A stretch of DNA of 64,000 nucleotides from Cellulophaga sp. Hel_I_12. GTDB lineage: Bacteria; Bacteroidota; Bacteroidia; Flavobacteriales; Flavobacteriaceae. Positions 1 to 64,000 of this stretch are shown one piece after another (the first letter of the stretch is position 1; each line of letters starts with the position of its first letter). The translations under genes and the position numbers were made by a program. The stretch lies in contig NZ_JUHB01000001.1 of NCBI RefSeq assembly GCF_000799565.1, positions 3,661,501 to 3,725,500 on the forward strand, read 5' to 3'. A model generated the notes under the pieces. The model ran no database searches. It saw nothing but the letters and a program-made list of their open reading frames with translations, and was not told the origin of the DNA.

Positions 1-973
1 TAGCACTAGTGATGCCTAAGTCGTCTAAATCAGACATAGGCGCATCCCTATTGGCGCTGTAACCGCCAAGACCTTTTTTTGTGGACGGCTTTAGAAAATT
101 ATGAGTGTATTTTGGCACGATAGAATCGGCGTAACGTGAACCCGAGGCTAATTGATAGTTGTTGTCTTTTTGTGTGACAATAACCCATTTTGACAAAGCC
201 CGATCCTGATTAAAACCATGCCTTTTTATGGTACGGTCTATATTCATTTCAAAGAATTTTCCAACCGTTTTAATCGGTGCGATGAATTCAAAGGCTTTAA
301 GTTCGGTCACATTTTCGTAGGGGCTGACTTCAGCCAAGTAGTAATTATCATTCGTAGAGACTGTTCCTTTTATTTGAATTTCCTTGTCGGTAGCCAAAAC
401 ATATTCGACTTTATTTTGGAAGTTTGTTGACAGATAATCTTTTAAATGTTTCTCAAGAATAGCTTCTTCCTCTTTTTTGGCCTGTTTGTTGACTTCAATT
501 TCCTTTTCTCTAATAGTCAATGCCCTAATCTGAAGATTTTTAATTTGAATTTTTAAATCGGGAGCATTGCCAAAATCCAAACGAATTACATCGTTCATTT
601 CTCCCCAGTTTTCAAGAGCATCGGAAATAGCTACTTTAAATTCTACCCAACCTTCCGTTGAACCCACATCACCTATTCTTTTTGAGCTAATTTCTTTTTC
701 TGAACGAAGAAAATGAAGTTTGATAAAATCAACACCTGTTGGACAGAAATATTCAAAACTCAGTTGTGTGCTGGGTTTAGAGGTTTTTGAAACTAATGGT
801 GTTGTCAAAACATACGGATTTTTACCTGTTGTTGTGATATCGTAAATTTCGTTTTCTTGAAATGCTATCTTAATATCATTGGTTTTATCTAGGTCAATAG
901 ATAACTGAACCGAAGCATTTTGAGCAATTGCAAAACAAGGGAGAACGAATAAAATACTAAGTAGTTTTTTCAT
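1..973 (-). CDS. Secreted DUF5722-like protein, N-terminal part (runs off window)
   Basis: The reading frame starts with ATG at 973 and stays open to the window edge, so about 324 N-terminal residues are present and the C-terminus is missing. The first residues (MKKLLSILFVLPCFAIAQ) are a Sec signal peptide, so the product is exported. A charged, Lys/Glu-rich helical stretch near residues 140-165 separates an N-terminal beta-rich part from a downstream domain. The last visible part (TKKGLGGYSANRD followed by MSDLDDLGITSA) resembles the start of the DUF5722 domain found in polysaccharide-degradation loci; that assignment is from memory of the family. It lies just outside a rhamnose operon, which fits a role on algal polysaccharide, but no enzymatic activity can be read from this fragment. 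Confidence 0.6.
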   Translation of the reverse strand, partial: MKKLLSILFVLPCFAIAQNASVQLSIDLDKTNDIKIAFQENEIYDITTTGKNPYVLTTPLVSKTSKPSTQLSFEYFCPTGVDFIKLHFLRSEKEISSKRIGDVGSTEGWVEFKVAISDALENWGEMNDVIRLDFGNAPDLKIQIKNLQIRALTIREKEIEVNKQAKKEEEAILEKHLKDYLSTNFQNKVEYVLATDKEIQIKGTVSTNDNYYLAEVSPYENVTELKAFEFIAPIKTVGKFFEMNIDRTIKRHGFNQDRALSKWVIVTQKDNNYQLASGSRYADSIVPKYTHNFLKPSTKKGLGGYSANRDAPMSDLDDLGITSA

Positions 974-1063
974 AAACGGAATCTTGAATGATTCCTAAAA
1001 CTACTTTAGCAATTTTAAATAACTGTCCTGTGGTATGCTGATGAGGTTGTTTAGTGAAGTATC

Positions 1064-2110
1064 TTATATGGAGTTTCTGTCAATAAAATTAAAAGGGACT
1101 TTAAATTTTCCTTTCTTCTTGTCTAAAATCATTTGAGCCGCTGATGCTCCCATCACCTTGAAATCTGTAGACATAACCGTTATGCCCAAAAGTTCTTTCA
1201 ACGGCGTATCATTATAAGAAATGACACCAATATCTTTGCCCATAATATATTCATCATCTCTAATTTGCTTCACTAAATTAACCAAGTCAGATTCTTCTAT
1301 TGTGATAAATAAGTCACCTTTTTTAAGGATCATCTCATCATAAACCTCACTCAAGATTTCAAAATTTAAATTGAATTCCACACAAAATTTTCTAAAACCG
1401 TGTAAAATACGTCTAGGAAAAGGATAAACGGCTTTATCTGGATATATCAAAATTAATTTTTGATAGGTTGAAATTTTGGTGAGGCCTTTTTTTAAAGCGT
1501 TATAGATGTCATTTTCAAAATCTTGATAAATCTCAACAATTTCACCATCCATATTGAGTTTAATATTATCGAGGATGACTAATTTTTGCTTAGGTATTTT
1601 CTTTATTGCGTTTACAACGGGCTCGGTAAAACTGATATGCTTTAAATCTTCTGTTTTAAAATGGGGCATAATCACGTAATAATCATACGTCGATTTATGC
1701 TTTTCCATCAAATTCAAAAAAAGTGATTCGTCGCAATGGTAAATGTGTAGATCCGTATGGGCATTAGTCCCTATGGCATTGATAAAAGAATTATAGGTTT
1801 GTAATTTATAGGAACTCAATTTATTTACAAGAAATAAAATGTTGATTTTAGACAAGAGTTGAGTCCTATTAATGTAATAACCTTTACCTCTAATGGAGGT
1901 GATGATTTTTCGTTCCTTTAAAATATTATAGGCTTTTTCTACTGTATCTCTCGATAAATAAAATTCTTCACTAAATCTATTAATTGATGGAATCTTTTGA
2001 TCCATTTTTAAATTTCCAAGAGAAACATTATAGATCATTGAATCCACAATTTGCCTGTATTTAGGGATTCTTGAGTTTTCGTCAATTTTAATGAATTTGA
2101 ATATGTCCAT
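1064..2110 (-). CDS. GntR-family transcriptional regulator with substrate-binding-like C-terminal domain
   Basis: 348 aa. Residues about 10-80 form a GntR winged helix (helix-turn-helix around INRFSEEFYLSRDTVEKAYN, then the wing IRGKGYYI). Residues about 85-345 look like a LacI/periplasmic-binding-protein-type sensor domain (GKDIGVISYNDTPLKELLGI; MGASAAQMIL near the end). Such hybrids bind a sugar or sugar phosphate and release operator DNA. The gene is divergent from the rhamnose operon, with 198 bp between start codons, which makes it the likely local regulator responding to rhamnose or rhamnulose-phosphate. The ligand is inferred from position only. Confidence 0.88.
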   Translation of the reverse strand: MDIFKFIKIDENSRIPKYRQIVDSMIYNVSLGNLKMDQKIPSINRFSEEFYLSRDTVEKAYNILKERKIITSIRGKGYYINRTQLLSKINILFLVNKLSSYKLQTYNSFINAIGTNAHTDLHIYHCDESLFLNLMEKHKSTYDYYVIMPHFKTEDLKHISFTEPVVNAIKKIPKQKLVILDNIKLNMDGEIVEIYQDFENDIYNALKKGLTKISTYQKLILIYPDKAVYPFPRRILHGFRKFCVEFNLNFEILSEVYDEMILKKGDLFITIEESDLVNLVKQIRDDEYIMGKDIGVISYNDTPLKELLGITVMSTDFKVMGASAAQMILDKKKGKFKVPFNFIDRNSI

Positions 2111-2233
2111 TGGGTAAATTCTTTAGTAGATTTATTATAAGTTAGACAACAAAGTAAATAGATTTTTGAGAAAATATCATTTTAATTACAATTATATTTA
2201 GATTAGTTAAAATAAAATTATCAAGATTTAGCG

Positions 2234-2242
2234 GTACAGTAC
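2234..2242. promoter_or_regulatory. Candidate GntR operator (GTACAGTAC) in the divergent promoter region
   Basis: GTAC-A-GTAC is a perfect 9-bp palindrome in the 198-bp gap between the GntR gene and the rhamnose operon, about 67 bp before the first operon gene. Short palindromes of this type are common GntR-family targets. Only one copy is seen, so this is a candidate and not a demonstrated site. Confidence 0.3.
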
Positions 2243-2308
2243 AGGATAGAAACACAACTTTACTATTTTACTTTAGCAGCAATAATATAATATTTTAAGA
2301 TTTATAAT

Positions 2309-4414
2309 ATGAGTGGTTCTCTGAAACAATTTAAATATGTCGATTATCTTTGGGATGAAAAAAAAGCGGCAGAATTAGGTGACGACCAAGTTGCTTTATT
2401 TTTATACCGATCAAATATTCTCGGAGCAGATTTAAGAATAACTAATTATGGTGGAGGAAACACAAGCTGCAGAACTATAGAAAAAGACCCTCTCACCAAT
2501 GAAGATGTTGAGGTAATGTGGATTAAAGGCTCTGGTGGCGATATAGGCACTTTAGATAGATCAGGTATTGCCGGAATTTATGTAGATCGTTTACGTAATT
2601 TAAAGAATGTATATGGGGGCTTAGAAGATGAAGACCGTATGGTAGGTTTGTTTAACCACAGCATTTATGATTTGGACAGCAAAGCACCATCAATCGATAC
2701 GCCACTCCACGGTTTACTCCCATTTAAACATATAGACCACTTACACCCTGATGCACTTATTGCTGTTGCGGCTGCGGAAAATAGTGAGCAAGTAACCAAA
2801 GAAATTTGGGGAGATACTATGGGCTGGGTACCTTGGCAACGTCCAGGGTTCGATTTAGGACTTCAAATAGAAAAATGTTTAGCAGATAATCCAGGGATTC
2901 GTGGTATCGTTTTAGGGAGTCATGGTTTATTTACTTGGGGAGATACTTCTTATGAGTGTTATATCAATAGTTTAGAAGTAATAGAAATGGCCTCTGAATT
3001 TATAGCAAAAAAGATAAAAGAAAAAGGGAGTGTTTTTGGTGGACAAAAAATTGAAAGCTTACCAAAAGAAAAGCGTTTAGAAAAAGCGGCTCAAATGATG
3101 CCTTTATTAAGAGGGTTGTGTTCTTCAGAAAATAGAATGATTGGCCATTTTTCAGATACGGATGTGGTGATGGAATATATTAATAGTTATGATTTGGAAC
3201 GCTTAGCACCCATGGGAACTTCATGTCCTGATCATTTCTTAAGAACTAAAATTCAACCTTTGGTATTAACCTTAGATAAAAAGGAAGATTTATCGGATGC
3301 TGATGCTATTTTAAAGAAATTAGAGCCTGCGTTTGCGGCTTATAGACAGGAATACGCTGATTATTATAATACCTGCAAAAAGGCGAATAGTCCTGCCATG
3401 CGTGACGCTAACCCTGTAATTATTATATATCCAGGGGTAGGTATGTTTAGTTTTGCAAAAAATAAGCAAACCACACGTGTGGCTAACGAGTTTTATATTA
3501 ATGCTATTAACGTAATGCGAGGTGCTGAAGCTATTACGGCGTATACGTCATTACCAAGACAAGAAGCTTTTGATATTGAATACTGGTTATTAGAAGAAGC
3601 AAAGTTACAACGTATGCCAAAAGAACAACCGTTATCGCGCAAAGTAGCTTTTGTTACTGGAGCGGGTGGTGGAATTGGTAAAGCTATTGCTGATAAATTA
3701 GCCGCTGAAGGCGCTAATGTGGTGTTAACCGATATTAACGAAGAAAGTTTAATAGAGGCAAACGCTACTTATAAAAGAGATGTGTCAACCTATGCTATTT
3801 GTGATGTAACAAAGACCGAATCTATTGCTTCTGCCTATAAAAAAGCATGTATTGAGTTTGGTGGTGTCGATATCGTAGTACATAGTGCAGGGTTAGCGAT
3901 TTCAAAAGCTCTAGAAGATACCACAGATAAAGATTGGAATATTTTACAAGATATTTTAGTAAAAGGTCAGTTCTATTTAGCAAAGCAATCCGCAGCCATT
4001 ATGCGTCAGCAAGGTTTAGGAGGTAATTTTATTTCTATCGCTAGTAAAAACGGATTAGTAGCTGGACCTAATAACGTAGCCTATGGTACTGCTAAAGCAG
4101 CACAACAACACATGGTACGTTTATTAGCCGCTGAATTAGGTAAAGATAAAATTAGAGTAAATACTGTAAACCCAGATGGTGTTATTATAGGGAGTAAAAT
4201 TTGGGAAGGTGCTTGGGCAGAAGGGAGAGCAAAAGCAAATGGCATTACGGTAGAAGAATTACCTGCTTTTTATGCTAAAAGAAACTTACTAAATGAAATC
4301 ATTACACCTGATGATATTGCAAATGGCGTGTTCGCTTTGGTTGGAATTCTAGATAAGTCTACTGGAAATATTATTAATGTTGATGGGGGTATGGCGAATG
4401 CTTTCGTACGTTAA
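2309..4414 (+). CDS. rhaEW: Bifunctional rhamnulose-1-phosphate aldolase / L-lactaldehyde dehydrogenase
   Basis: 701 aa, a fusion of two enzymes. Residues about 1-430 are a class II (zinc) aldolase that would split L-rhamnulose 1-phosphate into DHAP and L-lactaldehyde; the NYGGGNTSCR stretch near residue 50 and the HPDALIA and GSHGLFTWG motifs are typical of the family. Residues about 443-701 are a short-chain dehydrogenase: TGAGGGIG nucleotide-binding motif at about 449-456 and the catalytic YGTAK (YxxxK), expected to oxidise lactaldehyde to lactate with NAD. This architecture matches the known RhaEW-type proteins. It is the first gene of a tight five-gene operon whose other members supply isomerase, kinase and lactate oxidase. 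The N-terminal ATG follows an AT-rich leader. Confidence 0.93.
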   Translation: MSGSLKQFKYVDYLWDEKKAAELGDDQVALFLYRSNILGADLRITNYGGGNTSCRTIEKDPLTNEDVEVMWIKGSGGDIGTLDRSGIAGIYVDRLRNLKNVYGGLEDEDRMVGLFNHSIYDLDSKAPSIDTPLHGLLPFKHIDHLHPDALIAVAAAENSEQVTKEIWGDTMGWVPWQRPGFDLGLQIEKCLADNPGIRGIVLGSHGLFTWGDTSYECYINSLEVIEMASEFIAKKIKEKGSVFGGQKIESLPKEKRLEKAAQMMPLLRGLCSSENRMIGHFSDTDVVMEYINSYDLERLAPMGTSCPDHFLRTKIQPLVLTLDKKEDLSDADAILKKLEPAFAAYRQEYADYYNTCKKANSPAMRDANPVIIIYPGVGMFSFAKNKQTTRVANEFYINAINVMRGAEAITAYTSLPRQEAFDIEYWLLEEAKLQRMPKEQPLSRKVAFVTGAGGGIGKAIADKLAAEGANVVLTDINEESLIEANATYKRDVSTYAICDVTKTESIASAYKKACIEFGGVDIVVHSAGLAISKALEDTTDKDWNILQDILVKGQFYLAKQSAAIMRQQGLGGNFISIASKNGLVAGPNNVAYGTAKAAQQHMVRLLAAELGKDKIRVNTVNPDGVIIGSKIWEGAWAEGRAKANGITVEELPAFYAKRNLLNEIITPDDIANGVFALVGILDKSTGNIINVDGGMANAFVR

Positions 4415-4481
4415 ATTATTTTGATAAAAACAGAACTTTTATCTTTAAAAATTTCATCTAATAACTAAGATATACCTATAA

Positions 4482-5762
4482 ATGCGTTTAGACAAAACAC
4501 ACATAGAAGATTGCAATAAAAAAGACCTATTAAATCATACGACTGATTTTGATTTCCTTGCTAACAGTTTAACAAAAAATGGATCAAATGTTGATCAGTT
4601 AGTAAAAAAATTAGCTGATTTTCAAGTAGCCATTCCTAGTTGGGCTCTAGGCGCTGGTGGAACACGTTTTGGACGTTTTGGCTTCCAAGGAGAACCATCA
4701 AACTTAGAGCAAAAAATAGATGATATTGGGATGATTCATGCCCTTACGCAAACAGCAGGAGCCGTATCGCTGCATATTCCTTGGGATGTTCCTAATGATT
4801 ATGCTGCAATTAAAGAAAAAGCGGCTTCCCACAATATTTTATTTGATGCTGTAAATTCTAATACTTTTCAAGATCAAAAAAATGCCAAAGAGAGCTATAA
4901 ATTTGGCTCTTTAAGCAATACAAGTAAGGCCGTTCGCGATCAAGCCATTGCTCATAATATTGATGTAATCAATATTGGCAACAAACTAGGTTCAAAAAGT
5001 TTAACGGTATGGTTAGCTGATGGTTCTAATTTTCCAGGCCAAAGTAATTTTCAAACCGTACTAAGTCATACACAAGGTAGTTTAAAGGAAATTTATAGAG
5101 GATTACCGGAGGATTGGAAGCTATTTATTGAATATAAACCTTATGAACCTAATTTCTATAGTACTGTTATTCAAGATTGGGGAACTTCATTCATGTTGGC
5201 TAACGAATGTGGCGATAAAGCCTATACCTTAGTTGATTTAGGACATCATTTACCAAATACGAATATTGAACAAATTGTAGCCACGTTAATGTTAAAAGGG
5301 AAACTAGGTGGTTTTCATTTTAATGATAGTAAATATGGTGATGACGATGTTACCGTTGGAAGTATAAAACCTTATGCCTTGTTTTTAATATTTAATGCCT
5401 TGGTTTACGGGATGGAAAATAATCCACAGAATCCGTATCCTGCCTGGATGATCGATGCTAGTCATAATATAAAAGATCCTTTAGAAGATATTATGCAATC
5501 TTTAGAAGCGATTCAAGAAGCCTATGCAAAAGCGCTGTTAGTAGACCAAAAAGCATTAAAAGAAGCGCAAGAAAATCATGATGTAGTGAAATGTCAAGAG
5601 CTAATTCAAAATGCGTACAGAACAGATGTTCGCCCTTTATTAGCTAAAGCTCGTTTAGTACGTGGAGGTGCATTGAACCCAATAGAAGCGTATAGAACAC
5701 TCCAAATACGGAAAAAATTGATTGATGAAAGAGGTGCAAATTCAGTAGCATCGGGATTATAA
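4482..5762 (+). CDS. rhaI: L-rhamnose isomerase (RhaI-type sugar isomerase)
   Basis: 426 aa, a xylose-isomerase-like TIM barrel of the RhaI type, which is unrelated in detail to E. coli RhaA. It would convert L-rhamnose to L-rhamnulose using divalent metal ions. Recognisable stretches are GAGGTRFGRFGFQGEPS near residue 58, HIPWDVP, FIEYKPYEPNFY (metal/substrate Glu), VDLGHHLPNTN and GGFHFNDSKYGDDD. It sits 67 bp after the aldolase gene and 9 bp before the kinase gene, consistent with co-transcription. Length is normal for the family. An overlapping antisense frame at the 3' end is a shadow. Confidence 0.93.
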   Translation: MRLDKTHIEDCNKKDLLNHTTDFDFLANSLTKNGSNVDQLVKKLADFQVAIPSWALGAGGTRFGRFGFQGEPSNLEQKIDDIGMIHALTQTAGAVSLHIPWDVPNDYAAIKEKAASHNILFDAVNSNTFQDQKNAKESYKFGSLSNTSKAVRDQAIAHNIDVINIGNKLGSKSLTVWLADGSNFPGQSNFQTVLSHTQGSLKEIYRGLPEDWKLFIEYKPYEPNFYSTVIQDWGTSFMLANECGDKAYTLVDLGHHLPNTNIEQIVATLMLKGKLGGFHFNDSKYGDDDVTVGSIKPYALFLIFNALVYGMENNPQNPYPAWMIDASHNIKDPLEDIMQSLEAIQEAYAKALLVDQKALKEAQENHDVVKCQELIQNAYRTDVRPLLAKARLVRGGALNPIEAYRTLQIRKKLIDERGANSVASGL

Positions 5763-5771
5763 TACATAACC

Positions 5772-7142
5772 ATGAAGAAGGTAACTGCTGTATTTGATAT
5801 TGGAAAAACAAATAAGAAATTTTTTCTTTTTGATGCTGATTTTCAAGAAATTTATAGAGAATATACAAGGTTTGAGCTGATTGAAGATGAAGACGGTTAT
5901 CCAACAGAAGACTTAGCCTCTTTACAAATTTGGTTAAAAGAAGTTTTTGATAGAATTCTACATGCAGAAGAATATAATATTATAGCTATTAATTTTTCAA
6001 CGTATGGAGCCAGTTTTGTTCATTTAGACGAAAACGGAGAGGTTGTGACCCCGCTTTATAATTATACAAAAACTTTAGATCAAAGCTTAATTACAGAATT
6101 CTATGATACCTATGGGCCAGAAATAGAATTTTCAACAGCAACGGGATCTTCTAATTCAGGAATGCTGAATTCAGGAATGCAACTCTATTGGTTAAAACAT
6201 ACCCAACCTAAAGTCTATCAAAAAATTGCTCTTTCGTTGCACCTTCCACAATATATCAGCTATATATTTACAGGTATCCCTTTAAGTGAATACACCAGTA
6301 TTGGCTGTCACACAGGTTTATGGGATTATAGCAAAAAAGACTACCATAGTTGGGTGTATCAAGAAGGCATTCATACCAAACTACCCCCTATTGTTTCTAC
6401 TGAAACCAGTATTAACATGAACTATAACGGCAAACGTATCAAAATAGGTGTTGGCATTCATGATAGTTCTGCCGCTCTTTTACCTTATGTACGAAGTGTA
6501 AAAGAAAAATTTATTTTAGTATCAACAGGTACATGGAGTATTGCGCTTAACCCATTTTCAGAACAATTATTATCTAATGAAGATATAGAGAAAAATTGTA
6601 TTAATTACATGCGTATAAATGGAAAACCTGTTAAATCTAGTCGCTTATTTTTAGGTAATGAATATAGTCTTCAAGTAAAAGAATTGTCAGATAAATTTGA
6701 GGTAGATAAAGACTATCATAAAACTGTAATGTTTAATTATGATACTTTTTTTGATATCATAAAAGACTTTAATTACAGTTTTAAATGGAAAAGTATTGTG
6801 CATGAAAATATGCCTAAAGAAACTACTGTTTCTTATGATAAATTTGAACATGCCTATCACCATTTAATGATAGAGTTAGTTTTATTACAAGTAGAAAGTA
6901 TAAAAATCGCAACAGGCGATGATACTATTGAAAAATTATTTATTGATGGTGGTTTCAGTGATAATGATGTGTATATTAAATTAGTATCGCATTATTTACG
7001 AAATATGGTCTTGAGAACAACAGACTCCTCTTTAGGTTCAGCTATGGGTGCTGCCATTGCTATATCAGATACCAAGTTAAATTCTAAATTCTTAAAAAAG
7101 AATTATTCTTTAAAAAAACATATTCCTTTTATATCAAAATAA
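5772..7142 (+). CDS. FGGY-family carbohydrate kinase, probable rhamnulokinase
   Basis: 456 aa. The N-terminus (TAVFDIGKTNKKFFLFD) is the phosphate-1 motif of FGGY sugar kinases, with a second ATPase-fold segment near residues 225-260 (VGIHDSSAALLPY; VSTGTWSIALNPF) and an adenosine motif near the end (LFIDGGFSDND). It would phosphorylate L-rhamnulose at C1 to feed the aldolase two genes upstream. The start is 9 bp after the isomerase stop. The Bacteroidota version is divergent from E. coli RhaB, so substrate assignment rests mainly on the operon. Confidence 0.87.
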   Translation: MKKVTAVFDIGKTNKKFFLFDADFQEIYREYTRFELIEDEDGYPTEDLASLQIWLKEVFDRILHAEEYNIIAINFSTYGASFVHLDENGEVVTPLYNYTKTLDQSLITEFYDTYGPEIEFSTATGSSNSGMLNSGMQLYWLKHTQPKVYQKIALSLHLPQYISYIFTGIPLSEYTSIGCHTGLWDYSKKDYHSWVYQEGIHTKLPPIVSTETSINMNYNGKRIKIGVGIHDSSAALLPYVRSVKEKFILVSTGTWSIALNPFSEQLLSNEDIEKNCINYMRINGKPVKSSRLFLGNEYSLQVKELSDKFEVDKDYHKTVMFNYDTFFDIIKDFNYSFKWKSIVHENMPKETTVSYDKFEHAYHHLMIELVLLQVESIKIATGDDTIEKLFIDGGFSDNDVYIKLVSHYLRNMVLRTTDSSLGSAMGAAIAISDTKLNSKFLKKNYSLKKHIPFISK

Positions 7143-7156
7143 AAAATACGCACCGA

Positions 7157-8308
7157 ATGGCTATGAAATTTAATTCTGATTACCCGTCTATGGACGATTT
7201 ACGAAACAAAGCCATGAAGCGTATTCCAAAATTTGCTTTTGAATACTTAGATGGTGGTTGTAATGAAGATGTAAGTATTGTTAGAAATACTGCCGACATA
7301 AGAGAAGTACAATTACAACCCAGATACCTTAGAAATGAAGGTATAAGTTCTACAAAAACAAAAGTATTAGGAATGGAGTTTGACGCTCCTTTCGGAATAG
7401 CTCCAGTAGGCTTGCAAGGTTTAATGTGGCCTAATTCCCCACAGATTTTAGCAAAAGCGGCTCACCAACATAACATTCCTTTTATTCTGAGTACGGTAAC
7501 CACTATGGATATTGAAACTGCAAGTGAACTTACCGAAGGTAACGCTTGGTTTCAGTTATACAACCCTGCAGAGGATAGTCTAAGAGATGATATTATCAAT
7601 AGAGCCGAAGCTGCTGGTTGTCCCGTTTTAGTATTATTGTGTGATGTACCCACTTTTGGATATCGGCCAAGAGATATCCGTAACGGATTGGCTTTACCAC
7701 CCAAAATGTCGATTACCAATATTTTACAAATATTAGGAAAACCGACTTGGGCTTATAACACCTTAAAATACGGTCAACCCACTTTTGAAACTTTAAAACC
7801 TTATACACCAGAAGGTTTAAACTTAAAGCAGTTAGGGCAGTTTATGGATAGAACCTTTTCAGGACGATTAAATGAAGAGCGTATAAAGCCAATTCGTGAT
7901 AAATGGAAAGGAAAGCTAGTGTTAAAAGGTGTTGCTTCTGAACAAGACACACAAGACGCTATTCGTTTGGGTTTTGATGGCATTATTGTTTCTAATCATG
8001 GTGGTAGACAGCTTGATGCTGCAGAATCTTCTATTAACTCTTTACAAGAAATCACTAAAAAATATAGCGATCAAATTGAAATAATGATGGATAGCGGTTT
8101 ACGCTCTGGTCCTGATATTGCCAGAGCTATCGCATCTGGTGCCAAGTTTACCTTTATGGGAAGATCATTCCTTTATGGTTGTGGTGCTTTAGGAAATCAA
8201 GGAGGAGACCATACCATATCAATCCTTAAAACACAATTTAAGCAGGTCATGGACCAATTATGCTGTGAAAAAGTAGAAGATTTACCAAAACATTTAATCA
8301 CCAATTAA
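7157..8308 (+). CDS. lldD: FMN-dependent alpha-hydroxy-acid oxidase / L-lactate dehydrogenase
   Basis: 383 aa TIM-barrel FMN enzyme. Visible signatures are FGIAPVGLQGL near residue 80, FQLYNPAEDS, the active-site block SNHGGRQLDAAESS (catalytic His and substrate-binding Arg) at about 275, and the phosphate-binding MMDSGLRSGPDIARAI plus FMGRSFLYG. It should oxidise L-lactate to pyruvate. In this operon the lactaldehyde made by the aldolase is oxidised to L-lactate, so this gene closes the route to central metabolism. It begins 14 bp after the kinase stop. Confidence 0.92.
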   Translation: MAMKFNSDYPSMDDLRNKAMKRIPKFAFEYLDGGCNEDVSIVRNTADIREVQLQPRYLRNEGISSTKTKVLGMEFDAPFGIAPVGLQGLMWPNSPQILAKAAHQHNIPFILSTVTTMDIETASELTEGNAWFQLYNPAEDSLRDDIINRAEAAGCPVLVLLCDVPTFGYRPRDIRNGLALPPKMSITNILQILGKPTWAYNTLKYGQPTFETLKPYTPEGLNLKQLGQFMDRTFSGRLNEERIKPIRDKWKGKLVLKGVASEQDTQDAIRLGFDGIIVSNHGGRQLDAAESSINSLQEITKKYSDQIEIMMDSGLRSGPDIARAIASGAKFTFMGRSFLYGCGALGNQGGDHTISILKTQFKQVMDQLCCEKVEDLPKHLITN

Positions 8309-8320
8309 GTAAAACTAACC

Positions 8321-9739
8321 ATGAGCCAATTCAATATAGAAGAAGAAGTTATCGAGCGTATCGTAGGTGGCGAATTCGAAAGAGAGCCAATTCCCCCATC
8401 GAAATTAAAAGGATGGCAAAGTTTTTTAGGGATGTATGCCGGAGAACACGCCGCGGGAACTGAATTTATGATTGGCCCTTTGTTTTTAACTGCTGGGGTA
8501 AGTGCTTTTGACCTTATAATTGGTTTATTACTAGGGAATCTTTTAGCAGTATTAAGCTGGCGCTTTTTAACAGCAGAAATTGCGGTAAAAAACAGGTTAA
8601 CATTATACTACCAGTTAGAAAAAATTTGTGGTAAAAAATTGGTTACTGGCTATAACCTTGCTAACGGAATTTTATTTTGCTTTTTAGCAGGTTCTATGAT
8701 TACGGTTTCTGCTACGGCGGTGGGTATTCCTTTTGATATGGAGATGCCAAAACTAACCGATACCATGCCTAATGGTGCTACATGGATTATTATTGTGATC
8801 GCTATTGGAGCAGTAATTTCATTAATTGCCTCCAAGGGGTATGATACTGTTTCTAAGGCAGCTAACTGGATGTCTCCTATTATTGTTATTGCATTTATAG
8901 CTTGTGGCATTGTTGCTTTAAGTCAATTAGGCGTAACTAATTTTACTGATTTTTGGAATATCTGGGGAGAAGGTTCAGAACCTTTTCCTGGTCAAATAAA
9001 ATACACCTTTTGGCACGTAGTGATTTGGTCTTGGTTTGCCAATGCTGCTATGCATGTAGGAATGTCTGATTTATCCGTATTTCGTTTTTCCAAAAAGGCT
9101 AGTGCCGGGTGGACAACCGCGGCAGGAATGTATGTAGGGCATTATATGGCTTGGATTGCTGCTGCATTATTATATGCGGTATACCTAAAGTCACCTGAGG
9201 CTATGGCTTTTTTAAATAATGGGGAAGCACCTCCAGTAGCACCAGGACCGCTTGCGCACAACGCTATTGGTATTTTTGGAATTATTGCCGTTGTTTTAGC
9301 AGGTTGGACAACAGCAAACCCAACCATTTATAGAGCCGGCTTAGCTTTCCAAGCGATTATTCCTAAAGTATCGACTTTTTGGGTTACGATTATTGCAGGT
9401 ACTATTGCTACTATTGCAGGTTTATTTCCTGCCTTTGCTATGAAATTATTAGGTTTTGTAGCGTTATATGGATTTATTCTAGCCCCTTTTGGTGCTATTA
9501 TCGTATTTGAACATTTCTTTTATAAAAAAGCAGGGATTATTAAAACCTATGCTGAGAAAGCAAACATAAGTTTTAATAGTTCTGTATTTTGGGCTTGGGC
9601 AATTAGCTTCAGTATATTCTACTTTATATCAATCCAGTTTAATGTTTTCTTATCGTTTGTAACGCTTCCAGCTTGGTTGTTGTGTGGTATTCTATTTATA
9701 GTGTTTAGTCGATATTCTCAAAAAAAAATTAATACATAA
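8321..9739 (+). CDS. NCS1-like permease (purine-cytosine permease fold), probable operon transporter
   Basis: 472 aa, with about 12 predicted membrane segments and a soluble N-terminal tail of about 40 residues. The sequence resembles the cytosine/allantoin permease (NCS1) family, for example the GEHAAGTEFMIGPLFLTAGV segment near TM1 and GWTTANPTIYRAGLAFQ in the middle. It is the last gene of the rhamnose operon, 12 bp after lldD. No other sugar transporter is present, so it may import rhamnose or move lactate; this is inferred from position, since NCS1 proteins usually carry nucleobases. Confidence 0.85.
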   Translation: MSQFNIEEEVIERIVGGEFEREPIPPSKLKGWQSFLGMYAGEHAAGTEFMIGPLFLTAGVSAFDLIIGLLLGNLLAVLSWRFLTAEIAVKNRLTLYYQLEKICGKKLVTGYNLANGILFCFLAGSMITVSATAVGIPFDMEMPKLTDTMPNGATWIIIVIAIGAVISLIASKGYDTVSKAANWMSPIIVIAFIACGIVALSQLGVTNFTDFWNIWGEGSEPFPGQIKYTFWHVVIWSWFANAAMHVGMSDLSVFRFSKKASAGWTTAAGMYVGHYMAWIAAALLYAVYLKSPEAMAFLNNGEAPPVAPGPLAHNAIGIFGIIAVVLAGWTTANPTIYRAGLAFQAIIPKVSTFWVTIIAGTIATIAGLFPAFAMKLLGFVALYGFILAPFGAIIVFEHFFYKKAGIIKTYAEKANISFNSSVFWAWAISFSIFYFISIQFNVFLSFVTLPAWLLCGILFIVFSRYSQKKINT

Positions 9740-9876
9740 TTTTAATTTGATACGTTCGATAATTTTATAGCGTTTTTTTCAATTTATACATATTAATTAA
9801 TCAAGAATATGAATGTAATTAGTAATTAAAAAAGATTAGATTTAGTTTTTTATTCCTTCAAAATATATTTTATTCA

Positions 9877-11001
9877 ATGGAAAATTTCAGATTCCAATTT
9901 ATAACATTTCTTCTTATTTCTATGGTGTTTGCTTGTAATAATAAATCTACAAAAAACAATAAAAAGCAAACTTTCAGTATTTCTTCGAAAGCTTCAATTA
10001 CTAATTCAACAACCTTAGACAGCTTAATTAATCATCCACCAGATGGTATGGTCTGGATTAAAGGAGGAACTTTTTTGCAAGGAGCTGTACCTCAAGATAA
10101 GATGGCAATGGATCATGAAAAACCGCAACATTCTGTTGCAGTTGATGGATTCTTTATGGATATATCAGAGGTTACAAACTCGGAATTTTCAAAATTTGTT
10201 TTGGAAACAGGTTATGTTACAGTAGCCGAAAGGCCAATTGATTGGGAAGAAATGAAGAAACAATTACCGCAAGACACACCTAAACCTAATGATTCAATTC
10301 TACAACCAGGATCATTACTTTTCAAAAAAGCAAAAGCAACAGTTCCAAATTTATATGACTTTTCACAATGGTGGGCATGGTCAATAGGTGTTAATTGGCG
10401 GCATCCTTTAGGTCCAAAAAGTAATTTAGAAGGGAGGGAGAATTATCCCGTTGTTCATGTTGCATTTGAAGATACCAAAGCTTATTGTAAATGGGCCAAT
10501 CGACGATTACCAACAGAGGCCGAATGGGAATATGCCGCTAGAGGAAATAAAACGAATGCAACCTATTTTTGGGGGGACGATCTATCTCAATTATCAAAAA
10601 TGGCGAATACTTGGGAAGGGGAATTCCCAGTGATGAATACATTAAAAGATGGTTTTGAAAGAATGGCACCTGTAAAATCATATCCGCCTAATACTTTTGG
10701 TTTGTATGATATGACGGGAAATGTATGGGAGTTCACAACAGATTGGTATAATACTAGGTACTATAAAGAAATTACGGCATTGCATAAAACAATTAAAAAC
10801 CCTAAAGGAGCAGAAAGAGCTTATGACCCAAACAACTCATATTTACAGCAAAGAGTAATAAAAGGAGGTTCTTTTTTATGTAGTGATGTGTACTGTGCTA
10901 GTTATAGAGTTTCATCAAGAATGGGAAATAGTGTAGATTCTTCGGCAGAACATTTAGGTTTTAGAACGGTAGCAACTCCTAACATGTTGTTAAAAAAATA
11001 A
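9877..11001 (+). CDS. Formylglycine-generating enzyme (sulfatase activator), lipoprotein
   Basis: 374 aa. The N-terminus ends in a lipobox (LISMVFAC, Cys20), so the protein is expected to be a lipoprotein outside the cytoplasm. Residues about 55-372 form the FGE/SUMF1 fold (GMVWIKGGTFLQGA; RLPTEAEWEYAARG; GLYDMTGNVWEFTTDWY). The C-terminal block GGSFLCSDVYC, continuing ASYRVSSR, carries Cys335 and Cys340, matching the catalytic cysteine pair of true FGEs, unlike the many FGE-fold proteins that lack it. It would oxidise the active-site Cys of type I sulfatases to formylglycine. It follows the rhamnose operon after 137 bp, which points to a sulfated rhamnose polymer. Confidence 0.9.
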   Translation: MENFRFQFITFLLISMVFACNNKSTKNNKKQTFSISSKASITNSTTLDSLINHPPDGMVWIKGGTFLQGAVPQDKMAMDHEKPQHSVAVDGFFMDISEVTNSEFSKFVLETGYVTVAERPIDWEEMKKQLPQDTPKPNDSILQPGSLLFKKAKATVPNLYDFSQWWAWSIGVNWRHPLGPKSNLEGRENYPVVHVAFEDTKAYCKWANRRLPTEAEWEYAARGNKTNATYFWGDDLSQLSKMANTWEGEFPVMNTLKDGFERMAPVKSYPPNTFGLYDMTGNVWEFTTDWYNTRYYKEITALHKTIKNPKGAERAYDPNNSYLQQRVIKGGSFLCSDVYCASYRVSSRMGNSVDSSAEHLGFRTVATPNMLLKK

Positions 11002-11203
11002 TGCTTTACTTAGTATAGATTTCAATAGATTTTATTAGTGCTTAGATAAAATTTTCGATAGTTTGAATGATGATTTTATAAAAACAAAAATATTTTCAAA
11101 AAGAACATTTATTTATGTTTCAAAGAACAAAATAGTATAACTCATACTTCGCTTTATTGCGTTTCTATTGATAAAAAAGGTAATATGTATAATTGGAAAG
11201 TCT

Positions 11204-11299
11204 TACACACAATCCCCTAGAATCCGGTTTCCATTGCGCTAAGCCCGGCCAAAAACGGAAATCGTTTCATTTTTATTCTACAAATTTGAAATTAAGTCC
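11204..11299 (+). repeat. ssb-upstream hairpin repeat, copy A1 (degenerate)
   Basis: Ends with ATTAAGTCCGCC like the other three copies and contains ACACAATCCCC at its left end, but the left GGAC is lost. A short complementary pair (TAGAAT / ATTCTA) remains in the arms. About 100 bp before copy A2. Confidence 0.55.
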
Positions 11300-11409
11300 G
11301 CCTAAATTCTATATAAGGAGAGATAAGGATTTATAAACCTTTCAGCACATTCCCCTGCATTCCGCAAAAAAGCTACATTCCGGGAAAAGAGCTTCCCTTC
11401 AACTATCTT

Positions 11410-11507
11410 GGACACAATCCCCGATTTTAGCTTTCCATTCTATTAATCCTTCCCGATGCTCTGGTAAGGAACATTTCATTCCTAAGCCAAAATCGTGAAT
11501 TAAGTCC
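11410..11507 (+). repeat. ssb-upstream hairpin repeat, copy A2
   Basis: A 98-bp element with GGACACAAT at the left and ATTAAGTCC at the right. The arms are self-complementary over about 24 nt (for example CGATTTT with AAAATCG, then GCTT with AAGC). The preceding block at 11345-11395 (CACATTCCCCTGCATTCCGC and following) recurs before copies B1 and B2. Confidence 0.75.
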
Positions 11508-12023
11508 GCTTTTTAATAGGAAAGCCATCGCCTTGATTTTCTTAACCGGATGTTCGGCGCGGTCTTCTTGAGCCCTTACTCGAAAATCCATAAAAATCAA
11601 ACAGTTGCCTTGCAGATTTTAAGGGGTTTATAATGGATAAAGCCTTAGTTGTTTTTCAGGGCGTCGAAAAACAGGCCGGACATAACCAATTCTAGATTAA
11701 ACACTGCTACTTATTTCACTTAACTATCGGTACGCTCAAACGCAACTGCGCTTAAAAGAATTGCTAATGTCCTTATGGAACTTATCAAGACTATACAAGT
11801 TTTAGTGAAAAATAAGGTTTCTACTTCCTTGAAAACCCAAGGGTTTTACTACGTCGCAAACACACCTGATTTGTTCCCGAAAAGTCTTGACAAAACCCAC
11901 TATATCCATTGTGTTACGCACAGAAGAAAAGAACAAACACCCCTTAAAATTTAATTTCATTCCCTTGTATAAGGGAACCTAATAAATCAATAGGGGAAGT
12001 ATAAATCATTTAAATATTTTAAT

Positions 12024-12368
12024 ATGAAAAGTATCAAAAATCTTGTACAGTTAATTGGAAATGTTGGACAAGAGCCAACCATTACAAACCTTGCCAACAA
12101 CAAAAAAGTAGCTCGGTTTTCTATCGCTACAAACGAAAGCTATAAAAATAGCAAAGGCGAAAAAGTTCAGAATACAGATTGGCATACGGTTGTAGCTTGG
12201 GGTAAGACTGCCGAAATCATCGAAAAATTTGTGAGTAAAGGAAAGGAGTTAGGAGTAACTGGAAAACTCAGAACTCGAAACTACACTACCGAAGATGGTA
12301 GCGAGCGTTATGTGACCGAAGTAGAAGCAAAAGAAATTCTATTGCTAGGAAGAAAAAACGATAAGTAA
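12024..12368 (+). CDS. ssb: Single-stranded DNA-binding protein, short mobile-element type (copy 1)
   Basis: 114 aa OB-fold protein: VQLIGNVGQEPTI at the N-terminus, ARFSIATNESY and TDWHTVVAWGKTAEI in the core. It stops right after the OB fold (LLLGRKNDK), so the long disordered tail and the acidic DDIPF-like tip of housekeeping SSBs are absent. It is about 92% identical to the copy at 38660 by eye (about nine substitutions). A terminator and a DUF6876 gene follow, as in the second copy. SSBs of this kind usually belong to conjugative or mobilisable elements, where they coat incoming single strands. Confidence 0.92.
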   Translation: MKSIKNLVQLIGNVGQEPTITNLANNKKVARFSIATNESYKNSKGEKVQNTDWHTVVAWGKTAEIIEKFVSKGKELGVTGKLRTRNYTTEDGSERYVTEVEAKEILLLGRKNDK

Positions 12369-12382
12369 AGCTTAGGAAAATC

Positions 12383-12418
12383 AAAGGGCGTCCCCGAAAT
12401 TAAACGCCCTTTTTTTTA
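12383..12418 (+). terminator. Intrinsic terminator after ssb copy 1
   Basis: Stem AAAGGGCGT / ACGCCCTTT with a 12-nt loop, followed by a run of T. It separates ssb from the DUF6876 gene. An almost identical terminator follows the second ssb copy. Confidence 0.9.
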
Positions 12419-12456
12419 AAGTATTTAGTTCAATATTAATCTTTTAAAGAAAAATA

Positions 12457-12837
12457 ATGAAAGCGCAAATTAACGAAATTAAAGAACAATTACAACATTT
12501 TAAGGGTACAGAAATGTTTTATCAAATACCAGTATTACGAACCCGATTTACGGATGGGCTAAAATATTTGTCCGAGGTTGCCGAATGTTTTTGGCTGATT
12601 ACTGATACTTCCCTAATAGCAAAAAGTTTGATGAATCGGAGTGAATTTATCAGGATAGATTTCAAAAAAACTCCCATCGAAAAATTAGAGACTACAGGGT
12701 ACCAAGCAGAAATTAGTTATTCTGATGGTAATGGTAATCTTTTACAAAAACAATGGTATCATGTGACCCATTTTCCATTAGACGAACTTCGCTTATTTTT
12801 TGTAAATAATATACTGATGTTACCAAGCGAATACTAA
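12457..12837 (+). CDS. DUF6876 family protein (copy 1)
   Basis: 126 aa, no signal peptide or membrane segment. Characteristic stretches are LKYLSEVAECFWLITD near residue 28 and the C-terminal FPLDELRLFFVNN and LMLPSEY. The family is known from mobile elements of Bacteroidota, where it travels with ssb, but has no assigned activity. The paralogue at 39089 has the same length and the same ssb neighbour. About 85 bp of downstream DNA is also shared before an IS3 element interrupts the similarity. Confidence 0.85.
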   Translation: MKAQINEIKEQLQHFKGTEMFYQIPVLRTRFTDGLKYLSEVAECFWLITDTSLIAKSLMNRSEFIRIDFKKTPIEKLETTGYQAEISYSDGNGNLLQKQWYHVTHFPLDELRLFFVNNILMLPSEY

Positions 12838-12976
12838 ACTAATTATAAAATAGTAAGCCATGGTATATAAAATTTTACGGATTTAAAGGAATAAGCACAA
12901 AACTGAATTTTGGAAGCCTCAAATGTAAGCTTCCCTTAAAACCGAACTGTTTAAAAGTAGAATATAAATCTTAATT

Positions 12977-13252
12977 TTGAACAGTATGAGAAAGAGTAAA
13001 TTTTCACCCACTCAGATTGCAAAGATCCTTAAGGAATTCGATGGTGGTAAGAGTGTCGACCAAATTAGCCGTGAGCATGGAGTAAGTGCTGCTGCTTTTT
13101 ATAAGTGGCGTTCTAAGTATGCAGGAATGAATTCTAAGGAATTAAAAAGACTCAAGGAGCTAGAAGAAGAAAACCTTAAACTCAAACAGATTTATGCTAC
13201 CCTAGCACTAGACCATCAAATGGCAAAGGAGATTATTGAAAAAAAGCTTTAA
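12977..13252 (+). CDS. IS3-family transposase OrfA
   Basis: 91 aa. A helix-turn-helix of the transposase_8 type ([35 protein letters not shown]) is followed by a leucine-zipper-like helix ([21 protein letters not shown]). It ends at TAA (13250-13252) shortly after the heptamer AAAAAAG at 13240-13246, where a -1 shift joins it to OrfB. Confidence 0.93.
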
Positions 13253-13326
13253 AGCCTTACCGAAAAAGAAACATAGCCAAAGAGCTTGTTCATTACGGCA
13301 TCAGTAGGGCGTGTCGTGTTCTCAAT

Positions 13327-14115
13327 ATGAGTAAGAGTGTTTACTACTATAGGCCATTACCAAAAGATGATTCGGCCATAGAAGAATCACTCCAACAAAA
13401 AGCAAAGGAACATTCAGAAGAAGGATTTTGGAAGGCTTATGACCGTTTACGAGAAGAAGGCAAGCCTTGGAATCATAAACGTGTACATCGTGTTTATGTG
13501 GCATTAGGACTTCCATTGCGGAGAAAAGTAAAGAAACGTTTACCTGCCAGGGTTATGGAGCCCTTAGAAGTTCCAAATAAACTGAACCATACTTGGAGTA
13601 TGGATTTTGTAACGGATGTCCTAGAAAACAAGAGACGCTTTAGGGCATTTAATATCATTGATGATTTTAATCGAGAGGCACTTCATATTGAAATAGACTT
13701 TTCATTAACAAGCAATCGCATCGTTTGGGTACTCAACCATTTAATCAACAAAAAAGGAAAGCCCAAAAAAATAAGGATGGACAATGGTCCAGAGTTTATA
13801 GCACATATCACAAATGATTGGAGCCATATGCACGAAATAGAGTTTAAATACATTCAACCAGGAAAGCCAACTCAAAACGCTTTTATCGAGCGTTTTAATG
13901 GCTCCTATAGGCGTGGAGTTTTAAACAAGTATATATTTGAAGACCTACATCAAGTAAGAGAACAAACCCAAATTTGGATGGATGATTATAATCATAAGAG
14001 ACCACACGATAGTCTAGGGAAAATCCCTCCGGTAAAATACGCAAAACTTAATTCCTCTGGGGCTAGCCCCAGAGGAATTAAAAACAAAATAAATAATGTA
14101 ATTTTGGAAAAATAA
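13327..14115 (+). CDS. IS3-family transposase OrfB (DDE integrase core)
   Basis: 262 aa from the first ATG, but the frame is open from 13240, just after a TGA at 13237. The natural product is likely an OrfAB fusion of about 379 aa made by -1 slippage at A_AAA_AAG. The upstream extension reads [20 protein letters not shown], typical of IS3 OrfB N-termini. Catalytic residues are visible in TWSMDFV (D), RMDNGPEF (D) and [10 protein letters not shown] (E). The C-terminus has HKRPHDSLG. Confidence 0.93.
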
Positions 14116-14239
14116 GCAGTTCTATTTAAGGGAAGCTTACATATTTAATATATTATATCAGTCAATACATTAAAGTTTATAAAAAAATCTTCATGAATAT
14201 TAATAATTAACTGTTATACTAAAAAATTATAACTCTATA

Positions 14240-14293
14240 AAGTGTAAACTATGTACCTTTTACTTTGCAAAGGATGTCCCTTTAACGTACCAA
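14240..14293 (+). repeat. Relic of the right end of the IS481-family element
   Basis: Contains AAGTGTAAACTATGT and AAAGGATGTCCCTTTAACGT, followed by ACC, nearly the same as the right end of the intact IS481-type element near 50736-50787. Only this end is left. Confidence 0.75.
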
Positions 14294-14298
14294 ATTCC

Positions 14299-14430
14299 TG
14301 CAGCCTTTAGTGTATGAAAAATTCCGTGTAGATTGGCACTAATTTTCGAATTAACAAAGATCATAAAAATATGAAAAAGCCAATGAATTAATCACTTAAT
14401 AGCAATTTTTTATATACTTAGTTATTCGCA
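14299..14430 (-). repeat. Decayed cassette recombination site (attC-like)
   Basis: Aligns over its whole length with the intact site at 55393-55527: TTTAGTGTATGAAAA, CCGTGTAGATTGGC, AAAATATGAAAAAGCCAATG, AATTAATCACTTA and AGCAATTTTTTATATAC all have close counterparts in the same order. The terminal core bases are mutated (TTAGTTATTCGC in place of a TTGTTAGCC-type end), so it is probably inactive. Confidence 0.7.
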
Positions 14431-14484
14431 TTTTTTTCTTAACATACCTTATCTTAATCACTTCAGACTTGATTCAAACGTTTA

Positions 14485-17400
14485 TCATTCCCTAAATATA
14501 TTATCTAATTCTTTATGATTTTCTTTTTTGGCAACCATTTTCAATTCTTCAATCAAGTCCATTGTTGTGGCTGGTTGTAAGGGAAATGTATGTTTGGTTA
14601 ACAGCCTTTTTAAAGCCAAATTGATTTTCTCTTCGCCAATTAACAAATACAATTCATACATTTTTACCAGACCTTTGTTGTATATGACATTGGCATTATT
14701 TGGATTTGAGTTATACAAAGGCTCTTCGCCACTAAATGCTTTTTCACTTTCATACATATCTTTATAAAGCTTGACCATTTCCAGCATTTTTTCTTTACCG
14801 TAGTCGTTTTTGTACAACATCAATTGCGTGTATTGTGCCAATGTCTCTGTAAGCACACCACTTCCTTCTCTATAATCGGGTTGTAATTGTGCATTTCCCC
14901 ACCATTGATGCGACAATTCGTGCCCTGCTAATTCATTGATTACATCACTGCCTTCCCCTTGCAATAAGTTTAAATGGAATTGTGCTTCATTGATATAAAT
15001 AGTTGCTGGATAAGCCGTTGCTGCAAAACCTCTAGTAAAAGAACTGATTTCAGCGAATCGAATTGTTTTGTAGGGATAATTTCCAAAATTTGTTTCACAA
15101 TACTGCAATGTTTTTTTTATGCTATTGACTAAATGCGAAATATTTTGATGGTGCTTGGGTTCGTGAAAAATTTCGATTGCAATATCCTTATAATTCGATT
15201 TTTTAATAGCATATTTTGCTGAAGACACTGCAAACCGGAACGGAATAGTATTGGCTTTATACTGAAAATAATTTCGATTGTTCTTTGAATAATTTTTTAC
15301 TAATTCTCCAAGCGAAATTGCCGTTTGGTCAATCGAAGTGGAAACAATAGCATCAAAATCTATAAATTCATAATTGTATGGATTTGCCAAAGGTGCATCC
15401 ACTTTTGCAAGTGCATCCTGCAATGGCATTTCCCGTTTTTTTCTTTCGTCTTTATCTTCAATTTCATTTCCAGCATTATAACCAATGGATGGAAAATAAT
15501 TGCTAATTCGTATAAAGGCTCCATTTTCCACAATGGCATTAAATGATTGATGCCCTTTTAAAGGTTCTATTTTATATTCAAAATTAAAGCAGATGGAAAT
15601 AGTATCATTAGCTACCATTTTTTGATTTGTCTTGAATAGGTACTGTCCAAATTCTTCATCTTTTTTTACTAAAGTCAATTGCGATGAAGTAACGGTATTC
15701 CAGGTGATGTCTTTGGAGGTGGCTATTAAAATTTCCGAAATTTCAGATTGGGTTTTGTTGACCAAAATATAGGTGCCTTGTACTTTATAACTATTATCTT
15801 CTGGATATAAATCAATGCTGGTTTTTACATCGGTAATACTGGGTTGCGATTTGTTTTTGTAAAATTTGTATTTTTCTTCATAATCCTGTTGCCAATTCAA
15901 CTGAAGGACTTCGGAAACCACACCACTTTTAGTGAAAATGTAAATTCCAGATAGTAGCATTATTAAAAAGGGTAAAATTAATATCGTAAATGATTTCCAT
16001 TTTATTTTCAAACCCGATTTGTTCAAAAAAAGAATGGCCAAAAGGGAAAGTAAAACTGCAAAAGAAAAGCTGTACAACATAGCAACCGAAAAGACTTTTG
16101 GGAAGTATCCTAAACCATTGATATCACTAAAAGCATCAGGTAGAAAATTGGCAAATCTGGATAGTGGATGTTCAAATCCAAATGCTTTTCCTAAAGATGT
16201 ATTTGTCAAAACCAAGAAGATGGCAGAAACAGCAAGTGCTATGTATTTGTTTCTTATAAGATATTGAAAAGCAATAATCACAAGACCACAAAGCGATGCA
16301 GGCAAGCCAATGAAATAAAACAAGGAAAAATAAGTACTCCAATCTATGATTGCATACTGATATGAAATCTGAAATAGTATACCTACAACAACACATACAA
16401 CTATCAAAATCAAAGAAATGACAAATACTACACCAAATTTTGAAAGGAACAAAGCCGAATTTGAAAATGGTGTTGAATACTCGATTGCTGAAAAGTTGAC
16501 ACTTTTACTTTTCCAAACCAATTCACTTCCGTAAAAAAGCATTGCCAATAACAATAGGAAAGGAATTGTTGCCAAAATCGTATTTATCATTAAAGCTGTG
16601 GTTGCGAAATACTGTGGTAATCGAATACCTCCTTCTATTGCGCCGTACATTTCCATACCTACTATAAATAGGGTGATGGTAATCAGTAAAACGAATGGTA
16701 TGCTTTTAAGGGTTGATTTTAAATCTATTTTTAAAAAAGAGAAAATTGTTGAGATGAAATTTTTTTTTCCGTTCGATTTTGTTGCCTTTCTGGTGTAAAC
16801 ATATTTTCTATCAGTTAATTCATTTACGGCTTCAACTTTCTTTTTTTGCTTGTTTGAAGTTTTGAATCGGAAGCGTTTATAGGCAATATATAAAAGGGCA
16901 AGGGCCACTAAAATAATTGTAATCCTATTGAATAGCAAGTTCCCCGAAAGTTCTAGAACCATTGTGTTTTTTTGCAATGCAGTCCAATATCGGGTTTGTT
17001 CAAAAAAAGCAGCCATCCCAAATGGGTCTAACTTTGCTGAAAGGTTCATGGCACCATCAGAAACTGGTGAAGCATTAGCCAATAAAGGCGAATTTGAAAA
17101 AATGGAACTTACCATATACATCACATAAATGCCCAATCCACTTAAATAAATAAGCATTTTACTTTTGCTTAACCAAGCTGTGCAACAAACAATTACCGTG
17201 CATAAAAAGATGTTGGGAAGTACAATTAACAAGAAAGAATTTAGATAATAATTAAAACCAAAAATTCCCCAATTTTCGCCGTTTTCCATTTCCATTAAAT
17301 GCCCAAACACATAACCCATAAGAAACAGTAGAAACGTCAATACAGCAACTCCAAAAACCAATAAAAATCGACTCACAAAATAGTTTCTGACGGTAATCGG

Positions 17401-17670
17401 GGTCGCATACAATACCTGTTCAAAGTGATTGTCTTTTTCTCTCAATAAACTTTGGGAAGCCATTATTACTATGGGAAAAAGGCTTGCCAATGAAAACAAC
17501 CCCAATATGAAATTGATGGCATAAGGGGAATTATATGTGATATTTGGAAATGCAACTCCCGCAGAAGTTCCAACCAAGATGCCCAAACCAAGAAACGATA
17601 ATAGCATTACATAAAATGAAATTTTACGACCATAAAATTTCCATTCGAATAAAATTAAGTGATGTAACAT
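14485..17670 (-). CDS. ABC-2 permease fused to M1-family aminopeptidase
   Basis: About 1061 aa from the ATG at 17670 (MLHHLILFEWKFYGRK), chosen because it starts 1 bp after the ATPase stop; an earlier in-frame ATG at 17706 would overlap that gene. Residues 1 to about 570 contain about 12 membrane segments in two ABC-2 permease-like halves joined by a basic linker (KQKKKVEAVNELTDRKY). The C-terminal part, about 600-1061, is an M1 metallopeptidase with the zinc motif HELSHQWWGNAQ and the third ligand in LTETLAQY. Such fusions are common in Bacteroidota next to an ABC ATPase. The substrate is unknown; the peptidase probably lies outside the cytoplasmic membrane. Confidence 0.88.
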   Translation of the reverse strand: MLHHLILFEWKFYGRKISFYVMLLSFLGLGILVGTSAGVAFPNITYNSPYAINFILGLFSLASLFPIVIMASQSLLREKDNHFEQVLYATPITVRNYFVSRFLLVFGVAVLTFLLFLMGYVFGHLMEMENGENWGIFGFNYYLNSFLLIVLPNIFLCTVIVCCTAWLSKSKMLIYLSGLGIYVMYMVSSIFSNSPLLANASPVSDGAMNLSAKLDPFGMAAFFEQTRYWTALQKNTMVLELSGNLLFNRITIILVALALLYIAYKRFRFKTSNKQKKKVEAVNELTDRKYVYTRKATKSNGKKNFISTIFSFLKIDLKSTLKSIPFVLLITITLFIVGMEMYGAIEGGIRLPQYFATTALMINTILATIPFLLLLAMLFYGSELVWKSKSVNFSAIEYSTPFSNSALFLSKFGVVFVISLILIVVCVVVGILFQISYQYAIIDWSTYFSLFYFIGLPASLCGLVIIAFQYLIRNKYIALAVSAIFLVLTNTSLGKAFGFEHPLSRFANFLPDAFSDINGLGYFPKVFSVAMLYSFSFAVLLSLLAILFLNKSGLKIKWKSFTILILPFLIMLLSGIYIFTKSGVVSEVLQLNWQQDYEEKYKFYKNKSQPSITDVKTSIDLYPEDNSYKVQGTYILVNKTQSEISEILIATSKDITWNTVTSSQLTLVKKDEEFGQYLFKTNQKMVANDTISICFNFEYKIEPLKGHQSFNAIVENGAFIRISNYFPSIGYNAGNEIEDKDERKKREMPLQDALAKVDAPLANPYNYEFIDFDAIVSTSIDQTAISLGELVKNYSKNNRNYFQYKANTIPFRFAVSSAKYAIKKSNYKDIAIEIFHEPKHHQNISHLVNSIKKTLQYCETNFGNYPYKTIRFAEISSFTRGFAATAYPATIYINEAQFHLNLLQGEGSDVINELAGHELSHQWWGNAQLQPDYREGSGVLTETLAQYTQLMLYKNDYGKEKMLEMVKLYKDMYESEKAFSGEEPLYNSNPNNANVIYNKGLVKMYELYLLIGEEKINLALKRLLTKHTFPLQPATTMDLIEELKMVAKKENHKELDNIFRE

Positions 17671-17671
17671 T

Positions 17672-18547
17672 TTATTGAAGTTTTTGTAATGTGGTGAAAT
17701 AAACATCTTCTAAATCGGCTTCGGTTTGCATAAATCCGTTTAGCGGATTTTCATTAGCAAAAACTTTAATGCTCAATTTGCCAGCTTGTAATTGGGTAGA
17801 AATAATCTTGTATTGATTTTGATATTCGTGTAGTTCATTTTTATCAATATGTTTCTTCCAAACTTTGCCATTAATTTCAGTAACAAACTGTTCAGGGTTA
17901 CCAGTCAATAGCAATTGTCCTTTATTGATAATTGCCATTTTTGTACAAAGATTTCTTACATCTTCCACCAAATGTGTTGATAGGATTACGATGATATTTT
18001 CTCCAATTTCACTTAACAAATTATTGAAACGGTTTCGTTCCTCAGGGTCGAGACCAGCAGTTGGTTCATCGACAATGATAATCTTTGGATTGCCCAAAAG
18101 TGCTTGTGCAACCCCAAAACGCTGACGCATTCCGCCACTATAGGTACTAACGAATTTGTTTTTTTGCTCCAATAAATTGGTTTTTTCCAGCAGTGACAAT
18201 ATTTGTTCTTTTCGAGTACTTTTATCATTTAATCCTTTTAAAATAGCCAAATGATTGAGTAAGTCGTATGCCGATATATTTTGATAAACACCGAAATCTT
18301 GGGGTAAATAGCCTAATTGCTTTTTGATGAATGTCGGATGTTCAATTAGGTCTTTATCATTGAATAAAACCGAACCACTATCGGGTTGTTGCAAACCGAC
18401 TATGGTTTTCATTAAGGTAGATTTCCCTGCGCCATTTGGTCCCAACAAGCCAAACATTCCGTTTTCGATTTCAAGTGAAATATTGCTCAATGCTTTAACG
18501 CCATTGGCATATGTTTTTGTAAGATTTTTGATTTTTAAACTGTTCAT
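17672..18547 (-). CDS. ABC transporter ATP-binding protein
   Basis: 291 aa. Walker A GPNGAGKST near residue 36, Q-loop GYLPQDFGVYQ, signature YSGGMRQRFGVAQALLG, Walker B IIIVDEPTAGLDPEE and switch His in STHLVEDV. It is the motor for the permease/peptidase gene directly downstream (1 bp gap). The C-terminal about 80 residues after the ATPase core are a regulatory extension typical of ABC-2-type exporters. Confidence 0.95.
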   Translation of the reverse strand: MNSLKIKNLTKTYANGVKALSNISLEIENGMFGLLGPNGAGKSTLMKTIVGLQQPDSGSVLFNDKDLIEHPTFIKKQLGYLPQDFGVYQNISAYDLLNHLAILKGLNDKSTRKEQILSLLEKTNLLEQKNKFVSTYSGGMRQRFGVAQALLGNPKIIIVDEPTAGLDPEERNRFNNLLSEIGENIIVILSTHLVEDVRNLCTKMAIINKGQLLLTGNPEQFVTEINGKVWKKHIDKNELHEYQNQYKIISTQLQAGKLSIKVFANENPLNGFMQTEADLEDVYFTTLQKLQ

Positions 18548-18651
18548 TTTTTAATTGATTTGATGATTGATTTATGCTAACATTTAGACAAAGTGATACC
18601 TGTCAACAAAATAAAAACTGTTGATAATTGTAATTTAAAATTGATTGAATT

Positions 18652-18858
18652 TTATTCTTCTACGTACTCCATAATATCGCCTGGTTGACATTCCAATGCT
18701 TTGCAAATAGCTTCTAAAGTATCGAACCGAAATCCTTTGGCTTTACCAGTTTTTAGTATGGATAAATTAGCCGGTGTAATATTTAGGATTTCTGCCAATT
18801 CTTTGCTTTGCATCTTTCGTTTGGCAAGCATAACATCTATGTTTACTACTATTGCCAT
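18652..18858 (-). CDS. Small XRE-family helix-turn-helix regulator
   Basis: 68 aa, a single Cro/C1-type HTH: KMQSKELAEILNITPANLS is the first part of the fold and KGFRFDTLEAICKALECQPG the second. It matches the YozG-like group that is almost always paired with a DUF2975 membrane protein, here the gene ending 2 bp upstream. It probably regulates its own operon. Confidence 0.92.
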   Translation of the reverse strand: MAIVVNIDVMLAKRKMQSKELAEILNITPANLSILKTGKAKGFRFDTLEAICKALECQPGDIMEYVEE

Positions 18859-18860
18859 AA

Positions 18861-19379
18861 CTATATATATAAATCTTGTTCGTTCTGTAGATTGAAGCCT
18901 TGTTTAAAAATGGCATAAAGGAAATAAGCAAAGACACCAAGGAAAAAGTGAATTACCCCAGCCCATTCCAATCCATCTTCTATGTTACCAGTGAAAATCA
19001 AGGCAAATAAAATGATGATTAAAGGCACAAAAATATTTGCTAAACAAAACCATTTTAGTTGTTTTACACCATACTCAGTAAACAGTTTGGGTTGTTTAAA
19101 AGCATTGAACACATTACTGACCAATAAAAAGAAAATACCATAAGCGCCAATCGGAATAAGAAATTCGAAAATTTTATAGTTCCAATTGTTCTCCCCAAGT
19201 AGAAATCGGGTCTCGGTAAAGGGATAACAGACCGCAAAGTTTTCTCCGTTGTCTCTGGTAATGTAGCTCCATCCGGTTACTAATGAAACAAGCGCATAAA
19301 TTGTGACCAAAATATACAAGATGGCTATTATTCTTGTGATATAAAACAAAATTGTAGAAATGATTTTGACATTCTTCAT
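18861..19379 (-). CDS. DUF2975 membrane protein
   Basis: 172 aa from the ATG at 19379 (MKNVKIISTILFYITRI); an upstream in-frame start at 19415 is possible. Four membrane segments are visible (starting near residues 8, 70, 110 and 140). DUF2975 proteins pair with a YozG-type regulator, as here, and may sense a membrane signal, but their role is not established. Followed after 2 bp by the HTH gene. Confidence 0.85.
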   Translation of the reverse strand: MKNVKIISTILFYITRIIAILYILVTIYALVSLVTGWSYITRDNGENFAVCYPFTETRFLLGENNWNYKIFEFLIPIGAYGIFFLLVSNVFNAFKQPKLFTEYGVKQLKWFCLANIFVPLIIILFALIFTGNIEDGLEWAGVIHFFLGVFAYFLYAIFKQGFNLQNEQDLYI

Positions 19380-19660
19380 CTGAATGAAATTTAATTTATT
19401 ACCGCAAATAAACAATTAATTATTGTAATACAATAATTAATTGTCAAAAAAATTATTTAGCAGAGGTATCAATTATTTTGAGGAAGTTATTTTGGGAGTG
19501 TCGCAGATAATGTTTTTAAATGAATTGTAACCCTTACCAGTTGGCATAAAAGTTTTTCGGAACGAACATTTCAGATAAAAACTAGTTTTGAGTAATCCGT
19601 AGGAATTTCAAATTAGGCACGTAACAGCAATTTTTCGCGTAAAAGGTTAGCAACCTTTTT

Positions 19661-20506
19661 TTATTCCCCTGTATTAAGATAGTCTGTCCATTTTCTAATT
19701 CCGACAGATGCGGATATTTCTGCATTATTTTGATGGTCGGCATTTTTGGTAAAGTCCGAATACCAAATCAATTGGTCGTTTTCTTTTTTACTTAAGGTTT
19801 TTGTCATTTCCTTAAATCCTTTTTTCATTTTTTCGTTTTCATCTTCTCCCATACTCAAATATAGAAAAGAACTTAAACTCTCGTTTTTAGCAAGAAAATC
19901 AGAAACCTTATTAACAATCAAATTATCATCTCGCCAAAAAGCTGGACTGAAGCAAAACCTACCTTTAAATAAATCGGGTTTGTAAAGTAAAGAGTACATT
20001 ACTAAAAGTCCGCCTCTTGAATTGCCTGCAAGTGAACGATTTTTAGAAACAGAATAATTTTGCTCGACATAAGGAAAAAGCTCTTTTTCCATAAAAGATA
20101 AAAATTGGTCTCCTCCTCCTAACGGACTGTCTTTTTCATCAATGTCCATCTTCATATAAGGAGGTGTATAATCCCGTTGCCTTCCTTTTCCGCTTGTGTT
20201 AGGAATACCGACTACAATTGTTTCTGGAACGTAACCAGCGGTTGATAAAATATCAAATTTATTGGCTAAATGTTTGTCCTGTGAACTACCGTCAAGGACG
20301 TACATAACTGGATACTTTTTTTTCTTGTCGTAGTTAATTGGAAGATGAATTATTACTTCTCTCTCTTCGTTCAATATTTTTGAATTTATTGTAGTTTGAA
20401 CGACAGATTCAGGATATGTTGGATTGCCCGTTAAATAAGAAAATAGAACAATAGAGATTGCCGAAGTAGCCAAAATTGTAATGCCAAATATCAATATTTT
20501 TTTCAT
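19661..20506 (-). CDS. Esterase-like alpha/beta hydrolase (IroE/Fes type), exported
   Basis: 281 aa from the ATG at 20506; an upstream TTG would add 8 residues. The N-terminus is a signal anchor (MKKILIFGITILATSAISIV). The fold is that of the putative esterase family: YPVMYVLDGSSQDKHLA, nucleophile elbow LAGNSRGGLLVMYSLL, and catalytic His in ADHQNN near the C-terminus. Substrates in the family include siderophore esters and feruloyl esters; none can be chosen here. A degraded fragment of a second copy lies at 25.7-25.8 kb. Confidence 0.85.
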   Translation of the reverse strand: MKKILIFGITILATSAISIVLFSYLTGNPTYPESVVQTTINSKILNEEREVIIHLPINYDKKKKYPVMYVLDGSSQDKHLANKFDILSTAGYVPETIVVGIPNTSGKGRQRDYTPPYMKMDIDEKDSPLGGGDQFLSFMEKELFPYVEQNYSVSKNRSLAGNSRGGLLVMYSLLYKPDLFKGRFCFSPAFWRDDNLIVNKVSDFLAKNESLSSFLYLSMGEDENEKMKKGFKEMTKTLSKKENDQLIWYSDFTKNADHQNNAEISASVGIRKWTDYLNTGE

Positions 20507-20586
20507 TGTTGAGGATTTAGTTTTGGGCAAAATTACCTGTTATAAACCCTTTTGGTTACGACATTACTGCGTCATTGTTGGGACAT

Positions 20587-21168
20587 TTAAAATAGATTAG
20601 GGAAAAAAGAATAGATTTCGGTGTTTTCTGTTTTTAACTTAATGGAGTTTTTAACGATGAAAAATACATTTATCAAGAGAAGTAAAATGTAGACGACACT
20701 CACCATCGGAACGCGACCCGATATAAATTCTCCGGTTATTTTATAATTTAGAAAATGGGTTGTGAGTAAAATCAACAAAGAAAATAGAAACCATAAAATT
20801 TGAAAACTGATAACTTTTCTACCCTTTTCATTGACCAACGGATTTTGCCTGTTTAATCTCCATAAGAAGACTGGAGCAATTATATTTAAGAGAGGTATTA
20901 AAACACCTAATAATGCCGAAGTATTTATCAAGTTAATTTTTGCTATAGCCTTATCCTTTGCTAATTCGGAATTGAAACTTTCTTCCAACTGCTCTATTTT
21001 CATATTCAAAGCCTCTGCAATTACTTTTAATGTATAAGGTCTTGGTTTAGATTTATTATTTTCAATTCTTTGTATAGTTCGTAATGAAATGCCACAATTT
21101 TCGGCAAGTAATTCTTGTGATAAGCCCTTGTTTTTTCTCTGTAAGCTTATTTTTTCTCCAAGGTTCAT
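20587..21168 (-). CDS. XRE-family HTH protein with membrane C-terminus
   Basis: 193 aa. Residues 1-60 are a Cro/C1-type HTH (LSQELLAENCGISLRTIQR; PRPYTLKVIAEALNM). Residues about 80-185 hold three or four membrane segments resembling DUF4870-type proteins (LLGVLIPLLNIIAPVFLW; VISFQILWFLFSLLILL). A membrane-tethered regulator is likely. The gene stands alone between decayed cassette-type sequences. Confidence 0.82.
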   Translation of the reverse strand: MNLGEKISLQRKNKGLSQELLAENCGISLRTIQRIENNKSKPRPYTLKVIAEALNMKIEQLEESFNSELAKDKAIAKINLINTSALLGVLIPLLNIIAPVFLWRLNRQNPLVNEKGRKVISFQILWFLFSLLILLTTHFLNYKITGEFISGRVPMVSVVYILLLLINVFFIVKNSIKLKTENTEIYSFFPNLF

Positions 21169-21342
21169 TTCTTTTTATTTGTTAAAATAGTAAACAATAA
21201 AACATAAAGCAAATTACCTACAACTGTTTTGTATATGGCTCTTAGTGTATAAATTAAAAAATTTTGCGGATTAGCAAATATGACTTAACTTTGATTATAT
21301 AAATATCTGTCTATGAACTATATATGTTTTTTAGCTATAGTT

Positions 21343-22940
21343 CTATTTTTTACTTTTTACGATTGAATATTTAGGTTTTGATTTAATAGTCATATCTAAA
21401 ATAATATCATAATCACCATCTTCAACTATTTGTATGTTATATCCATCATAAATAATACTTCCATCTATATTTATACCTAAACTATTACTCCAATCATTAT
21501 TTAATCTAAATCTTAATTCACCAGCATTTAACTTATAATTTTTTAAATAATATAAATTAGCCTTATTTTCTTGTAATGCAATATCTTCCCCATACAGCCA
21601 CTTGAAGTTGCTGTTCCAATAATACCCCAAGGGAAAGTATCGGATACTTTATTTGCATTTTTTATTCCTTGATAGGTATCATCAATACTAACTGATTCTA
21701 TTTCTTCTGTTGGTGTTGTTTTGAAATAAACTTTAAATTGTTCTCCAAAATTAAAAGTATTTTTTGAAGTAGGAGTTAAGGGAATTCTTGGCATATTACC
21801 GCCACTAAAAACAAGCATCCCGTTAATATTTTTTAAATAAAAATTGCCATCTTTAGAAGAATATACCCCTTCTATTTTTTGTAAATGATTTTTGCTTATT
21901 TTGGGAATTTTATTTATTTCATATGCATTATCAGTCATAATGCCTGTGATTTTTTCAGCTATATTCATAGGAACCATTTCCGAATTTACAAGTATGATTA
22001 TAGTAATATCATCTTCTAATATTTTGAAAAATTGACAACGGTATCCAGGACCAACACCACTATGTCCGATTGTATTTTTATTAAGAATTTTTTGAATATC
22101 ATAACCAAATCCATAATGATCATTAAGAAAAGGAGTTTGTGCTTTGTCAACTGTTTTTTTGTTTAATATTTCTCCTTTTTTTATTGCTGCGCTGAATTTG
22201 TATAGATCTTCTACTGTTGAATACATCGCTCCTGCTGCAAAAGGATGATCTGTTTTAAATTGTAACGCTTCGTTTGAATTTTTCCCAGACATAAATTCAT
22301 ATCCTAATGCTTTATTTTCATTTTTCAAATCATTGAAATGAAAACCGCTATTATTCATTTGTAGAGGATTTAATACAATATCTTCTATGACCTTGTCATA
22401 TTCTATTCCTGTTATTTTTTTAATTATATAGCCTAACAAATAGTAATTGACATTTGAATACCCCCAACTTTTACCTGGAGAAAAATTTAAGGGTTTTTCA
22501 GAAATGTCCTTTAATAAGGCTTCTTCATTGATTGTGATTTCAGCTAAATCACCATCGGGTATTCCAGAAGTATGAGATAACATATTGGCTATAGTAATAC
22601 TGTCTCCTTTTGGATAATCAGGATAATATTTTGAAAGTTTATCATTTAGAGATAACCTCCCTTGTTCTTCTAATTTTAAAATAACTGTTGCTGTAAAAAT
22701 TTTTGTAGTTGAATATATTCTATAGATACTGCTATTCGTGTTTTTTTCTTTTGTTTTGGTGTTTCTATAACCATAACTTTTTTCAAAAATGATGTTCCCC
22801 TTTTCAGCAACCAATACTGAACCACTAAATTGATTTGCTTTTTCGTAAGTCAATAATAACGTATCTATTTTTTTACTTTTTTGTGAATAGATAGTATTGT
22901 TTGTAAATACTAAAAAGAGAATGATGATAATTTTTTTCAT
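21343..22940 (-). pseudogene. Serine hydrolase (beta-lactamase fold) with C-terminal SusE/F-like domain, frameshifted
   Basis: Signal peptide (MKKIIIILFLVFTNNTIYS), then a class C/PBP-like serine hydrolase with STTK (SxxK), YSN and HSG motifs. After about residue 440 the frame breaks near 21595: PWGIIGTATSSG continues in frame -1 as YGEDIALQENK and LNAGELRFRLNNDW, a SusE/SusF-type carbohydrate-binding repeat. One missing G in GGCTGTATGGGG (expected GGCTGGTATGGG) explains it. Either a real one-base deletion or a sequence error. The hydrolase domain itself is complete. It lies in a probable decayed cassette (remnant termini near 21320 and 22987). Confidence 0.8.
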
Positions 22941-22984
22941 ATAAGTTTTTTGTTTTTCAATTTATATTTGAGTTTGGGAAAATT

Positions 22985-23105
22985 ACAGCTAACGTTTTGC
23001 GTGTATAAGAAGTAGCGGAAAAAAAGCACTTCACTTTCAGTTTGGTACTGACTTTTATTAAAAGTACAGACCTTCAATTTAGCACTGAAACCGCTATTTC
23101 TTATA
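22985..23105 (-). repeat. Decayed cassette recombination site between two serine hydrolases
   Basis: TACAGCTAACGTTTTGCGTGTATAAGAAGTAGCGG at its left (in two parts: TACAGCTAACG then TTTTGCGTGTATAAG) and CCGCTATTTCTTATAC at its right, forming the outer inverted repeat of a cassette site. The right core is degraded (TTTTTTAGCGGTAG for an expected TTGTTAGCGGTAG). Confidence 0.65.
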
Positions 23106-23134
23106 CTTTTTTAGCGGTAGTGCTTCAATTGTCG

Positions 23135-24601
23135 TTATTTTCTCAATTCTAAAAGCATATCTTTTGCATTACCATTATTTGGATTTAATTCTAAACTTTT
23201 CTCATAGTGTTTAATAGCCAAAGTCTTGTCGCCTTTGTTCATATACGATTCTCCTAAACTATCAAAAGCATTTGCAGATTTTGGAAAGGCAAAAGTATTC
23301 ATTATGAAAAGGTTTATTGCTTTTTCGTAATTTTTTTGCGACAAAAAATCGTAACCTTTTGCGTTTAAAATGTATTCTAAAATATTTGTGTTAGCAGGTC
23401 TTTTTTTATAACTTTCTTTACCAGCTTCAATTCCTTTACTCAAAATTATTTCAATTATATTTTGAGAATATTTTTGATTGGCTTCATTGTCAGCAATAGG
23501 TATGATTGGGTTATAATTATTTTCAAAAATCATTTTAGACAACTCAAAATTTAATTTATCAAAGTTTGTTTGATGTGATTTATTAGAAAGCATAATCAAA
23601 GTAACATCCTCATCTATATATATCATAAAGTCTGCAAAAAAAATATTGTTTGACCCGTTGTGCCAATATCTTTTTGTATTTCTATTTGTTGGTGCAACGT
23701 CCCAACCATATCCGTATATTGGTTCGTTATAATTTTCTTCTGTCCTTATTTTTGGGTGGTATAATTTATTTTTTGCATCTTTCGATAATATATTTTCGCC
23801 CTTTAAGGCTTTATGCCATTTATACATATCTTCTGTTGTTGAAAGTACTCCACCATTAGCCGTAAGATGCCAATATGGTGCTGTTTTATCCCATTCTTTA
23901 TCTGTTGGTTTGCCCCATATTTTATCGTATTTATAATATCCGATAGCTATTTTGGATTTGTCAAACATTGGTCTTGAATATCCTGTCATTTCCATTTGCG
24001 CAGGTTTCCAAAGGTTGTCATATAAATAGGTTTCATAAGTTTTGCCTGATGTTTTTTCTATAATCATTCCCAATAAACTATATCCAATATTTGAATAGGA
24101 AAACTCTTTTCCAACTTCAAATAACAATTTGGAATTCATGACCTTATCAAGAAATTCTGCTTGACTTATTTTGTCATAATCTTTACCTACGTTACTTTGT
24201 AGTCCTGATTGATGACGAAGCAAATCGTGAATTGTTATGTTACTTTTATCAATTGGAACATTTACGAAATACTTAGTGATTTTATCGTCAGTAGAAAGTT
24301 TTCCCTGCATTTCCAATTTTAGTATTGCGGTAGCAGTAAACTGTTTTGTAATTGAACCAATGCACAAAACAGTTGAAGGTTTGTTTTTTATCAGATTAGC
24401 CTTATCGCTGAAACCGTAACCTTTTGAGATTGCTACTTTTCCGTTTATTTCAACGAGTACAATTCCCGAAAACCCAACTTTTTCAAGTTCGGTTAGATAG
24501 GTATTAATTTGTTTCGTTTTTTTTGTGCTATTTTTTACTTGTCCAAATGATATTGTATAACATAGCATTATCATTACTGTTAAAATTATTTTCTTTTTCA
24601 T
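23135..24601 (-). CDS. Serine hydrolase (beta-lactamase fold) with C-terminal TPR
   Basis: 488 aa, with a signal peptide (MKKKIILTVMIMLCYTISFG). The class C beta-lactamase/PBP-like domain spans about 30-355 with SITK nucleophile motif, YSN and the HNG triad near residue 315. A linker leads to tetratricopeptide repeats at about 400-485 (SANAFDSLGESYMNKGDKT; ALNPNNG-like ends). Proteins of this design occur widely in Bacteroidota; substrate unknown. It shares a probable ancestral cassette with the two genes upstream (24629-25305), since the remnant termini at about 23092 and 25450-25457 match over eight bases. Confidence 0.88.
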   Translation of the reverse strand: MKKKIILTVMIMLCYTISFGQVKNSTKKTKQINTYLTELEKVGFSGIVLVEINGKVAISKGYGFSDKANLIKNKPSTVLCIGSITKQFTATAILKLEMQGKLSTDDKITKYFVNVPIDKSNITIHDLLRHQSGLQSNVGKDYDKISQAEFLDKVMNSKLLFEVGKEFSYSNIGYSLLGMIIEKTSGKTYETYLYDNLWKPAQMEMTGYSRPMFDKSKIAIGYYKYDKIWGKPTDKEWDKTAPYWHLTANGGVLSTTEDMYKWHKALKGENILSKDAKNKLYHPKIRTEENYNEPIYGYGWDVAPTNRNTKRYWHNGSNNIFFADFMIYIDEDVTLIMLSNKSHQTNFDKLNFELSKMIFENNYNPIIPIADNEANQKYSQNIIEIILSKGIEAGKESYKKRPANTNILEYILNAKGYDFLSQKNYEKAINLFIMNTFAFPKSANAFDSLGESYMNKGDKTLAIKHYEKSLELNPNNGNAKDMLLELRK

Positions 24602-24628
24602 TTTTTATTTGTTTTATTGGTATAAGTA

Positions 24629-24820
24629 TTAATCTAAACTAAAAAGGTCATCAACTTTACAATCCAAAATTTTAGCAAGTTGTAAGCCTAACTCTAATGA
24701 TGGAAAATACTTGTTGTTTTCTATAGCATTTATTGTTTGCCTTGATACTTTCAATTTTTTTGAAAGGTCATCTTGAGTGTAGTTAAATTTAACTCGATAG
24801 ATTTTCAATTTATTATTCAT
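24629..24820 (-). CDS. Small XRE-family HTH regulator
   Basis: 63 aa, one HTH (YTQDDLSKKLKVSRQTINAI) with the usual C-terminal ILDCKVDDLFSLD. Such 60-70 aa regulators are paired with membrane proteins; here the membrane protein gene lies 2 bp upstream. Confidence 0.9.
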   Translation of the reverse strand: MNNKLKIYRVKFNYTQDDLSKKLKVSRQTINAIENNKYFPSLELGLQLAKILDCKVDDLFSLD

Positions 24821-24822
24821 TT

Positions 24823-25305
24823 TTAACTTTTATAGTGTTGGTATAATTTGAATTTAAATATCAAATTAAAAAATAGAATAATCATAAATAAGTTAAAGAT
24901 TAAAACATAATAAAATGTAAGTTCATATACTAAAATATTTGCAAGAATAAGAATGCTATAGTTAAGATAAAGTGATAACGTTAAACTATCAGATCTAAGT
25001 TTTGCTATCAATTCATCTTCGACAATTTCTTTACAAAAAGAGTTGACTAAACCAGATACAATAATTAAGGTTGTTAGTATTTCATCAAGTAAGCCATTTT
25101 TAATCCATTGAAATCCGCTTGAACCAATTATATTTTCTGTATTTTCGGTTATAATAGTTTTTTCAAAGGAAAATAGAGAGTAAACTTTTGTAACAAGTAA
25201 TTCATCAAATTTGTCTGTGAAAAGCAAATAGAGGGAAATTGGAATAGAAAGGTAGAATACCCAACCTGAAATCTGTTTAAATTTATGATTGAAAAGTAAA
25301 TTCAT
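24823..25305 (-). CDS. Membrane protein of unknown function, HTH partner
   Basis: 160 aa with four hydrophobic segments (near residues 13, 75, 108 and 133) and no recognised motif. Order and spacing (2 bp before the HTH gene) match regulator/membrane pairs. The amphipathic region between TM1 and TM2 may be extracytoplasmic. Function not recognised. Confidence 0.75.
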   Translation of the reverse strand: MNLLFNHKFKQISGWVFYLSIPISLYLLFTDKFDELLVTKVYSLFSFEKTIITENTENIIGSSGFQWIKNGLLDEILTTLIIVSGLVNSFCKEIVEDELIAKLRSDSLTLSLYLNYSILILANILVYELTFYYVLIFNLFMIILFFNLIFKFKLYQHYKS

Positions 25306-25537
25306 ATTGATAAATTTTTTTTCAAATGTATAATATTTTTTACTAAATGTATAATATTTTTTACATTCCTATTTTTTATCAACTTTTTGAGTATATTCGT
25401 AAGCTATTATTATAATTGGGTTAGATTCTTGAATTCTCCGAGTCTGTGAGGGCATTGCCGCTAACTATTGTATAAAAGCAATGCGTTTATACCCAATATG
25501 ACTTTTATTATATCTGTAAAAAATATACTTTTTTAAT

Positions 25538-25566
25538 CAAAAAAAGGAGGTGAAAAACACCTCTTA
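25538..25566 (-). terminator. Intrinsic terminator downstream of the beta-lactamase gene
   Basis: Minus-strand hairpin GAGGTG / CACCTC with an AAAAA-type loop followed by a T run. It is part of an approximately 90-bp sequence repeated upstream of the beta-lactamase gene (26790-26912). Confidence 0.8.
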
Positions 25567-25695
25567 AATTCGTTTTCTTTTTTCGCACGTTATGTTTTTC
25601 AAGTCAGACTTGATTCCAACGTTTTTCATTCCATAAATATCTCTTGATTTTGGCCCAAGTGAATAATTTTTAGAACTTGATTAATTTTGCTTAAT

Positions 25696-25825
25696 AAAAG
25701 GAAAAACTCTTTCTTTTTAAAACATAAAAACTGGTCTCCAGCTACTAAAGGACTGTCTTTTTTCTATACCATCTTCATATAAGGTAGTGTTGGAGGCGTA
25801 CCTTAGGCATTACCGATTACGGACG
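25696..25825 (-). pseudogene. Fragment of a second esterase gene
   Basis: About 130 bp aligning with 20075-20205 inside the intact esterase gene: GGAAAAACTCTTT, AACATAAAAACTGGTCTCC, AGGACTGTCTTTTTT and CATCTTCATATAAGG all have counterparts in order. Stops and indels make it non-functional. It covers the YPYVEQNYS-type region around the middle of the protein. Confidence 0.75.
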
Positions 25826-25849
25826 TCTACTCGATTAGTGGCATCTTTT

Positions 25850-26764
25850 CTATTTAGTCGATTTGGTATAAAAATCATAAGTTGCTTTTGCGATGTCAGC
25901 TATAATTTTTTCATTCGTGTCAAAACTTTCTTTGGATTCAGTAACGAAAACACTTATGATGAAATACTCTCCGTTTGGTAAAAATACAATTCCGATATTG
26001 TTTACAGCGCCTGTAATTCCTGATTCTTTATTTGTACCAGACCAGCCTGTCTTGTGAGCAACAATTACTCCTTCAGGTAATTGTCCTTTTATTCTGTTAT
26101 TTCCAGTTGTTGTTTCTTTATTTGTTTTCCAAAAAAAGTCGTGACTAGTTTTTGAAAGTAAGTTGTTTTTATTCTCATAAAATATTTTCAGCGTCTCACT
26201 GGCCGCTTTTGGTGTTGTCCAGTTCTCAAACATATTTCCCCATTTTGCCTGCATATCTTGTTCGTTGAAAGTAATTTGTATGTCTTTAATACTATTTTTT
26301 TTAATGTATTCTTCAACTGTTTTGGGTGTTCCAATAAGTCGTATTAAAACATCACAAGCTGTATTATCACTATGAGAAACGGTATATTGAATTAATCTTT
26401 CAATAGTAAAACTCCCACCGTTCGGATTTTCGTCTCTCAATGGACTCCAAAAATCTTCGGGTAAAAGTTCATTTTTATTTATCTCTATTTTCTGGTCTAA
26501 CGAAAGTTTTCCTTTATCAACCTCCGACAATACTGCAAGTGCAATATGAAATTTAAAAACACTTTGCATTGGAAATCGTCTATCTCCGTGTAAAGAAATG
26601 GTGTCTTTAACCTTATTCCCCATAATCGAAACTCCAACTACTGCGTTTTTGTCGGATACAATTTGCTCAATTTTACTTCGTAGCAAGTTGGTTTTGTTAT
26701 TTGAACTTTGGCAACTCGGTATGAGTAATAAAAGTAAAACTGTCAATTGAAATAGTTTTGTCAT
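25850..26764 (-). CDS. Class A beta-lactamase (probable subclass A2)
   Basis: 304 aa. The N-terminus is a lipoprotein-like signal (LLLLLIPSCQSS). Active-site motifs are SVFK (SxxK) near residue 69, SDN (VSHSDNTACDVLIRLIG) near 132, Glu in the omega-loop region (FNEQDMQAKW vicinity) and KTG (VAHKTGWSGTNKESG) near 237. The spacing and the ISVFVTES C-terminal strand fit the Bacteroidota A2 group (CfxA/CepA/PER relatives). It should hydrolyse beta-lactams, with spectrum unknown. It is flanked by about 90-bp direct repeats and by degenerate cassette termini, so it probably arrived as mobile cargo. Confidence 0.93.
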   Translation of the reverse strand: MTKLFQLTVLLLLLIPSCQSSNNKTNLLRSKIEQIVSDKNAVVGVSIMGNKVKDTISLHGDRRFPMQSVFKFHIALAVLSEVDKGKLSLDQKIEINKNELLPEDFWSPLRDENPNGGSFTIERLIQYTVSHSDNTACDVLIRLIGTPKTVEEYIKKNSIKDIQITFNEQDMQAKWGNMFENWTTPKAASETLKIFYENKNNLLSKTSHDFFWKTNKETTTGNNRIKGQLPEGVIVAHKTGWSGTNKESGITGAVNNIGIVFLPNGEYFIISVFVTESKESFDTNEKIIADIAKATYDFYTKSTK

Positions 26765-27141
26765 ATTTTTGGGTTATGTTGTCTTTTTAAAATTGCCACG
26801 AACGATTGTATAAACACAATATTTTTATTTTAATTATAACTTCACATTTGTTATATCTGTAACAAATATAATTTTTTATTCACAAAAAAAAGAGGTGAAA
26901 AACACCTCTTAAGTTCTAGTCTCCTAAACCATCTTTCGACTTCCTTCAGCCGCAGTATCAACTTGTCATGATCCCCTATAATAATTCGTTGAAGACACTA
27001 AATTTTCATCAGAAATTGAATTTTTTGCTGCAAAAAGACAAAATATATATCGAACAGTAAAATAGGAACCAAATTGGTTTTAAAACGGAAAGGAAAGATT
27101 AATATGGCTTGTTGTTTCGTAGTTTTTCCACGTGTTCAATT
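26765..27141 (-). other. Spacer upstream of the beta-lactamase gene
   Basis: Holds a cassette-leader remnant (TGCCACGAAC then GATTGTATAAAC, 26794-26812), the second copy of an approximately 90-bp repeat, and a minus-strand terminator at 26884-26912. The remainder to 27141 is AT-rich with no gene seen. Confidence 0.6.
26884..26912 (-). terminator. Intrinsic terminator, second copy
   Basis: Hairpin GAGGTG / CACCTC with a T run on the minus strand, the same as at 25538-25566. It would end transcripts from the YceI/dioxygenase operon to its right. Confidence 0.8.
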
Positions 27142-27266
27142 TTAAATGCTTTGTCCAAAAGTTAGCAAATTAGTATCAGGGTCAAATAAAGAAAATTCCT
27201 TTTTTCCCCAAGATTGGGTATTCAATGCTAAGTTTAGATGAATTTTTTTTTGTGGGTAAGCAAATA
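27142..27266 (-). pseudogene. 3' fragment of a VOC (glyoxalase-like) gene
   Basis: A reading frame ending at TAA (27142-27144) gives SWGKKEFSLFDPDTNLLTF then GQSI, the typical C-terminus of glyoxalase/bleomycin-resistance-like proteins. The upstream part of the gene is missing: the similarity stops at the 3' end of the YceI gene. Too short to act alone. Confidence 0.75.
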
Positions 27267-27896
27267 TTATTCTGTTCTAATTTTTATTGCCAATTCCACG
27301 TCTTTGTCCACTAGGGTTTTGTCAGCCCAACTTCCCTCATAGGCAATGTTCCAATCAAGTCGGTTAAAGGTAAATATGGTTTTAAAATTGTCACCTTTCT
27401 GATGTGCAAAAAAATCTATGTTCTTTGTAACCTCTCGAATGGTTAAGTTTCCTGAAATTTTAAGACTGTCGTTTTTTGTTTGGTGCACACTGGTCAATTC
27501 CAATGTTGATAAAGGATAATGTTTAACATTAAAAAAATCATCGCTTTTCAGATGATTAAGAAGATTTCTTCTTGCAATATTTTCGTGCAATGGAACATCA
27601 GTTGCGTCCATTGTTTCCATATCAACAGTAAATTTTCCGCCAACTATTTCGCCATTTCGGATAAGGAAAAAGCCATCTTTAAATGATATGATTCCCGTAC
27701 GCCTTTTTATTCCACGCATTTCTGTTGCTACCCAATTGATTTTTGATTTTTCAAGATTGAGTACAAGCGTGTCGGCTTCAATTAAAAGGTTATGTTCAAC
27801 CGCTGGTTTTACCGTTACTTTTGGGGCGTCCGATTTATGTTTGTCGATACAAGAGAGCACCATCAAAGGAAGAAGAAAATAACGCAACCTATTCAT
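27267..27896 (-). CDS. YceI-family lipoprotein
   Basis: 209 aa with a lipobox (LPLMVLSC). The rest is a YceI beta-barrel domain: LEKSKINWVATEMRG, GGKFTVDMETMDATDV, HLKSDDFFNVKHYP, SGNLTIREVTKNIDF. Family members bind polyisoprenoid or other amphiphiles; the ligand is unknown. The start overlaps the end of the dioxygenase-like gene by 8 bp, so the two are translated together. Confidence 0.9.
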   Translation of the reverse strand: MNRLRYFLLPLMVLSCIDKHKSDAPKVTVKPAVEHNLLIEADTLVLNLEKSKINWVATEMRGIKRRTGIISFKDGFFLIRNGEIVGGKFTVDMETMDATDVPLHENIARRNLLNHLKSDDFFNVKHYPLSTLELTSVHQTKNDSLKISGNLTIREVTKNIDFFAHQKGDNFKTIFTFNRLDWNIAYEGSWADKTLVDKDVELAIKIRTE

Positions 27897-28530
27897 AATT
27901 AGGAATGTTTTTGCCTAAAATGATGTTCCGCTCGATAGTAAGCACTCCGTTTTCCCTAATTGGTTTCATAATTCCAGAACCACCTCGGTTATTTAACTTA
28001 TCCCTTTTGCTTTTGGTGAGTATTGGGTCATCGTCAAAAAGATAGTCATCAAGATAGTATTCGTTTTTTTCAGGTTCTTTCACCGTTAAATGGATATGTT
28101 CAGGTTCACTTCTGTCGGGATAAGATGCTGGTCTGAAGGTGTAAAATGCATATTTCCCGTCTTTGCCTGTTTTTGCCCAACCTCGTATAAACCCGTGTCT
28201 TTTTGCCCAACCTTTTTCATTGCCTTTGGTTTCATAAATGCCTTGTCTGTTAGTATGGTAGATATAAATAATGACATTTTCTACTGGTGTCTTGCCGTCC
28301 TTTTTGAAAACAATTCCCTTGATTCTCAATTTGGGTTCATTGTTTTGAAATTCGGGAAGAGTGTCAATTGTGGTTAATTTTTTATCACCATACTCATATA
28401 TTGCATCACAACCTTCGCAACCTCCACCAATAAGTTTGGTCGTCGAATGCTTCGTTTGGGCATTGCAGGATGTACAAACCCATAATACTAATAAAAGGGT
28501 TAGTCTAATTTTTTCAATCTTAACGCTCAT
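27889..28530 (-). CDS. Intradiol dioxygenase-like lipoprotein
   Basis: 213 aa from the ATG at 28530 (MSVKIEKIRLTLLL), chosen because a lipobox (VCTSC) follows; a longer frame starts at 28668 inside the next gene. The domain resembles the C-terminal fold of protocatechuate 3,4-dioxygenase: VENVIIYIYHTNRQGIY, TGKDGKYAFYTFRPASYP, PEHIHLTV with the iron-ligand-type Tyr and His pairs. Exported lipoprotein versions are common in Bacteroidota but their substrates are not known. Confidence 0.85.
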   Translation of the reverse strand: MSVKIEKIRLTLLLVLWVCTSCNAQTKHSTTKLIGGGCEGCDAIYEYGDKKLTTIDTLPEFQNNEPKLRIKGIVFKKDGKTPVENVIIYIYHTNRQGIYETKGNEKGWAKRHGFIRGWAKTGKDGKYAFYTFRPASYPDRSEPEHIHLTVKEPEKNEYYLDDYLFDDDPILTKSKRDKLNNRGGSGIMKPIRENGVLTIERNIILGKNIPNYE

Positions 28531-28615
28531 AATTTGTCTTATTTGAAATTTGTGTTCAAACAAAATTATGTATGAAGAAAGAGATGGAAAAACAGAATGT
28601 TTTATGTCGATGAGT

Positions 28616-29455
28616 TTATAGATTGACCTGATGACCTGTACCGAAGCGATTTTTGAAATCGGTTGCATATGTTCTACTTAACCTTACTAAATCTCCGTTT
28701 GCCAATTGTAAATCGTAGTCGCCATTAAGCCTTGACTTGAAAGAGCTGACTTTTGAGATGTTAACCATGCTGGATTTATGTATACGAACAAAGACATTGC
28801 TATCCAACTGGCCACACATAGATTTTAGTGTTTCGGAATGCAGATGCCTTTTGTTTTCTAGATGGATGCAGATATAGGGTGTGGCGGAAGTGATTTGTAT
28901 AATGTCTTTAACATTGACCACCACATTTTCCCTACCGTTGTTGATGATAATGGTACTCAATTTAGGTTTTATTTCCTCAATATATGTGTTCCGTTTAAGG
29001 GTTATAAAATACTTATAACCCAATACAAAGCTTGTGTAAACAATAACCAATTTATACAAGTCGCGTGCCAATGTATATGAAAAGAATTTGTACAGGTCAT
29101 ACCTGCCTTCGTAGAAAAGTACAGAGAGAACTACAGCAACGAAAGGTAAGATGAAAACATGCACTATGATGGGTGTTACAATGAATATCAGTGTTTTACG
29201 AAAGCTATCGAATGTTTCATTTTCCAGTTTTTTGTGCAGTACTGCTAATATTGGAATGAATAGAAACCAAATGGTTTTGAAAAGTATGGATTCGTTGAAA
29301 TGGAAGGGATACCCATTTCTTTTCGATTCCAAGAAATCCTGAAATATGGTTAAACCTACAATGCAGAGAAAAACTCCTGAAAGCACCATAAGTAACTTTC
29401 TAATGTTCTCTGAAGAATTATGTTTATTTCTGCCCGTTATAATTAAGTTTACCAT
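28616..29455 (-). CDS. LytTR-family membrane-anchored DNA-binding regulator
   Basis: 279 aa. Four membrane helices at about residues 15-150, then a LytTR DNA-binding domain (about 170-275): INNGRENVVVNVKDIIQI, HLHSETLKSMCGQL-like helix, FVRIHKSSMVNISKVSSF, LSRTYATDFKNRFG. No receiver domain is present, so it would respond to a membrane signal. It is the first gene of the three-gene minus-strand set with the dioxygenase-like and YceI genes. Confidence 0.88.
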   Translation of the reverse strand: MVNLIITGRNKHNSSENIRKLLMVLSGVFLCIVGLTIFQDFLESKRNGYPFHFNESILFKTIWFLFIPILAVLHKKLENETFDSFRKTLIFIVTPIIVHVFILPFVAVVLSVLFYEGRYDLYKFFSYTLARDLYKLVIVYTSFVLGYKYFITLKRNTYIEEIKPKLSTIIINNGRENVVVNVKDIIQITSATPYICIHLENKRHLHSETLKSMCGQLDSNVFVRIHKSSMVNISKVSSFKSRLNGDYDLQLANGDLVRLSRTYATDFKNRFGTGHQVNL

Positions 29456-29907
29456 GCTTACTTATTTGTTTATTTCCTCTATTTGGGTGGTTTAATATTG
29501 ACCCTGATTCGTTAGATCTTGAATAAATATACTTTTATCCCATTTATTTTCATAAGATAAAAGAAGTTTATTTTTTTAAAGGAATTGTAGGGTCAGATTC
29601 TACTTTTTAATTGGTTTTAACCCAAGTGGTGTCAAGGGTTTGGTAGATAATTTATACTATAAAAATAACTTAACAAGCAGCGGGGAATAAAACCGTAATA
29701 ACATCAAGAGTTTGATTTACTTCATACTAATATTGGTTGCTAGTAAATTTGAATTTCGTCATTTTCGATTGTCATCTGTCACTTAATCTATGACTGCGTT
29801 GATTTTTTTTATAATTGACTAAAAAATAAAAATTAATGGAACATCATAATTTTTTTTGTAACATTTTGAAATTCCTTGTATCTAAATGAAAACAAAAAGG
29901 AATCAAA
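29456..29907 (+). other. Divergent intergenic region
   Basis: About 450 bp between the LytTR gene and the hydrolase/sigma operon. AT-rich; nothing coding seen. It ends with a candidate ECF-type promoter (29857-29885). Confidence 0.6.
29857..29885 (+). promoter_or_regulatory. Candidate ECF-sigma promoter
   Basis: TGTAAC at 29857-29862 and GTATCTAA at 29878-29885, 15 bp apart, resemble the -35/-10 pair of Bacteroidota ECF promoters. The operon it precedes encodes an ECF sigma factor, so autoregulation is plausible. Pattern match only. Confidence 0.4.
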
Positions 29908-30837
29908 ATGAAAAATACTATACTCTTATTCGCACTTTTAGTAGCTACATTCTCTGCTAATTCTCAAACAATTTATTCAAAAGCATATGGAAATTCAAAC
30001 GATAAACCACTCATCTACCTTCATGGCGGTCCAGGATTTAATGCGGCTGGCTTTGAAGTAACAACTGCTCAAAAACTTGCTGAAAATGGTTTTTATGTTA
30101 TTGCTTACGACAGAAGGGGCGAAGGAAGGTCACTAGAAAAAAATGCAGCGTTTACATTTAATGAAACGTTTGAAGACCTAAATTTAATTTACGATACATT
30201 CAATATAACATCAGCAACCTTGGTTGGTCATAGTTTCGGGGGTATTATAGCCACCTTATACGCCGAAAAATATCCAAATAAAGTTAAAGCTGTAGTACTG
30301 GTATCTGCACCTTTGTCGACGCAAGAGTCATTTTCTACGGTATTAAATTCATCAAAAGCGATTTATTTTAGTAAAAAAGATACTGTAAATCTTAACTATA
30401 TAAAGATACTAGAGAACATGGATAAGAGTACTCTTGAGTATAGTTCGTATTGCTTTGGTCATGCTATGCAAAACGGATTTTATTATCCTAAAGCACCTAC
30501 AAAAGAAGCTGTAGACATCTATTCAAGATTTAAAACAGATACTTTGCTGGTGCAGTATGGTTCACAAATGACATACGAAGCTCCACAAGGGTTTTGGAGA
30601 AACGAAAAATATACAACTCTAGATATAAAAGAAAATCTAAGAACTGTATTAAAGAATAGTACACCTATTTTTGGCTTATATGGTAAAGATGATGGGCTGT
30701 TTTCAGAAGTTCAAATTACTGAAATTGGAAGTTTAATTGGTAAAGAGAAGCTGGAGTATATGGAGAATTGCTCTCATAACCTATTTATAGACCAACAAAC
30801 CAAATTTATCAACGCATTAAAGAACTGGATTAAATAA
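29908..30837 (+). CDS. Secreted alpha/beta hydrolase (proline iminopeptidase-like)
   Basis: 309 aa. Signal peptide (MKNTILLFALLVATFSANS), then an alpha/beta hydrolase: oxyanion HGGPGFNAAGF, DRRGEGRS, nucleophile elbow VGHSFGGIIAT, catalytic Asp in YGKDDGLF and His in NCSHNLF. The cap domain spans about 135-235. Its stop overlaps the sigma-factor start by 1 nt, which is unusual for an ECF operon and suggests that the sigma factor controls or senses something tied to the hydrolase substrate. Confidence 0.88.
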   Translation: MKNTILLFALLVATFSANSQTIYSKAYGNSNDKPLIYLHGGPGFNAAGFEVTTAQKLAENGFYVIAYDRRGEGRSLEKNAAFTFNETFEDLNLIYDTFNITSATLVGHSFGGIIATLYAEKYPNKVKAVVLVSAPLSTQESFSTVLNSSKAIYFSKKDTVNLNYIKILENMDKSTLEYSSYCFGHAMQNGFYYPKAPTKEAVDIYSRFKTDTLLVQYGSQMTYEAPQGFWRNEKYTTLDIKENLRTVLKNSTPIFGLYGKDDGLFSEVQITEIGSLIGKEKLEYMENCSHNLFIDQQTKFINALKNWIK

Positions 30838-31310
30838 TGAATTTTGAAACTATTTATGCCACCTACTGGCAAAAAATTTTTAGGCTCTGTATGGGTTATG
30901 TAAATGATGTAGATGCAGCCAAAGATTTAACGCAAGAAACATTCATTAAAGTTTGGAAGCAATTACCTAAATTCAGAAACGAATCCTCTGTGGGAACTTG
31001 GATTTTTAGAATTGCCTCTAACACTTGTTTACGTCAAATTCAAAAAGAAAATAAAATGCCTAAGTCTGGATTGCCCACAGACATTAAGGAAGAAATTTCA
31101 GAAACAACGTTAGAAAATGACGTATACTATTTATACCAATATATCTCGGAGCTTAAAGAAATAGAACGCATCATCATATCATTAGAACTTGAGGATATCG
31201 ATCAAAAGGAAATCGCAAAAATTGTTGGACTCTCAGAGAGTAATGTTCGCGTTAAAATTCATAGAATAAAAGAAAAATTAACACAAAAATTTAAAAAAAA
31301 TGGATACTAA
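30837..31310 (+). CDS. ECF-type RNA polymerase sigma factor
   Basis: 157 aa. Sigma region 2 spans about 5-70 (LCMGYVNDVDAAKDLTQETF; VGTWIFRIASNTCL) and region 4 about 100-150 (IIISLELEDIDQKEIAKIVG; LSESNVRVKIHRIKEKL). The start ATG overlaps the hydrolase stop, and its end overlaps the next gene by 11 bp, so the three are translationally coupled. It probably directs its own operon. Confidence 0.95.
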   Translation: MNFETIYATYWQKIFRLCMGYVNDVDAAKDLTQETFIKVWKQLPKFRNESSVGTWIFRIASNTCLRQIQKENKMPKSGLPTDIKEEISETTLENDVYYLYQYISELKEIERIIISLELEDIDQKEIAKIVGLSESNVRVKIHRIKEKLTQKFKKNGY

Positions 31311-31890
31311 TATAGATTTTAAAAAAATATGGAATAGTCAGGAAAAAGACATTCCAAAAGTTGAAGAGCTTTTTAATAAAGTAGATCAATTAAAAAGGAA
31401 TAGCCTACTTAAACTAATTATAGTGAATTTTACCCTTTTGTTAACCATCGTATGTATTGGTTTTATTTGGTATTATTACCAACCTGAATTAATTACAACT
31501 AAGATTGGTATTAGCTTGTGCATTTTGGCTATGATTATTTTTTTAATGCCTTATAACAGCCAATGGTCTTTATTATCGGCTCAAGACATCGAGCCAAATA
31601 GCAAGGATTACGTTCAAAATCTTATACAATTAAAAGAGAAACAACTATTTCAACAAACAACGATGTTGAGTACCTATTTTATGATGCTTTCTTTAGGCAT
31701 AGGGCTTTATCTTTTTGAGTATGTTTCAAAAATGCCCGTAACTTTAGCAATAGTTGTGAGTGTAACAACCTTGCTTTGGTTTGCTATTAATTGGTTTTAT
31801 TTACGGCCTAAAATAATTAAAAAACAAAATACTAAGCTTAATAAACTATTAGATCAATTTAAGCACTTAAATGACCAAATCATTCAGTAG
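31300..31890 (+). CDS. Membrane protein, probable anti-sigma-like partner
   Basis: 196 aa. A cytoplasmic N-terminal tail of about 40 residues (KKIWNSQEKDIPKVEELFNK) precedes two pairs of membrane helices (about 43-85 and 125-175). No zinc-binding anti-sigma motif is present, but position and topology (soluble N-terminus, then membrane) fit a sigma-factor partner. Overlaps the sigma gene by 11 bp. Confidence 0.75.
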   Translation: MDTNIDFKKIWNSQEKDIPKVEELFNKVDQLKRNSLLKLIIVNFTLLLTIVCIGFIWYYYQPELITTKIGISLCILAMIIFLMPYNSQWSLLSAQDIEPNSKDYVQNLIQLKEKQLFQQTTMLSTYFMMLSLGIGLYLFEYVSKMPVTLAIVVSVTTLLWFAINWFYLRPKIIKKQNTKLNKLLDQFKHLNDQIIQ

Positions 31891-32032
31891 AATTGGGATA
31901 AAATTGCGGGATAAGAGATTATATTATAATTTAGTACCAGCTTTCTGGTTCACAAGGAAAAATTGTGGTAAAAACTCGCAAATTCGATAGAACCGAAAGA
32001 GTAAATAATTCCTAAAAACAAACACAAATCTC

Positions 32033-33055
32033 ATGAAAAAAATATGTATACCCCTAATTCTTATTTTAGCTTCTTTAAATTCTTGCAAGGATTCAATTGA
32101 AAAAAATAGTTCACAGGATATTGAAAATCAAGACGATGTAAAAATTGTAAGGGAAAAAGAAATTACCGAAACTAAGAAAATTGATTTTGAAATCACTAAA
32201 ATTCCCTTGAGTAGTTTTACTATCATCGACCTTCCTTTTTTCAATCTTCCGGATGGATATGAGTTCTCCAGTAAAAATAATAGAGATTATGAATCGATTC
32301 GATTTTGGACAGGAAATGATTTTGAGCTGCCCGAAGGTAGCTTATTTTATGGAAGAATTTCAACGACTGAAAACAAACAGTTTTCCATTCTTGAACTTAC
32401 AAAAAATTTGAATAAAGTCTTTACGGATGCTGGTGGAGTTGAACTATTTCAAGGAAAAGTACCTAGGGAAGCTATTCTTAAAAACGAAGAATCCAATCCA
32501 ATAAGCGATTATGGTTTAAGAGGAACCGCCTATGGTTTTCAAGGATACGCAAAAACTTGGACCTATGTCATCCGACAGGATTTACAAAATGTATGGATAC
32601 AATTAAACGAATCTGACGATAGGGCAAGTTTGTACCTATCAATTCTTAAAACAAAACCTATAGAAATTACAACGAAACTGATCAACGCTGACCAAATGAA
32701 GCTCACACTTGACCAAAAAGGAATGGTCGCTTTGTATATTAATTATGACACTAATAAATCTGATATTAAAGTGGAGGCACTGCCCACACTAGATGAAATT
32801 TTTAAACTATTATCCGAGAATCCTAATTTAAAAATTAGTATTGAGGGACATACGGACAATGTAGGTAATGCACAATATAATATGCAACTTTCCGAATTAA
32901 GAGCTAAGGGCATTCTTGATTACCTCACAACCAAAGGAATCAAAGGCGAGCGTTTAAAAAGCGCAGGATTTGGGGATAGCAAACCAATAGCTGCAAACAA
33001 TACCGAAGAGAACAAAGCTTTGAATAGAAGAGTAGAACTAAGAAAAATATCATGA
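32033..33055 (+). CDS. OmpA-family lipoprotein
   Basis: 340 aa. Lipobox (LASLNSC), a Lys/Glu-rich linker, a middle domain (about 55-220) with no recognised family, then an OmpA C-terminal peptidoglycan-binding domain (about 235-340): ALYINYDTNKSDIK, ISIEGHTDNVGNAQYN, LSELRAKGILDYL, ALNRRVEL. Its 3' end overlaps the next gene by 4 bp. Confidence 0.92.
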   Translation: MKKICIPLILILASLNSCKDSIEKNSSQDIENQDDVKIVREKEITETKKIDFEITKIPLSSFTIIDLPFFNLPDGYEFSSKNNRDYESIRFWTGNDFELPEGSLFYGRISTTENKQFSILELTKNLNKVFTDAGGVELFQGKVPREAILKNEESNPISDYGLRGTAYGFQGYAKTWTYVIRQDLQNVWIQLNESDDRASLYLSILKTKPIEITTKLINADQMKLTLDQKGMVALYINYDTNKSDIKVEALPTLDEIFKLLSENPNLKISIEGHTDNVGNAQYNMQLSELRAKGILDYLTTKGIKGERLKSAGFGDSKPIAANNTEENKALNRRVELRKIS

Positions 33056-33939
33056 AACAAAGCCTAAGCTTTTATCTAACGCTATTAGTAATAAAGCTAA
33101 AAGGTATTAAAAATGATTTTAGTAAAGACCCGATAGATATTAATAAAATAAGAAAAGGGGATGTACATTATCCCAAGAATAATTTTTTTCGTGAAAATCA
33201 CGTATCAAATTTTAAAGTTTTAGATTCCTTAATTACTGAAATTAAACAAGAAGAAAGCAGTACTAACCTTTTAATATTCATTCACGGAGGAGCTTTTATT
33301 TTGGGACCTTCACAACATCATTGGGATACCGTTAAGGAAATCGCTAAACTAACAAATTATACCATTTGGATGTGTGATTATCCTAAAGCACCAGAACATA
33401 AGATTTCGGAAATTTCAAATAATATCGACGCTATATACGCTAAAGCACTACAGGACTACGATTCACATAAAATTTCATTGATGGGTGATTCAGCAGGAGG
33501 AACTTTAGTGACCGCTTTAATTCAACGTCTTATAACAGAAAATAGAGATTTGCCCCGTAAAATAATTCTTGTGTCACCCGTTATGGATGCGAGCATGTCT
33601 AATCCTGAAATAGTAAGAGTGGATACTCTTGACCCAATGTTGTCCAAAAAAGGAGTGTTAAGTGCAAAAAAAATGTGTGTAGAGAAGACTGATTTAAAAA
33701 ATAGAATGATTTCCCCATTGTATGGAAGTTTTGTTGGATTCCCGAAAACTATACTATTTCTGGCAGAAAATGATATTACCTATCCAGACCAGAAATTGGT
33801 GGTCGATAAATTAATTGCCGCTAAAGTTGATATTCAATTAGTAAAAGGGAAAAATATGCCACACATCTGGCCATTATTACCCATAATGAAAGAGGCGAAA
33901 GTTGCTTTAAGGGAGATTATTGCGATATTGAATAAATAA
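33052..33939 (+). CDS. Alpha/beta hydrolase, hormone-sensitive-lipase type
   Basis: 295 aa, cytoplasmic. HSL-family marks: oxyanion HGGAFILGP near residue 80, nucleophile GDSAGGT near 145, Asp in FLAENDITYPD and His in MPHIWPL. Typical substrates are short-chain esters. ATGA overlap with the OmpA gene indicates co-transcription. Confidence 0.9.
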   Translation: MKQSLSFYLTLLVIKLKGIKNDFSKDPIDINKIRKGDVHYPKNNFFRENHVSNFKVLDSLITEIKQEESSTNLLIFIHGGAFILGPSQHHWDTVKEIAKLTNYTIWMCDYPKAPEHKISEISNNIDAIYAKALQDYDSHKISLMGDSAGGTLVTALIQRLITENRDLPRKIILVSPVMDASMSNPEIVRVDTLDPMLSKKGVLSAKKMCVEKTDLKNRMISPLYGSFVGFPKTILFLAENDITYPDQKLVVDKLIAAKVDIQLVKGKNMPHIWPLLPIMKEAKVALREIIAILNK

Positions 33940-33960
33940 TCATGTACTAAAAAAAATAAT

Positions 33961-34584
33961 ATGAAAAAACAATTTTTAATTTTAGGTGCCAGTTTAGGGA
34001 TATTACTATTTGCCAGTTGCAACACTAAAACGGATAAAAAAGAAAACCAAAGTGAGAGTGTACCAACAGTTGAAACTAGCGAAATCCAAGAAGAAAACAC
34101 AAAAAACTCAAACCAAAAATTATTCTTTACTTTTAATGGCCAAAACTTTAAAAATGACCTCACCCGATCTTTTGACTTAGAGGCGACTTATGTAAAAGGG
34201 GACACTTGGATTATTTCTTTTATAGGCTCAGAAACAGATATTAATCCTGAATCTGATGATTATAAAGAAGTTACTATGAGTTTTAATTTAGTGGATTATA
34301 AGTTTACTACGGATAAATTTGACATCTTGAATTGCACGATTAATTTAATGGGTTTTGAGGATATTGAAACCAGTGATGAAATTCTTACTTCGAATGATCA
34401 TCAATTTTTATTGGAAATTACTGGTGTAGAAAAAGTTAAAACAGAAACTGCATTTGGGATTACTACAGATTTTTATAGTATCAGTGGTACATTTTCTGGT
34501 GAGTTTAGAAATATGACTGGCACCAAGACATTTAAAGTAGAAAACGGTAGTTTTGAAAACTACATCTTACCGTATACTCCATAA
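33961..34584 (+). CDS. Lipoprotein of unknown function
   Basis: 207 aa. Lipobox at FASC (after MKKQFLILGASLGILL). Residues 25-60 are a Glu/Lys/Asn-rich linker; the rest is predicted beta-rich with alternating hydrophobic strands (DTWIISFIGSETDINPES; GTFSGEFRNMTGTKTF). No family recognised. It starts 21 bp after the lipase-like gene and may belong to the same operon. Confidence 0.75.
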   Translation: MKKQFLILGASLGILLFASCNTKTDKKENQSESVPTVETSEIQEENTKNSNQKLFFTFNGQNFKNDLTRSFDLEATYVKGDTWIISFIGSETDINPESDDYKEVTMSFNLVDYKFTTDKFDILNCTINLMGFEDIETSDEILTSNDHQFLLEITGVEKVKTETAFGITTDFYSISGTFSGEFRNMTGTKTFKVENGSFENYILPYTP

Positions 34585-34735
34585 AATTAGAAGTTGATGA
34601 AGCGTTGAGATTCCTATAGTTTTGTGATAACAAAATCATTTTGGATCACCCTATAGAAGTTAGACAATAAAGAATCTTTTTAGAAGTTTGTAGCATTTAT
34701 TTATTTCAATCGTCATTAAGTAAAATAGTTTACTT

Positions 34736-35731
34736 ATGATCAAAATAAATAAAATCAAATTCAAGGTTAAATTATACTACGTTTGTTTCTTTTTACTTCC
34801 CATACTAGCATTTTCACAATATCTACCAGAAAATGGAATTTATCACAACCTAAAAACGAATGATGGTGTTTCCTTATACGTTTTGGAAATAGGAAATAAT
34901 AAAGCAGAAAACACTTATATAGTACTTCACGGCGGTTTTGGAGCGGAACATTCCTATCTTATAAATCCTTTACTTCCCCATTCAAATAGAAATCGTTTTA
35001 TCTTATTTGACCAAAGAGGATCTCTAAGAAGTCCCGCGGCCGATAGTCTAATTACCTTCCGTAATTTTGTTAATGACATAGAACAAATACGTAAGGAATT
35101 TAAAATTCTTAAAATCAATATTTTAGCGCATTCTAACGGAGCAACTATTGCATTGGATTATCTTCATTACCATCCGGAGAATGTCAACAAATTAATAATG
35201 ATAGGCTGTCCCTTGTCAATAATAGATAGTGCGTATTTTAAGAATATAGATGAGCCAATAAACAAATACATGGCAGCATTGGAAGTTTGGCAAAAAAGGG
35301 TAAGCAAAAATATAGAGCATAAAAAAATCCTACATAATATAAAAGATGAAGACAAGCTTACGGGAATTCAGTTTACTTTATTACAGAAGATATTATACGC
35401 TGCAAACCATACATATTTAATGAATGAAATTGAAAAAACTGAAAATGCTTTTTTCAATCCCAATGTTTTTAATGCACTTCAGAGCAATGTTGGTAGTGAG
35501 GAATGGAGCAAAAGAACAAGTCGTATGTCCGAGGCACTTACAAAAAGTGCTATACCCATTTTTTTAATTAATGGGGAGTATGATTTTGTAGATCCATACG
35601 GCAACGCTTGGAGCCCAATTAGTGAGCAAGTTCCATTTTTGGATTTTATGATGATTAAAAATGCAGGTCATAATATTTGGCTAGACAAACCGAAAGAGTT
35701 TAAAAAAATTTTAAAAAAAGTATTGAATTAA
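34736..35731 (+). CDS. Secreted alpha/beta hydrolase
   Basis: 331 aa. N-terminal signal (VCFFLLPILAFSQ). Alpha/beta hydrolase marks: VLHGGFGAEHS, FDQRGSLRSPAA, nucleophile AHSNGATIALDYL, Asp in NGEYDFVDP, His in NAGHNIW. It resembles prolyl-aminopeptidase-like hydrolases. The third alpha/beta hydrolase in 6 kb, but the three are not close copies of one another. Confidence 0.87.
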   Translation: MIKINKIKFKVKLYYVCFFLLPILAFSQYLPENGIYHNLKTNDGVSLYVLEIGNNKAENTYIVLHGGFGAEHSYLINPLLPHSNRNRFILFDQRGSLRSPAADSLITFRNFVNDIEQIRKEFKILKINILAHSNGATIALDYLHYHPENVNKLIMIGCPLSIIDSAYFKNIDEPINKYMAALEVWQKRVSKNIEHKKILHNIKDEDKLTGIQFTLLQKILYAANHTYLMNEIEKTENAFFNPNVFNALQSNVGSEEWSKRTSRMSEALTKSAIPIFLINGEYDFVDPYGNAWSPISEQVPFLDFMMIKNAGHNIWLDKPKEFKKILKKVLN

Positions 35732-36106
35732 AGTCTATTAATCATAAAATAGAAATATGTCTTTGCACATTACAAAAAAAACTTTTTTATCCAATTCTGC
35801 ATCATTTTGACTAGTATGATTTTGCCTTATAAAACTAACAAAACTATCTAGTACTAAAAGTGTAGACTGACTTATTTCAGATGGTTAAAAAAGACAAACC
35901 ACATTCTAGCTTTATAAAATTTTAGCGTAAGTAGTGGAAATAAAATAGCTCTTATTACTAAAAGAGGTTTTTTCCAAGATAAATATTGACAATTTTACAG
36001 AGGGATAAAATTCAACAATTTTATTAAAGGAACACTTATCTGCCTTGGATAAGGTCATCTTCTAAAACTTTGATATTGATTTAAAAAACTCAGCTAAATT
36101 TACAAA
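35732..36106 (+). other. Convergent intergenic region
   Basis: 375 bp, very AT-rich, between convergent genes. No gene, terminator or repeat that can be supported. Confidence 0.6.
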
Positions 36107-37084
36107 CTAATTTTTATGAATTTCATAAAAAAGAATTCCACCTTTTAAATCAACCGAAACTAATTGAGAAGCATCAGGCGCAATGTCCATAGCACTAATT
36201 GTAGCTTTGTGTTTGATGATATCTTCTAAATGTTGACCATTAGTTTTATTCCATTTTCGAATAGATCTGTCAATACCTGCGGTAAATATATATTCTTCCG
36301 TTAACTCACCTACTGTTAATGCCAATTGTAAAGGAATCCTCAAAGTGGTATCTTGTTCCTTTACGTAGTATGGCCAATCTTCGTGTTGTTTTTTTGGTGA
36401 AGTAGAATCAATAGCGGCATTGTAATACTGAAAGTTTGTATCGTTAATCAGTAGCATATTATTTGAAGCATCAATGGCAGCCAAATTACCATTAATCTTA
36501 ACTTCTTTTTCAATCAAATTCTTTAAAGGATGCCAAAAAAGATAAGTACCCTTGCCTTTAAGGATAATGCTGCTATTTTTTGAAATTCCTGTAATCCTAT
36601 AAGTTGACAAACTATCCGGAAGTGTTATTAAAGCTTGGTCATTTTTTAAATTCCAAATATGGTTTTTTCGGTCAGCCGAACGTCCTGCTAATATATTTCC
36701 ATCGGTTGATAAAAAAATATTGGATATCCAAGTTTTTTCTAAAGTCAGTCTATCTATGATCGCTTTGTTCTTGGCATCAATAATAAAAATACCAGAATTA
36801 AGTGTTGATGCATAAATACGATGCGTTATTGAATCATATGCTAAACTATATATCTCATCTGGGATTTGTAATACTAAAGTTTCTTTTTCTTTTCCATGAA
36901 TTCTCTGTGCAATTCTTCCATCAAAAGTTGAAACTAGCACTGTATCCTTGTTCGATATATAAACAACATCGGTGTAGGCTAATGGATTTATAGCCGTAAA
37001 TGCAGCCTTTTTAATTGAGATTTTCTGTTCACAACTACTTAGAGTTATTTTGAAGATCACTAGTAATATCAACTTCCTTCTCAT
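36107..37084 (-). CDS. Lipoprotein with WD40-like repeats
   Basis: 325 aa from the ATG at 37084 (MRRKLILLVIFKITLSSC, lipobox), placed 11 bp after the upstream stop. The body contains about seven beta-propeller-like repeats (IYSLAYDSITHRIYAST; WISNIFLSTDGNILAG; ISAMDIAPDASQLVSVD), the last close to the WD40 consensus with a phrase SIRKWNKTNG. Probably a protein-protein interaction scaffold at the periplasmic face. Pairs with the small gene upstream. Confidence 0.8.
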   Translation of the reverse strand: MRRKLILLVIFKITLSSCEQKISIKKAAFTAINPLAYTDVVYISNKDTVLVSTFDGRIAQRIHGKEKETLVLQIPDEIYSLAYDSITHRIYASTLNSGIFIIDAKNKAIIDRLTLEKTWISNIFLSTDGNILAGRSADRKNHIWNLKNDQALITLPDSLSTYRITGISKNSSIILKGKGTYLFWHPLKNLIEKEVKINGNLAAIDASNNMLLINDTNFQYYNAAIDSTSPKKQHEDWPYYVKEQDTTLRIPLQLALTVGELTEEYIFTAGIDRSIRKWNKTNGQHLEDIIKHKATISAMDIAPDASQLVSVDLKGGILFYEIHKN

Positions 37085-37094
37085 TATGATGTAC

Positions 37095-37565
37095 TTATTT
37101 TTCTTTTCCATTTTCTATGATTTCAAACTGCGTGCCTTCATCAGAAGCTCCAATTGAGATTTTATTACCGTTATTTCCCCAAACCTGCAAAGTAGCTGCA
37201 CCTTGAGGCTCGGCAATAAACAGGGCACGTTGTGATGTTTTTGAGTCTAGTGTTAGAAATATATTTCCATAATCGTTATCAGTCACGTAACCGCCTCTTT
37301 CTTGACCTTCAGAATCATATAGCATGATGCCACTCACTTCACCACCTCTAGAAAATCGATTGCCATGACCTTGTGGGTCGGGAAGGTTGGCACCAATAAT
37401 TACACGTTCAACCCCATTGGCATCTGTTATTACAAGTCCCTGTGCTTTAATAATTTCATCAGAAAAATCTAGTTCTATGCTGCGATTTAAGTACTGATTT
37501 ATAGCTAGAAATCCTGTGAAAGCAAGATTTAAAACTAATAGTGTTTTTATAAAAATGTTTTTCAT
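37095..37565 (-). CDS. Membrane-anchored protein of unknown function
   Basis: 156 aa. One N-terminal membrane helix (IKTLLVLNLAFTGFLAI), then an extracytoplasmic domain made of repeated 'D-x-x-G-x-E/Q-R' strand-turn units (ITDANGVERVIIG; LYDSEGQERGGYV; ISIGASDEGTQFEII), suggesting a small beta-solenoid. No family recognised. Directly upstream of the WD40-like lipoprotein gene. Confidence 0.75.
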   Translation of the reverse strand: MKNIFIKTLLVLNLAFTGFLAINQYLNRSIELDFSDEIIKAQGLVITDANGVERVIIGANLPDPQGHGNRFSRGGEVSGIMLYDSEGQERGGYVTDNDYGNIFLTLDSKTSQRALFIAEPQGAATLQVWGNNGNKISIGASDEGTQFEIIENGKEK

Positions 37566-37880
37566 AATTTAAATATTTTGAGGCTTTCAGGATAAGTTTT
37601 GTTTTTATTTAGTTTTAAGACGATTGAAACTTTATAATGCTACATTCACTTCTAAGTTTCGTTAAGATAGGACTGTTAATAATTCGAATCTATTAATCTT
37701 AAATTCCAACTGTCCTTGTAAGAAACAACAAATTTAGCGAGAGTCAAATCATCAATACTCAAGCAGAATCAATAAGGTATTCCAAGGTACAATCAAATTG
37801 TCGTAGCACACTCGGCTCATTCCCCAAAATTCCGAAAAAAAGCTATATAAGGAGAAAAGCGCTTCACTAAGAAAGATCTT

Positions 37881-37988
37881 GGACACAACTTCAAAGCCTC
37901 CGTTTTCTATTTCACTTGTCGGCTTAATTCCGAGAAAGATGAAAAGTGTTCAAACCATATCCCAATTTTTAACTTTGCTTTTAAGTCC
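37881..37988 (+). repeat. ssb-upstream hairpin repeat, copy B1
   Basis: GGACACAAC at the left and TTTTAAGTCCGCC at the right, with partly complementary arms (CAAAG with CTTTG). The block before it (37815-37865) matches the block before A2 and B2. Confidence 0.65.
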
Positions 37989-38098
37989 GCCTATAATCAT
38001 ACAATAAAGTAAATCCATTTTCATAATCCACTCAACACATTCCTCTTCATTCCGTAAAAACTACATTTCGAGAAAAGAGCTTCATTACCAAAGGCCTT

Positions 38099-38196
38099 GG
38101 ACACAATGCTAAATTTTTAGATTTCTACTTCACTAATTCCTGCTAGATAAAGCCTGGAACGTTGTGCTCCCAATCTAAAAATTAAGCATTAAGTCC
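38099..38196 (+). repeat. ssb-upstream hairpin repeat, copy B2
   Basis: The clearest copy. GGACACAATGCTAAATTTTT (continuing AGATT) pairs with AATCTAAAAATTAAGCATTA (continuing AGTCC): a 25-bp stem with three mismatches and an approximately 48-nt loop. Flanking words GGACACAA and TTAAGTCCGC are shared with A2 although the arm sequence is different. Confidence 0.8.
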
Positions 38197-38339
38197 GCTA
38201 AAAAACCTTGTTGCATTTTATGTTGCTTCCAGTGTTTTTGTAGTTCACTATAAGTTTAAAAGTAACACCCAATCCATCACTGTTATACCTTTTTTTGCTC
38301 GCAAAATTACAAGATTTAAGTTTGAACGACAGCATAATC

Positions 38340-38386
38340 AGGCTCGCTTCGACTGCGCTCAGCGCAGGCTACGCTCACTCTTTTTA
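38340..38386. repeat. GC-rich palindromic repeat (TTCGACTGCGCTCAGCGCA)
   Basis: TGCGCT-C-AGCGCA is a perfect hairpin within a GC-rich island (GGCTCGCTTCGACTGCGCTC and following) in AT-rich DNA. The word CTTCGACTGCGCTCAG is known to me as a dispersed repeat in several bacterial phyla. Function unknown. Confidence 0.5.
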
Positions 38387-38408
38387 TATGTCGCAACAAA
38401 CTTAAATA

Positions 38409-38648
38409 TTGAAGCACACAAAGCAACAAAAAGAAGGTAACAGTGACGGCTCTATGGGAAGTACATCTAAAATACAAATCATGAAATCATATAAAGTCAA
38501 CAAAAAGGAAGCAGCACAAAAGGAAAAACAAAAAAAGGAAAACGCTCTGGATATAATAAGTAAATCTCCTTCAAAAAATATAAAGGCAAACTACTTGAAT
38601 GGTTCAAGTGGTCTTTTATTAATCAGGTCTGAAGCTATCAGGCTATAA
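38409..38648 (+). CDS. Doubtful small lysine-rich ORF upstream of ssb copy 2
   Basis: 79 codons from TTG, or about 65 from the ATG at 38454. The product is Lys/Ser/Gln-rich (KKEAAQKEKQKKENALD) with no family. It ends 11 bp before the ssb start. It could be a small element gene or a decayed remnant; low complexity makes it weak. Confidence 0.25.
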   Translation: MKHTKQQKEGNSDGSMGSTSKIQIMKSYKVNKKEAAQKEKQKKENALDIISKSPSKNIKANYLNGSSGLLLIRSEAIRL

Positions 38649-38659
38649 ATTCTTTGATT

Positions 38660-39001
38660 ATGAGTACTATAAAAAATCATGTGCAGTTAATCGGAAATGT
38701 TGGACAAGAGCCAACCATTACAAACCTTGACAACAACAAAAAAGTGGCTCGGTTCTCCATCGCTACCAACGAAAGCTATAAAAATAGCAAAGGTGAAAAA
38801 GTTCAGAATACAGATTGGCATACTGTTGTAGCCTGGGGTAAGACCGCCGAAATTATCGAAAAATTTGTAAGCAAAGGAAAAGAGTTGGGCGTAACAGGAA
38901 AACTCAGAACTCGGAAATATACCACCGATGATGGAAGCGATCGCTATGTGACCGAAGTGGAAGCAAGAGAAATACTATTACTTGGCACTAAAAATGACTA
39001 G
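38660..39001 (+). CDS. ssb: Single-stranded DNA-binding protein, short mobile-element type (copy 2)
   Basis: 113 aa from the ATG at 38660 (MSTIKNHVQLIGNVGQ); a TTG two codons upstream is possible. Same OB fold as copy 1 with about nine changes, mostly conservative, and the same lack of an acidic C-terminal tip. Third-position differences are frequent, so the two copies have diverged under selection and are not a fresh duplication. Confidence 0.93.
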   Translation: MSTIKNHVQLIGNVGQEPTITNLDNNKKVARFSIATNESYKNSKGEKVQNTDWHTVVAWGKTAEIIEKFVSKGKELGVTGKLRTRKYTTDDGSDRYVTEVEAREILLLGTKND

Positions 39002-39020
39002 TAATTTTTAAAACAATTTA

Positions 39021-39055
39021 AAAGGGCGTCCCCGAATTTAAACGCCCTTTTTTTT
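39021..39055 (+). terminator. Intrinsic terminator after ssb copy 2
   Basis: Stem AAAGGGCGT / ACGCCCTTT and a T run; same as after copy 1. Confidence 0.9.
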
Positions 39056-39088
39056 GATAGACATTATGAACTTTTTAAACAGAACACA

Positions 39089-39469
39089 ATGACAGTACAA
39101 AGTAACAAAATTAAAGAAGAATTACAGCATTTTCATGGAACAGAAATGTGCTACCAAATTCCACTGATACGAACACTTTTTACAGATGGATTGAAATATT
39201 TATCCGAGGTTGCCGAGTGTTTTTGGCTGATTACCGACACTTCTGTAATAGCAAAAAGTTTGATGAATAGAAGCGAGTTTGTAACCATCGACTTTAAAAG
39301 ATTGTCCAAAGAAAAACAGGATTTAAGCGGTTATGAAGCAGAGATAATTTACACCGATGGAAATGACAACCTTTTAGAAAAACATGGATATAGAGTAACC
39401 GATTTTCCATTAGACGAACTTCGCTTATTTTTTGTAAATAATACCCTGATGCTACCAAGCGAATACTAA
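39089..39469 (+). CDS. DUF6876 family protein (copy 2)
   Basis: 126 aa, the paralogue of the gene at 12457. It shares LKYLSEVAECFWLITDTS, IAKSLMNRSEF and LPSEY, but the middle part (residues 65-100) is more diverged. Downstream similarity to copy 1 continues for about 85 bp. Function unknown; genetic linkage to ssb is conserved in both copies. Confidence 0.85.
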   Translation: MTVQSNKIKEELQHFHGTEMCYQIPLIRTLFTDGLKYLSEVAECFWLITDTSVIAKSLMNRSEFVTIDFKRLSKEKQDLSGYEAEIIYTDGNDNLLEKHGYRVTDFPLDELRLFFVNNTLMLPSEY

Positions 39470-39994
39470 ACTAATTATAAAATTGGAAGCCATGGTATAT
39501 CTAAATTTTACAGATTTAAAGGAATAAGCACAAAACTGACTTTTGGAAACCTCCAAGAAAGATGTTGAACTTAAATTTGTCCATGATATTCGAAAATATA
39601 TTAGAGTAAATTATACCTGTTTTAAAATCTTATGAAGTGCACCTGCCCAGAAATAGAAGTCAAGTATTATAAAATTTATATTCTTATCAGTATGTTTTTA
39701 ATATTTGAATTTACATTAGGCAAATTAATAACACTAAAACCTCTGAGTAATCAGAGGTTTTTTGGAATAAAAAGGGATTAACATTCCTGTAAAGTTCACA
39801 TTTATTCATTTATATTTTAAGATATGAATTTTTGATATAGCGCAGGTATCAATAGGATATGGTTCTAAATAAAATAATCATAATACAGCCGAGCTTATTT
39901 TAATTTGAAATAGTCAAAAAAAAGCAATACAACTAGAAAAGCATTCAACTCAACAATAAAAAATGCATTAAAAAATATTTTATAACTAATTTCA
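39470..39994 (+). other. Intergenic region before the histidine kinase
   Basis: 525 bp. The first 85 bp belong to the duplicated ssb module; then comes the left copy of a direct repeat ending in a terminator (39596-39765); the rest is AT-rich leader of the kinase gene. Confidence 0.6.
39596..39765 (+). repeat. Direct repeat flanking the histidine kinase, left copy (with terminator)
   Basis: About 165 bp sharing TATACCTGTTTTAAAATC, GAAGTG, TTGCCCAG-like and GTATGTTTTTAATATTT with 42484-42655 in the same order and orientation. It ends in a hairpin AAACCTCTGA / TCAGAGGTTT plus T run (39737-39763). Confidence 0.75.
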
Positions 39995-42382
39995 ATGAAG
40001 TTAAATGTCCCAAACATGAAACACCTACTATTTTTTACCTATTTAATAGGTATTGGTCTATATGCCCAAAATGATGTTTTTGACCCGCTTAAAAGTAAAG
40101 GTCAATTATTTGAATATGCAACTTTTTATAATTCAGGTAGTGCTGATTTAAGCCTACAAGAGGTTGCGAAAGACTCCCTTTTTATAGGTAATATTTTAGA
40201 ATCTGAAAACCATAGTGTTGGCTTTACAACAGATAATTTTTGGGTTCGATTTAGGCTAGAAAATAGCTCAGAAAATTCGATGACCTATTATTTGGAAACC
40301 GCAAGACCTATAACCGATAAGGCAGAATTATATCTAATAGATGGTAATGAAATTCAAACTTTTAAAAGTGGTGATAAAATCCCTTTTAACAACCGGCAAG
40401 TGGCGCATAGAGCCACTATTTTTAAATTAGATTTACCTGCTAATTCTATCCAACAAATTTATCTACATTTTAATAGTGACGGGGAAACATTAAATATTCC
40501 ACTTAATCTCTATTCAGAACCCTTATTTTGGTATACCAACTACAATCAACAATTATTTCTTGGATTATTCTACGGTTTATTGTTTTTAGCAGGGGTAATA
40601 TATTTGTTCTTTTATACAAGTCTTAAAGAAAGTGCATTTTTGTATTATGGCTTATATGTGTTTTCCATTGCATTTATGCAAGCGGCATTAGATGGGTTTA
40701 TATTTGAATTTTTGTTGCCAAGTGGAGGTTTTTTGAATAGTAGGGCAGTTCTTATAACGGCATTATTTTCTAATTTTTTCTTGTTGAAATATTGTGAACA
40801 TTTCCTAAAAATAGGCATACAACTGAAGAACTTTAAAACAGCATTTTATGTTATTTATACAATATTAGCTTTGTTGTTTTTACTGCTTTTTATAAACGAT
40901 AGAACATTGGAAATTGCGTATCCATTAAGTAATTTGAACGGACTTTTTAGCTTGATTTTAATTTTAATAACCCTAATCACAATGCGTTTTAAGGGGATTG
41001 ATATTGACACCTATTTCTTTATAGGAATATTTTTTTTGGTTCTAGGTCTTCTCGGGTTTGTAATGAATAATTTGAGTTTACTACCCAATAATTTTTATAC
41101 CTTGAATAGTGCTAAATTTGGTTCTGGTTTTGAAGTTATTTTCCTGTCTTTGTCCATGACCAATTTGATTGGAAATTTACGATTGGAAAAGGAAATTTCT
41201 CAAGCAGAGGCCCTTCATAAATCACAAGAGATAAGTCAATTAAAAACATTTTTCATGTCTAATATGAGTCATGAATTAAGAACACCCATTAATGCCATTA
41301 TGGGAATAGCTGAACATCAGTTAGGAAATCTTAATAACAAAGAAACCCGAGAACAATTTGAAATCATTAAAAATGCATCTTTAAGTTTACTAAGTAATGT
41401 GAATGACATTATTGATTTTGAACAGATAGAAAAAAATAAACTCGAATTGAATCTTCAAAATTTTAGTCCTTCTTCTATCCTAAATCAATTAAGTAATAAT
41501 TGGAAGGCTGAAGCTACTAAAAAAGGTTTGGGTTTCAACTTTCATATGAATTCAGAAATCCCAACAAAGGTTAATGGTGATCCAGAACGATTTATACAAA
41601 TCGTAAACAATGTATTGGCAAATGCAGTAAAATTCACTAAAAAAGGAAGTGTTAGTTTTGATGTAACCACATGTCAACAACCCGGGGATATTTGTCTTTT
41701 TTCTTTTGTAATATCAGATACAGGAGTTGGCATAGATCCGGAAAACATAAAAACTATTTTTGAAAGCTTTAGTCAAATGAGATCTAATCATTCGCGTGAG
41801 TATGGGGGTATAGGTTTAGGTTTAACTATCGTTAAACATTTAGTAGAACTTTTTAATGGCACTATAAGTATAGATAGCAAAATCAATAAAGGAACAGCTA
41901 TATGTATAGAATTACCTCTAAAGAATAGTATCAAAGAAAATGAATATGTTACTGAACTAAAAACCAATTTAGATGCCTTAATTCCTCAACATGTTTTAAT
42001 AGTTGAAGACAATAAGCTTAATCAAATGGTGATGCGTAAAATTTTGAAAAGTTTTCCTCACGTAAGTTTCAAGGTTGTAAATAACGGACAAGAAGCCTTA
42101 GATGCTCTAGTAGAGGATATTTATGACCTTATTTTAATGGATTTACAAATGCCTATTATGGATGGCTACGAGGCTACTCGAATAATTAGAAGTGGTGTAT
42201 TAGGTAAACTCGTCGCTTGTATTCCTATTATAGCCGTAACTGCTGATGCCTTGCAAGAAACAAGACAGAAAGTTAGTGATTTGGGTATGAATGATTATAT
42301 GACAAAGCCAGTGGATAAAGATTTATTGTTAGAGAAAATAATCTCTTTAAGCATCAATAAAGGTTCTAAACATAGCGCATAA
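39995..42382 (+). CDS. Hybrid histidine kinase/response regulator (7TMR-DISM type)
   Basis: 795 aa. Signal-like N-terminus, extracytoplasmic 7TMR-DISMED2 domain (about 30-180), seven-helix 7TMR-DISM membrane domain (about 185-400), HisKA with the phosphoacceptor His in MSNMSHELRTPINAIM (about 430), HATPase_c (FIQIVNNVLANAVKFTKKGS; DTGVGI; YGGIGLGLTIVKHL), and a C-terminal receiver with the phospho-Asp in LILMDLQMPIMDG. ATG at 39995 used; an ATG at 40016 is also possible. No DNA-binding output, so a separate partner is needed; none is nearby. It lies alone between direct repeats. Confidence 0.93.
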   Translation: MKLNVPNMKHLLFFTYLIGIGLYAQNDVFDPLKSKGQLFEYATFYNSGSADLSLQEVAKDSLFIGNILESENHSVGFTTDNFWVRFRLENSSENSMTYYLETARPITDKAELYLIDGNEIQTFKSGDKIPFNNRQVAHRATIFKLDLPANSIQQIYLHFNSDGETLNIPLNLYSEPLFWYTNYNQQLFLGLFYGLLFLAGVIYLFFYTSLKESAFLYYGLYVFSIAFMQAALDGFIFEFLLPSGGFLNSRAVLITALFSNFFLLKYCEHFLKIGIQLKNFKTAFYVIYTILALLFLLLFINDRTLEIAYPLSNLNGLFSLILILITLITMRFKGIDIDTYFFIGIFFLVLGLLGFVMNNLSLLPNNFYTLNSAKFGSGFEVIFLSLSMTNLIGNLRLEKEISQAEALHKSQEISQLKTFFMSNMSHELRTPINAIMGIAEHQLGNLNNKETREQFEIIKNASLSLLSNVNDIIDFEQIEKNKLELNLQNFSPSSILNQLSNNWKAEATKKGLGFNFHMNSEIPTKVNGDPERFIQIVNNVLANAVKFTKKGSVSFDVTTCQQPGDICLFSFVISDTGVGIDPENIKTIFESFSQMRSNHSREYGGIGLGLTIVKHLVELFNGTISIDSKINKGTAICIELPLKNSIKENEYVTELKTNLDALIPQHVLIVEDNKLNQMVMRKILKSFPHVSFKVVNNGQEALDALVEDIYDLILMDLQMPIMDGYEATRIIRSGVLGKLVACIPIIAVTADALQETRQKVSDLGMNDYMTKPVDKDLLLEKIISLSINKGSKHSA

Positions 42383-42483
42383 TGTTTGTTTTTTCACTCT
42401 TCAGAACTAAAGTTTAAACCATTGAAAATTCGAGGTATATTTTTATGGGTTTTCATTTGTAGGTAGAAAACTGATTAATTTGA

Positions 42484-42655
42484 ATAAATTAGGAGAAAAG
42501 TATACCTGTTTTAAAATCCTAAGAAGTGAACTTGCCCAGGAATGGAAATCTAGTATTATTAGATTTATATTCTATCCGTATGTTTTTAATATTTAAACTA
42601 ATTTTTTTTGGAATTAGTTGCCACTAAAACCTTTGAATTCTCAGAGGTTTTTTTT
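42484..42655 (+). repeat. Direct repeat flanking the histidine kinase, right copy (with terminator)
   Basis: Matches 39596-39765 along its length and ends in AAACCTTTGA / TCAGAGGTTT with a T run (42626-42655), a natural terminator for the kinase gene. Confidence 0.75.
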
Positions 42656-42849
42656 CAATTAGTACGGAATTGAAATTGCAAATCTGACGTCTGAAATTCA
42701 ATAGTATTTTATTTTCATAAAATTAGGCACCATACCATGTCATTTGCCATCATTCCTCGTTTTTGTTTTACAAGACATTCCTATAACTTTAAAGAAGCAG
42801 GGTTTCAAAAAACAAAGCCATTGAAATGAATTTCAGTGGTTTGAATATT

Positions 42850-42951
42850 TTGGTCCCTGCGGGACGAAAATCGAAAAGCAAGAGGGTAACACGCAAAGCG
42901 GTGTTACACTATTCGATTTTCTCTGTAATCCCTTGATATAATTGGGATTAA
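42850..42951 (+). other. Candidate origin of transfer (oriT)
   Basis: Four inverted repeats in 100 bp just before the mobilisation genes: GTCCC-TGC-GGGAC (42853-42865), GAAAATCGAA / TTCGATTTTC (42866-42875 and 42912-42921) enclosing GTAACAC / GTGTTAC (42886-42892 and 42901-42907), and TAATCCC / GGGATTA (42926-42932 and 42944-42950). oriT sites are usually such clusters next to relaxase genes. No nic site can be assigned. Confidence 0.55.
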
Positions 42952-43036
42952 AGGCTATTGATTTAGGGGCGATTTTACAACCTTTTACTAAAAAACTCTC
43001 GCAGCCCAATGAAAGCAATAATTTATTTACTAAAAA

Positions 43037-43618
43037 ATGGACAAAGGGTATGAAAAAGAAAAATTTGAGACCATCAAGATAAAATCTTCGGTGGCTAAAC
43101 GCTTTAGGAATTATTGCAGAATCATTTCTAAGTCGCAATCCATGACGCTTAAGCATATGGTTGATTTTTTTGAACTTAATGGGGTTTCACCAGAAGACAA
43201 CTTAGGAACAACAATCTCCTCCCTGAAAAGACAAATAACGCAACGCACCAATGCGGTCATTGCCATCATTAAAAATATTGAAAAAATACATCATAAACCA
43301 ACCACCGCCATCCTTCAATCTTTGTTTGAAGAAACAGCTCATCTGGAAAAAGAGGAGGAAGTTTTTGATTTTCAGAGTCCAAAACTTAGCACAGAAAATG
43401 AAGAATTAGATTATTTTAAAAAAGTCTATCGTCAATCGCAGGAATCAAATCAACAAAGAATACAAGCAGCAACAATGTTGTTTAAAAAACTCGTTTTTGT
43501 TCGAAATAGTTTTGGAACTGGACACTATAGGTTAAACATTTCGAAAGAACAAATGGCAATTTTAAAACAAAAATTAACGGATGTACATCACGATAACAGC
43601 ACAGAAATCGGGAGCTAA
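43037..43618 (+). CDS. BfmA/BtgA-family mobilisation protein
   Basis: 193 aa, basic N-terminus (ETIKIKSSVAKRFRNYCRII) of ribbon-helix-helix type, then helical (ISSLKRQITQRTNAVIAIIKN). It matches the BfmA/BtgA relaxosome accessory proteins of Bacteroidota, which bind oriT and help the relaxase. Its end overlaps the relaxase gene by 38 bp. It follows the candidate oriT after 86 bp. Confidence 0.87.
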   Translation: MDKGYEKEKFETIKIKSSVAKRFRNYCRIISKSQSMTLKHMVDFFELNGVSPEDNLGTTISSLKRQITQRTNAVIAIIKNIEKIHHKPTTAILQSLFEETAHLEKEEEVFDFQSPKLSTENEELDYFKKVYRQSQESNQQRIQAATMLFKKLVFVRNSFGTGHYRLNISKEQMAILKQKLTDVHHDNSTEIGS

Positions 43619-44615
43619 ATATTCAGCTTCTGTAGTTGATTTTGTAGCATATCTTGAGAAGGAAAATGAAGGGAAGACCATGGAAGAACAGGAACATTTT
43701 TTCAACCATTTTGGAGCTGATTTTTCTGGTCGAGAAGTCATTCAAGATATTGATGCAAATACCGCCAAGCTCAAAAAAACAGAACCGCGTTTTTATTCCA
43801 TTACCGTAAGTCCAAGTAAGGCAGAATTAAAGCACTTGCAAAATAATCCTGAGGCCTTAAAGGAATATACCAGAGCTATTATGGAAGACTATGCCAAAGC
43901 TTTTCATCGAGAAATAGATGGGAAGCCAATCACCGTAAACGATATAAAATATTATGCGAAAGTGGAACACGAACGAAGTTATAAAGGCACCGACAAAGTC
44001 ATACAAGAAAATGCGCCTTTCCGCAAAGAAATCGTACGCCTGCAAAACGAGATGCAAGAAATAAAAAGCGGAACAAGAGAGGGGAATATCCAAATCAGAA
44101 ATCAAAGGATAAAGCAACTCATAGAAGAGGCTCCTCATAAACGAAATGGAAAACTAATAGCACAAGGTATGGCAAAAGAAGGAGCACAGTCTCATATTCA
44201 TATTATTGTAAGTAGAAAAGACCAATCTAACCGGTATAGCTTATCCCCAGGAAGTAAATACAAGGCTTCAGAAACTACGCTGCACGGAAAAACCGTAAAA
44301 CGAGGTTTTAATCGGGATGCCTTTTATGGAAATGCAGAAAAACGTTTTGATTCCTTATTTAAGTATCAACGGAATTATGTGGAAAAGTATGTATCCCGAA
44401 AATTGTTTATTAAGGACACTAAACAGTACTACACGAATATCATGGGATTGCCTGCCAATGAAAAAGCACTAGCATTTAAGTTATTAGGAAAGGCAGGATT
44501 GCCTACTCCTTTGATGAATATTCCCACCAATAAAGTGCAACTGGTACTCAAAGCAGTACAGTATTTAAAACGAGGTGTTGGGAAAGCCATTGAATCTGGA
44601 TCTATTGGAATATGA
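43581..44615 (+). CDS. BtgB-like relaxase (DUF5712)
   Basis: 344 aa. N-terminal catalytic part with YITITAQKSGAKYSA, RFYSITVSPSKAEL and the metal-binding HIHIIVSRKD (SHIHII) near residue 205, preceded by the inserted charged segment QEIKSGTREGNIQIRNQRIK. It should nick oriT and lead the strand into the recipient. C-terminal region (about 260-344) is helical. Overlaps both neighbours (38 bp before, 4 bp after). Confidence 0.87.
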   Translation: MYITITAQKSGAKYSASVVDFVAYLEKENEGKTMEEQEHFFNHFGADFSGREVIQDIDANTAKLKKTEPRFYSITVSPSKAELKHLQNNPEALKEYTRAIMEDYAKAFHREIDGKPITVNDIKYYAKVEHERSYKGTDKVIQENAPFRKEIVRLQNEMQEIKSGTREGNIQIRNQRIKQLIEEAPHKRNGKLIAQGMAKEGAQSHIHIIVSRKDQSNRYSLSPGSKYKASETTLHGKTVKRGFNRDAFYGNAEKRFDSLFKYQRNYVEKYVSRKLFIKDTKQYYTNIMGLPANEKALAFKLLGKAGLPTPLMNIPTNKVQLVLKAVQYLKRGVGKAIESGSIGI

Positions 44616-46051
44616 ATACAACACTAGTCAACAGTATTTTATATATCATATTGCCTATACTTATTACCGCTATGCTATGGATTTTATTCTTTTATAAGGA
44701 TGAGAATGCTCAGATCGCTAAGAAATATCGGGTCAATTTTAAGCTTAAATATGGCCGTTTAAAAATAGAAAATCTTAAACGTGGTGTTTCTATTATCGGA
44801 TCCGCGGGGAGTGGAAAAACAGAGAGTGTGGTGTATAATCTTTTACAACATCTAAGTAGACACAATTTTTGTGGAATTATTCATGATTATAAGGATTTTG
44901 AACTGACAGAAATAGCCTATCCTTTATTTAAAAATAAGGAGAACTTAAAGTTCTACACCATTTCATTTGATGCTATTCATCATAAGGTAAATCCAATTGC
45001 TCCTAGGTATTTGCCTAACGAAGAAAGTGTTAATGAATTGGCAAGGGTACTCATTGAAAACCTCCTAGAGCAAGGAACATCTATGAATGCTACTTCTCGT
45101 TTTTTTAATGATGCTGTGGAAGGCTTATTAGCAGGATTGATTTGGAAATTAAAAACAAGCTATCCTGAACTATGTACTTTACCTCATGTTATTGCCATAT
45201 TCCAAACCATGAACACCCGAAAGTTAATGGCATTTTTAAGTTCGGATTTAACAGCCAAAAGTATGGCGAGTGCTTTTATTAACGGGGTGGATTCTGAAAA
45301 GCAAACAGCAGGGGTAAAAAGTAGTTTGGCTAACGCCTTCAAAAAAATAGGCTCTCAAAAAATGTTTATGGTGCTATCAGAAGACGAGGTGCCTTTGGAT
45401 GTTAATAGTGATGCCAATCTTGGGATCATTTCTATGGTTAATAATCCTAAATATGAAACTGCTTATGCGCCTATTATTGCGACCATTATGCATACCGTCA
45501 TCAAACAAATGAGTGTTAGGCATCGTCGCTCTGCGTTCGTTTTAATGGAAGAAGCTCCTACTATTAAACTCTTAAACATGCACCGAATTCCAGCTACACT
45601 TAGAAGTTATGATATCACAACTATATACGTGATGCAAGACAAAATACAGAATGATATGCTCTATGGCGATAAAGCGAGTAAAGCCATTTTAAGCAATCTT
45701 TCCTATCAATTCTTTGGAAAGGTAAATGATCCAGATACCGCTAAATATTACGAACAGTTTTTTGAACTGATAAAAATACCGACTAAAAGCGTCAGTAGGA
45801 GTAGTGGCTTGACTTTAGATAGCCGGATTACAAAAGGGGAGAAGGAAGTGGCTAAGCGTCGAGCTGCTATATTTTTTCGTTTGAAACAAGGAGAGTTTGT
45901 TGCTTTTGCAGATGGGAAAGATAGAAAGGTGAAATTTACCCTTCAAAAGATTGAAAAAGAACTCCCAAAGATAAAAGTGGACTATCCAGCGGAAGAGCTA
46001 CGACTGAATTTAGAAAGGGTTTACCGGGAGGTGAAGACAGTACTAGGATAA
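44612..46051 (+). CDS. Type IV coupling protein (TraG/VirD4-like)
   Basis: 479 aa. One or two N-terminal membrane helices (LYIILPILITAMLWILFFY), Walker A GSAGSGKTES near residue 63, Walker B FVLMEEAPTIK near 310 and a conserved LATLRSYD-type sensor (PATLRSYDITTIYVMQD). It would couple the relaxase-DNA complex to a secretion channel. No other conjugation genes are in the window, so the element is mobilisable or the channel genes are elsewhere. Confidence 0.92.
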   Translation: MNTTLVNSILYIILPILITAMLWILFFYKDENAQIAKKYRVNFKLKYGRLKIENLKRGVSIIGSAGSGKTESVVYNLLQHLSRHNFCGIIHDYKDFELTEIAYPLFKNKENLKFYTISFDAIHHKVNPIAPRYLPNEESVNELARVLIENLLEQGTSMNATSRFFNDAVEGLLAGLIWKLKTSYPELCTLPHVIAIFQTMNTRKLMAFLSSDLTAKSMASAFINGVDSEKQTAGVKSSLANAFKKIGSQKMFMVLSEDEVPLDVNSDANLGIISMVNNPKYETAYAPIIATIMHTVIKQMSVRHRRSAFVLMEEAPTIKLLNMHRIPATLRSYDITTIYVMQDKIQNDMLYGDKASKAILSNLSYQFFGKVNDPDTAKYYEQFFELIKIPTKSVSRSSGLTLDSRITKGEKEVAKRRAAIFFRLKQGEFVAFADGKDRKVKFTLQKIEKELPKIKVDYPAEELRLNLERVYREVKTVLG

Positions 46052-46162
46052 TTTTTAGAATGATATTTTTATAAAAAAAAAGCACGTAAGTAGTTTCTTC
46101 TTAGTGCTGAATCTTAAGCTTTTGAAGCTAAGCATAGTTTAACATATATTAAAAATTAATTG

Positions 46163-46196
46163 TATATTTGCATGAATATTTAATTATAAATAATGC
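46163..46196 (+). promoter_or_regulatory. Promoter -7 box and candidate AbiEi operator
   Basis: TATATTTG at 46163-46170 fits the Bacteroidota -7 consensus TAnnTTTG. It overlaps an imperfect inverted repeat GCATGAATATTTA / TATAAATAATGC (46170-46196), a plausible autoregulatory operator because AbiEi antitoxins bind inverted repeats in their own promoter. Position about 50-80 bp before the gene. Confidence 0.5.
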
Positions 46197-46242
46197 AAAA
46201 TAGTATAGATTTTGTTAATGTAATAATTAAAAAAGAAGGAGT

Positions 46243-46818
46243 ATGAGTAAGATAAAGGAATTAACAAAACATTTAAGGCGAGGGAAAGTATATCGTAGGG
46301 TAGAGCTAGAACTTTGGTCCAATGCGGTTGATCGTCATATTGCAGAACTTTTAGAAGATAAAACGCTACAGAGGCTTTCTCCTGGACTCTACTATTATCC
46401 TAGAAAGACGGCATTTGGGGTAGCACCTCCGGATGAAGAAACTCTAGTGCGTAGTTTTTTGAAAGAAGATGAGTTTTTATTAATGTCTCCCAATGATTAT
46501 AATACCTTAGGAGTAGGTACTACACAATTGTATAACAAACGCCTAGTCTATAATCATAAAAGGCATGGGAAATTTGTATTAGGTGGTAGAACATTTTTTT
46601 TTCATGTAAAACCTCGTTTTCCTAAAAAATTAACTACGGAATTTTTATTGGTGGATTTGGTAAACAATCTTGATAAACTCGCTGAAGACCCCAATGAAGT
46701 ACTAACCAATGTGAAGGACAGGGCTAAAACATTGAATACTGCGAAGCTTCTAAAAGCAGTGAAAAACTATGGTGGGGTACAAGCTAAAAAAGTGTTTAGC
46801 ACGGACTTAATTCATTAA
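46243..46818 (+). CDS. AbiEi-type antitoxin (DUF6088)
   Basis: 191 aa. N-terminal winged helix (LRRGKVYRRVELELWSNAVD; LQRLSPGLYYYPRKTAFG) that serves as a DNA-binding antitoxin part, then the AbiEi C-terminal domain (VLTNVKDRAKTLNTAKLLK). It is the antitoxin of a type IV pair and represses its own operon. An unusually clear GAAGGAG sits very close before the ATG. The toxin gene follows after 11 bp. Confidence 0.88.
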   Translation: MSKIKELTKHLRRGKVYRRVELELWSNAVDRHIAELLEDKTLQRLSPGLYYYPRKTAFGVAPPDEETLVRSFLKEDEFLLMSPNDYNTLGVGTTQLYNKRLVYNHKRHGKFVLGGRTFFFHVKPRFPKKLTTEFLLVDLVNNLDKLAEDPNEVLTNVKDRAKTLNTAKLLKAVKNYGGVQAKKVFSTDLIH

Positions 46819-46829
46819 ACGCAGTTCTT

Positions 46830-47786
46830 ATGCCTAGTAACTATCTTCATGAGCATCTTGATTTTATTAATCTATTGCGAATTATAGGACAAGAAAGAGA
46901 TATTCAAATTCAATTAATTGAAAAGGATTACTGGATTATGCATGTGCTTTATGGTCTGAAAAAACAAGGTTTTGATTTTGAATTGAAAGGCGGAACTTCT
47001 TTATCTAAAGGCTATAAAATTATCGATCGATTTTCTGAAGATATTGACATTCATATCAAACCTCCGATGGCGTTAAAAGTGAATGAAAATCCCAAAAATA
47101 CCAAGGATAATAGTATTCAATCTCGTAAGGAATTCTATGATTGGCTTGCTGAACATCTCGAGATTGATGGTATTGTAAAAATAGAAAGAGATACTGCTTT
47201 TGACGATGAATCTTATTATCGTAGTGGTGGAATTCGGCTTTTTTATGAGGCTAAAACGGGAAATTTGGAAGGTATCAAAGAAGGAATTTTATTGGAAGCA
47301 GGTTTTGATACAGTAACTCCAAACAAACAATTACAAATAAGTTCCTGGGCCTTTGATAAAGCATACAATACTTCGGGAATCAGTATTGTAGATAATCGAG
47401 CCAATAATGTTGTATGTTACCATCCTGGTTATACATTCATTGAGAAACTGCAAACAATCGCTACTAAATACAGACAAGAGCAAAGTGGAGAACCACCACG
47501 GGCTAATCTAATGCGACAATATTACGATGTATATTGTTTGTTAGCCTTAGAAGAAGTACAAAATTTTATAGGAAAACCAGCATATCATAAGCATAAAAAA
47601 ACGCGCTTTCCTAAAGTGGATTTCGAGATTCCTATTTCAGAAAATGAAGCATTTTTATTAAACGATATGGATATCAGAGAAACTTTCAAAAAAAGATATA
47701 AAGCTACTGCATCACTTTATTATGCTGGACAGCCTAACTTTGAAGACCTTTTGATACGAATTAAAAAGTATATTGATCAATTATGA
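46830..47786 (+). CDS. AbiEii/AbiGii nucleotidyltransferase toxin
   Basis: 318 aa. Nucleotidyltransferase motif FELKGGTSLSKGYKIIDRFS followed by EDIDIHI (the catalytic G-S/T and DxD pattern) near residue 50-80, and a C-terminal helical part with YYDVYCLLALEEV. These toxins transfer nucleotides to tRNA or other targets and mediate phage abortive infection and element maintenance. Directly follows its antitoxin. It is the last plus-strand gene before the cassette array. Confidence 0.92.
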   Translation: MPSNYLHEHLDFINLLRIIGQERDIQIQLIEKDYWIMHVLYGLKKQGFDFELKGGTSLSKGYKIIDRFSEDIDIHIKPPMALKVNENPKNTKDNSIQSRKEFYDWLAEHLEIDGIVKIERDTAFDDESYYRSGGIRLFYEAKTGNLEGIKEGILLEAGFDTVTPNKQLQISSWAFDKAYNTSGISIVDNRANNVVCYHPGYTFIEKLQTIATKYRQEQSGEPPRANLMRQYYDVYCLLALEEVQNFIGKPAYHKHKKTRFPKVDFEIPISENEAFLLNDMDIRETFKKRYKATASLYYAGQPNFEDLLIRIKKYIDQL

Positions 47787-47872
47787 AGTTTTTGCAGTGA
47801 AATTATTTTACGATATTCATTTTTCTCTGAGAAGTTTTGAATCTCAACTGATTGGATAAAAGATAGAATAAA

Positions 47873-48385
47873 TCATTCATAGGTTAAATGCTGCATAAAC
47901 CAAATACGAACGGTTTTTTTTCCAATTACTCCATTTTTCAAATCAGCTGGAATCTCCCAAATATCAAATTTAGTTGGCCAGTCCGTTTTATAACCTTCTG
48001 CGGTCGGGTTAAACTTAAATCGGCTTTTTGCGAAATCATTTTCTTTAAACCTTTTCACAATGCTCTGAAGTAAATTCCAAATATCTTTTTCGTATTGGTC
48101 GATTGTCTCAGCTGTAAAGTCATAATAATAGTCTGGTTCAGCATTCCAAAAAATTTTGCATGCTGTTCCTTTGTCACATTTCGGACTGTTAATTATCCAT
48201 TGCAAAACGACTGCTCCATCATCCCAATTGTAGTTGTCGGCAAGATAATATTGCTCCGCTGAATTTAGTGTTTTAAACTTCTCAAAATCGGGGATAGTTT
48301 CTTCATCATTTTCGATATCATCATCAAGTGAGAATCCGATAAAGTTTTTCTTAATCATTAATATTTTATGTGGACGAATTATCAT
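47873..48385 (-). CDS. DUF4274-like protein (cassette A)
   Basis: 170 aa, acidic, cytoplasmic. The segment LNSAEQYYLADNYNWDDGAV then VLQWIINSPKCDKGTACKIFW matches DUF4274 proteins, which occur beside polymorphic toxins and in mobile cargo. ATG at 48385 immediately follows the upstream gene's stop; an internal ATG at 48358 is possible. It is the distal gene of cassette A. The cassette has lost its own tail terminus, so the array ends here. Confidence 0.75.
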   Translation of the reverse strand: MIIRPHKILMIKKNFIGFSLDDDIENDEETIPDFEKFKTLNSAEQYYLADNYNWDDGAVVLQWIINSPKCDKGTACKIFWNAEPDYYYDFTAETIDQYEKDIWNLLQSIVKRFKENDFAKSRFKFNPTAEGYKTDWPTKFDIWEIPADLKNGVIGKKTVRIWFMQHLTYE

Positions 48386-48706
48386 TTATTCGGTAGGATA
48401 TTTTTTGTTCAAGTCCAACTTTTGATGACCAAAAATTTTATTCATTTTTAAATTAATAACAATTACTATGTAAATATTTTCCTTGTCTGTTGGCAACAAT
48501 ATATGGTCATATGTATTTTGGTCATTTCGATAGACATATTCGACTGTTTCACTTTCATAAGTTATTTGATTAATTACTTTCTTTTCAGTCAATTCTCTAA
48601 CATAGTCCCAAATGTCAATCGGTTCCTCAATTTCCATTGGGGTTATGTCTGTCATTTTATTCCCGAAAGTATTCTCGAATTCAGATTTGGTTAATTCGTA
48701 TGTCAT
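48386..48706 (-). CDS. Small protein of unknown function (cassette A)
   Basis: 106 aa, acidic, no membrane segment. The C-terminal half looks like a beta sheet (VEYVYRNDQNTYDHILLP; NIYIVIVINLKMNKIFGHQ). The stop touches the next start (TAA-ATG), so it is coupled with the DUF4274 gene; the pair may be a toxin/immunity-type or partner pair. Start lies 10 bp after the end of the cassette terminus. Confidence 0.65.
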   Translation of the reverse strand: MTYELTKSEFENTFGNKMTDITPMEIEEPIDIWDYVRELTEKKVINQITYESETVEYVYRNDQNTYDHILLPTDKENIYIVIVINLKMNKIFGHQKLDLNKKYPTE

Positions 48707-48716
48707 TTTTTTGCAT

Positions 48717-48853
48717 TAAACACAACGGTTCGTATAACCGCAGTTACGGGTTAATATGCGTTAATTTTCGGTTTAGCACAGACGTTAGCAATTCCAAGTG
48801 GATTCGGACGTAGTCGAATCCGCCGTAATTGCGGTTATACATTGTTGTAGTGC
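48717..48853 (-). repeat. attC-like site 1 (cassettes A/B), short class
   Basis: 137 bp. Left terminus TAAACACAAC (leader of A), right terminus GTTGTAGTGC (tail of B). Inner arms GTATAACCGCAGTTACGG / CCGTAATTGCGGTTATAC; internal hairpin GGATTCGG / CCGAATCC-type. Confidence 0.85.
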
Positions 48854-48859
48854 GTTTTT

Positions 48860-49459
48860 TCATTTTTCAGATAACAGTTTTACAATATTCTGGCGATATT
48901 CCTCATCCTTTTCATTCAATTCGACAGTTCCGTTTTTTAAGTCAGGATTTAGATAGAATTCAGCGTATAGATTTTGCTCATTGTTGTCGTCAAAAAACAG
49001 CTTAAATTTAAATCGACCATTTTCTAAAGTTGCGTTTTCTCGGTTTAAAGGAAATATTGTGAAAGTCAGTTTTTCGGTCGAGAATTTCGTTTGTTTAGGT
49101 TGTCCGTAAAGTTTAGAAATTATACCTATTAGCTTATCGCTTTCAGTTCCGATTGATTGTATTTTAATCCCGTTTTCTACAAATCTGGTATTATCAATCT
49201 CATTATTCACGATTCCAGCTGGAATTCCGTCCGCAATATTGATTTTTAGTCCAACAATCTGATTTTCATATTTTGCTTTACAAGTCAAACTCCAAAATCC
49301 ATTGTCTATTTTTTCCTTTTTAGTGATTGTGAAAATTAAATCTTGCCAACCTTCTTCAGCGTCTTGATTTGAAGTCAGTTCAATTAGATTTTTGTTTTGA
49401 CTAAATCCGAAAACGCTACTTAAAATTCCCATTATTAATATCAGTTTCTTGATTTTCAT
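48860..49459 (-). CDS. Secreted protein of unknown function (cassette B)
   Basis: 199 aa with a signal peptide (MKIKKLILIMGILSSVFGFS). The mature part is predicted mostly beta (FWSLTCKAKYENQIVGLKI; GRFKFKLFFDDNNEQNLYA) and ends with a charged tail. No family recognised. The IS481-type element is inserted in its 5' leader, so it has probably lost contact with any upstream promoter. Confidence 0.7.
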   Translation of the reverse strand: MKIKKLILIMGILSSVFGFSQNKNLIELTSNQDAEEGWQDLIFTITKKEKIDNGFWSLTCKAKYENQIVGLKINIADGIPAGIVNNEIDNTRFVENGIKIQSIGTESDKLIGIISKLYGQPKQTKFSTEKLTFTIFPLNRENATLENGRFKFKLFFDDNNEQNLYAEFYLNPDLKNGTVELNEKDEEYRQNIVKLLSEK

Positions 49460-49475
49460 TAGGTTGCTCTCAAAT

Positions 49476-50787
49476 GTTCGTTAAGGCACATAGTTTACAC
49501 AAGTTAAAGATTAGGGTTTACACTAAATTAGTTTCTAGCCTTGTTGCTTGTTGTTTATTTCTTAAATACTTTTCATCAAAGAAACCTAAAAATACGTTTC
49601 TATAAAATACCCTCCAAATACCATTACCCATTTCTTGAATACCTATGTATTTCCCTGTTAAAGCTGCGGTTACATATACCCAATAATAAGATTTCCATCT
49701 GATAGATCCATTTTGAGTTACTTTAAGCACTTTGTATTGCGCATCGTAATCAAAGTTAGGTATTTTTTCAAGGAATGGTCTAGTAGAAAAATCATGTATA
49801 GCAGCAGGAGTTTTCATGTCTAATGCTTCATGTGGTCTTATGTGATTATATTCCTTTACAAAGTGATTTAAACGCCTTTGCTGGGCTTTTAAATCATAAG
49901 CCGAGGGTTTGGCACAAGCTGCTTTTAAATCTCGATGCATGCGTTCATGTCTTCCGTTTTGTTCCGGATGAGCAGGGTCTGAAAAAACAGGTGTAATACC
50001 CAGCTCAATAAACCAATACGAGAGCTGCGTAAAGCGTTGAATGGTACGTACAGAACCAAAGGGACTACCGTTGTCTGTGTGTATTTGTTTAGGGATGCCA
50101 AAGGTTCTAAAGACCCTTGTAAATTCAGCCTTAGCAGACTTTAGGTTTTCATGATAATGGCCTTTGGCGGTAAATAGAAATCGACTTTTAGAGTCAGCAA
50201 TAGTAAGTGGATGACAATAGATTTTATTGCCCATTAAAAACTTTCCTTTATAGTCCGCACTCCATACTTCATTACACTCTTTTGGGTCGAAAATAGGGTA
50301 TACCGGTTTAACTCTTCGCATCCTTTTTTGCGGGCATACTAAACCGTTTTTCTTTAGGATGTTGTGAATTGTAACCACAGAAGGCACTTCTTGTTTTGTA
50401 AACTCGTTAAACAACAATTCCTTAATTTTTTTTGCTCCCCAATGCTTGTGTTTTTTCTTTAGTTTTAGAATACCATCAACGATATTTTGATTGGTTGCAT
50501 TAGGGTGTTTTCCTGGAGCTCTGGACTGTTCTCTTAAGGCTTCAAAACCTTGTTTTTCGAACCTGCTGATCAACTTATAAGCCGTTGGTCTAGAGATTTC
50601 AAAACTTTTGCATAATTCCGTAATGGTGTATTTTCCAGTCCGCCATTCACAAATAAATTCAATTTTTTGTTCCATAGTTGTTGTTTCTTTCCAAGGCATA
50701 ATTTCTGAGTTTTATTCAGAAAATTAGTCTTTAAAAGTGTAAACTATGTGCCTTTAAATTTGTAAAGGATGTCCCTTTAACGTACCC
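49476..50787 (-). mobile_element. IS481-family insertion sequence in the leader of cassette B
   Basis: About 1.3 kb. Imperfect inverted ends of about 25 bp: GTTCGTTAAGGCACATAG then TTTACA at the left; complement of TGTAAAGGATGTCCCTTTAA then CGTAC at the right. A possible target duplication CAAAT lies at 49471-49475 and 50787-50791. Removing it joins the cassette terminus GTTGTAGTGC to ATTTG and the gene leader. Confidence 0.85.
49518..50699 (-). CDS. IS481-family transposase
   Basis: 393 aa, intact. N-terminal HTH (KYTITELCKSFEISRPTAYK), then the rve DDE core with D in VWSADYKGKF, D in HTDNGSPFG and E in QNGRHERMH (about residues 165-275), followed by HIRPHEALDMKTPA and a C-terminal beta-rich extension. 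Complete reading frame, so the element may be active. A relic of one end of the same element lies at 14240. Confidence 0.93.
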   Translation of the reverse strand: MPWKETTTMEQKIEFICEWRTGKYTITELCKSFEISRPTAYKLISRFEKQGFEALREQSRAPGKHPNATNQNIVDGILKLKKKHKHWGAKKIKELLFNEFTKQEVPSVVTIHNILKKNGLVCPQKRMRRVKPVYPIFDPKECNEVWSADYKGKFLMGNKIYCHPLTIADSKSRFLFTAKGHYHENLKSAKAEFTRVFRTFGIPKQIHTDNGSPFGSVRTIQRFTQLSYWFIELGITPVFSDPAHPEQNGRHERMHRDLKAACAKPSAYDLKAQQRRLNHFVKEYNHIRPHEALDMKTPAAIHDFSTRPFLEKIPNFDYDAQYKVLKVTQNGSIRWKSYYWVYVTAALTGKYIGIQEMGNGIWRVFYRNVFLGFFDEKYLRNKQQATRLETNLV

Positions 50788-50791
50788 AAAT

Positions 50792-50926
50792 GCACTACAA
50801 CGTTTAGTATAAGAATAGTAGACGACTTCGTGGCACTTTCCTATCAAGTTACAAGAAAGTCGAAGCGGACTACAACCCCTGAATTTACTACTGTCTCGGC
50901 TATTATTTTTATATATTGTTGTGTGT
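50792..50926 (-). repeat. attC-like site 2 (cassettes B/C), short class
   Basis: 135 bp. Left terminus GCACTACAAC (leader of B), right terminus GTTGTGTGT (tail of C). Internal hairpin CTTTCCTATCAAGTTACAAG with GAAAG pairing. Confidence 0.85.
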
Positions 50927-50933
50927 TCGTGCT

Positions 50934-52547
50934 TTATTTCAATTCTTGTCCTTTTATTAATCTTACGATATTCTCTTTCGTGTCTATATTTGGTTCAATT
51001 TCTTTTAAGTGTCTTATTTCTTTCTCAATTTCTGACGACCAATTTTCTAGTTTCCACTTATCCAAAACTTTGATTGCCATATTTCTATTTCTTGTTACTG
51101 GGCTTTTAAGAGCTGTCATAATAATCTTCTCTCCTTTTTTGGGATAATTCTCCAAAAAGGTAGTTGCATTCTCAAGACTGGCATGCTTATCGTAATTATC
51201 ACCAAATCCATTCGAATCTTTTACTCCTGACGCTAACTCATCAATGGGTAAATGTCTAAGCGCAAAGTCTATAATTTTGTCCGAATGTACAGGAGAACTA
51301 TAGTGTGTAACATCATACCAAGCTGAACTGTCAAGTGGATTTTCTTCCAGCTTTGCCCAAACAGTTTCCCATAAATCAATTCCTAATTTCTCAGATGCTT
51401 GCTTTGCATTCCAATAAATCACATTGTCCTTGCTTTTCAATCCTTCATATGCAACAACTTTCCATTCTTTGCTTTTTAAAATTCCAACAATTTCAATTAT
51501 ACAGTTTGAAATTATATCATGATTCCAACCGTTTTTCTTTTGCTCTCCAATATCGTTTTGTAACTCAGTAAGAAAGTCTTTAATTTTATGTAAAGCATTA
51601 AAGTCTGAAATGTCGGTCGTGTGTGTTTTTGAATGCCTTATGAAGTGGTGAATTACTTGTGCAGCAAAAGAATAAGTAGTAATATCTTCGGCAGGACTAT
51701 GCTCCACGATAAGTGCTTCAATAATGTCAGAAGCTGATTTATAAAGTTTGTGTTCAATTTTTCCGCTTTCTATTTTTTTATGTAATTCACCATTGACTGC
51801 ACAAGTGTAAGCCAAATATTCGTACATAATATTGTTTTTATAACCATCTGATATTAACCAATCTTTTATTGGCTCACTCGATTCTGGATTTGCTAATCTG
51901 TCGACCAATTGAATTTTCCCCCAACCATCTACTTTTCGAGCTAATTCCCAAAGGTCATTTTCAGCATTGTCAGATAAATTGGCAATTGCAATCGATGAAT
52001 AAACGGTAAATTCATCGTGCAATCCTAGAATTTTTATATCGTTAAGAATAGATTTATTTTGACACAACCCCAAAATCGCAATCCCGAACTTTACAGCGTT
52101 TCTTTTATTAGTCTTCGTTGCTAAATCTTTTGCATAATTGAACAGATAAGGTTTAATAGATAATGCTTCATTTGCGACTGTCTGCAAAAACTCGTCAATA
52201 ATTCCAATTACACCTTCATTTTCAGTAATTAATCTATAAAACTCTTGTTCGCTTATTTTGTCTCCATTTTTCGCAATTTTTTTTAAGTGCTTTGTAAGTT
52301 CAACAATTCTCTTTTTAGAATCACCTGAATCATCTGCCCCAAACATTGCATCCATAAGTCCAGGAGCAAACCTTATATTCTCATCCTCTTTTTTTTCATC
52401 AGGCAGGTCATTTGTTGTTTCTGCTAAATTGCCATTATTGTCTAAGCGAGAAGATAGAAATTTGAGAATAGAATTTTTTGTTCTCCATTCTCTAACCTCT
52501 ATTGTCGGTTTTGAATCAAATATGTCTTGTAACCACTTTTTAATCAT
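50934..52547 (-). CDS. HEAT-like repeat protein of unknown function (cassette C)
   Basis: 537 aa from the ATG at 52547 (MIKKWLQDIF), which lies 22 nt inside the cassette; a longer in-frame start lies in the site itself and is unlikely. All-helical with regular 35-45 residue units (VYSSIAIANLSDNAENDLWE; WELARKVDGWGKIQLVDRLA; ENATTFLENYPKKGEKIIMT), which suggests an alpha-solenoid. No catalytic motif seen. One of the longest genes of the array. Confidence 0.75.
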   Translation of the reverse strand: MIKKWLQDIFDSKPTIEVREWRTKNSILKFLSSRLDNNGNLAETTNDLPDEKKEDENIRFAPGLMDAMFGADDSGDSKKRIVELTKHLKKIAKNGDKISEQEFYRLITENEGVIGIIDEFLQTVANEALSIKPYLFNYAKDLATKTNKRNAVKFGIAILGLCQNKSILNDIKILGLHDEFTVYSSIAIANLSDNAENDLWELARKVDGWGKIQLVDRLANPESSEPIKDWLISDGYKNNIMYEYLAYTCAVNGELHKKIESGKIEHKLYKSASDIIEALIVEHSPAEDITTYSFAAQVIHHFIRHSKTHTTDISDFNALHKIKDFLTELQNDIGEQKKNGWNHDIISNCIIEIVGILKSKEWKVVAYEGLKSKDNVIYWNAKQASEKLGIDLWETVWAKLEENPLDSSAWYDVTHYSSPVHSDKIIDFALRHLPIDELASGVKDSNGFGDNYDKHASLENATTFLENYPKKGEKIIMTALKSPVTRNRNMAIKVLDKWKLENWSSEIEKEIRHLKEIEPNIDTKENIVRLIKGQELK

Positions 52548-52568
52548 TGGCACTGTCTTTTTTGCATT

Positions 52569-52769
52569 ACACACAACGTTTGGGCTATGATTAGTGCGGG
52601 GCAGAAATCCGACGGATTTCCAACTAAGCACTAAGCAAAAGCAGTTTTTTTTGTTTTAATTTTTAGCTTTCAAAGCAAAATCAAACTGATTTTGCGCACT
52701 TTATAAATATACTCAAAGCACTGAACTAAACACCAAAGCCCGCATTAATTATAGCCGTTGTTGGGCACA
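52569..52769 (-). repeat. attC-like site 3 (cassettes C/D), long class
   Basis: 201 bp. Left terminus ACACACAAC (leader of C), right terminus GTTGGGCACA (tail of D). Two internal hairpins (GGAAATCC-type; CAAAATCAAACTGATTTTG). Confidence 0.85.
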
Positions 52770-52783
52770 GGTTTTTTATTTGT

Positions 52784-53344
52784 TTAGTGCAAATTCAATT
52801 GATTGTTCGCAGAGCGCTTAAATAGCATGCTCGATAAATAAAACAGAAAAGCAAAAAATCCGCTTAATAAAAAAACTCCAGTCACACTTGGTGACCATGA
52901 AATTTCTGATGGTGGCCAAATAATTATTGCTATCATTGGTACCATCATTTGAACAACAGATGCAACTAATAAAGTTTTTGACATTCCTTTGGCCTTAAAT
53001 CGAGAAATCAGAGCACCTACCAGACCTACCAAAAAAACTGCCCCAAACAAAAGATTGGCATCTTGGTTTTCACTGCCTATAATTCCCACAGCACCATTCA
53101 CCCAAAATAGCAAAAAGGCACCCAAAAGTCCTATTACAAAAGCAATTTTATAGGTGGTTTTTTTTGATTTTATCGAGACAATTTCATAGGCGATTCCTAT
53201 TCCGATCAATACAATTCCCATTATTAAGAAATCGGTCAAGTCCCAGTTTATTTCATCAGTAAATCTCATTGCAATAAACGGAATTAGTAAAGTGCAAATC
53301 ACAAAGACAATCCAACCAACAAGTCTTTTAGTATCTAAAATCAT
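52784..53344 (-). CDS. Membrane protein of unknown function (cassette D)
   Basis: 186 aa with six membrane helices in three hairpins (LVGWIVFVICTLLIPFIA; FLIMGIVLIGIGIAYEI; IAFVIGLLGAFLLFWV and three more). No conserved polar motif and no recognised family. The start lies about 57 nt after the cassette terminus. Confidence 0.7.
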   Translation of the reverse strand: MILDTKRLVGWIVFVICTLLIPFIAMRFTDEINWDLTDFLIMGIVLIGIGIAYEIVSIKSKKTTYKIAFVIGLLGAFLLFWVNGAVGIIGSENQDANLLFGAVFLVGLVGALISRFKAKGMSKTLLVASVVQMMVPMIAIIIWPPSEISWSPSVTGVFLLSGFFAFLFYLSSMLFKRSANNQLNLH

Positions 53345-53400
53345 ATTCTAATTTAATGATTTTAACTCATTTTTCATAAACTTTCCATTTTCAGTTTACT

Positions 53401-53537
53401 TGTGCCCAACGTTTATGTATAAGAATAGTTGCGGGTTTGTATGCGAGGATTTTCCGAAGGAAAATCAGATGTTACAAACACGCAACGACCTTTGGCTAAG
53501 CACTAAACCGCAATTATTTTTATACGGTGTTGTGCTT
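53401..53537 (-). repeat. attC-like site 4 (cassettes D/E), short class
   Basis: 137 bp. Left terminus TGTGCCCAAC (leader of D), right terminus GTTGTGCTT (tail of E). Internal hairpin GATTTTCC-GAA-GGAAAATC. The 3' end of the cassette E gene runs into the site. Confidence 0.85.
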
Positions 53538-53955
53538 TCGTACTTTATTCTCATATGTTCTTCTGGACCGAAACGGTCAAAAACAAAGTGCACTATTTTA
53601 ATTCCATTAATTGACCATTCATAGTTGTCAAATCCATCATTCCCTTTCGATTTTCCAGTTGGATTTCCAAATGCTTTTTCAAAATGAGATTGGAAGTCAT
53701 CGAATGATTTTATTTGGTCGCTATAATCTGTTCTAAAGAATTCTAACTCATTTAAAAATCCTTTTTTCCTCGGTTCAAAGTGAAATCCGATTAAGCATTG
53801 CAATCCGTTAAGTGATTCACAAGAGATTGAGTAATATCCAGCCGTCACATTTTTCAATTCCGTTTCCTTAAATAATTCAACGAGTTCTTTCTCGTTATAT
53901 TCCAAGGAATAAATACATTCGGATTATCTATTTTAAAACCTTTTTCTATTTCCAT
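53465..53955 (-). pseudogene. Small unknown protein gene, frameshifted near its 5' end (cassette E)
   Basis: The expected start is the ATG at 53955 (MEIEKGFKIDNPNVFIPWNI), which lies 19 nt after the cassette terminus; the frame then breaks at AATATAACGAG, and the remaining protein continues in another frame from about 53905 as NEKELVELFKETELKNVTAG. One missing base explains it. The rest (GYYSISCESLNGLQCLIGF; EWSINGIKIVHFVFD) has no breaks, so loss is recent, or translation restarts at the TTG at 53905. The final about 22 codons lie in the recombination site. Family not named. Confidence 0.65.
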
Positions 53956-53973
53956 TCTTGGTTTTCAGGTATG

Positions 53974-54109
53974 AAGCACAACGTTTAGTATAACCGCAGT
54001 TACGGGATTAAATTTAATGTTTTTCGGATAAGCACCGACGGTAGCAATTACGCGTGGATTTGGACGCAGTCGAATCCGCCGTAATTGCGGTTATACAGTG
54101 TTGCCAGTA
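53974..54109 (-). repeat. attC-like site 5 (cassettes E/F), short class
   Basis: 136 bp. Left terminus AAGCACAAC (leader of E), right terminus GTTGCCAGTA (tail of F). Inner sequence close to sites 1 and 13. Confidence 0.85.
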
Positions 54110-54113
54110 GTTT

Positions 54114-54641
54114 TTATTTATAGATGTATTTTTCAAACTCCGATTTGTCTATTTTTTCCATTTCGCCATTTGATTTTTCGAGAAAGTATTCAAACGATTT
54201 TTTGTTATAGTCAAATTTCGACCAAGCAAAAGTCTTTTCGATACTGTCGTTTTGATAATAGTCAGTTTCTGATTTAGCGTTTAATAATCCGAACTCAATT
54301 ACCTTCTTGAAATGTCCAATTCGAGGTTCTGGCTTCCACCAATAAGTGGCGAATTGGTCAGATTCATATTTATTTTTTTCCCAATCTTTTTCAATTGTTG
54401 GAATCCCGAAGTTTTTCCGTTCAGAGTTAAATTCAATTCCATAATTCTTTTTTAGTGGAATTATGTGTTTTGATCCTTCTTTTAACCCAACAAATAAGAG
54501 TATAGCAAGAAGTACAGCTCCAACGGCTCTTATAGATTTTGTAAAATCTGTTGGATTTTTTTTGTAATCTTTACGATAAGCGAAAAATATCACTAACGGA
54601 ACAAACAAAAGTCCGATTATTATGTAGATACTATAGTTCAT
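54114..54641 (-). CDS. Membrane protein of unknown function (cassette F)
   Basis: 175 aa. Two N-terminal membrane helices (IYIIIGLLFVPLVIFFAY; AVGAVLLAILLFVGL) and a soluble C-terminal domain of about 115 residues, probably extracytoplasmic (WWKPEPRIGHFKKVIEF; FAWSKFDYNKKSFEYFLEK). No family recognised. Fits its cassette tightly: start 8 bp after one terminus, stop 4 bp before the other. Confidence 0.7.
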   Translation of the reverse strand: MNYSIYIIIGLLFVPLVIFFAYRKDYKKNPTDFTKSIRAVGAVLLAILLFVGLKEGSKHIIPLKKNYGIEFNSERKNFGIPTIEKDWEKNKYESDQFATYWWKPEPRIGHFKKVIEFGLLNAKSETDYYQNDSIEKTFAWSKFDYNKKSFEYFLEKSNGEMEKIDKSEFEKYIYK

Positions 54642-54648
54642 TTTAAAT

Positions 54649-54785
54649 TACTGGCAACGGTTGGGCTATGGTTTCGTTGCGTGAAAATCCGCAAGGATTT
54701 TCCGTCGTAAACCGAAGATAGCAAATTTGCGAGGACTTTCTGCTAGGAAAGTCAGAAGCAATGAACTATAGCCGTTGTTACCTGC
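54649..54785 (-). repeat. attC-like site 6 (cassettes F/G), short class
   Basis: 137 bp. Left terminus TACTGGCAAC (leader of F), right terminus GTTACCTGC (tail of G). Two internal hairpins: GAAAATCC / GGATTTTC and GACTTTC / GAAAGTC. Confidence 0.85.
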
Positions 54786-54799
54786 TTGCTTTTTAAATT

Positions 54800-55333
54800 T
54801 TAAAACCCAAAATTAACACCAAGGTTAATTGATGATGAATTATCTTCATTCTCACTAATTGATGTATATGAAAGCGCTAGGTCTAACTTTTCTTTTACTT
54901 TATATGCAAATAAAGGTCTAAAGTAAAACCCTCCAGTTTCCTCATCTATAAAACTACCATCACTATCACCAAACCCATTGGCATTTAGAGCATAACCAAT
55001 ATCCAATCCTATATAAAATAACTCTGAAAGCTTTACTCTGGATGCCATTGCAATAGGAATAAACACATCTGGAATTGAACTAAATAATCCACCTGAGCCA
55101 TCAGCATTATTGCCTTCACCTAGAAATACAAGTGCACCCGTAGTTGCTCCTATATAAATATCATCTGATACACTCCACAAATATTGAAAATCAGCTTGAA
55201 GTGTATATGAGAAATATTCACTTGAATCTCCTAAAGTTGGACCAACACTAATACCTATTCTAAACCCTTCTTGTGCATTTATTGAAGAAATAAACAAGAA
55301 GGTCAATACGATAAAACTTAATTTTTTTTTCAT
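54800..55333 (-). CDS. Outer-membrane beta-barrel protein (cassette G)
   Basis: 177 aa. Signal peptide (LSFIVLTFLFISSINAQ), then about eight amphipathic strands (FRIGISVGPTLGDSS; YTLQADFQYLWSVSDDIYIG; LFYIGLDIGYALNANGFGD) and a final strand SINLGVNFGF with terminal Phe, the usual outer-membrane insertion signal. Small barrel of unknown role. Cassette G. Confidence 0.8.
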   Translation of the reverse strand: MKKKLSFIVLTFLFISSINAQEGFRIGISVGPTLGDSSEYFSYTLQADFQYLWSVSDDIYIGATTGALVFLGEGNNADGSGGLFSSIPDVFIPIAMASRVKLSELFYIGLDIGYALNANGFGDSDGSFIDEETGGFYFRPLFAYKVKEKLDLALSYTSISENEDNSSSINLGVNFGF

Positions 55334-55392
55334 AATAAGCTAGTTTTAGTTGTGTATATTAAAATTTGACTAGTTTTCTGTTTTTACTGCTT

Positions 55393-55527
55393 GCAGGTAA
55401 CGGTTAGTATATGAAAAGTTGCGTGTAGATAGGCGCAATTTTTTCGATTTAGTACTGACTTTAAATATATGAAAAACCCAATGAATTAAGCACTTACCAG
55501 CAATTTTTTATATACATTGTTAGCCAC
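55393..55527 (-). repeat. attC-like site 7 (cassettes G/H), short class
   Basis: 135 bp. Left terminus GCAGGTAAC (leader of G), right terminus GTTAGCCAC (tail of H). Its inner sequence is the closest match to the decayed site at 14299-14430. Confidence 0.85.
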
Positions 55528-55667
55528 TGGCTTTATTCCGTTCTGCTTTTCAATTCCGATATTTTTTGTCAGTTCGGATTGAGCGTTGGCAAGACATACT
55601 CTTTTGCAATTTTGGATGGTGTGTTGGCATTGAGCGAATTGCAAATGCGTATGGCTTTTAGCGTTGG

Positions 55668-56837
55668 CTAATTCTGCGTAGCATTCACTTTTTTCACAAA
55701 TTGTTCCAAAATCATTATATCTGCACGATGTTCTTGGGGGAAACTCGACAAATATGCTTTAGGCACAACTAATTGCACATCATATTGTTTCATTTCTTCA
55801 AGTTGATTTTTAGAAATTCCTTGTTGTAATGTAAATAAATGTTTGGTCTTAATTCTGTCCGCTTCATTCAAAATCTGTCGCCAACGGTCTTTACAAGTCG
55901 TTTTAGATGCTAACAATATTAGCTTCCCATTGTCAAATTCCGGATTGTTATATGCCTCTATATTCGGAAAAAGAAAATCTGGTTTTTTATTATTCTCGGT
56001 GGTAACTTGAGTTTGAAAAATTAGTTCAGAAATGCGAAAGACTTCTTCCAAGTGATGCTCAAGAGATTTACCTGCCCGACTTTTACGTCTATTGAGGATA
56101 GTATTTGCGGAAATTACTAAATTCTCAACTGATGTAAATGGTTTTTTAATCAACTCTGAATAGCGGTCATTTTCCAATGTTTTGAATAAGTCATACTCTG
56201 CTTCAAGCCATTTAAGAATTTCTTTATCAGGATTTGATTTTATATAATTTGTAGTGATTCCATACGAGTTTAGATAGCAATTACGAGAATTTGATGCTAT
56301 ATCCAAAGTCGGTGGAAAGTCAACTTTAAGAGTTTTGATATATTTTAGAAAACACTCAACAAGACTATCTTCTGCGGTTTGCTCTAATTGTTTAGGAATT
56401 ATTCCATTTGTTTCTGTGGAAGAAATATTTAGTGATGCAAAAAAATCTTCAATGTCCTCGTCACTACTTAACACAAAAGCCTCAAAGTAGGTTTTTGATT
56501 TCTTACAAAGCACTAATAAATCGCCAACATTGTCATCTGTTAAAAAAGGGAAATCTCTACCAAAACGTGTCAGACGATATTCATTACGTGTTCCTGTTCC
56601 ATAATAGATAAATCTACTTGAAGTTTCAAAATCATCTTGCCATTTAATTGTTGCAAAAAGGTCTTTGTTGTTGCCTTTTTGTCCTTCTGTTTCAAAGAAT
56701 AAAGGCCACGAATTTTTGTGCAAATGAAAACCAGCTTGATGACCACCAGTTGAGCCTGTGTCATTAGGTTTAATGAATTTACTAAATGCTATTTCAGACT
56801 GTTGCGCTGATTGGATTGCCTTTTCTACTATACTCAT
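55668..56837 (-). CDS. EcoRII-like type II restriction endonuclease (cassette H)
   Basis: 389 aa, near the EcoRII length. N-terminal effector-type domain about 1-150 ([40 protein letters not shown]), then a PD-(D/E)xK nuclease domain of the EcoRII-C type: [31 protein letters not shown] and [20 protein letters not shown], very close to EcoRII. The recognition site may be CCWGG or a relative, inferred from family only. Overlaps the methyltransferase gene by 44 bp. Confidence 0.9.
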
Positions 56838-58035
56838 CTATTTTTGAAAGTTCTTTTACAATGTTTTTGGCAACTGCTTGAAATAAAGGTGATACAACGG
56901 AATTGCCAAATTGTTTGTATGCTTGATTATCTGATACTGGAATTATGAAACTATCAGGAAACCCTTGAAGTCTTGCGCATTCTCTTGGTGTCAATCTTCG
57001 TGGATTTTTACCTTTTTGAGGTATTAAGATTTCTGCGCCATCTTTGTAATAACGGGCGCTCATTGTCCTAGATATTCCATTGAGGTCAGTTAAACCAAAT
57101 CCAAATCCGTTTCCTTTTGCTTTGTGTTTTTTCTTATATTCTTGAAGGTAATTCCAAAGTTTATCTGAAAGTGTATATTTTGGGTCCACTTTAGGTTCAA
57201 GAATGTCTTTGATTGCGTAAGTCTCGTTTGTTGGTTCTGGAAATTTAAAGGTTTCTTTGCCTTTAAACACAGATTTTTTAAAACCTACAATTACAATTCT
57301 TTCTCGATGTTGAGGAACGTAATTTTGACCGTCTAAAATTTTATAGTGAAGATTGTAACCTAATTCACTTAAGGTTTCTGTTATGACCTTAAACGTTTTT
57401 TTCTTATCGTGCGAAACAAGATTTTTGACATTTTCCAACATAAAAACCGAAGGTTTTTTATATTCTAAAATTCTTGCAATGTCAAAAAATAATGTTCCTT
57501 GGGTTTTGTCTAAAAAACCGTGCGCTCTACCTAAAGCATTTTTTTTGGAAACCCCTGCAATTGAAAAGGGTTGGCAGGGAAAACCACCAAGTAAAATATC
57601 GTGGTCTGGAATGTCTTTTTCGGAAATTTCTGTGATGTCGCCAAATGGAACTTCTCCAAAATTAGCTTCGTAAGTTTTTTTTGAATAAGCATCCCATTCA
57701 CTTGTAAAAACGCACTTTCCACCATTGTTTTGATAAGCCATTCTCAATCCGCCAATTCCTGCGAAAAGGTCAATAAACTTAAATTTTGGTTCCGTTTGTG
57801 GTGGAAAAGGGATATCCCATTTTATTGGCAAGTAATATTGAAAATCAGGTTCTTCAACTATGTTTAATTTTTGGTGTAGTTCGGTTAGATATTCTTTTGC
57901 AGTTGGCTGAAAATATTGGGAAACACCATTTTTGTGATTTTGAAAATAATGTGTTAAATGGGCTAAATCGTTGTCGGTTTTTTTGTCAACAACAATTTGA
58001 AGTTTGTCCTTTATTTTTGAATATCGTTTGTCCAT
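56794..58035 (-). CDS. C5-cytosine DNA methyltransferase (cassette H)
   Basis: 413 aa. Motif [18 protein letters not shown], motif [14 protein letters not shown] with catalytic Cys, motif [10 protein letters not shown], motif [14 protein letters not shown], motif [20 protein letters not shown] and motif [10 protein letters not shown] are all present in order. A target-recognition region of about 75 residues sits between VIII and IX. An N-terminal extension of about 80 residues precedes motif I, as in EcoRII methylase. It protects host DNA from the overlapping downstream nuclease. A 215-bp leader with a TTGACAAG segment may carry its own promoter. Confidence 0.95.
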
Positions 58036-58250
58036 AGTTATCTGTAAAGAACGTAAAAATTAGGCAAAATTTCCAGGTTTCTGTTTCAAATTCTTAACAA
58101 TCTTGTCAACGTGATTTTGAGCGCAAAAGCGAAAACAGCTCTTTTATTTTTTTGAGCGTGGGCTTTGAGCGTTGGGAAAAAATAAATGTGCTGTTTGTGT
58201 GGTGGCTTTTCCGATAAATTTTGTCTGAAGTTCGGATTTTTTTTCAGCTT
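58036..58250 (-). promoter_or_regulatory. Long leader of the restriction-modification cassette
   Basis: About 215 bp between the cassette terminus and the methyltransferase ATG; other cassettes mostly have 4-60 bp. It contains CCAACGCTCAAAGCCCACGC, and GCCAACGCT(C/A)A words recur in the cassette tail (55580-55670). A minus-strand TTGACAAG followed by an AT-rich stretch could be a promoter, which would allow expression at any place in the array. Confidence 0.4.
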
Positions 58251-58386
58251 GTGGCTAACGGTCAAGTATAAGCGTAGTGCGGGATTAGAAGCACTTCACT
58301 TTCGGTTTAACCTTATGTTTATTAATATTCAATTTGTTTAAATTTAGCACTTTAGCCCGCATTACGCTTATACAATGTTGTATGCC
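58251..58386 (-). repeat. attC-like site 8 (cassettes H/I), short class
   Basis: 136 bp. Left terminus GTGGCTAAC (leader of H), right terminus GTTGTATGCC (tail of I). Outer arms AAGTATAAGCGTAGTGCGGG and CCCGCATTACGCTTATAC. Confidence 0.85.
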
Positions 58387-58394
58387 GTATTTTT

Positions 58395-59663
58395 TCATTC
58401 TTTCTCCATTTGTGAACTTATAAAAGGTATTCTCGGAGCTAAAAAATAGCCTGTCAAACTTGCAAATAAGATTGGGATAAAATGTCTAAACCCTGTCAAT
58501 GTTGCAAGTAAAATGGTTGTACTCATTGGTGTTCGGGTTACGCAAGCGTTAATTGCTGCCATACAGCTAACTATCGCTAATGTCAAATTTATTGTCGGAA
58601 ATAGTTGATGGATAATTAGTCCTAACGTAGCTCCTACGAAAAACAGCGGAATAATAAATCCACCTCTCCAACCTGATGTTACTGTTATTGAGATGGCTAT
58701 AATTTTAAAAATCAAAATAGCAAACAATAAAGTCAATGGAAAATTCCCTGAAAGTAGTTCGTTAATTTCGTGATGTCCAAAATATCGGGTTAATGGAAAG
58801 TAAAATGCTATGATGCCAAGTAGAATTCCACCAATTAGCGTTTTGATGTAAATTGGTATGGGTTTTTTCTCGAAAATTGATTTGAAAAATTTGGTGCAAA
58901 AAATAAAAGCCCAACCAAAGGCTGCTCCGATTATTGCAAAGAGAACTGCATAGCCAAAATCAAAAATCCCTGAATATTCATAAGCAGATAAATCCCAAAT
59001 AGGACCAAGTCCCAAATGAATGATTAAGGCGAAAACTAAATAGCTAAAGCAACTTGCAACAAACGCAGGAATAATTGCTTTGTAATACTCAACTGCGTGT
59101 TTGTGATGAAGAATTTCTAATGAAAAGAGGCTGCCGCCCAATGGGGCACCAAATAAAGCTGTAAATCCTGAAGCCATTCCTGCGATACTTAACGACCTTA
59201 ATTCTTCTCCTTTTAGTCGAAACAATTTTCCTATCCAAGTTCCTGTTGAGCCTGTTACTTGAACCAATGGCGCTTCGGGTCCGAGACTTCCACCTGACGC
59301 AACGCATAGCAATGAAGAGAGAACCATTGAAGGATTGTTTTTAGGGTCAAGTTTTCCTTTATTAAATCGGATATTGTTTACAATCAAATGTATTTCGCCT
59401 GGGTCTCCAATGAAATGAATTATCAAACCTGCTAAAAGTCCGCAAATCGCCATTACAGGTATTACTTCCCAACCACTAAAAAAAGCTAATTGATGAGTTA
59501 GAAACTCAAGTCCAATCCAATAAGCTCCTGCAATTACTCCACCTATCAATCCAAGTAAAGCCCATAACAAAAAAGTCCGACTGAAAACGAAAGGATTAAA
59601 TCGGACAGGTTGGTCTAAAATATTTAAATATGTTACTAGTTTTCTTCTTCGTTTTAATTTCAC
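58395..59663 (-). CDS. ClC-family chloride channel/transporter (cassette I)
   Basis: 422 aa with about ten to twelve membrane helices. ClC motifs: GGSLGPEAPLVQVTGS (selectivity filter, G-x-x-P), GMASGFTALFGAPLGG then SLFSLE, and SGWRGGFIIPLFFVGA. There is no C-terminal CBS domain. The start is GTG at 59663. An integral transport protein in a cassette is large for this array, and it fits its cassette closely (stop 8 bp from the terminus). Confidence 0.9.
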   Translation of the reverse strand: MKLKRRRKLVTYLNILDQPVRFNPFVFSRTFLLWALLGLIGGVIAGAYWIGLEFLTHQLAFFSGWEVIPVMAICGLLAGLIIHFIGDPGEIHLIVNNIRFNKGKLDPKNNPSMVLSSLLCVASGGSLGPEAPLVQVTGSTGTWIGKLFRLKGEELRSLSIAGMASGFTALFGAPLGGSLFSLEILHHKHAVEYYKAIIPAFVASCFSYLVFALIIHLGLGPIWDLSAYEYSGIFDFGYAVLFAIIGAAFGWAFIFCTKFFKSIFEKKPIPIYIKTLIGGILLGIIAFYFPLTRYFGHHEINELLSGNFPLTLLFAILIFKIIAISITVTSGWRGGFIIPLFFVGATLGLIIHQLFPTINLTLAIVSCMAAINACVTRTPMSTTILLATLTGFRHFIPILFASLTGYFLAPRIPFISSQMEKE

Positions 59664-59684
59664 TGTTTCGTTTCTGTTTTATAT

Positions 59685-59888
59685 GGCATACAACGGCTCG
59701 TATATGAAAAGTAGCGCTGAAAATATGCGTTAACTTTTCGGATTATACCCAAGCCAAATTTTTAAATTAACTAATTATTTTATCTTTGGGAATTTGTCAA
59801 ATTTAAAAATTTGGCGACTTTCCAAAAATGCACAAACCATCGTTTTAGCAATGAATTGCGCTATTTTTTATATACATTGTTATACCAC
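59685..59888 (-). repeat. attC-like site 9 (cassettes I/J), long class
   Basis: 204 bp. Left terminus GGCATACAAC (leader of I), right terminus GTTATACCAC (tail of J). Internal hairpin AATTTGTCAAATTTAAAAAT with TTGGC. The stop codon of the protease gene is inside the right terminus. Confidence 0.85.
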
Positions 59889-60716
59889 GTTATTTCTTGC
59901 TATGTCAGCAGTAATTGATTCAGTTATTTTGTCAACAGTTTCGACATTTGCGAGACCAGAATTTTCCTCAAAAGTAATTCTTGCTTTACCCGTTTGTTGG
60001 CTAATCGCAACATCTGTATATGGAATATAACTTTTAACTATTCCAATTAACGCTGCCTTATTCATCACTTTAGTTCCTTGAATAAAACTTGCCTCTGGTT
60101 TTATAATTACTGGACCACCACTATTACCTGGGAAAACTAAAGAGTCTACTGTGAATGAATTATTTCTATTTTCGAAAACATCTCGAATCCTTGCAATTAT
60201 CCCTCCTCTTACTATAACGTGTTGACGGTCAGAAGGCATCATTCCCATTGGATAACCAAGAACATAAATAAAATCTCCTTCACTTACTCCTTCATCAATC
60301 ATATTTTGTTTTGTAAGTATATCAGATTGTGATTTGAAATATGAAAATTTCATACCAGCATCAATTAGCATTTGCGCATTTAGTCCAATAACGGCAACAT
60401 CAACTTGAGGGTTTTGATGCCCTGTCCAAACATATGTTCCATCTGCTTTTTTTAATGCAAGAGGGAAATCAGTAGCAGCTTGTCCATTTTGAGGATTGAA
60501 TCTTAATATGATGTTTTCTTGATTATTTAAAACGTGTTTATTTGTGACAAGATGTATTTTATAATCAGATTTTGTAGGGTCATCAGCATTAACATTTTGA
60601 AATGTTCCATATATAAAACCAGTTCCAATCCATTGCTTTCGAATTGCTGCATCAGTTCCAGTTTGTTTTCCAATTGCAATTACAGTATCTATAAAAAAAG
60701 GTGGTATTAATGCCAT
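59880..60716 (-). CDS. Trypsin-like serine peptidase (cassette J)
   Basis: 278 aa, no signal peptide. Trypsin-like triad: His in LVTNKHVLNN near residue 57, Asp in VDVAVIGL near 105, Ser in FPGNSGGPVII near 200. The N-terminus (IDTVIAIGKQ) starts directly with the fold, so the enzyme is probably cytoplasmic, and may act in stress or defence like other stand-alone trypsin-like effectors. The final codons GTG GTA TAA are cassette terminus sequence. Confidence 0.88.
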   Translation of the reverse strand: MALIPPFFIDTVIAIGKQTGTDAAIRKQWIGTGFIYGTFQNVNADDPTKSDYKIHLVTNKHVLNNQENIILRFNPQNGQAATDFPLALKKADGTYVWTGHQNPQVDVAVIGLNAQMLIDAGMKFSYFKSQSDILTKQNMIDEGVSEGDFIYVLGYPMGMMPSDRQHVIVRGGIIARIRDVFENRNNSFTVDSLVFPGNSGGPVIIKPEASFIQGTKVMNKAALIGIVKSYIPYTDVAISQQTGKARITFEENSGLANVETVDKITESITADIARNNVV

Positions 60717-60730
60717 AGTTTTCTTCTAAT

Positions 60731-60933
60731 GTGGTATAACGGTTTAGCTATGCGTAGTGCGGAGGCAAGGAAACCATTTCGTTTCCGTCTGAGTACGAAG
60801 CTAAAGCTTATTGTTTTGATTTGTTTTTTTCTATTCTAAAGCTAAATCCATAAGATTTAGCGACTTTATAAGTATACACAGACCTTTTATTTAGCCCTAA
60901 AGTCCGCATTGCGTATAGGTTTTGTTGGCAAAC
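60731..60933 (-). repeat. attC-like site 10 (cassettes J/K), long class
   Basis: 203 bp. Left terminus GTGGTATAAC (leader of J), right terminus GTTGGCAAAC (tail of K). Internal hairpins GGAAAC / GTTTCC and CTAAATCCATAAGATTTAG. Confidence 0.85.
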
Positions 60934-60965
60934 GGAGTTTCCCTTCAGATTGGCACGTAACTATT

Positions 60966-61379
60966 TCAATCCAAAACTCCCTTATTCTTTTCATTTGGTT
61001 CTAGTAAATCCCACATATTACCATACAAGTCCACAAAAACTGCAACCATTCCATAGTCCATTTGTTCCGGTGGTCTTATAAATTTTATTTCTTTATCTAC
61101 CATTTTGTTATAATCTCTCCAAAAATCATCTGTAAATAGAAATAGAAAAACTCGACCACCTGATTGGTTACCAATGCTCGCAGTTTGTTGTCCATTTGTA
61201 GCTTTTGAAAGCAATAAACAACATTCTTTTGCTCCATTAGGGGCAACCATAACCCACCGTTTTTCCTCCGTCAGTTTGGTGTCCTCAATTAGTTCGAAGT
61301 CCAATTTTTTGGTGTAAAATTCGATAGCTTCATCATATTCCTTTACAACTAATGCAATATGTGCAATCCTTTGTTTCAA
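60966..61379 (-). CDS. VOC/glyoxalase-family protein (cassette K)
   Basis: 137 aa. One vicinal-oxygen-chelate domain: RIAHIALVVKEYDEAIEFYT at the N-terminus, LDFELIEDTKL, VFLFLFTDDFWRDYNKMV, and MVAVFVDLYGNMWDLLEPN at the end (metal-ligand His and Glu are in HIALVV and DLLEPN). The likely start is TTG at 61379, because longer in-frame starts lie in the recombination site and no ATG is in frame. Related to dioxygenase/resistance-type proteins; substrate unknown. Confidence 0.85.
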   Translation of the reverse strand: MKQRIAHIALVVKEYDEAIEFYTKKLDFELIEDTKLTEEKRWVMVAPNGAKECCLLLSKATNGQQTASIGNQSGGRVFLFLFTDDFWRDYNKMVDKEIKFIRPPEQMDYGMVAVFVDLYGNMWDLLEPNEKNKGVLD

Positions 61380-61417
61380 TCGTGAGTTTTTAGTCCATTT
61401 GTAATTTTTTCCACTAT

Positions 61418-61621
61418 GTTTGCCAACGTTCAAGCTATGAGTAGTGCGGAGGCAAGGAATCCTTTTTTTTGCGTCTGCGCACGTAGCCAAAGCATTTTGT
61501 TTGCGTTTTATTTTTTATGCTTTAAATGCCAAATCAAACTGATTTGGCGACCTTAAAAATATACACAAACCATTGAAATTAGCACTAAAATCCGCATTAC
61601 TTATAGGTATTGTTGTAAGTA
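61418..61621 (-). repeat. attC-like site 11 (cassettes K/L), long class
   Basis: 204 bp. Left terminus GTTTGCCAAC (leader of K), right terminus GTTGTAAGTA (tail of L). Internal hairpin CCAAATCAAACTGATTTGG. The last codons of the cassette L gene are inside. Confidence 0.85.
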
Positions 61622-62269
61622 GTCTTTCCTTATTTGTATTTCTTCAAATCTTTCCTTTGGCACATCTTTAATATCAAGTTCTTTAAAATACTTTTCAATT
61701 AGGGTTTGAGTTTCAATTGCCTTTCTTGGTTGATTAGAAATGATATAAAAGTCAAATATTTTTGCTGCGTGTATCCATCTTTCTTCTTTAAACAAGTAGT
61801 CAGCTGCACTTTCCCAATCAGATATTTTATTTAGTATTGGAACACCAATATTCAAAATGTTTTTGGTCAGGTCAGTCATTAGTTTAACATTGTCAAATTT
61901 TGTCAAATCATAATGTCCACCATCCCAAAATTTTGAATTCCAAGTCTTAATATCATTATCATACCAAGAATCTACAAATTCATTCATTGGTTTAAAACCA
62001 TAAGTCTTTTCGTGCCATTTCACATAAAAATTAGATTTTACCGATAATATTATCCAAAATGAAACCACAGTATTACCAAAATTCCAGCGATTTTTTGAAA
62101 AGTGAATTTCTTGAGTAAATTCCCCTATTTTTCGCTTAAAAGTCAATTCCGATTTCAAAAGTTTAAATCCAAGTTTGGTCATTTCAGGCTCAACGAATTC
62201 TTCGATTAATTTCCGAATTCTGTCTCTTGGTGAAAGTTCAGTGTATTTGAATTTTTTTCTTTTGAACAT
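61601..62269 (-). CDS. DUF4304-like protein (cassette L)
   Basis: 222 aa, cytoplasmic. IRKLIEEFVEPEMTKLGFKL, LTFKRKIGEFTQEIHFSKNR and WNFGNTVVSFWIILSV resemble DUF4304 proteins; the C-terminal about 70 residues are helical. The last codons (DYLQQYL, stop) lie in the cassette terminus TACTTACAAC and just beyond it, so integration context determines the 3' end of the gene. Function unknown. Confidence 0.7.
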   Translation of the reverse strand: MFKRKKFKYTELSPRDRIRKLIEEFVEPEMTKLGFKLLKSELTFKRKIGEFTQEIHFSKNRWNFGNTVVSFWIILSVKSNFYVKWHEKTYGFKPMNEFVDSWYDNDIKTWNSKFWDGGHYDLTKFDNVKLMTDLTKNILNIGVPILNKISDWESAADYLFKEERWIHAAKIFDFYIISNQPRKAIETQTLIEKYFKELDIKDVPKERFEEIQIRKDYLQQYL

Positions 62270-62283
62270 TAGTTATTCAAGAT

Positions 62284-62422
62284 TACTTACAACGAGTTTT
62301 TATAAGATTTGTGCGACTGGAAAATCGGAGATTTTTCGGTGGTAGCAAATCGATTGTTGAATGTTTGTCGGTTCGTTATTTAGTTTAAAAGTAAGCATAA
62401 ATTTTATGAGGTGTTGTACCAC
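62284..62422 (-). repeat. attC-like site 12 (cassettes L/M), short class
   Basis: 139 bp. Left terminus TACTTACAAC (leader of L), right terminus GTTGTACCAC (tail of M). The most divergent site; internal hairpin GAAAATC / GATTTTTC-type around GGAAAATCGGAGATTTTTCG. Confidence 0.8.
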
Positions 62423-62426
62423 GTTT

Positions 62427-62906
62427 TTATTTTTTAATCAATTCCTTTATCGTTAGAATATCAGTCAGTTTATTAATTCCTGTGTTTGATATAAAACGAA
62501 AACTTAATTCTATAAATACAAATCTTACAAATACAATTCCCATAATCATTGGAATAATTATTTCGAGTGATTTTTCAATTCCGTTAGTAAAAAGAATAAT
62601 TCCAAATCCGATAATTGGCAATAGCATTAAAATCGAAAACATCACTTTAAATGCTTTATGAATTCGAACTTCTATTTCTCCAGTTTTTCCCTCAAATTTT
62701 CCAATCAAAACACATACTGCTCCACGACCTATTTCAGACGATATTATTTTGAATCCGTTATCATTTATTTGTCCACGAAATGCTTTATCTGTCCAGTCAG
62801 AAGTTAGTGATTCAGTAATATCAGTATTTGATTTTAAGTTTTGCATTGAGATTGAATAATCACTTCTCAATTCTGCTTTAAAATATTTATTTGGGAACAA
62901 TTTCAT
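62427..62906 (-). CDS. Membrane protein of unknown function (cassette M)
   Basis: 159 aa. A soluble N-terminal half with a beta-rich profile (FKIISSEIGRGAVCVLIGKF; GKTGEIEVRIHKAFK) and two membrane helices (VMFSILMLLPIIGFGIILF; EIIIPMIMGIVFVRFVFI). No family recognised. Start 25 nt after the terminus, stop 4 bp before the other. Confidence 0.7.
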   Translation of the reverse strand: MKLFPNKYFKAELRSDYSISMQNLKSNTDITESLTSDWTDKAFRGQINDNGFKIISSEIGRGAVCVLIGKFEGKTGEIEVRIHKAFKVMFSILMLLPIIGFGIILFTNGIEKSLEIIIPMIMGIVFVRFVFIELSFRFISNTGINKLTDILTIKELIKK

Positions 62907-62931
62907 TTAGTTCGTGTTGATTTTTTCAAAT

Positions 62932-63070
62932 GTGGTACAACGGTCTCGTATAACCGTCAGTTACGGGTTAAAATTAAACAATCTTTCGGCAGAGACCGAC
63001 GGAAGCAATTCCGCGTGGATTCGGACGTAGTCGAATCCGCCGTAATTGCGGTTATACATTGTTGTAAGTA
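62932..63070 (-). repeat. attC-like site 13 (cassettes M/N), short class
   Basis: 139 bp. Left terminus GTGGTACAAC (leader of M), right terminus GTTGTAAGTA (tail of N). Inner sequence close to sites 1 and 5. Confidence 0.85.
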
Positions 63071-63516
63071 GTTTTTTTTCTTTCCGCTACTAATTCGGTC
63101 AATTTGTTAAGTTTATCTTGGTCAATTTTTTTCCAATCAGCTTTTTTAAATTCCAACGTATTGAACTTTTTTAAACTCCGGTACATTGGTAAAATCACAG
63201 ACTCAAAATCTCCAGTCAGTTTATAAATCAGATTTCGGTTTTCTGTTATTCCTCCACTTTTTGAAATATTCAGCTCAATTTCTTTTCCGTGTTGCTTTAG
63301 TTCAAAGACATAAAATTCAGGTTCCAAATTCCAGCATATTTCCGTTTCGATTGCGTTTATTGCTAAAATCAGAGATTCGCAAAGTTTGTCAGTCGGATTT
63401 TCAGGAATATTTGACGCATTAAATTCCAATTCAAAATCCGTTGACTTTAATTCAATTGGAAGCCATCCACTTTTCGGATTCCCTAAATTCAGTTCTATTT
63501 TCGTTTTTTTGGTCAA
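63052..63516 (-). CDS. Small protein of unknown function (cassette N)
   Basis: 154 aa. Start is TTG at 63516, only 2 nt after the terminus; no ATG is suitably placed. It is cytoplasmic, with mixed alpha/beta profile (LELNLGNPKSGWLPIEL-type N-terminus; LILAINAIETEICWNLEPE; YVFELKQHGKEIELNISK). The last codons (YNNV, TAA) are site sequence. Not recognised. Its termini are the same as those of cassette L. Confidence 0.65.
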   Translation of the reverse strand: MTKKTKIELNLGNPKSGWLPIELKSTDFELEFNASNIPENPTDKLCESLILAINAIETEICWNLEPEFYVFELKQHGKEIELNISKSGGITENRNLIYKLTGDFESVILPMYRSLKKFNTLEFKKADWKKIDQDKLNKLTELVAERKKTTYNNV

Positions 63517-63518
63517 AT

Positions 63519-63722
63519 TACTTACAACGTCTCGGCTATGGCAAGTAGGGCAGGCAAGGAAACTTTTCGTTTCCGTCTGGTCTGCGAGCCAGAGCTTTTT
63601 GTTTTGTAATTATTTTATTTTTTTAATTGCCAAATCCAAAAGATTTGGCGGACTTAATAAATATGTCCAAGCCTTTAAATATATCGCTTTACGCCCTATT
63701 TGCTATAGGCATTGTTAGCAAC
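63519..63722 (-). repeat. attC-like site 14 (cassettes N/O), long class
   Basis: 204 bp. Left terminus TACTTACAAC (leader of N), right terminus GTTAGCAAC (tail of O; its leader is beyond the window). Internal hairpins GGAAACTTTTCGTTTCC and GCCAAATCCAAAAGATTTGGC; contains GGACTTAATAAATATGTCC. Confidence 0.85.
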
Positions 63723-63728
63723 TGGCTT

Positions 63729-63998
63729 TTATTTTTTCCTCAATTTTTTGATTTCCAACTCCAAGTCCATTTGCGCTTGCTTTTTGATTTGAGAATCGGA
63801 TTTTTCAAAGTCCAGAAAATCGTGGATTGGGTTTTCAAAACTTCTTGTCAGTCCGCACTCGTTAACTTTCAGTACTCCGTTCGAATCCGTGTGTCCGTAG
63901 AAAATCCATTTTCCAAGTCCATTAATTATCGGACCGCATTGTTGGTCATAAGTCCCTTCGAAAATAAGTCCGTTTTCCGTTCCCTTAAATGATTCCAT
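63729..63998 (-). CDS. Small protein of unknown function (cassette O, start may lie beyond window)
   Basis: 89 aa from the ATG at 63998, 2 bases from the window edge; the frame may extend further. N-terminal part includes CGPIINGLGKWIFYGHTDSN, C-terminal part is helical and charged. No family recognised. The stop lies 6 bp from the cassette terminus. Confidence 0.55.
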   Translation of the reverse strand: MESFKGTENGLIFEGTYDQQCGPIINGLGKWIFYGHTDSNGVLKVNECGLTRSFENPIHDFLDFEKSDSQIKKQAQMDLELEIKKLRKK

Positions 63999-64000
63999 CA

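What the first reader, a model, noticed from the sequence alone, without database searches (positions are those of the whole stretch)
48717..63722. Gene cassette array with cassette-specific 9-10 nt inverted termini: integron-like, but not the classical core
Thirteen of thirteen complete cassettes begin and end with matching inverted termini on the plus strand: B 48844/50792 GTTGTAGTGC, C 50918/52569 GTTGTGTGT, D 52760/53401 GTTGGGCACA, E 53529/53974 GTTGTGCTT, F 54100/54649 GTTGCCAGTA, G 54777/55393 GTTACCTGC, H 55519/58251 GTTAGCCAC, I 58377/59685 GTTGTATGCC, J 59879/60731 GTTATACCAC, K 60924/61418 GTTGGCAAAC, L 61612/62284 GTTGTAAGTA, M 62413/62932 GTTGTACCAC, N 63061/63519 GTTGTAAGTA. In integrons the cassette start pairs with the 5' end of that cassette's own attC because the site is whole only in the circle; this array shows the same rule. 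It differs in that only D fits GTTRRRY and pairing reaches 9-10 nt, which suggests a divergent integrase specificity.
Basis: partly seen in the sequence, partly recalled or inferred. Interest (0 to 1): 0.96.

Follow-up and report, generated by a model that had tools for sequence, protein, structure and literature searches.

The report
A second kind of integron
This genome and many of its relatives carry arrays of gene cassettes separated by sites predicted to fold into hairpins, often beside a recombinase that lacks the hallmark domain of integron integrases; this is likely a second kind of integron, predicted to capture and shuffle genes by its own route.

Summary
All 13 cassettes have the stated inverted termini. 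Over 132 cassettes from 32 loci these form a 14-bp stem whose 11th pair is G·T in 115 and Watson-Crick in 2. The sites have a covarying 16-bp inner stem with G·T wobbles in one orientation (262 against 22), so one strand folds better in 129 of 132. Two more such arrays in this genome each lie beside a tyrosine recombinase. In 38 of 71 recombinase loci (partly selected) an array lies beside the recombinase, its attI end facing it. That recombinase lacks the IntI insert (Arg-to-HxxR spacing 89, IntI 125-131); 7 of 132 cassettes fit GTTRRRY. Identical cassettes recur in different contexts with breakpoints at AAC. The window's array keeps an attI-like end but no integrase. Recombination itself was not observed. 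Best reading: an integron-like system with another recombinase and another strand mark. Nine searches of an open-licence library listed no earlier report.

The parts
47873..48706 (-). Leftmost cassette A (start not found): two ORFs, DUF4274 protein 47873-48385 and an ORF 48386-48706; its end terminus TAAACACAAC lies at 48717-48726
48724..48846 (+). attC-like site A/B (AAC to GTT; folded strand is +)
48844..50801 (-). Cassette B: ORF 48860-49459 without Pfam match plus an inserted element with an rve-type transposase (49518-50699)
50799..50920 (+). attC-like site B/C
50918..52577 (-). Cassette C, large ORF without Pfam match
52575..52762 (+). attC-like site C/D, long class (182 nt between AAC and GTT)
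52760..53410 (-). Cassette D; a 98.7% identical copy with its left site lies in array 3 next to other neighbours
53408..53531 (+). attC-like site D/E
53529..53982 (-). Cassette E
53980..54102 (+). attC-like site E/F
54100..54658 (-). Cassette F
54656..54779 (+). attC-like site F/G (one extra base in the stem)
54777..55401 (-). Cassette G
55399..55521 (+). attC-like site G/H
55519..58259 (-). Cassette H: EcoRII-type restriction enzyme (55668-56837) and C5-cytosine methylase (56794-58035)
58257..58379 (+). attC-like site H/I
58377..59694 (-). Cassette I: CLC-type chloride channel
59692..59881 (+). attC-like site I/J, long class
59879..60740 (-). Cassette J: trypsin-like peptidase
60738..60926 (+). 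attC-like site J/K, long class
60924..61427 (-). Cassette K: glyoxalase-fold protein
61425..61614 (+). attC-like site K/L, long class
61612..62293 (-). Cassette L: DUF4304 protein
62291..62415 (+). attC-like site L/M
62413..62941 (-). Cassette M
62939..63063 (+). attC-like site M/N (one extra base in the stem)
63061..63528 (-). Cassette N
63526..63716 (+). attC-like site N/O, long class; cassette O and the rest of the array (O, P and two copies of cassette Q) continue outside the window in L017

Best explanation
The array is likely the cassette store of an integron-like gene-capture system in which a Xer-type tyrosine recombinase without the IntI I2 insert would cut one folded strand of each cassette site and so move the cassettes. 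SHOWN: each cassette is a unit of one hairpin-forming site plus, as a rule, one gene; its own two ends pair over 14 bp; genes lie on the strand opposite the better-folding strand; arrays begin at the recombinase gene; a short palindrome or a TATAAC-NN-GTT motif with GTT at the array edge lies just after the recombinase gene in many loci; near-identical cassettes sit in different contexts with breakpoints at AAC. INFERRED: the recombinase makes the cut within the AAC/GTT triplet; incoming circles fold on the strand opposite the genes and enter at the attI-like site next to the recombinase gene; the dyad-placed G.T wobbles, which become A.C mismatches on the other strand, take over the strand choice that extrahelical bases give in classical attC sites. 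The window's own array is an integrase-less copy that keeps the clade-2 attI-like end and could only be served in trans, most likely by the array-3 recombinase.
For: Termini: 13 of 13, 14 of 15 at 9 or more exact bases against at most 7 in 20,000 shuffles; 14-bp stem with G.T at position 11 in 115 of 132 and T at the cassette end in 132 of 132. Inner stem: 98.2% of cells paired against 67.4% shuffled and 29-48% slid, covariation 0.740 against 0.165; G.T with G in the 5' arm 262 against 22, anchor G.T/T-A in 126 of 130 distinct sites; the finder scored both wobble orientations alike. Strand: DNA-parameter folding better for the strand opposite the genes in 129 of 132 (mean -30.6 against -26.4), longest frame on the other strand in 117 of 121. 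Recombinase link: of 42 loci with the N-domain recombinase, 24 have chained sites on its 3' side (146 sites), 0 on the 5' side of the same strand, 2 sites on the other strand in one locus, L082; 7 of 20 loci of recombinases matched only in the core and catalytic part; 7 of 9 further loci, chosen because site and recombinase hits shared a contig. In all 38 the attI end of the main array faces the recombinase, with the recombinase gene co-directional (32) or divergent (6). Controls: 12 of the 14 other tyrosine-recombinase hits of this genome were tested and show 0 chained sites; 12 loci with genuine IntI show 0; 1 chained cassette in 45 shuffled sequences. Co-occurrence in 149 genomes: sites and recombinase 96, sites only 33, recombinase only 5, neither 15, Fisher p 3e-5 (1e-45 cut chosen by me). 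Movement: cassette D, 864 nt at 98.7%, in two arrays; six copies of cassette Q behind six different cassette ends and before different sites. attI-like palindrome in 19 of 28 clade-1 loci against 30 of 560 random windows.
Against: No excision, circle or integration was observed. 33 of 71 recombinase loci show no chained sites (13 of the 18 such N-domain loci have under 2.5 kb of contig on the 3' side, 5 do not: L064, L069, L085, L086, L092), and 33 of 149 genomes have sites but no close recombinase. L168 has 3 of 20 chained sites on the unexpected strand. In six draws the palindrome search found nothing (L068, L070, L074, L079, L082, L083). The I2 helix is held in print to be needed for cassette capture (PMC7790495, passages), and it is absent here, so single-strand recombination by this enzyme contradicts current teaching unless another feature replaces it.
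Confidence: 0.8

Rival explanations
1. The cassettes move, but by ordinary double-strand Xer-type recombination between duplex sites; the hairpin build only reflects two inverted half-sites.
For: The recombinase is closest to XerA in sequence and fold and has Xer-like spacing of catalytic residues (89 against 94 and 96 in the own XerC/D-type proteins). The attI-like palindromes look like two inverted half-sites.
Against: Two perfect inverted half-sites would suffice for duplex recombination; instead G.T is kept in one orientation (262:22; 115 of 132 at R position 11), which has no pairing meaning in duplex DNA, and one strand folds better in 129 of 132. Own-end pairing of each cassette matters only if the site folds.
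Confidence: 0.15
2. It is an ordinary IntI integron whose integrase lost its I2 insert.
For: The recombinase hits the integron-integrase model TIGR02249 with 193.5 and 200.3 bits, below the cut-off of 265; genuine IntI occur in the same phylum (84 of 296 genomes); integrase-toward-array geometry is known from Treponema (PMC3607928, passages).
Against: In a quick tree 12 IntI form one branch (SH-aLRT 100) without any of the 50 array-type recombinases (long branches, so tentative). The insert is missing in 30 of 30 and 19 of 19 measured proteins. GTTRRRY fits 7 of 132. Genuine-IntI loci carry none of these chained sites (0 of 12).
Confidence: 0.1
3. The sites are static intergenic repeats (terminators, REP-like or RNA elements) around genes that do not move.
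For: Hairpins lie after genes; no movement was watched.
Against: Own-start/own-end pairing cannot arise from a dispersed repeat; identical cassettes in different contexts; no Rfam family reached the gathering score in the window; polarity toward a recombinase in 38 loci.
Confidence: 0.03

Closest known systems
IntI integrons (attC/attI cassette platforms), including the Treponema type with intI transcribed toward the array
   Same: Tandem cassettes with genes in one direction, own start pairs with own end, folded strand opposite the genes, AAC/GTT triplet at the breakpoint, attI-like end beside the recombinase gene, integrase-less arrays.
   Different: Recombinase lacks the IntI-specific insert and lies outside the IntI branch; R stem 14 bp with G.T at position 11 instead of a 7-nt GTTRRRY box; inner stem about 16 bp with G.T wobbles; no conserved extrahelical base (2 of 14 window sites have one extra base); palindromic attI-like site.
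Xer / XerA tyrosine recombinases
   Same: Best sequence and fold match (4a8e, 5hxy), catalytic spacing, no I2 insert.
   Different: About 100 extra N-terminal residues in two clades; linked to cassette arrays; the genome has separate Xer-type proteins without arrays.
Phage CTXphi integration by XerCD
   Same: A folded single-strand stem without extrahelical bases used by an I2-less recombinase (as described in PMC4792948, passages).
   Different: CTXphi borrows the host XerCD and carries no cassette array; here a dedicated recombinase lies beside the array.
CALIN (attC clusters without integrase)
   Same: The window's array has sites and no recombinase beside it.
   Different: Its sites are not of the classical attC build.

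Membership tests
IntI integron | Integrase with the IntI-specific additional domain (I2) near patch III (PMC9668308 and PMC7790495, passages) | tested here: not met
   TIGR02249 matched in two stretches with the middle skipped; IntI4 179-248 against 27 residues here; Arg-HxxR spacing 89 in 30 of 30, 89-95 in 19 of 19, IntI 125-131 in 11 of 11 measured
IntI integron | R boxes of the RYYYAAC/GTTRRRY type (recalled consensus; PMC2727003 passages speak of heptanucleotide boxes) | tested here: not met
   7 of 132 cassette starts fit GTTRRRY; GTT/AAC itself is kept (by selection)
IntI integron | Extrahelical bases in the folded bottom strand | tested here: not met
IntI integron | Sites foldable on one preferred strand, opposite the cassette genes | tested here: met
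   129 of 132 and 117 of 121; covariation
IntI integron | Cassette start pairs with the end of the same cassette | tested here: met
IntI integron | attI-like site between integrase gene and array | tested here: met
   By sequence only: 19 of 28 clade-1 loci have the palindrome-GTT; clade-2 loci such as L027, L096 and L094 show TATAAC..GTT
IntI integron | Match to the attC covariance model of IntegronFinder | not testable with these tools
   The model is not in Rfam as searched (no match) and is not on hand
IntI integron | Integrase-dependent excision and integration | not testable with these tools
   Needs an experiment
XerA-type recombinase (NF040815) | Score above the curated cut-off of 220 | tested here: inconclusive
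   Array-2 protein 235.4, array-3 protein 212.6 bits
CALIN | Cluster of sites without a recombinase gene beside it | tested here: met
   Nearest Pfam Phage_integrase hit downstream is at 3,761,708, about 30 kb past the array end, and is not of the array-linked type

The most novel reading that the evidence does not exclude
Bacteroidota hold a second, I2-less kind of integron, invented apart from or before IntI, in which a Xer-type recombinase captures gene cassettes from folded single-stranded DNA and reads a dyad pair of G.T wobbles, instead of protruding bases, to choose the strand.
Probability: 0.45. Interest if true: 0.95.

Novelty: new variant of a known kind. Interest (0 to 1): 0.9.

Why it matters
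Integron theory ties cassette capture to the I2 helix and the extrahelical bases it grips, and names the order of their origin a chicken-and-egg problem (PMC7790495, PMC4792948, passages). A widespread cassette platform lacking both would be either the missing intermediate or a second invention, and can be tested directly. It would also add a gene-capture system in at least 129 of 149 sampled genera of one family by site presence, most of which standard integron screens, which require the IntI domain, would not be expected to report.

Tried and rejected
Rejected: static repeats; Rfam RNA element (nothing); the far recombinases of the same genome as drivers (12 tested loci, 0 chained sites; the two hits near 1,755 kb were not fetched apart). 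The genome-contig scan gave only three loci, two of them relevant, L099 and L100. The first TIGR02249 search of the family was uninformative by itself (0 of 149 at 1e-40, with no control ringing); the phylum search served as positive control (84 of 296 over the cut-off, 0 of the 30 own-family genomes). Relaxed finder settings gave noise on both sides and were dropped. The covariance model misses arrays: G127 has no model hit but 4 chained sites. It was built from 12 sites of the 117-nt class and at most 25 candidates per genome were scored, so counts are floors. The N-terminal domain was not searched alone; the whole-model search spans residues 103-375 only. Tree built by the quick method on 64 rows, 12 N-domain rows left out for length or closeness.

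Papers: passages only of PMC9024848, PMC9668308, PMC8618304, PMC7790495, PMC4792948, PMC6393395, PMC8352920, PMC8565304, PMC3607928, PMC2727003; section 7 and passages of PMC8138268; all others listings only. Searches for an earlier report; subscription journals and preprints are not held, so an earlier report may exist.
Full report
CHECK. All 13 cassettes of the finding start and end with the stated inverted termini. In the window plus L017, 14 of 15 cassettes have 9 or more exactly paired bases; shuffled pairings reached 7 at most in 20,000 trials. The window is G000:C1:3,661,501-3,725,500 of a single 4,031,126-base contig. By the names of the recombinase's closest relatives (Psychroserpens, Winogradskyella, Bizionia and others) and of L099 and L100 the host is likely a member of the Flavobacteriaceae; its name was not given.

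ANATOMY. Between cassettes lie sites of quantised length (mostly 38-39, 62-63, about 117 and about 183 nt between AAC and GTT). An alignment of 21 sites gives a 16-pair inner stem; 12 of 16 pairs show changes on both sides, 98.2% of cells pair against 67.4% in shuffles and 29-48% when slid. One pair is G.T in 21 of 21 and a second in 17 of 21. In a larger set of 130 distinct sites from 25 loci, 126 keep the G.T/T-A anchor, and G.T with G in the 5' arm outnumbers T.G by 262 to 22. The finder asked for 13 of 14 ungapped pairs and scored both wobble orientations alike.

THE OUTER STEM. Over 132 distinct cassettes in 32 loci the own-end pairing covers positions 1-10, stops at 11 and resumes at 12-14 (90, 92, 73%). 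Position 11 is G(start).T(end) in 115, and the cassette end carries T there in 132 of 132. Only positions 1-9 were used for selection. Counted outward from the crossover, the wobbles of the outer and inner halves lie in dyad-related places (my reading). On the other strand each becomes A.C. With DNA energies the strand opposite the genes folds better in 129 of 132 circle-junction models; the longest frame lies on the opposite strand in 117 of 121 cassettes under 4 kb.

LINK OF ARRAY AND RECOMBINASE. Of 42 loci with the N-domain recombinase (2 own, 40 relatives), 24 have chained sites on the 3' side, 146 in all, and none on the 5' side of that strand; the other strand has 2 sites in one locus. 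Eight of the 40 relatives' contigs end within 225 nt of the stop codon, as repeats at an array start would cause. Of 20 loci of recombinases matched only in core and catalytic parts, 7 have arrays, 4 divergent and 3 co-directional. Of 12 loci fetched from the phylum search, 9 hold such a recombinase (8 by script, L179) and 7 of these have arrays, in families f1, f8 and f23; these were chosen because hits lay on one contig. So 38 of 71 loci, and in all 38 the main array begins at the recombinase, whichever way its gene points; 3 of 20 sites in L168 run against this. Controls: 12 other recombinase loci of this genome and 12 genuine IntI loci, 0 chained sites each.

DISTRIBUTION. The site model hits 129 of 149 genomes of the family, one per genus, and 59 of 296 across the phylum, 19 of 30 in the own family and 40 of 266 outside. 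Sites and recombinase (best E under 1e-45) go together: 96, 33, 5, 15 (Fisher p 3e-5); G127, one of the five 'recombinase only', has an array that the model missed. Genuine IntI pass the cut-off in 84 of 296 phylum genomes, none of the 30 own-family ones. One f23 genome, G184, has both a genuine IntI and this system on different contigs.

MOVEMENT. Cassette D with its left site (864 nt, 98.7%) occurs also in array 3 between other neighbours; cassette Q with its short site (471-nt unit) occurs six times behind six different cassette ends; breakpoints lie at AAC. The unit is therefore site plus gene, with the site 3' of the gene, as in integrons. The right end of the window's array carries AGAGATATAACTAGTTG, the same attI-like end as array 3, without the recombinase.

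MECHANISM. Committed reading: an incoming circle folds on the strand opposite its gene; the recombinase binds the two half-sites and exchanges one strand within the AAC/GTT triplet with the attI-like site; replication would resolve the product. Shown: anatomy, polarity, linkage, breakpoints. Inferred: catalysis, strand, replicative resolution, the role of G.T.

KNOWN. In classical attC sites strand choice rests on extrahelical bases (PMC2727003, PMC6393395, passages), gripped by the I2 helix, which is described as needed for capture and found in no other protein (PMC7790495, passages). The integrase-toward-array geometry is known in Treponema (PMC3607928, passages). Smyshlyaev et al. note that the insert is not fully conserved in their integron-like subgroup (PMC8138268, section 7), so relatives of these proteins may already have been classed there. 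It works like an integron; by the tested features it is not an IntI integron.

Noticed in passing
L017:5717-6658 (two copies), L027/L028, L070, L095: A cassette without any ORF over 47 aa is present six times in this genome; cassettes of two other genera share its core TTGANAG..CTNTCAAAACGTTG. The pattern occurs in 3 of 149 genomes, 6, 8 and 3 times. No Rfam match. Perhaps an expressed RNA or promoter cassette.
   Followed up: partly
window 14310-14418 and 23003-23107: Two lone hits of the site model (E 1.4e-10 and 3.6e-7) with degraded AAC or GTT ends, possibly relics of single cassettes.
   Followed up: partly
L025:17253-17642 and L027:11667-12074: A small protein gene with paired-cysteine motifs is divergent from the recombinase in both arrays; no family passes its cut-off.
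   Followed up: no
window 49518-50699; L025:14719-15941: Transposase genes sit inside cassette B and in the recombinase-proximal cassette of array 2.
   Followed up: no
L148, L159, L164, L165, L168, L174: Core-only recombinases with the divergent (classical) gene orientation, while other members are co-directional: the recombinase gene seems to have flipped relative to the array.
   Followed up: partly
window 43581-44615: DUF5712 protein (2e-108) with a weak relaxase match close to the left end of the array; may belong to a mobilisable element.
   Followed up: no
window 55519-58259: A complete EcoRII-like restriction-modification pair forms one cassette; a 91% identical stretch lies in array 2.
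   Followed up: no
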